Shown in pieces: positions 1 to 20,140 of a stretch of DNA of 20,140 nt (position 1 is its first letter; every line of letters starts with the position of its first letter). This stretch comes from a virus, in the IMG/VR virus record IMGVR_UViG_3300010885_044536, positions 1 through 20,140 of that record. One strand, given 5' to 3'. A model generated the notes under the pieces. The model did no database searches and was not told the origin of the DNA. It worked only from the letters and a program-made list of their open reading frames with translations. The position numbers were made by a program, and so were the translations under genes.

Positions 1-1664
1 CCCATCTTGATCCAGCCTGGTGGAAGGCCGGGAACGTGAGTCTCGGAGCGTCTGTAGTAGACGATGCCGCGCTCTTTGAGTTTGAGGAGGAACTCAGGGG
101 CGTTGAGCTTGTAAAGAAATTCTGAATCACGGTAATTAGAAAGAGTCTCGTCCGTTATCCACCTTTCAACGCGGCAATTTCCAGTGACGTGGACCTTGCC
201 GTTAAGCCTTGTGAAAAAATTGCCCATCGCCATCGTCAGGCAGTGCACAAGTCCAACGTAATGCTCCCGGCTGTAATTAGCGCCTTCGGTTTTGGTTCTG
301 TCACGCTTTGTAAGATTCAAAACCCAGTAATCAGGTTGGCCGTTTCTGTTCCGTTGCGCCAGTGATGCGCGATGACCATAAACAACGCAAAGCGATTGAA
401 TTGCAGACAGAAACTCAACACGCCCGTAAAGGCATCTTGATTTATGGCCTGTTGAGCTATTGGAGCCATCCCCTAAGACAAGAGTATCCAGAAATATGTC
501 GAATTGCCTTTCCGATAAAAGGCCAATCCATTCTGGAATTGCTTTATGATATTTTGCTGAGTGGCTCCATTTCTTGATACCGAATAGCCTCGCTACGTCT
601 CTTGCGGATTCGCTTGTAAAGTCAAACGTAACGGATTTCCGAATCGACTTGAGGGCTATGCCGCAAATGTCTCTGGCATCCCTTTCCCTTGTTCGTTTTG
701 CATATCTCAATTCAAGGCGATCTAGCAAATCTTGAATTACCGGGATCGTCTCCGGCTTGCTTTGGGATATTCCAACGTGCCCGCCAATATGCCCGTCTGT
801 CAATATCCACGCCACAAGTCGGATCTCATCATCCGAAACTCCCTCAAAGTCTGGCATGTCTGATTTTCCAGATGTCGGCAGAATTGCCACTGACTTGCCT
901 GAGATAGAATCGGCTCGCCTGTATTTAAGGTCCCCTTGATATTGTCCAAAATGGGCAACGCGATGATTTGGCGTCATTGCCGCATCTGCGCAACGGCTTT
1001 CCAAAACAACCATTTCGCCGTCAAACGGGTATGAAACAATCGCCTCAGGCTTGCCCCATACCACCTTACCGAGCGGGTCAATTGACGCGACGGTATCGGC
1101 TTCGGTTACGTCTGGTATTTTCTTCCATCCTCGATCCGTGAGGACTTCGTGGCTTGGGTGAAGGCACTCATGGTTTCCCTCGATGAAATGGATCTGCGCG
1201 GAGGGCGCGGCCTCTTGGAGCTGGTCCAAGAACCAGTTGCCATGAGCGATGTCGTCCTGATAGCTGTAGGTCGTCTGGGCGATGTAGTTGGCCGCGTGGT
1301 GCTTGGCAAGGAAGCCGCCACATTCCACGATGTCGCCGTTCAAGATGATCTCATCCGGCGAGAGTCGGCGCACATCGCCCAAAAAAGCCTCAACGGCAGG
1401 ACGGTCCATCATGGATCCGTGGACATCGTTTGCGATCAGCCTGACCGTCTCGGTTTTGACCCTTGGCCTCGGCTTGTATTCGTTTTTGATGGGAAACTTC
1501 GCCGCTCGCAAGGCATTGTATTCGTCTAGCGCATCGTCTCGATCCTTTCGCAACGCGGAGGCCTCGGCTCGGGCTTTGGCAAGTTCGGCCTGCGCCTTTA
1601 CAACGCGGTTCATCGCGTCGGAATCAGAAACGAGGCGGTCGGAAAGATTGATTTCGTCGCTCAT
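1..1664 (-). CDS. Phage metallophosphoesterase (calcineurin-like) with in-frame intein, 3' end outside window
   Basis: Reading the minus strand from ATG at 1664 gives one open frame to the window edge (554 codons visible), so the C-terminus is missing. Residues about 15-55 are charged and coiled-coil-like. The metallophosphoesterase motifs follow in order: D80-x-H82 (NDVHG), G110-D111-x-x-E114 (NGDIVECGG) and G163-N164-H165-E166. These residues bind the two metals in the calcineurin-like family, which hydrolyses phosphate esters or nucleic acid phosphodiesters; the substrate here is unknown. An intein starts at Cys167 and ends at Asn496 (separate entry). The host reading resumes at Cys497 with CRVERWITDE, a natural continuation of GNHE in phage members of the family. 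The start lies 3 nt after the stop of the upstream helix-turn-helix gene, so the two are probably cotranscribed. There is no clear Shine-Dalgarno site. The family call is secure; the biological role is not. Confidence 0.88.
   Translation of the reverse strand, partial: MSDEINLSDRLVSDSDAMNRVVKAQAELAKARAEASALRKDRDDALDEYNALRAAKFPIKNEYKPRPRVKTETVRLIANDVHGSMMDRPAVEAFLGDVRRLSPDEIILNGDIVECGGFLAKHHAANYIAQTTYSYQDDIAHGNWFLDQLQEAAPSAQIHFIEGNHECLHPSHEVLTDRGWKKIPDVTEADTVASIDPLGKVVWGKPEAIVSYPFDGEMVVLESRCADAAMTPNHRVAHFGQYQGDLKYRRADSISGKSVAILPTSGKSDMPDFEGVSDDEIRLVAWILTDGHIGGHVGISQSKPETIPVIQDLLDRLELRYAKRTRERDARDICGIALKSIRKSVTFDFTSESARDVARLFGIKKWSHSAKYHKAIPEWIGLLSERQFDIFLDTLVLGDGSNSSTGHKSRCLYGRVEFLSAIQSLCVVYGHRASLAQRNRNGQPDYWVLNLTKRDRTKTEGANYSREHYVGLVHCLTMAMGNFFTRLNGKVHVTGNCRVERWITDETLSNYRDSEFLYKLNAPEFLLKLKERGIVYYRRSETHVPGLPPGWIKM
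177..1166 (-). other. Intein with LAGLIDADG homing endonuclease
   Basis: Residues 167-496 of the phosphoesterase frame (330 residues) carry intein blocks in the right order. Block A begins CLHPSHEVLTDRGW at Cys167. Block B is TPNHRVAHF (Thr231, Asn233, His234). The two LAGLIDADG endonuclease motifs are LVAWILTDG (283-291) and LDTLVLGDG (392-400), both with the catalytic aspartate (D290, D399). The C-terminal block F/G runs from VHCLTMAMG (473-481) to GKVHVTGN (489-496), followed by Cys497 as the +1 nucleophile. The penultimate residue is Gly495, not the usual His, a variant known in some natural inteins. Intein DNA is less GC-rich than the host gene: I counted 26/60 G+C at 541-600 against 37/60 at 1201-1260, which fits recent acquisition. 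Splicing would restore an uninterrupted GNHE-CRVERW site. Confidence 0.9.
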
Positions 1665-1667
1665 AGT

Positions 1668-2147
1668 TTAACGGAGGTATTGTTTCGCCGTCTCGGGTGA
1701 CATCACGCATTCCTCAAAATTGTCGGGGCTCATCTCCACCCACTTGATGCAGTGCAGGGCCTTCGCGTGCCGTCTGATCGTGTCCTCGGAGACTCCGATG
1801 TGCTGGGCAAAGTCAGCGACTCGGTAGCAGACGCCCCGCTTGATCTCATGCAGTCTTCGACGGCAATCGGAGCCTTGAGGTTTCTGCGGCATGACGCGCT
1901 TCTGATTTAGTGGGATGGCCTCCAATTCGCCCTGCGTGTCCTCCTGTGGCCCTTTCATCACCTCGCCCGTCATCGACGCCCTCACCTCGGCAACCTCCGC
2001 AGATGTCACCGCAGAGAGGTTTTTCGAGATGTCGTAGTTTGCCGCATTCGGTCGTTTCAAAATGCCTGCCAGAATTCTGTCTCTTTTTGCCTCGTCCATG
2101 ATGTTATCGGTATCCGCCGGGATAGTCGGGAAAGTCGTCGTCGTCAT
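1668..2147 (-). CDS. Putative helix-turn-helix DNA-binding protein
   Basis: This is a 159-residue protein from ATG 2147. A longer reading begins at a TTG at 2174, but the ATG start is preferred; an AAGG lies directly in front of it, too close to be a good ribosome site. Residues about 107-137 (CYRVADFAQHIGVSEDTIRRHAKAL region) look like a helix-turn-helix of the winged or MerR/sigma-like kind. Residues about 21-58 form a second helical segment that could be another DNA-binding or oligomerisation domain. The middle (60-95) is Pro/Gln/Glu-rich and probably a flexible linker. The gene ends 3 nt before the phosphoesterase start, so the pair is likely coupled. It could be a phage regulator, but no target can be named from the sequence. 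Confidence 0.65.
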   Translation of the reverse strand: MTTTTFPTIPADTDNIMDEAKRDRILAGILKRPNAANYDISKNLSAVTSAEVAEVRASMTGEVMKGPQEDTQGELEAIPLNQKRVMPQKPQGSDCRRRLHEIKRGVCYRVADFAQHIGVSEDTIRRHAKALHCIKWVEMSPDNFEECVMSPETAKQYLR

Positions 2148-2182
2148 CCTTGGTGCATTTAAGGACGAGGACAAAAGCCGCG

Positions 2183-2434
2183 TTAGCCAATATAAATCGG
2201 GCGGCGGATCGTCACTCGGTTGCAGGCTCGCGGGAGGATTTCCAGCCGATCATCCAACAGGTTCCCGCCGTGCTTGCAGAATACTCCTGCGCTCACATCA
2301 AGCGTTCCATCCTTTTCCAATCGGATGCAGAGAAGCGTCCGCCCGTCGTCAGCGATGATTTCAACTTCGCCGCTGGTCATTTCGTGTTCTGTTTTGTCGC
2401 CGTTAAGGGTGGCGTGTCCGTCGCGTATTTTCAT
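2183..2434 (-). CDS. Small phage protein of unknown function
   Basis: An 83-residue reading frame starts at ATG 2434. I do not recognise the family. The protein is predicted soluble, with alternating charged and hydrophobic residues suggestive of a small beta-rich fold (EVEIIADDGRTLLCIRLEKDG), and has no signal peptide or membrane segment. The evidence that it is real is its in-line position between neighbouring minus-strand genes and a leader at 2435-2466 that is nearly repeated in front of the gene at 3337. That leader may give it its own promoter. Confidence 0.6.
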   Translation of the reverse strand: MKIRDGHATLNGDKTEHEMTSGEVEIIADDGRTLLCIRLEKDGTLDVSAGVFCKHGGNLLDDRLEILPRACNRVTIRRPIYIG

Positions 2435-2466
2435 AATTCAAGAGGCTAACAAGGGAGTGATGGCAA
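2435..2466 (-). promoter_or_regulatory. Leader element L1 (TTGCCA-N9-TGTTAGC-N10-ATG)
   Basis: On the minus strand, TTGCCA (2466-2461) is followed by 9 nt, TGTTAGC (2451-2445), 10 nt and the ATG at 2434. Almost the same leader lies before the gene at 3337, with shared TTGCCA, CTTGTTAGCCTCTT and GAATTATG. The spacing also matches the TTGAAA-N9-GTTTTGT elements at the divergent block boundaries, so it may be a variant of the same signal. No canonical -10 hexamer is present at 16-18 nt from TTGCCA. Promoter function is inferred. Confidence 0.5.
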
Positions 2467-2472
2467 CGGGAA

Positions 2473-2853
2473 CTAGCCGTTCAAGTCGGTGGTGATTTCG
2501 GAGTTCTGCGCGGCTAGTTCCCGCGCCATACCCCCGGCGTTCTCCAAGATGATTTTGCGCTGTTCCTGTATCTGATGCCAGAGCGGGTCATTGCTCCCCG
2601 ATATGTGCGGGTGCATCGCTGAGATGATTTTCCCGACGATCCACGCTTCATCATCTGACATTTCGATTTTCCGTGTTTTCCGACCATCCCTGAGCGTGAA
2701 CCGGAACACTCCTTCCCCTTGCTCCGCTTTGATCTTCCGTCCCTTTTTCAAGTCAGCCTCGCAGAACACAAATGGAGAACAAGGCGTGCGAGGACAATCC
2801 CCGCCAGCTTTCTCTTGGGTCGCGGTTTCCCGCTTCGATTTCGTTTTGCTCAT
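2473..2853 (-). CDS. Phage protein of unknown function
   Basis: A 126-residue frame from ATG 2853, ending in TAG. The N-terminus is Lys/Arg-rich (MSKTKSKRETATQEK), followed by a cysteine-containing stretch (Cys at about 20, 25 and 31) and then a compact segment with FRFTLRDGRKTRKIEMSDDE. The C-terminal third is helical (PLWHQIQEQRKIILENAGG). The basic tail could contact nucleic acid, but three cysteines alone do not make a recognisable zinc motif. It starts 4 nt after the stop of the upstream gene, so it sits in the same transcript. No family is recognised. Confidence 0.6.
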   Translation of the reverse strand: MSKTKSKRETATQEKAGGDCPRTPCSPFVFCEADLKKGRKIKAEQGEGVFRFTLRDGRKTRKIEMSDDEAWIVGKIISAMHPHISGSNDPLWHQIQEQRKIILENAGGMARELAAQNSEITTDLNG

Positions 2854-2857
2854 TGGA

Positions 2858-3112
2858 TCAGTCTTGGGGTGTTAGTGGCGGGGATGCCTCCACATCGACG
2901 TTCGCCGTCCGTGAGAGCGTCAGGCTTGAGGCGTTCCAAAAGTCCACATGATTGGATGGGCGCTCGTCGTAGATGCCCACCATGAATCCGTGCGGGAAGC
3001 GTCGGATTTCAGCGACCTCGTATTCGTATTCGGGGTTGAGTTTCACCCAGTCGCCAACGGCGAACAAGGCACTGGAGCCAACGGGCCCCTCGGATGTCTT
3101 TTGTGTTTTCAT
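2858..3112 (-). CDS. Small SH3-like phage protein of unknown function
   Basis: An 84-residue frame from ATG 3112. The segment FAVGDWVKLNPEYEYEVAEI followed by HGFMVGIYDERP (about residues 17-52) has the pattern of a small SH3-like or KOW-like beta barrel, as seen in many short phage and plasmid proteins: a GDxV turn, an aromatic strand, then a strand ending in a charged turn. The Thr/Pro/Ser-rich tail looks disordered. It is followed after 4 nt by the next minus-strand gene. The fold call is a pattern judgement only, and no function can be assigned. Confidence 0.6.
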   Translation of the reverse strand: MKTQKTSEGPVGSSALFAVGDWVKLNPEYEYEVAEIRRFPHGFMVGIYDERPSNHVDFWNASSLTLSRTANVDVEASPPLTPQD

Positions 3113-3156
3113 GGGTTAGATTGTGGGGCCTGTGGCTCAGTTTTATCGTTAGCCAT
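3109..3156 (-). CDS. Possible 15-residue coupling peptide
   Basis: An ATG at 3156 overlaps the last codons of the gene ending at 3149. It opens MANDKTEPQAPQSNP and stops at a TGA overlapping the ATG of the next gene at 3112 (ATGA). It would bridge the 36-nt gap between two genes with overlapping stop and start signals, which could serve translational coupling. At 15 codons it may easily be chance. Confidence 0.2.
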   Translation of the reverse strand: MANDKTEPQAPQSNP

Positions 3157-3337
3157 GACAATAATTCACGACCTTCCCGCTTTCGTCGTGGTATCGAGCG
3201 TAAGCCCGTGTCTCGCTGCATGAGTCGTCGTTTTCCTCCCACACTCCCAGTTTGGATTGCAGGTCATGCATTGCTGCCACGTATTGCTCACACGCGGCTT
3301 TCGCTGCGGATTTGTCGTTGTGTATAATGTCGTCCAT
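3149..3337 (-). CDS. Small phage protein of unknown function
   Basis: A 62-residue frame from ATG 3337. It is mostly helical and charged (AAKAACEQYVAAMHDLQSKL at 11-30), followed by a Tyr/Asp-rich tail with Cys at 40 and 60. No membrane segment or known motif is visible. It is supported by its place in the minus-strand series and by leader L2 immediately upstream, which closely resembles the leader of the gene at 2434. The two genes may therefore be switched on together. Confidence 0.55.
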   Translation of the reverse strand: MDDIIHNDKSAAKAACEQYVAAMHDLQSKLGVWEENDDSCSETRAYARYHDESGKVVNYCHG

Positions 3338-3370
3338 AATTCAAAGAGGCTAACAAGTGGATGCTGGCAA
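3338..3370 (-). promoter_or_regulatory. Leader element L2 (TTGCCA-N9-TGTTAGC-N11-ATG)
   Basis: On the minus strand, TTGCCA (3370-3365), 9 nt, TGTTAGC (3355-3349), 11 nt, then ATG 3337. It is a near copy of L1 at 2435-2466, and similarity extends further upstream (a GGC-AG/TAG-TCCCG segment before TTGCCA). Conservation of both the words and the 9-nt gap in front of two unrelated genes argues for a regulatory function. That is an inference. Confidence 0.5.
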
Positions 3371-3392
3371 CGGCGGGAGCTGCCTGTTTAGT

Positions 3393-3470
3393 TTATTTGG
3401 AGTCCAGCGCCCGCCGCGCCAGATCCTTGTCGATCATCAAAAGCGAACCGAAGATGGCGGATGGGATCAT
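3393..3470 (-). CDS. Possible 25-residue peptide downstream of endolysin
   Basis: The ATG at 3470 overlaps the endolysin TGA by 4 nt (ATGA), the same arrangement that joins holin to endolysin. The frame encodes a hydrophobic start (MIPSAIFGSLLMI) and a charged tail (DKDLARRALDSK), then TAA at 3393. It could be a small membrane-associated lysis accessory peptide, but there is no lipobox cysteine, so a spanin is not supported. The 129-nt stretch 3338-3466 holds only this frame and leader L2. Its tiny size keeps confidence low. Confidence 0.3.
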   Translation of the reverse strand: MIPSAIFGSLLMIDKDLARRALDSK

Positions 3471-4114
3471 GCAAAAAGTCGGATGTGCGACCGGATTAGA
3501 GAGGTTTTCCGCTCTTGGATATAAACGCCACCACCTTCTCGGGATCCGCTTGTCGAGGTATTGCCTTCGACGGTCGTGACCATGCCGTGCTTTTCATCCT
3601 CGATGGCGAGGCCGATGTGGCTAAAGGTGAAGATCACGATGTCCCCGGCCTTGATCTCCTGTTGGGGCTTGTAGAGCTTGACTGTTGGCCCCGCCTCCTC
3701 TTTCGCCCATCGTTCAAAATCCCATGCCCCTGCCGTCTGCGGTCGCGGGAAAGGTAGATCGGCAAGCTTCTCAAGTTCGCGAACTCCCCAGCAAATAAAC
3801 GCCGCGCACCATGCCCAGCCGGAGCCTGGTAGCCAGGTGGCGGATTGGTATTCCTCGACGCGCTTGCCGCGGTTGCTGTTGACAGGTTGCTCGCGGACGC
3901 CCTCCTCGCGTTTGAGGATCCCAACGAGCTTGGCGGCGAGGCTGTTTCCCGGTTGCTCGCCCGCTGCTAGGCTCGCGATGTAGCGTTTATAGGCGTCGAG
4001 CGTCAGGTTGCCGGGATTGCCGTTCGTCGTCCCGTCGTAAAAGCCAACTGCGCGCAGTCCATGCTGGATTAGCACGGCATCAGGTTGCGCGAGGCTTTTG
4101 ATGTCGAGGCTCAT
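3467..4114 (-). CDS. Endolysin with CHAP-type cysteine peptidase domain
   Basis: A 215-residue cell-wall lysis enzyme that would cleave peptide bonds or amides in peptidoglycan at the end of infection. Residues about 60-215 match the CHAP/NlpC-like pattern: catalytic Cys103 in WAWCAAFICWG, His166 in FSHIGLAI, and the polar residue of VEGNT (Glu183 or Asn185). The N-terminal 15-50 (LIQHGLRAVGFYDGTTNG, then LTLDAYKRYI) resembles a shortened peptidoglycan-binding repeat. There is no signal peptide, so release to the wall needs the holin. The start ATG overlaps the holin stop (ATGA at 4111-4114), giving translational coupling. Length is normal for single-domain CHAP endolysins. The domain call is strong; bond specificity is not known. 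Confidence 0.85.
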   Translation of the reverse strand: MSLDIKSLAQPDAVLIQHGLRAVGFYDGTTNGNPGNLTLDAYKRYIASLAAGEQPGNSLAAKLVGILKREEGVREQPVNSNRGKRVEEYQSATWLPGSGWAWCAAFICWGVRELEKLADLPFPRPQTAGAWDFERWAKEEAGPTVKLYKPQQEIKAGDIVIFTFSHIGLAIEDEKHGMVTTVEGNTSTSGSREGGGVYIQERKTSLIRSHIRLFA

Positions 4115-4287
4115 TTTACCCGTTTCCGCTTTTCCAGCGCCGACATAACAATCCCCACAAGCGCGACCGCTGCGCCGATACCGGTCTGGAGATCAGCCTG
4201 CGAGACAATACCGGCTCCGGTTGCGTAGCCGCCTGCGATAGTCAGGCCGTGGCGAAGGAGTAGACCAAGGAGAAGTTTTGTATCCAT
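4111..4287 (-). CDS. Holin-like small membrane protein
   Basis: A 58-residue protein starting at ATG 4287. It has two hydrophobic segments, about residues 4-24 (LLLGLLLRHGLTIAGGYATG) and 35-50 (TGIGAAVALVGIVMSAL), and a basic tail (EKRKRVK), the layout of class II holins. The RHGLTIAGG start and the short loop before GIGAAVALVGI recall the Pam3 gp28-type holin family. It would form membrane lesions that let the endolysin out. The reading frame remains open far upstream, but that part is antisense to the tape measure start. ATG 4287 is chosen because the conserved leader element (GTTTTGT, 13 nt, ATG) ends there. It is the first gene of the minus-strand lysis operon. Confidence 0.75.
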   Translation of the reverse strand: MDTKLLLGLLLRHGLTIAGGYATGAGIVSQADLQTGIGAAVALVGIVMSALEKRKRVK

Positions 4288-4357
4288 GTCGGAGGACTCA
4301 ACAAAACGAACGAAAAACGCAAGTTGAAAATCTCCTTTGTTTTGTAGAGGGGTTTGA
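4288..4357. promoter_or_regulatory. 70-nt divergent promoter-like cassette A
   Basis: This is the whole gap between the divergent holin and tape measure starts. Plus direction: TTGAAA (4324-4329), N9, GTTTTGT (4339-4345), N12, ATG 4358. Minus direction: TTGCGT (4322-4317), N9, GTTTTGT (4307-4301), N13, ATG 4287. The two upstream hexamers are 1 nt apart and the GTTTTGT copies 31 nt apart. Cassette B at 12588-12657 has the same length, spacing and a shared 13-nt core GATTTTCAACTTG (here on the minus strand). No -10 consensus is seen at the normal distance. Promoter or operator function is inferred. Confidence 0.7.
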
Positions 4358-6052
4358 ATGGCCGCAAAAGCAGACCTAAAGACGACGATCTCGGCAGACA
4401 TGACGGGATTCGCTGCGACGATGCGACGAGCTGGAGGGCTGGCTGCAACTACCGGCACTAAGATTGGGCAATCGCTTGGCGGTGCTACCAAGGCCATGGG
4501 GGGCCTCGCTCTGTCTGCTGGCAAGGCGGCAACCGCAATCGCATTAGCCGGGGCCGCTGCTGCGGGAGCAGGTTTTACAGCGGGGCTAAAGGGGGCAGCC
4601 GATTTAGGCGGGAAGATGGCAGACCTCTCTGCGCGAACTGGCATTGCGGCAGGTCAGCTTGCCGTGATGGGAAGAGCGTTTGAAGACAACGGCGTCTCAG
4701 CCGACAAGATCGGCGGCGTGATCAACAAGCTTCAAAAGACAATTACCGATTTTGGGAATGGATCAAAGACTGCGACGAAATTTTTTGAGACGTTAGGCAT
4801 CAAGTTTGAGGACATCGCAAAGCTTGATCCTGGTGCGCAATTTGAACTGATCCAAAGCAAGATCTCCGCGATTCAATCGCCAGCGGAAAGAGCTGCCGTG
4901 GCCATGCAGCTATTCGGAAAGTCCGGCGGCGAGCTTCTGACGCTTTTCGCAGATGGGCAAGCGTTCGCTAATGCTGGCACTTTCCTCGGGACTCAAGCGG
5001 AAATCCTTGATCGCTCCTCTGGCGTGTTCGATTCAATCTCTGACAAGATGGCAAGGATTCCCGAAAAGCTTCAAGGCTTCTTTGTTGGGTTCCTTGAGCC
5101 AATCGCGGGAGACATTGACGCGATCTTGACAAAGTTCGATAATTTCGACTTTGCTGCTCTAGGATTACGAATCGGTAGCGCGTTCAACATGGAAAACATC
5201 ATTTCCATGATTTCGGCATCTGTGCCGCTTCTCGTCGCCGTCTTGGCAGACGCTTTTGCAAAAGCTTTAGAAGTGTTCGGCGCATTGCTTCGGGCATTGT
5301 TTTCACCCGAGGGGCTTTCATTTATGAAAAACATCTTGATCGATGTTTTGGTAGCAGGAGTCGATGCGATTGGCGGCGCGTTTTACGAGTTGGCAAAGAA
5401 CTTTGGAAAAGCCCTAAAGGGCGAGGTAGACATGGTGGATACCACCCGAATTATCGGAGAGGCGAAACCAGAAGAAAAAGCCGCGCCGGATTTTGCCTCA
5501 AGGCTGCAAGAGGAGCTTGCCGGGATTGATTGGGCGCCTTCGCAGGCGGTTAAAGACGCCGCTGATAAATTCGGCGCTGCCTTTGGAAAGACCTTCCCGC
5601 CAGTTGCAAGTGCAGGAGTGCAATCCCCACAATCCGACATCTACGACCGCGAGCTTGCAGAGCAAAGAGCAAGGGTTGCCGCTGATTCTTATAAAGTGCC
5701 GCAGGTCCAAGGAACCTACGGGCCGCCGCGACCTATGGCGGAACAATTCGGCCCTCCAAGATCGCTTATGTCATCGCGCGACGGCAGGCTTTTTGGTGAA
5801 TCCGTGCGGCCATCTAATCGCCTGTTTGGTCAAGCTGGATCGGCACTAGGAGGCGACAACGCCTTTTCGGCGGATCGCGCTCGGCTCGGGATTGCTTCCG
5901 GCCTAACAACTGGAGGACTTGGCGAGAAGCGCCGCCTTCGCACCAGCGCCGACGACAAGGGAGACAAAAAGAACCTCACGCTCCAAGAGAAACAAGTCTC
6001 CTCCCTCGAGTCCATCGAAAGCAAGATCGGCCAAGCCCTCACCGTAAACTGA
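4358..6052 (+). CDS. Tail tape measure protein
   Basis: A 564-residue protein that would set tail length and be packed inside the tail tube. Residues 1-45 are a typical start (DLKTTISADMTGFAATMRRAG). An Ala/Gly-rich hydrophobic stretch follows at about 45-80, and a conserved tape-measure-like region at about 80-210 (ADLGGKMADLSARTGIAAGQ, GGVINKLQKTI, AERAAVAMQLFGKSGGELL). A second hydrophobic segment lies at about 278-315. The C-terminal 190 residues are polar and low-complexity. At roughly 0.15 nm per residue this would predict a tail of about 85 nm, short for a siphovirus. A good ribosome site (AGAGG, 4347-4351) precedes the ATG. It begins the plus-strand tail block. Its chaperone-like genes lie on the opposite strand some 13 kb away, which is unusual. 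Confidence 0.8.
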   Translation: MAAKADLKTTISADMTGFAATMRRAGGLAATTGTKIGQSLGGATKAMGGLALSAGKAATAIALAGAAAAGAGFTAGLKGAADLGGKMADLSARTGIAAGQLAVMGRAFEDNGVSADKIGGVINKLQKTITDFGNGSKTATKFFETLGIKFEDIAKLDPGAQFELIQSKISAIQSPAERAAVAMQLFGKSGGELLTLFADGQAFANAGTFLGTQAEILDRSSGVFDSISDKMARIPEKLQGFFVGFLEPIAGDIDAILTKFDNFDFAALGLRIGSAFNMENIISMISASVPLLVAVLADAFAKALEVFGALLRALFSPEGLSFMKNILIDVLVAGVDAIGGAFYELAKNFGKALKGEVDMVDTTRIIGEAKPEEKAAPDFASRLQEELAGIDWAPSQAVKDAADKFGAAFGKTFPPVASAGVQSPQSDIYDRELAEQRARVAADSYKVPQVQGTYGPPRPMAEQFGPPRSLMSSRDGRLFGESVRPSNRLFGQAGSALGGDNAFSADRARLGIASGLTTGGLGEKRRLRTSADDKGDKKNLTLQEKQVSSLESIESKIGQALTVN

Positions 6053-6053
6053 C

Positions 6054-6662
6054 ATGCCCACCCCAGTAGGAAAAGGAACAACGACATTTCGCGAAGTCTC
6101 CGTGCAAGAGACGGTTTCACGATCCGGCCTCGACGGTTTGACCGTTGTATTACGCGGCATTCATTCGGGCCTCGCGGCGGAAAAAAGGAAATGGAAGCGA
6201 GGGGCATCTTACACAGGTTATTCGAACATGTATTTGGAGACGAAGGATTCCATTGACCGTGGCCCCGTTGCAGAATTGACGTTGAACTTTATCGGCTTCA
6301 TCGACGCAACGAGCGACAATGGCGTCGTTGACATCGAAGACAGCATTACTTCGCAGAGCGTCACGATCAATACCTCTGACGATGAGAACGTCTCTTTTCG
6401 CTACTTCGCTCAGGCAACGACCGTGAGATGGATCTTTCGCGGGAAAGACTTGCCAGTAAGACCGCGATTTCCCGGCATTGTCCCAAGCACCATTCCGACG
6501 AACCTCCTTTTCCAGCCGGATCCTCCGAATTACAAAGGCAGCATTTCGGGCAGGTATAATCCAATCGGGAGGCTCGCTCAATTTACGCGCACGCGATTGG
6601 CCCCCAGCGTCTGGGCCGTTGTCGAATCTTGGGAAAACCTTATCGAGCCTGTATCAGGATGA
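6054..6662 (+). CDS. Probable tail protein following the tape measure, family not recognised
   Basis: A 202-residue frame starting 1 nt after the tape measure stop. I do not recognise the family. The protein looks beta-rich (VTINTSDDENVSFRYFAQAT, VRWIFRGKDLPVRPRFPG) and has a W/R-rich central region, with no membrane segment. In siphovirus genomes the gene after the tape measure usually encodes the distal tail protein or another baseplate component, so a tail-tip role is inferred from position only. Its stop overlaps the next start (ATGA at 6659-6662). Confidence 0.6.
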   Translation: MPTPVGKGTTTFREVSVQETVSRSGLDGLTVVLRGIHSGLAAEKRKWKRGASYTGYSNMYLETKDSIDRGPVAELTLNFIGFIDATSDNGVVDIEDSITSQSVTINTSDDENVSFRYFAQATTVRWIFRGKDLPVRPRFPGIVPSTIPTNLLFQPDPPNYKGSISGRYNPIGRLAQFTRTRLAPSVWAVVESWENLIEPVSG

Positions 6663-7306
6663 TGAAGCGACCAGAGTTTAAATCGGGCAATAAGTGGATG
6701 GTTGAGGCTCTCAACCTTGTGGCCGAATATGCTCAGAGAACGGGCGTCAATCCTGGTGGAAGGCCGGGATGGAATGAGACGGCGCAGGGATGGTTGCCGC
6801 CGAAGGTTGGGGCAGGGGAAGGCTCTGATATTGAATCGGCTTGGGACTTGATCGCTGGCGTAGAGCCAGAAACGTGGAAAGTTCGTGTCGGTACAATTTT
6901 GCGGGGTGACGATTCAGTTTCTGATGCGCTGACATGCTCAAATCCAGAGGACGAATTTACCCTAATCGAAGGCGATATCGTTGCGATCAAAATCGAAAGT
7001 GAAGATCCGACGGAATTTGCAATCGTGACATTTAATTCATGGCCGGAGGATGCTGGCGCAGTAGTATCTTACACTGGGACCGTCGCTGATGGCGACTTTG
7101 AAATGACCGAAAGGCACTACCCTCTCTGGCAGGTTAAGATCGCGCCCGTAAGCGAGCCAAGCGTTGCAGTTGGCGAAGACATCGTCGCTGTCAGGATCGC
7201 GCCGCGCGAGAATCTCGCAATCGTAAAGCGCCTTTACAGGACTGATACTGGAGAGCTTGTGACGCTCCCGTCTTTTGCGGTGTCTCATCGCGCGATCACT
7301 TTATGA
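6659..7306 (+). CDS. Probable tail-tip structural protein, family not recognised
   Basis: A 215-residue protein. The start is ATG 6659 (a second ATG follows at once at 6662), with CAGG upstream and a 4-nt overlap with the previous stop; an in-frame upstream start at 6629 would lie inside the preceding gene. The sequence holds GGRPGW near residue 30 and repeated acidic beta-like stretches (EGDIVAIKIESEDPTEFAIV and GEDIVAVRIAPRENLAIVKR) that resemble each other, hinting at an internal duplication of a beta domain. It sits in the tail block and overlaps the next gene by ATGA. Function is inferred from position. Confidence 0.6.
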   Translation: MMKRPEFKSGNKWMVEALNLVAEYAQRTGVNPGGRPGWNETAQGWLPPKVGAGEGSDIESAWDLIAGVEPETWKVRVGTILRGDDSVSDALTCSNPEDEFTLIEGDIVAIKIESEDPTEFAIVTFNSWPEDAGAVVSYTGTVADGDFEMTERHYPLWQVKIAPVSEPSVAVGEDIVAVRIAPRENLAIVKRLYRTDTGELVTLPSFAVSHRAITL

Positions 7307-8004
7307 GTCACGATTTCCAGCGCGGACTTTTGCCTGTTGGAGCAACCGTTTTGCCGCCCGAGGAGTATGGGTTTTCTGCGTTGCCGTTCCAGCCGACAAT
7401 CAATCACACCGATGCGACCGTCCCGCAATCGCCGAGGAGGGCCATTGAGATACCTGGTGGCGATGATCCGCGAAAAATCCCGCCTTTGATTCTTGCGGTA
7501 TTTTTTGCGTCTGGATGGGATTTTAACATATCGCTCTCTGGGCCGGCTGGTCTTGCGTATACGTGGACGGGAACAATTGCTAGGGGCAGGTCTAAACTAA
7601 TAAACGATGGAGGAGCGACCGAAACAGGAACGCCGCTGACTACAATCAAGCAGGCATGGAGTGCTGGATTCTTTCCGCCATCCATTCTCGCTTTAAGCTA
7701 CCCAGAGCAAAACTGCCGTTGGAATGAGGCTTTGACCACAGACACCCCAGAGCAAATCCTTGATTTCCAGATATCTCCATATGATGTCACCTATTATGCG
7801 ATCCCGAACGTCTGGGCGTTTTCTCCTGATTTCTTCGCTGCCGTCAATGACGGAACTTCCGGTGGAGATCAGGCGACCGTTTCGCACTCTGGCAGCGGAG
7901 AAAACGTATCTGGGCTAACCATTTGCGGAGTCGATTGCAATCTAAATGGCAATGATGTCGTTTCGTTTTTTGGAACGATGACACCCACGGGATTCCTCAC
8001 TTGA
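7303..8004 (+). CDS. Probable tail-tip structural protein, family not recognised
   Basis: A 233-residue frame starting with an ATGA overlap. It is rich in Pro, Gly and aromatic residues with beta-strand character (DFNISLSGPAGLAYTWTG, YDVTYYAIPNVWAFSPDF) and has two cysteines near the C-terminus (CGVDC). There is no signal peptide or membrane segment. It is the last gene of the plus-strand tail block, and its TGA is only 1 nt from the stop of the convergent gene at 8006. No terminator hairpin was seen there. A structural or baseplate role is inferred from neighbours. Confidence 0.6.
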   Translation: MSHDFQRGLLPVGATVLPPEEYGFSALPFQPTINHTDATVPQSPRRAIEIPGGDDPRKIPPLILAVFFASGWDFNISLSGPAGLAYTWTGTIARGRSKLINDGGATETGTPLTTIKQAWSAGFFPPSILALSYPEQNCRWNEALTTDTPEQILDFQISPYDVTYYAIPNVWAFSPDFFAAVNDGTSGGDQATVSHSGSGENVSGLTICGVDCNLNGNDVVSFFGTMTPTGFLT

Positions 8005-8005
8005 A

Positions 8006-8308
8006 TCATTTACTCGCTTGGCCGAGAAACTCAAAACCATCCTCCGTGGTTTCTCTCGCTGAGATATGCTCCTTGCGAATCTTCTCAACATCGGGAATCT
8101 GGATTTGAGCGTTAAGCCTCGCGAATTTGTCCCAGCTCTCGCGCTCCATGTTATAGCTCCAAGACTGCTCGACTGCGCGACTCAAGCGAGTGAAGGCAAC
8201 CGCAGCCCTCCATGAGGAGACGCAAGCAGCCGCAAGCAACACGATGGCTGCGGTCACAATAGGGTTGACCTTTAGCGCGTTTGCGAGGGACATGGCGGCG
8301 TCTTTCAT
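8006..8308 (-). CDS. Small single-TM phage protein
   Basis: A 100-residue protein from ATG 8308, 2 nt after the stop of the fibre gene upstream; a longer frame exists to 8350 but would overlap that gene. Residues about 14-34 form one membrane segment (NPIVTAAIVLLAAACV), followed by a charged helical domain (RLSRAVEQSW, IPDVEKIRKEHISARE). One TM followed by a helical soluble domain is also the layout of inner-membrane spanins and some holin accessory proteins, but position behind tail-fibre genes does not settle this. Unknown function. Confidence 0.55.
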   Translation of the reverse strand: MKDAAMSLANALKVNPIVTAAIVLLAAACVSSWRAAVAFTRLSRAVEQSWSYNMERESWDKFARLNAQIQIPDVEKIRKEHISARETTEDGFEFLGQASK

Positions 8309-8310
8309 GG

Positions 8311-9837
8311 TTAGGAAATGACGCGCCAAGTGTTTTCGGCAGATCGCCACAAGTGAATGGTTCTTGCTGTGTGCGTGATAGTGAAACTGCCAGAAGAATC
8401 GCCAGCATAAATCAACGTGACGCCAGATCCAGGTTCAACCGTAATGCTTCCACTTGATTTGCGATTGGCCAGCCAGAAATGGCTATCGCTTAGCCAACTG
8501 GAATCTGCTTGCGGTGCAATTGTAACGGTAGTCGTGGATCCGGTTAGCTCCACATACTTTCCGTTATGCAAAGACTCCACAATCGTGTCGTTAGAAGATA
8601 TCGTCGCCACCGCAGACGGAAGCCCACCGATTGAACTTGATGCCGAAAGGACTCCCGAGGAAAACGTTAGATTTGATCCAATCGAAATCTCCTGCACCGC
8701 CCCTGTGCTCGCAGTCGTGCGCCCGAGAAGTCGAGCCGTTGCCATGGTGAGGCCGCTCGACGTAATCGCTCCCGCAGCTAGGTAATCAGTCCCAGCGGTT
8801 GCAGCAGACAAGACGCCGCTGGTGAGTTTCGCGAGTCCTGTAGTCGTTGCGCGTTTCAGTTGCTTGCCATCAGTGCCGTTAAACAGGACTACCTCGTTTG
8901 CAACGGAAGACGCAAGCCCTTTCGTTGATTCAAGGGCTGCGATGGCTTGTTTCACGCGCTGTGGCGTAAACGTGCGTTGAGACGTTGATGTGCCAGCTTC
9001 CGCCTCCGCTTGGCTAACTTCGGCAGGCAAGAGCAAAGTTGCGTCTACGGCGATTAGGTTCCAGATTTTTGCGTTGGTCGTGCCGTTGTAATCATCTGGA
9101 CGAATGACATTCGGCGAGGATTCGGCAGTTGTCCCGGCATCGAGACGATAGGTTCTCAGCACGTTGGGGGAGGCGTCTTGATCAACAAATTGAACGAGCT
9201 TGCCAACGGTCACCGCCACGGTCGGAACCGCATCAAGGTCTGCGGCAGTGCCTCCGATTTTGCTGGTCGTAGTTGCCAAATATTCCGCAGCCGATGCCTT
9301 TAGAAGGTATTGGGTCGGATCTCCTGCATTTGTCGGCGTGGCTTCACCACCGGACAGAATATCGTGATAAATGGTATACTCCACCGGATCGACCGAGCTG
9401 CGGAATCCGCCAGACCCTCCAAGCTGGTAGGTCAGTTCAAGGCTGCAAGCTAGGCTCGCGATGTCGTTCGCAGCATTTGCGTCATTTCGTCCGAGAGCCG
9501 TGTTTACTTCGGTCGTGTTAAGATCAAGAAACCCAGTATAAGTAAAGGAGCCTGCGTCGTTCGTCCACGTTTGGTTTGATGCCAGCAAAACGCCATCGGA
9601 ATAATCGCCCTCTTCCTTGATGCCGATCTTGATTACAGTGCCGCCAGCTAGATTTTCCGGCGTCCAAGTCGGCGCTTCGACAATCGACGTTGCCGCCGTC
9701 GGGTCTGAGCTTCGCCCAAAGATGAGCTTCACCTCGGTCGCACCATCTCCGGCTTTTCCGGCCAAACCGGTAATTACAGAATCTTGCCCAGGTGCGGCAA
9801 CAAGGCGATCAACGCGGAGGTCGTAGAAGAGTTTCAT
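8311..9837 (-). CDS. Tail fibre-type structural protein
   Basis: A 508-residue protein rich in Thr, Ser, Gly and Ala, with low Cys, typical of trimeric phage fibres. The N-terminal 150 residues look like a compact beta domain that could dock on the baseplate. The middle contains VSQAEAEAGTSTSQRTFTPQ (about 275-294), a motif common before fibre shafts, where RTFTPQRVKQAI is frequent. The shaft includes SAATAGTDYLAAGAI, whose AGTDY motif recurs in the 777-residue fibre upstream. The C-terminus ends in small beta strands (ITHTARTIHLWRSAENTWRV), probably the receptor or tip domain. Its ATG overlaps the preceding stop (ATGA at 9834-9837). Receptor unknown. Confidence 0.7.
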   Translation of the reverse strand: MKLFYDLRVDRLVAAPGQDSVITGLAGKAGDGATEVKLIFGRSSDPTAATSIVEAPTWTPENLAGGTVIKIGIKEEGDYSDGVLLASNQTWTNDAGSFTYTGFLDLNTTEVNTALGRNDANAANDIASLACSLELTYQLGGSGGFRSSVDPVEYTIYHDILSGGEATPTNAGDPTQYLLKASAAEYLATTTSKIGGTAADLDAVPTVAVTVGKLVQFVDQDASPNVLRTYRLDAGTTAESSPNVIRPDDYNGTTNAKIWNLIAVDATLLLPAEVSQAEAEAGTSTSQRTFTPQRVKQAIAALESTKGLASSVANEVVLFNGTDGKQLKRATTTGLAKLTSGVLSAATAGTDYLAAGAITSSGLTMATARLLGRTTASTGAVQEISIGSNLTFSSGVLSASSSIGGLPSAVATISSNDTIVESLHNGKYVELTGSTTTVTIAPQADSSWLSDSHFWLANRKSSGSITVEPGSGVTLIYAGDSSGSFTITHTARTIHLWRSAENTWRVIS

Positions 9838-10250
9838 GCTGTGAGATTTTCGATGCCTGCTTTCATGGCCGTTTTGGTTGCGGAGAAGACGATGACTTGT
9901 TCTGCGGTGTAAGAGGTTGGCGCTTCCGCGTATTCGATCATGGCGATTGCGGCCTCATCATCGCCCTCGTCGAGGAGCGTGTTGGCGACTTCAAACTTTT
10001 CGCGAAAAGGGCCGCGAATGTAAGCGGGGAGTGCTTGCCATGCGCCGTAAAGAGCGGAACGCCCTGCCGCCCGTGCGTCAATGACTGCTTGTTGATCTGC
10101 GATGATCGCCTCCGCGAGCGAGCGTTGCGCCTCGATCTCTTCAATCGTGGGGACCGGGCCGCCGTCTCCTGCGGTGATGATATCACCATCAACGGTCCAG
10201 CCACCGCGATTGGGAAAAGCAAAAACAAGAATTTCTGGGATCGAGATCAT
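9834..10250 (-). CDS. Small acidic protein between fibre genes, possible fibre assembly factor
   Basis: A 138-residue acidic protein. The N-terminus is beta-like with GGWTVDGDIITAGDG, followed by a long helix (TIEEIEAQRSLAEAIIADQQ, about 35-55) and a helical domain with WQALPAYIRGPFREKF (about 71-86). It starts 3 nt after the stop of the 777-residue fibre gene and overlaps the next fibre gene by 4 nt. Small proteins in this position are often tail-fibre assembly chaperones or short tail components. That role is inferred from position only; I do not recognise the family. Confidence 0.55.
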   Translation of the reverse strand: MISIPEILVFAFPNRGGWTVDGDIITAGDGGPVPTIEEIEAQRSLAEAIIADQQAVIDARAAGRSALYGAWQALPAYIRGPFREKFEVANTLLDEGDDEAAIAMIEYAEAPTSYTAEQVIVFSATKTAMKAGIENLTA

Positions 10251-10253
10251 AGA

Positions 10254-12587
10254 TTAGGAGATGCGATGGACCCGCATAGTCAATCCTTTAAGAAAAGTAA
10301 TGCTTGTGCCAGAATTTTCGGAGGCTGCGCGAAATTGAACGGTCCCCGCATTGACGCCGTTTATCAGGGTTAAAGTCACCCGAATCGGGAGTGCATCGGT
10401 CGATCCGTCCGCTTGGGTCAGAGTAGTAGCGAACGCAGTCGCCGCTGCTACTGTTCGGCCAGTATTAACAGCGTTCCAGTGCTCAAGGGTATACCGGACG
10501 TGGTCTGGGCTAGACGGTCCAGTAAAAGCGATTTGTAGACCAGACCCAGCAGCGCCACCGACACGGAAACCTACGATCTCGATGAGCACACTCTCGCCAG
10601 CCACGACAGAACAAGAAAGACCAGTGACGTTACTCAGGACTCCGCTACTATTAAAAAAATCGTCAACCCGCATGTAATGCTCAGGGGCGGCACGTAAGCC
10701 AAGTGTTCCAATCGCTGCCTCCACGGTAGAGGCTCCGTAAGATACCGTGCCTGATGGAATGTTAGCGTAAAACAAATCGTTTGTTATGCAGCCTTGAAGA
10801 AAGGAAAGATTTTCTGCATAGGAGTTCGGCAGATCAGACCAGTAAAACTGAGGATCATTAGGCGTGCCTCCCGTTGCGCCCTGCGCCCCCTGACTTCCCA
10901 GCCCTCCTCCGCCGTTTACCCCCGGCGGGCCACCCTGCCCACCTACACCGCCGACATTTGAATAGGAAGAAATAAAACAATTATATGCAACAAAATCGGG
11001 CGCTTCACCGCCAGCCCCACCCGCGCTTCCGTCACCACTTTGATATTCACTGCCTCCTTCCTGCCCTTGCGACCCATTTCCTCCAGTCCCTCCAGAAAGA
11101 GCAAGTGTGAAATCAACACTTTTATCTGATGAGAGTTTAAGTCCTATTGGGTTAGACCCGGGCGAACCTGGATATAAATAGTCACCCGAAGGCGTACCGG
11201 TTGATCCTGTCCATGTGATGGAAAGCGTAGTTCGTTCTTTCCCCAACCCCCTAACAAAAACATTTTCAAAGCTGCCTCCGCCACTTGGGACATCTGTAGT
11301 GTGAGAAATTGAAAAACTTCCCGCGCCCAATTCGAAAATTCTCGCCCCAAGATTCCACGCCGCTTGTGCGGTTGCATACGGCTTTGAGGGATCGCCGATA
11401 GTTCCGGTTGTATCGTTACCACCAGTGCGAACGTAAGCAAAGCCAGTTCCGGTGATGGACGATCCGCCCCCCGCAGGAGTCGCGAAGGAAGGGGCCAGTG
11501 ACGCTCCGTTGCTCTTTAGAAAAGTCCCGTCCGCACCAAGGGCAAGCTCGACAATCTGTCCGCTGGCATTGGAATGAAAAACCTTCCAGTTTCCGGCGGT
11601 GTGATCTGAGGTCGAAGTGATGGCGTGACTGCGGTCGTGGAAGCGCGAGTCGTTGCCCTGCGCAAATTGACCCGCTGACGTTCCGAATGCGCCCACCTCG
11701 AGGACGCCGCTGGTTCCGGTTTTGATTGGGAGGCCCGAAGTTGACCCAATGGCTCCAGCGTTTGAAATGCTGCCGTGGGTGTGACTTGTCGGAGTCCTTG
11801 CATCGCTGAAGCGAGAGTCATTCCCTTGAGCAAATTGCCCAGCCGACGTTCCGAATGCGCCAACCTCAAGGACTCCGCTGGTTCCGGTTTTAATCGGGAG
11901 TCCAGCGGTCGAGCCGATTGCGCCAGTGTTGGAAATCCCACCGTGAACGTGGCTTGTGGGCGTCCTTGCGTCGGTTAATCGGGAATCGTTTGTGGCCACG
12001 TAATCGGTCCCGGCAACGGCAACCTCTAGCGTATTGCTTGCGGCCTTCAGAATGCCCGAAAGGCCGCTGGTGACGGTGTTGGTGGTAAGCGTCGGCTCAG
12101 CGGCCCCGAGGACGGAAATCGATGCTGATATCGCGCCACTGTTGATGGCTACGTCGATGCTTGGCGATTCGACAATAGCGGAAGACTCAGCGATGTCAGA
12201 ACCGGGCTCCACCCAATCAAGTTGGCCTTGCAGTCGAAGTAAGATGTCACTGCCTTCGGTCGCGGAGATGTCCACCCAGTATTCGGTTTGCAGATGCGCT
12301 TGGACATCTTCTAGGGTCCATCCATAGGCAAACGCCGGGACGGTCGCAGCATCGGTTGCGATGTTGAGCGTGATCACCTGCCCCGCTACGGTGAGATTCG
12401 ACTCACCGGAATCAGTCCCGAAAATTCGCCGAATCGTGCCCGATCTTGCACGCATTCCAAAGGCCACGAATTTGCCCGTCATAGAAAACTCCGCGCCAAT
12501 CGAAAGCGTGAGCCGGAAAGGAGCGCCCTGAGGGAAATAGAATTTGGGCAGATCGGCGACGCCGGAAATGACGGGGAAGTCAGGCAT
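10254..12587 (-). CDS. Large tail fibre / baseplate upper protein with repeats and Gly-rich region
   Basis: A 777-residue protein. Residues 1-130 look like a BppU-like N-terminal beta domain (PVISGVADLPKFYFPQGAPF, then RSGTIRRIFGTDSG). Residues 200-311 are two tandem 56-residue units beginning NDSR, each with DARTPTSH(V/T)HG and TSGVLEVGAFGTSAGQFAQG, and a third unit begins at 312. From about 384 (YVRTGGNDTTGTIGDPSKPY) the pattern suits a right-handed beta-helix. It is followed by a Gly-rich collagen-like part (about 498-590). A C-terminal beta domain would be the tip. It is the first gene of the minus-strand fibre block, starting at cassette B. Likely host recognition; receptor unknown. Confidence 0.75.
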   Translation of the reverse strand: MPDFPVISGVADLPKFYFPQGAPFRLTLSIGAEFSMTGKFVAFGMRARSGTIRRIFGTDSGESNLTVAGQVITLNIATDAATVPAFAYGWTLEDVQAHLQTEYWVDISATEGSDILLRLQGQLDWVEPGSDIAESSAIVESPSIDVAINSGAISASISVLGAAEPTLTTNTVTSGLSGILKAASNTLEVAVAGTDYVATNDSRLTDARTPTSHVHGGISNTGAIGSTAGLPIKTGTSGVLEVGAFGTSAGQFAQGNDSRFSDARTPTSHTHGSISNAGAIGSTSGLPIKTGTSGVLEVGAFGTSAGQFAQGNDSRFHDRSHAITSTSDHTAGNWKVFHSNASGQIVELALGADGTFLKSNGASLAPSFATPAGGGSSITGTGFAYVRTGGNDTTGTIGDPSKPYATAQAAWNLGARIFELGAGSFSISHTTDVPSGGGSFENVFVRGLGKERTTLSITWTGSTGTPSGDYLYPGSPGSNPIGLKLSSDKSVDFTLALSGGTGGNGSQGQEGGSEYQSGDGSAGGAGGEAPDFVAYNCFISSYSNVGGVGGQGGPPGVNGGGGLGSQGAQGATGGTPNDPQFYWSDLPNSYAENLSFLQGCITNDLFYANIPSGTVSYGASTVEAAIGTLGLRAAPEHYMRVDDFFNSSGVLSNVTGLSCSVVAGESVLIEIVGFRVGGAAGSGLQIAFTGPSSPDHVRYTLEHWNAVNTGRTVAAATAFATTLTQADGSTDALPIRVTLTLINGVNAGTVQFRAASENSGTSITFLKGLTMRVHRIS
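11655..11990 (-). repeat. Two tandem 168-nt coding repeats in the fibre gene
   Basis: Two 168-nt units encode 56-residue repeats (residues 200-255 and 256-311) starting NDSR. They share long stretches of protein sequence, such as TSGVLEVGAFGTSAGQFAQG, but differ at many third positions in the DNA. Divergence at silent sites means the duplication is not recent and the protein repeat is under selection. The unit restarts at residue 312 and then diverges. Confidence 0.8.
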
Positions 12588-12657
12588 GTCGATGACTGCA
12601 CAAAACGAACGGGATTTTCAACTTGATTTTGCGCGGCGTTTTGTCGAGGCGTCCGAC
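12588..12657. promoter_or_regulatory. 70-nt divergent promoter-like cassette B
   Basis: This is the gap between the fibre gene (ATG 12587, minus) and the gene at 12658 (plus). Plus direction: TTGATT (12623-12628), N9, GTTTTGT (12638-12644), N13, ATG 12658. Minus direction: TTGAAA (12621-12616), N9, GTTTTGT (12606-12600), N12, ATG 12587. The hexamers are 1 nt apart and the heptamers 31 nt apart, as in cassette A, with which it shares the 13-nt core GATTTTCAACTTG. Relative to A the cassette is inverted. The outer arms ACAAAACG and CGTTTTGT form an 8-bp inverted repeat. Function is inferred from repetition and placement. Confidence 0.7.
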
Positions 12658-13629
12658 ATGCTCAAATTGCGCTATGACGACAAGGGACAGGTGCGGGGAT
12701 TGCCTGACGCGATTCGCCCCGGCGACAGCCTGAGCGTCGAGCTGATCGCGGATCATTTGGAGATTAGCAGCAGCGATACGTTGAGCCTTTCCCTTGCGCT
12801 CGAAAAGCCCGTTGCAATTGCTTCCGGCGATTGGTCGATCACCTGGGGCGCTTCCACCGTCGAGCTTCCCGCTGCCGGGATTGACGCGCATTTGCTGGGC
12901 CTCGCGCTGAATCGCCTATCTGCCATCGTTTCCGCTGGTGGTGTCGATGTTACGGGAAAAGATGGCCTTTTTACCGTCACTTTCCGCAGCAATGGAGCGA
13001 GAGCAGACTTCACGATTGCCCATTCGGCCTTCGGAACGATGACGAATCGTGCGCTCACCTTGATCGCTGGCGGTGCTTCTAACGTCGAGACGGTCGAGAT
13101 CGACCTGACGCTCCAGACGCTCGTGGCGGTGACGAGCGCGGCCAACATTAGCGAGGCTGCGGTCACGGTGGCGAACATCGCAACAGGAACTGTCTCAATC
13201 GCTCAAAACGATAGGATCACCATTTCAAGGATGCCGGATGCTGGCAAGTTTCAGATTCGGACCGCGAACGACGCGGCGACAATGTGGCTTTCAGCGAATG
13301 TTTCGACTTATCAGATTCAAGCGGCACTCGATGACATCGAACCGGGGGAATTCCTGGTGACGCGAAATGCGACCGGAGAGACGATCAAGGTTGAAATCAA
13401 ACGTGCCGCCGTTGGAGTCAATCCGGCCATCACAGTTTCCGAGACCTTTATCGGCCCAATCGGCGTTACGATGACGCTCGACACTTCCAAAGTGCTGCGA
13501 TTGCTCGACGCGGCTAGCGTGGCGCTTCCAACTGCGGCGCTTCTGACCTTCTCTCGCGGAACGGAAACGCAATTTTCGCAACTGGTCACACTGGCTCCGG
13601 CATTGTTGAGCCACGGCCAGCCTGTTTGA
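12658..13629 (+). CDS. Probable structural protein, family not recognised
   Basis: A 323-residue protein from ATG 12658. The frame is open further upstream (ATG at 12586, encoding about 24 more residues), but the upstream part coincides with cassette B, so the later start is preferred. The sequence is Ala/Thr/Val-rich and beta-like, with repeated strand patterns (DSLSVELIADHLEISSSDTL, SVALPTAALLTFSRGTETQF). The opening RPGDSLSVELI followed by SDTLSLSLAL resembles N-terminal domains of fibre or baseplate proteins, and could be a smaller relative of the fibre gene across the cassette. It begins the plus-strand packaging block, 11 nt before TerL. Function unknown. Confidence 0.6.
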   Translation: MLKLRYDDKGQVRGLPDAIRPGDSLSVELIADHLEISSSDTLSLSLALEKPVAIASGDWSITWGASTVELPAAGIDAHLLGLALNRLSAIVSAGGVDVTGKDGLFTVTFRSNGARADFTIAHSAFGTMTNRALTLIAGGASNVETVEIDLTLQTLVAVTSAANISEAAVTVANIATGTVSIAQNDRITISRMPDAGKFQIRTANDAATMWLSANVSTYQIQAALDDIEPGEFLVTRNATGETIKVEIKRAAVGVNPAITVSETFIGPIGVTMTLDTSKVLRLLDAASVALPTAALLTFSRGTETQFSQLVTLAPALLSHGQPV

Positions 13630-13640
13630 GGGCTTGAAAC

Positions 13641-15524
13641 ATGAATGAGGCGGCACTTGATCGGTATTACCGGGGGACTCTTCGGCACTTAGAGCGTGCA
13701 TTCCGATTCCAGCGCACTATGACCGCGCCAGAATGGTCCGAGAAGGTCCGACGCATGGAGGGCGGAAGGCGCTTCCGCTTTGATTTCGCCCCGTATCAGC
13801 GCGAGATGATGGAAGCGCCCTACGATCCGCGCGTGCAGATGACGGTTTACATGCTCGCCAGCCGGATGGGCAAAACGGAGGTGGTGATGAACCAGATCGG
13901 CCACAGCATAGCCGAGGCTCCTCGCCGCGTTTTGGTAATGTATCCCACGATTAGCCAGACCGAAAAGTGGAGCAAGGAGACGTTGATGGGCGAGCTGGTC
14001 AATCCGACGCCCGATCTAGCTTCGCTGATCGGCGATGATTCTGGCCGGCGCAAAAGCGGGAACACGATTTTGCACAAGCTTTTCCCTGGTGGCTTGGTCA
14101 ATGCCTTCGGGTCAAACGCTCCAGGTGAGATGCGGAGAGCAAAGGGAAACTTCCTTTTCGCCGACGAGATCGACGCCATCGAATCGACGGAATCAGATGA
14201 AGGTGACCCTCTTGAGATCTTCTGGGTCCGAGGTTCCGAATATGCGGACACAATCAAGATTGCTGCCAGCTATCCAAGCGTCAAAGGCAAGAGCAAGATC
14301 GAGGCGCTGATGCTCCAATCTGATTGGCGAGTTTGGATCGCGCCCTGCCCTCATTGCGCAAAGGAGTTTGTCCTGCACCGCCGCCAGCTCAAATATGATT
14401 GCGACAAGCCCGAGGACGCGTGGATTGAATGCCCCGAGAGCGAGTGTCGAATCACTGATGCGGAGCGCATGGAGATGATACGCAATGGCAGATGGCAGGC
14501 CACGCGGCCATTTAACGGCATCGCAGGGTTCCACGGTTCGCGGATGATGTCGCCGCATCCTCCCCAAAAGGGATTCGCGAGTCATCTCCATTGGGCTGCG
14601 GTCGAGGAGCTTAAGATCGAGGCGGCAGACAATCGCGAGAAGGCGAAGCGCGTTTTGATTAATACGTTCGACGCGGAAACCTATCAAGCCCCCGAGGAGG
14701 AGATGCCGGATCCGGTCGGCCTTGCTCAGGAGGCTTACGATTATTTGGACCGCGTCACTGAAAACCAGTTCAAGATTCCCGCTGGCGTGCTTGTCGTTAC
14801 TGGAGGCTGCGACGTTCAAGGCGACCGCCTAGAGTTTGAGTTTGTCGGCCATGGCATCAACGGCCAGACATGGGGGCTTGGGTATCACATTTTGAGCGGG
14901 GGCACGATGGAGCCGGAAGTGTGGCAGAAGCTGGACGCTCTGCTTCAGACTGAGTTCCTTCACCCGTGCGGCAAGGTTCTGCGAGTCGCCTCCGTTTTTA
15001 TCGACTCTAAATACCGGCAGGCCCAAGTGCTAGCCTTTACCAAGGTGCGACAAGCTCGAGGCGTCTTCGCCATCTTCGGCTCGACCGTCCTAGGCAAGCC
15101 GATTGTCTCGCAGCCTAAGAGGGAAAAGCGCGGGACATTCTTTGAGATCGGCACGCACGAATGCAAATCGATGATTTATCAGAACGCGGCCCTGCGCCAA
15201 GATCGCAAATCTTCCATCTATCCGCATAATTACATGCATTTCCCCAGCGGCCATGGTTATACGCCGGAATATTTCCAGCGCCTCTTGATCGAGAAGGTGA
15301 CGCTGAAGAAAGGACAAGATGGGAGCTTCTACGAGTTCTTCGACAAGAAGGACAAGCGCGACCGGAACGAACCGCTCGACGTTCGCGTCTACAACATCGC
15401 CGCAGCCAAAAAGCTCGACATCGCCTTTGCCACGATTGCCAAGAAATATGCCGAATATGCGGCCAAGAACGTGCCTGATCGAGGTAAAGAGCGGGAATAT
15501 ACACTCGATTTCGTAGCCGATTAA
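13641..15524 (+). CDS. terL: Phage terminase large subunit, GpA family
   Basis: A 627-residue packaging motor and nuclease that cuts concatemers and pumps DNA into the prohead. The ATPase part has Walker A in ASRMGKTE (residues 73-80) and Walker B in FLFADE (171-176). A four-cysteine zinc ribbon follows (CPHC at 236-239 and C264, C269), characteristic of the lambda GpA family. The nuclease domain begins at about 380, with Asp391 in GGCDVQGDRLEFE as a likely metal ligand. Length is normal for the family. The start has GAGGG 8 nt upstream. It is followed by a hairpin terminator-like structure and the gpW-like gene, the lambda gene order A-W-B. The small subunit is not adjacent: it lies on the opposite strand beyond the portal. 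Confidence 0.93.
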   Translation: MNEAALDRYYRGTLRHLERAFRFQRTMTAPEWSEKVRRMEGGRRFRFDFAPYQREMMEAPYDPRVQMTVYMLASRMGKTEVVMNQIGHSIAEAPRRVLVMYPTISQTEKWSKETLMGELVNPTPDLASLIGDDSGRRKSGNTILHKLFPGGLVNAFGSNAPGEMRRAKGNFLFADEIDAIESTESDEGDPLEIFWVRGSEYADTIKIAASYPSVKGKSKIEALMLQSDWRVWIAPCPHCAKEFVLHRRQLKYDCDKPEDAWIECPESECRITDAERMEMIRNGRWQATRPFNGIAGFHGSRMMSPHPPQKGFASHLHWAAVEELKIEAADNREKAKRVLINTFDAETYQAPEEEMPDPVGLAQEAYDYLDRVTENQFKIPAGVLVVTGGCDVQGDRLEFEFVGHGINGQTWGLGYHILSGGTMEPEVWQKLDALLQTEFLHPCGKVLRVASVFIDSKYRQAQVLAFTKVRQARGVFAIFGSTVLGKPIVSQPKREKRGTFFEIGTHECKSMIYQNAALRQDRKSSIYPHNYMHFPSGHGYTPEYFQRLLIEKVTLKKGQDGSFYEFFDKKDKRDRNEPLDVRVYNIAAAKKLDIAFATIAKKYAEYAAKNVPDRGKEREYTLDFVAD

Positions 15525-15527
15525 CCA

Positions 15528-15556
15528 AAAGCCCTTGAAATTGGGCTTTGTTTTGT
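15528..15556 (+). terminator. Hairpin terminator-like structure after terL
   Basis: Three nt after the TerL stop codon there is a 7-bp perfect stem, AAAGCCC (15528-15534) and GGGCTTT (15543-15549), with an 8-nt loop and then GTTTTGT. This has the shape of a weak intrinsic terminator, although the T tract is interrupted. It overlaps the promoter-like element in front of the next gene, so one sequence may end one transcript and start another. Confidence 0.5.
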
Positions 15557-15568
15557 CGAGGCATCGGC
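15535..15568 (+). promoter_or_regulatory. Promoter-like element C before gpW-like gene
   Basis: TTGAAA (15535-15540), N9, GTTTTGT (15550-15556), N12, ATG 15569. This is the fifth copy of the element in cassettes A and B, with exact 9-nt spacing and a shared GTCGAGGC before the start codon. Unlike the others it lies between two genes of the same strand. The hexamer falls in the loop of the hairpin at 15528-15549. Confidence 0.6.
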
Positions 15569-16105
15569 ATGGCAGCTTTACCCTCCCGCGCATTCTGCGG
15601 CGAATCGTTGGAATTTACCGCAACTGTAACGTCAGGCGCTACGGGATCAGCTCATTTTCGCAGCATTGACACGGGCGAGGTTGTCACGGTTCCGCTGTCA
15701 GTGTCAGGGGCAACGGCAACCGCGACCTATCCGCCGGAAAAGACGGCCAACCTGCCGGCAGGAATCTACGTCGTTGCCTTAACGCTTGAGGTGGCCGGGA
15801 TTCGGTCGGTTGAGTCTATCGGCAACATCACGCTTCAAGCGCCGCCGGATCGCTCCCCACTGCCAAGCCATGCGCGAAAGATGGTCAAGGCTTTGGAAGC
15901 ACACCTTGAGGGCCGAATTAGCGATGACGAAGGCCGAGGGCTTGAGACTTACACCGTCGGAGGCGTGCCGATTACCAAGATTTCCTTGATGGACGCTCGC
16001 GAGCTTTTGACCAAATACCGACGCGACCTCGACACTGAGATTGCCAAGGCTCGCGCTGATGCAGGGCTTTCCAACGGTCGAACCATTTACTCCCGCTTTG
16101 AATGA
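15569..16105 (+). CDS. gpW-like head-tail joining protein with N-terminal Ig-like domain
   Basis: A 178-residue protein from ATG 15569 (a TTG at 15548 is in frame but lies within the regulatory element). Residues about 8-90 form a beta-rich Ig-like domain (ESLEFTATVTSG, ATATYPPEKTANLPAGIY, VVALTLEVAG). Residues about 103-157 match the gpW pattern: MVKALEAHLEGRI, then a variable turn, TYTVGGVPITKISLMDARELL and a closing helix. gpW (68 residues in lambda) finishes the head after packaging so that the tail can attach. Position between terminase and portal is as in lambda. The added Ig-like domain is unusual; such domains on phage particles often bind surface sugars. Stop overlaps the portal start (ATGA). 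Confidence 0.65.
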   Translation: MAALPSRAFCGESLEFTATVTSGATGSAHFRSIDTGEVVTVPLSVSGATATATYPPEKTANLPAGIYVVALTLEVAGIRSVESIGNITLQAPPDRSPLPSHARKMVKALEAHLEGRISDDEGRGLETYTVGGVPITKISLMDARELLTKYRRDLDTEIAKARADAGLSNGRTIYSRFE

Positions 16106-17544
16106 AACCACTCCTTTACGGTCCCAACAACAAGCCAATTCGCACGCGCAATTTTGACGCGGCAAAAGGCACGCGATACACGAACGACTGGGTCGCAGGA
16201 ACAGGCCCAGCGGATAACGCGATCAAACAGGACGCCAAGTCTTTGCGCGACCGTGCGCGGGATTCTGAGCGCAACGACGGCTACATCGAGGGCGCGTTGA
16301 TGGCCTTGGAGTCCAACGTGATCGGCCAGCATGGGATTCGCATGAAATCGCTCGCCCGTCGAGCAGATGCGAGGAGCAAAAAGGGCTTGTCGAACAGCGC
16401 CGACAACAACGCGAGAGCTAAGGTCGAGGAGGCTTGGGAGGATTTCTCACGCCGTGGCAATTTCGATGTCACCCGCCAGTTCTCACGCGCTGCTTTTGAG
16501 CGTCTCGCCTTGCGGTCTGCCGTTCGCGATGGTGGATTCTTGACGCGCACCATTGAAGGCTTTCCGAAAAACGATTTCCGCTTTGCCGCGCAAGGCATCG
16601 AGATCGACGCGCTCGATCCGCACCACCGGAACGATGCCGCCCGTATTTACATGGGCGTTGAGTTTGATGAATGGGACGAGCCCATTCGGTATCATCTTCG
16701 CAAAATGGACCCGAAGAGCGGTCGCTACACGCGCGAAACGTTCGCCGTTGGGTCAGATAACATGATCCATACGTTTTTGGCTCGTCGGATCAATCAGAGC
16801 CAAGGCTATTCTTGGCTTGCCAATGCCCTCCTTCGCCTTCGGCATCTTGCCAAATTCGAAGAAGCCGAGGTAATCGCCGCCCGTATCAGTGCCAACAAGC
16901 TTGGCTTTTTCAAACAGACCGGAGAAGCGCAATACACTGGCGATGAGGACGACGACGGGAAAGCCATTGCACCTTCTGCACCTGGCACGTTTGAGACGCT
17001 TCCCCACGGCGTCGAGGCCCAGATGATTGACCCAGCGCATCCGAATAGTGCGATGCCGGACTTTCGTAAAGCCATTCTGCGCGGAGTCAGCCCCGGCATC
17101 TACGTCAATTACAACACATGGGCGCAAGACTTGGAAGGCGTGTCTTATTCGTCGATCCGGCAGGGCGTCCTGTCAGAGCGCGACATTTACAAAATCCTTC
17201 ACTCGTGGTTCATCGACACTTTCGAGATTCCGCTTTTCGAGCGTTGGCTACGAATGGCGCTCTTGATGGGCAGGATTGAAGGCTATACCCTCCTCGACTT
17301 TGACCGCCTCTCCCATGTCGAGTTCTCCGGCAGGACTTGGACTTGGGTTGATCCGGTCGGCGACATCGAGGCCATCGAGCGGGAAATCGCTCTTTCGCTT
17401 AATTCTCGCGAGCGTGCGGCCAAGGATCGCGGCTTGAACATCGACAAGATCATTGCGGAGAACGAGCAGGACAATGCCAAGCTTCAAGCGGCAGGGTTGC
17501 CAACGGCTGTTGGGAAATCGGCTGGCGTCGAAGTTCCTAGCTAG
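16102..17544 (+). CDS. Phage portal protein, lambda GpB family, ending at an amber codon
   Basis: A 480-residue portal up to TAG 17542-17544. It forms the dodecameric ring at one head vertex through which DNA enters and leaves. Family features include the N-terminal segment SLRDRARDSERNDGYIEGAL (about 47-66) with SNVIGQHG, a central wing and stem region, and GVSPGIYVNYNTWAQDLEGV followed by SYSSIRQGVL (about 329-358), the usual GpB-family signature around the tunnel. The start overlaps the gpW-like stop. Sequence typical of the portal C-terminus continues in the same frame after the TAG (next entry), so the gene as read is either truncated by a nonsense mutation or read through. Without the extension it still has the full core fold. 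Confidence 0.88.
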   Translation: MKPLLYGPNNKPIRTRNFDAAKGTRYTNDWVAGTGPADNAIKQDAKSLRDRARDSERNDGYIEGALMALESNVIGQHGIRMKSLARRADARSKKGLSNSADNNARAKVEEAWEDFSRRGNFDVTRQFSRAAFERLALRSAVRDGGFLTRTIEGFPKNDFRFAAQGIEIDALDPHHRNDAARIYMGVEFDEWDEPIRYHLRKMDPKSGRYTRETFAVGSDNMIHTFLARRINQSQGYSWLANALLRLRHLAKFEEAEVIAARISANKLGFFKQTGEAQYTGDEDDDGKAIAPSAPGTFETLPHGVEAQMIDPAHPNSAMPDFRKAILRGVSPGIYVNYNTWAQDLEGVSYSSIRQGVLSERDIYKILHSWFIDTFEIPLFERWLRMALLMGRIEGYTLLDFDRLSHVEFSGRTWTWVDPVGDIEAIEREIALSLNSRERAAKDRGLNIDKIIAENEQDNAKLQAAGLPTAVGKSAGVEVPS

Positions 17545-17817
17545 ACGCGCGAGTTTGAAACGCTCAAGGCCAAGTTCGACGCTTACGGTGTCGGAGTTCG
17601 GGCCGGCTCGATCACGCCTCAGATGGCCGACGAGGATGCGTTCCGCGCCGAGGCGGCATTGCCAGCCATGGGAACGGAGGCTAAGGGCGCATGGGCTGAT
17701 GACAAGGGAGTCAGGCGCCCGATTACGCTCCAATCGCAAGCGGCCTTCTCAGCGGCTCAGGACGCGCTGGCCGATGAGTCGGATCCGCATGAGGGAGACG
17801 AAATGGATGCCGTTTAA
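17545..17817 (+). other. Portal C-terminal extension behind the in-frame amber codon
   Basis: Directly after TAG 17542-17544 the portal frame stays open for 90 codons, to TAA 17815-17817. It encodes TREFETLKAKFDAYGVGVRA, GSITPQMADEDAF, PAMGTEAKGAWADDKG, RRPITLQSQ and an acidic tail. To my knowledge this pattern (a TLK-KYDAYG-VRAG-ITPQ stretch and RRPITL) is found at the C-terminus of intact GpB-family portals. The final TAA interlocks with the stop of the convergent TerS gene (TTAA at 17814-17817), so the extension fills the space between genes. An in-frame ATG at 17623 could start a 64-residue fragment, but the conserved sequence begins upstream of it. Confidence 0.75.
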
Positions 17818-18227
17818 AGCTCGCCCCAGCATTTGCGAGGAACCGAGGAAATCACGCTCAAGCAATCCTCCTTTTCAGCGTCAGTCATCATTGAGCTTTT
17901 GATTCGCGCGGCGATCTCGTCGAAAAGGACGTTCTGAGCGGCCATTAGCTCGTCTACGTTAGCCAGTTCCCGGCGCTTCCGCGCATTGTCCATTTCTAGC
18001 CCCTCTGCGCGTGCTGTAGCCTCTCGCGTCCTCGCCTCCTCCAAGGACATTGCGCCCTCACTGCGAGCTGGTGGAGGGCGAAGCTGGGCGATTTCAAAGA
18101 TGTCGTAGAGCTTTGCGCCCTTGTCGCCTTCTTCAAACTTTAGCCCTAGGTGCGAGGCGCGTTTTTCGACCGTCTCGCGATTGGTGCGAAACATTGATGA
18201 AAGCGCCTTGATTGAAAACCTTTGCAT
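17814..18227 (-). CDS. terS: Phage terminase small subunit, Nu1-like
   Basis: A 137-residue DNA-recognition subunit of the packaging enzyme. The N-terminus (residues 5-45) looks like a winged helix-turn-helix (FSIKALSSMFRTNRETVEKR, then KLYDIFEIAQLR), as in lambda Nu1. It is followed by a long charged helix, SLEEARTREATARAEGLEMD and NARKRRELANVDELMAAQ, the usual linker and oligomerisation region of Nu1/DUF1441-type small terminases. ATG 18227 is chosen; a GTG directly before it at 18230 is possible, and AGGAAGG lies just upstream. The location is odd: it is on the strand opposite to terL and downstream of the portal. The assignment is good but rests on pattern recognition. Confidence 0.7.
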   Translation of the reverse strand: MQRFSIKALSSMFRTNRETVEKRASHLGLKFEEGDKGAKLYDIFEIAQLRPPPARSEGAMSLEEARTREATARAEGLEMDNARKRRELANVDELMAAQNVLFDEIAARIKSSMMTDAEKEDCLSVISSVPRKCWGEL

Positions 18228-18778
18228 CACCTTCCTGAGTGGGCTTGGGCGCGTTTGGCGATCTTGGCCTCGATTCGCTGGCGCATCTTCGCCGCGCTTT
18301 TATTGACGCCCTCTTGCAATGCTGGCGCTAGGACTTTGCTGGCGTGATCCATGTCAACGCCTTCAATCGTAAGTTCAATGGCCGGAATCAAAATCGTGCC
18401 TTTGTCCTCCGCTCCTGCGTTTTCGATCTTCTTGCGGAGCGATGCGACCTTTGCGCCAAGATCCTGCGCCATTTTCAGAAACAGCGATTTGCTGTATTTG
18501 ATCGCGGAGATGCGGCGATTGTAAAGACGTTCGGCCTGCCTTTGGTTTCCATTGCCGCGAGTAAATCCGGCCTTTGCTGCCAGCGCGTTAAAAAGCCCGG
18601 TTTTCAGATTCGGAATCGACGATTTCTTTGCTGCCGTTGCTGACTGATTGGCTTTGAACGCAACATCGATTGCTGTTGATTTCACAATGGTTTTCAAATC
18701 TCGCGACGATTCCTTCTCGTATGCCTGCAATGCAGCCATAAACTCACGAACGTCTACCGATGCCGTTATTCTGTCCAT
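18227..18778 (-). CDS. Probable minor tail or tail-completion protein
   Basis: A 183-residue basic protein from ATG 18778 (a TTG at 18784 would overlap the upstream gene). The N-terminus DRITASVDVREFMAALQAYE and the following helices (TIVKSTAIDVAFKANQSATA) resemble the opening of HK97 gp10-like or minor tail protein Z-like families, which have a short strand followed by a residue-rich amphipathic helix. The C-terminus is a long basic helical stretch (SAAKMRQRIEAKIAKRAQAH). It follows the chaperone-like gene by 2 nt and ends overlapping the TerS start. A role in tail or neck assembly is inferred from pattern and context. It could instead be another head-tail connector protein. Confidence 0.5.
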   Translation of the reverse strand: MDRITASVDVREFMAALQAYEKESSRDLKTIVKSTAIDVAFKANQSATAAKKSSIPNLKTGLFNALAAKAGFTRGNGNQRQAERLYNRRISAIKYSKSLFLKMAQDLGAKVASLRKKIENAGAEDKGTILIPAIELTIEGVDMDHASKVLAPALQEGVNKSAAKMRQRIEAKIAKRAQAHSGR

Positions 18779-18780
18779 GC

Positions 18781-18999
18781 TCAACTAAACCACGCTTCCG
18801 CATGTTCGCCAAGGATCTCGCTCATTTTTGCCGATGCGCTCCTGCCTGGTGGCACAATGTCGCAGCCGCGCTCGAAAAGGTCAGCGTTGCGCAATTGCAT
18901 GCCGATACAAAGCGGCAACTCGTCCATGTAATATGCCCAAGTCTGGCCGGGGAGCTTTGCTGCTACGGTCGAAACGTAGTCAGCATCGCTCCCGATCAC
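18781..18999 (-). CDS. Tail assembly chaperone, T-like small partner
   Basis: A 72-residue product of the GTG start at 18999, which overlaps the stop of the preceding gene (GTGA). The central WAYYMDELPLCIGMQLRNAD has the W-x-Y-x-x-x-E-L-P-L pattern common in the second of paired siphovirus tail assembly chaperones, which help tube protein assemble around the tape measure. The same frame is open upstream to 19146, so a -1 frameshift from the preceding gene could produce a fusion instead, as in lambda G-T. Its length is short compared with about 140 residues for lambda T. Confidence 0.6.
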   Translation of the reverse strand: MIGSDADYVSTVAAKLPGQTWAYYMDELPLCIGMQLRNADLFERGCDIVPPGRSASAKMSEILGEHAEAWFS

Positions 19000-19010
19000 T
19001 CCCCCACGTT
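18995..19010 (-). other. Possible -1 frameshift site between chaperone genes
   Basis: On the minus strand the end of the upstream chaperone gene reads GTG GGG GAG TGA, a run of five G (19005-19001) directly before the stop. Slippage by -1 on the G run would place ribosomes in the frame of the next gene (GGA GTG ATC), giving a fused product. Re-pairing in the P site would be perfect but imperfect in the A site, so this is weaker than the lambda site GGGAAAG. Confidence 0.35.
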
Positions 19011-19451
19011 GGAGGTGTCGCGACCACCGGAGGGAGATTCGACAGATGCAGAGACGGTCTGGATGTCCTCGCAGATCATGTTCAGAAGCTGCACGGCCTC
19101 GATCTCCTCCGCGCCTCCGATTTCGCCGCCCTCTTTGTCCCACCATGCCATCATCTCAATGATCGCTTGATCGCGATTGAGACAGGCACGGGCAACGCGG
19201 GAATCTTCCACAGAGCAGAGCCAGACCACCATGATCGAGTCAAGCGTGATTTGGTCCCAGACTCCATTTTCATCCGGCCTTGCGCGACCAAGGAAGAGGG
19301 AATTACCCATGCATCGCGCTGCGGTCGAGCGGGACTTGGAAAAGGGCTTTAGGGGCTTGCCTTTGAACTGGTATGACCGGCTGCGTGCGGCGACGATGTC
19401 GGGCGTGACGCTGTTCTCTTTTTCGATGTCTTCAATGGTTATGTCGCTCAT
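18996..19451 (-). CDS. Tail assembly chaperone, G-like
   Basis: A 151-residue acidic protein from ATG 19451. The pattern SYQFKGKPLKPFSKSRSTAA (26-45), followed by a helical core (SIMVVWLCSVEDSRVARACL, then AIIEMMAWWDKEGGEI) and a Glu-rich helix (EEIEAVQLLNMICEDIQTV), fits the first gene of tail assembly chaperone pairs: a short beta entry, then helices, then a Ser/Gly-rich tail. It lies 13 nt after the upstream gene and overlaps the T-like gene by 4 nt. In most siphoviruses this pair directly precedes the tape measure on the same strand; here the tape measure is on the other strand about 13 kb away. Confidence 0.6.
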   Translation of the reverse strand: MSDITIEDIEKENSVTPDIVAARSRSYQFKGKPLKPFSKSRSTAARCMGNSLFLGRARPDENGVWDQITLDSIMVVWLCSVEDSRVARACLNRDQAIIEMMAWWDKEGGEIGGAEEIEAVQLLNMICEDIQTVSASVESPSGGRDTSNVGE

Positions 19452-19464
19452 GCTTCTTTTTTGG

Positions 19465-20140
19465 TTATTTGACCCATCTGCGGGCTAGTTTCTCAAATTG
19501 TGGACCTTTCGGTATGACGAGCGGAAAGCCCTCGCGCTCGATCTTGATTGCGGGATTAGCGGCTTTCCAGATGTCTTTTAGCTCAAGGTAATTGGCCACC
19601 CATGCCTTTACCCATGCAAACATGGCAGGCATCCAGATAGCATCAAACCGTTCAGCGATCTTTCCGCCGTTTCGCCTTCCAGTTGCGTTGCGGATGACAT
19701 CGGGCATGTCGGAGAGCATTTGTGCGGCGCGCTCCTCCTCGTCGGTAACGGCACGCATTCCGATGGCGAATTTGCCGTCGGCGAATGCCTTGATATGCGC
19801 GATGGCACAATAAACGTGCAACAGCTCAAGATCGTCGGCGATTTGCTGCCACTCATCCTCTGTCCTCGCGCTGATCATTCGTGCCGGCAGCGCTGCGGCT
19901 TCGGTCATGTCCTGCGACGGATCACGCCAGACTTTGGCGAGCGACAAAGGACCGACGGTCTTGTTGTCGAGGTGATAACTAATCGTTCCCGGCTCGTCGG
20001 GATCGTAGGTGACGCCCTTTGAATAGACGTTAGAGATGCCTGGAGTTCCCGGTTCAAGCTCGACGCCAGCAGTGACACAAGCCGCGAAGAAGCGCGGACA
20101 TTGCGTTGGGATGATATTAACTCCCGCCCCTTTTTCTTCG
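19465..20140 (-). CDS. Phage protein of unknown function, 5' end outside window
   Basis: The minus frame is open from 20140 to TAA 19467-19465, with 224 codons visible and the start beyond the window. A TTG at 19947 could be read as a start, but well-formed sequence continues upstream of it (FFAACVTAGVELEPGTPG, then SNVYSKGVTYDPDEPG), so the gene is longer. The second half is helical and Trp-rich (DLELLHVYCAIAHIKAFADG, RFDAIWMPAMFAWVKAWVAN). No membrane segment, signal or known motif is visible. It is the first visible gene of the minus-strand tail/TerS block, so a structural or assembly role is plausible but unproven. Confidence 0.6.
   Translation of the reverse strand, partial: EEKGAGVNIIPTQCPRFFAACVTAGVELEPGTPGISNVYSKGVTYDPDEPGTISYHLDNKTVGPLSLAKVWRDPSQDMTEAAALPARMISARTEDEWQQIADDLELLHVYCAIAHIKAFADGKFAIGMRAVTDEEERAAQMLSDMPDVIRNATGRRNGGKIAERFDAIWMPAMFAWVKAWVANYLELKDIWKAANPAIKIEREGFPLVIPKGPQFEKLARRWVK

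Follow-up and report, generated by a model that had tools for sequence, protein, structure and literature searches.

Gene blocks and a two-part element in the window

The window analyzed here, 20,140 bases long, is an entire IMG/VR record and represents 20 kb of a lambda-like siphovirus of roughly 35 kb. Its genes form the set expected of such a phage, with a GpA terminase, portal, tape measure, holin, CHAP endolysin and tail fibre, and are arranged in blocks on both strands (Table 1). Some features of individual genes were noted in passing. The metallophosphoesterase gene (177-1166, minus strand) carries an intein-like insertion of 330 residues, located exactly between GNHE and CRVERW, where ten relatives read GNHEDRVERW and are insertion-free. 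The first residue of the insertion is C and its last is an N before C; a Pfam search of the insertion gave no intein domain at threshold. The tail-fibre-like gene contains two tandem 168-nt repeats that are 79% identical (11635-11970). Two small genes on the minus strand share a near-identical sequence before the ATG, CCGTTGCCA...CTTGTTAGCCTCTT(T)GAATT (2435-2470 and 3338-3375), which was not seen in the relatives checked.

A preliminary description of this DNA had located five copies of TTG-N12-GTTTTGT upstream of genes, and all five are exact matches, in position as well as in strand. A third-order Markov model of the window predicts a mean of 0.059 exact matches, and the maximum among 1000 simulated runs was 2. 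The end of the second box lies 12 or 13 nt from the ATG, as had been claimed. The spacing had been given as a hexamer followed by nine nucleotides; it is constant when counted as TTG-N12, but the hexamer itself is not a unit, since only TTG is invariant and the three bases after it, where a TTGACA-like -35 hexamer would have ACA, differ between sites. Similarly, GTTTTGT is invariant in the five copies of the window but not in relatives, in which its first base is G or A, and we therefore use the consensus TTG-N12-RTTTTGT (R = G or A). The box is mostly followed by NGA. Numbering from the first T of TTG, further positions conserved across unrelated sites are T at 8, a pyrimidine at 15, GA at 24-25, C at 28 and T at 30. 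In the divergent pairs the two copies form a back-to-back palindrome, CAA-N-TTG.

Table 1. Genes, copies of the element and a hairpin in the window, with two further sites known from relatives. Fractions are distinct upstream sequences that contain the element.
Feature	Position	Strand	Remarks
Conserved protein with helix-turn-helix-like segments, candidate DNA-binding	1668..2096	-	A- block
CHAP endolysin	3467..4114	-	A- block
Holin (Pfam Phage_holin_10)	4111..4287	-	First gene of A- block
Element A-, TTGCGTTTTTCGTTCGTTTTGT	4301..4322	-	Upstream of holin gene; 16/16; TTG to ATG 35 nt in all 16
Element A+, TTGAAAATCTCCTTTGTTTTGT	4324..4345	+	Upstream of tape-measure gene; 15/15; TTG to ATG 34-36 nt
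Tape-measure protein	4358..6052	+	First gene of A+ block
Tail-fibre-like protein	10254..12587	-	First gene of B- block
Element B-, TTGAAAATCCCGTTCGTTTTGT	12600..12621	-	Upstream of tail-fibre-like gene; 18/20, exceptions the diverged L043 and L125
Element B+, TTGATTTTGCGCGGCGTTTTGT	12623..12644	+	Upstream of 323-aa gene and terminase; 16/19, exceptions L011 (N10 spacer), L043 and L125
323-aa protein, function not assigned	12658..13629	+	First gene of B+ block
Terminase large subunit (GpA family)	13641..15524	+	B+ block
Terminator-like hairpin, AAAGCCC-TTGAAATT-GGGCTTT	15528..15549	+	Right after terminase stop; overlaps element C
Element C, TTGAAATTGGGCTTTGTTTTGT	15535..15556	+	Upstream of head-tail joining gene; 24/25, exception L125
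Head-tail joining protein	15569..16105	+	First gene behind element C
Portal protein (lambda family)	16102..17544	+	Behind element C
Site D (sixth)	outside window, in relatives		Before capsid-protease gene (capsid operon)
Site E (seventh)	outside window, in relatives		Before replisome-organizer-like gene and DnaB (replication operon)

Conservation of the element in related phages

A terminase search of viral contigs returned 43 loci, nearly all of them 91-100% identical; a first terminase scan of the genome collection had found no such relatives among its contigs. The exact pattern is present in 10 of 11 larger related records, mostly in five or six copies each, and these copies lie at the sites homologous to A+, A-, B+, B- and C and at two extra sites, D and E. 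The preliminary description had proposed that hits in related phages should lie upstream of operons instead of being randomly spread. Consistent with this, the matches in the eleven records occur at homologous operon starts and are not random, and a reversed control pattern gave zero matches in the same records, which together support a cis-acting element acting at the level of the promoter. Every gene block examined was preceded by the two-part signal in the correct orientation. For recT and similar early genes we found neither an element of their own nor an evident host promoter. Among the larger records, G003 (34.6 kb) is probably nearly complete, as judged from its circular permutation relative to G006 and G002. 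The long records G002 and G007 each include a second phage carrying a separate GpA terminase, probably as a result of chimeric assembly, so that only their family parts count for the element; the regions concerned are 1-28 kb of G002 (L049, L050) and 1-43 kb of G007 (L053, L054), with junctions near the tail-fibre gene. No copy of the element was found in the second phage joined in G002.

To avoid selecting for the motif, we collected the upstream sequences of seven genes by protein homology alone. TTG-N12-RTTTTGT was present in 103 of the 109 distinct sequences; the six exceptions are the B+ site of L011, two sites of L043 and three of L125. In per-gene alignments TTG was invariant and the seven-base box was 96-100% conserved, with averages of 75-98% for the spacer and 82-94% for the 12 bases downstream of the box. 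Within the family, the box begins with either G or A, even inside a single genome. A coordinated G-to-A change was considered, as G007/L035 has A at all three sites that it holds, and was rejected; L022, L033 and L034 mix both bases, and we therefore do not claim co-evolution of the box. A weight matrix derived from the sites A+, A-, B+, B- and C recovered the held-out sites D (20-24 bits) and E (12-19 bits). Other matches scored below 4 bits, except for single unconserved ones of 13.6 (G006), 9.5 (G002) and 5.2 bits (G007). Occurrence of the element in unrelated phages was also considered and rejected, the non-family matches being chance-like among the viral-contig matches listed. Text searches of the literature did not find a description of the motif.

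The preliminary description had reported the absence of a sigma-70 -10 box, and this was borne out, as no sigma-70-type promoter was found at the element sites. No TATAAT-like hexamer lies 16-18 nt downstream at main-family sites, L043 being the exception, and sigma-70-type matches across the window are no commoner than in shuffled sequences. In L043, a diverged relative with a terminase 73% identical, the B+ site reads TTGCAA-N16-TATAAT-CCGGCC-ATG with TTG 34 nt before the ATG, and its B- site is weaker than this. In L125 (terminase 69% identical) TTG-N12 occurs at three sites with the second boxes TTTTTGT, TTGTTGC and TTTTTGC, and L313 has the same sequence as L125 at C. Judged from their spacing, these diverged relatives indicate that TTG occupies the -35 register and that the start codon may be +1 or close to it. 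A pyrimidine-purine step at positions 15-16 was considered as the transcript start and rejected, as it is absent from L125.

Start-codon distance, ribosome-site matches and hairpins

Six unrelated sites (A+, A-, B+, B-, C and D) have TTG 34-36 nt before the ATG; at E the distance is 60 nt, and the GA and the C after the box are retained there. The narrow 34-36 nt range is only suggestive of a leaderless start, taken as one about 5 nt or less from the start codon; leaderless mRNA at the fixed-spacing sites is plausible. This reading competes with the Shine-Dalgarno-like matches of four or more bases found before the ATG in 34 of 75 distinct element sites. Among 13 sampled window genes that lie behind no element, the Shine-Dalgarno match was shorter than three bases in 8, three bases in 4 and four bases in only one, the terminase gene; most sampled operon-internal genes start without such a sequence (for example those at 6054, 7303 and 16102 on the plus strand). 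With so few Shine-Dalgarno sequences at sampled genes, a ribosome-binding role is the less likely one for the GAGG or GAG-C after the box, and the conserved GAG-C more likely belongs to the DNA signal.

The alternative that the box is a translation or mRNA-leader signal, aiding ribosome binding with GGAGG as the Shine-Dalgarno sequence, draws on those same 34 sites; nonetheless, a match of at least four bases is missing at most C and all D sites, the element at E lies 60 nt from the ATG, and the invariant TTG at -35 would have no role. Retention of GA at E, together with internal genes that mostly lack Shine-Dalgarno sequences, makes a DNA element the more likely explanation, and we consider a translation signal very improbable.

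The terminator-like hairpin that overlaps element C lies in a segment (15519-15557) with a fold energy of -11.3 kcal/mol, and a similar hairpin precedes E in G003. Hairpins at these places fit with new transcription units beginning there; the one at C could also partly explain the T-rich box of that site. Between the element and the replisome gene, the E leader contains the conserved sequence GTAACG-CTTCAC-CGTTAC-AGTAAC (about 10834-10875 in L056, and in homologues), which could be a leader hairpin or an operator.

Candidate readers and interpretation of the element

We searched 13 family records for proteins that may recognize the element. No single-subunit phage RNA polymerase (PF00940) was found in them, while the T7 positive control was detected. 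Sigma region 2 likewise gave no match in the 13 records, with the caveat that these may be incomplete and that the search would overlook a strongly diverged sigma factor. A weak match to sigma region 4 was rejected, as it belongs to an Xre-type protein that is absent from several members. Two conserved proteins are candidate phage regulators. One is the candidate DNA-binding protein of the A- block (142-160 aa in the family), whose AlphaFold model was unusable (pLDDT 45). The other is a 118-aa protein encoded upstream of D, with a low-confidence model (pLDDT 53) whose matches to winged-helix regulators had E-values of 0.04 or worse. A host search by terminase in genome contigs gave only relatives of 26-34% identity from unrelated phyla, and phage collections gave distant matches only; Akkermansia phages were rejected as possible relatives because their genome plan differs.

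The element would belong to an already known kind of signal, the phage-specific promoter set, as in phages phiEco32 and 7-11, for which the sigma factor gene is known and the promoter motifs are TAATGTATA or TGATGT-like (PMC4331800). In both cases low-copy, well-conserved short motifs before phage gene clusters emerged from intergenic comparison, and a motif of this description, by which phage-encoded-sigma promoters are recognized, is what we find before the gene blocks here; unlike those promoters, the present motif is two-part, and sigma region 2 was not found in the 13 records. Single-subunit RNA polymerase promoters of the T7 and Xp10 kind are comparable in that one compact signal is repeated before blocks of one genome, but they depend on a polymerase of a type not found in the 13 family records. 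The T4 middle (MotA), P2 Ogr, Mu C and GIL01 late promoters are similar in that a phage protein stands in for, or assists, one of the two usual sigma contacts. These activator-dependent promoters keep a usable -10 and have the -35 replaced or supplemented, whereas the present element has kept the -35-like TTG and lacks the -10. The Bacteroidota promoter (TTTG ... TAnnTTTG) also combines TTG with a box ending in TTTG; compared with it, the element's spacing is several nucleotides too short and no TA is present at the start of the box. Finally, a housekeeping sigma-70 promoter with a leaderless start would have TTG at the same 34-36 nt before the ATG, as in the TTGCAA-N16-TATAAT site of L043, but the main family has RTTTTGT-NGA in place of a TATAAT-like hexamer. 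What sets it apart as a new variant is the sequence itself, the lack of a -10 box and a start-codon distance that is almost constant.

Three readings had been offered for the element, namely a phage-specific promoter, an operator and the site of an unusual host sigma factor. What they share, a cis-acting element at promoter level, is upheld, the comparative data giving good support to such an element in common to the family's operons. Among the three, we consider it probable that the element is the shared promoter of an uncultured family of lambda-like siphoviruses, composed of a -35-like TTG and a box that replaces the -10; the most likely reading is that the element acts as the promoter proper, with a phage protein as its reader. 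In an operator, the two boxes would bind a phage activator or repressor beside or over a weak host promoter without fixed sequence. Boxes 17-18 bp apart would suit a protein touching DNA at two places, and both the palindrome of the divergent pairs and the conserved candidate DNA-binding proteins (that of the A- block, and the 118-aa protein with its weak winged-helix model) are in keeping with this. However, no separate promoter was found within the intergenic regions of roughly 70 nt, and the nearly fixed distance to the ATG suits a promoter better than an upstream operator, so we regard an operator as unlikely, with the reservation that the distinction is partly semantic if initiation needs the regulator.

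A promoter for an unusual or alternative host sigma factor, borrowed by the phage, appears more doubtful still. All examined blocks use the element, including the replication operon, as would be expected if the host enzyme alone read it from the start of infection, and no phage sigma factor was found in the 13 records. On the other hand, the TATAAT site of L043 argues weakly against an unusual host housekeeping sigma factor, although the L043 host may differ, and the element is absent from the second phage of G002, whose host may also be another one; to our knowledge, the spacing of the element matches no sigma factor. Chance, an assembly artefact or a recent duplication of one sequence is an explanation we give practically no weight. 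The A and B regions do resemble each other, forming a 61-nt inverted repeat of 77%, but spacers differ between sites while boxes do not, and the element is conserved in dozens of independent contigs; its conservation across upstream sequences collected independently of the motif already contradicts such an origin.

On the preferred reading, a promoter read by a phage protein, RNA polymerase would contact TTG as a -35-like element, and, counting the start codon as +1, RTTTTGT and its GA tail would take the place of the usual -10 box at about -20 to -11. RTTTTGT-GA would be read by a dedicated factor, for which a phage protein is the likelier candidate than a sigma factor of the host. With less assurance, transcripts at the six fixed-spacing sites may begin at or within a few bases of the ATG and thus be leaderless or nearly so, and the replication operon may carry a leader of about 25 nt, with a hairpin at its start. 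The full combination, a new promoter class with the -35 kept, RTTTTGT-NGA in place of the -10, a phage-encoded initiation factor and leaderless mRNAs for most structural operons, is a tentative proposal that we think has a minor chance of being correct as a whole.

For an uncultured phage family, the element defines a regulon by sequence, and it offers a concrete target in the search for its recognizer. If the factor is phage-encoded and independent of a -10 box, this would be an unusual redirection of bacterial RNA polymerase, with a small orthogonal promoter set. Furthermore, L043 with its TATAAT site and L125 with its drifted box allow the evolution of promoter specificity to be compared at a single locus.
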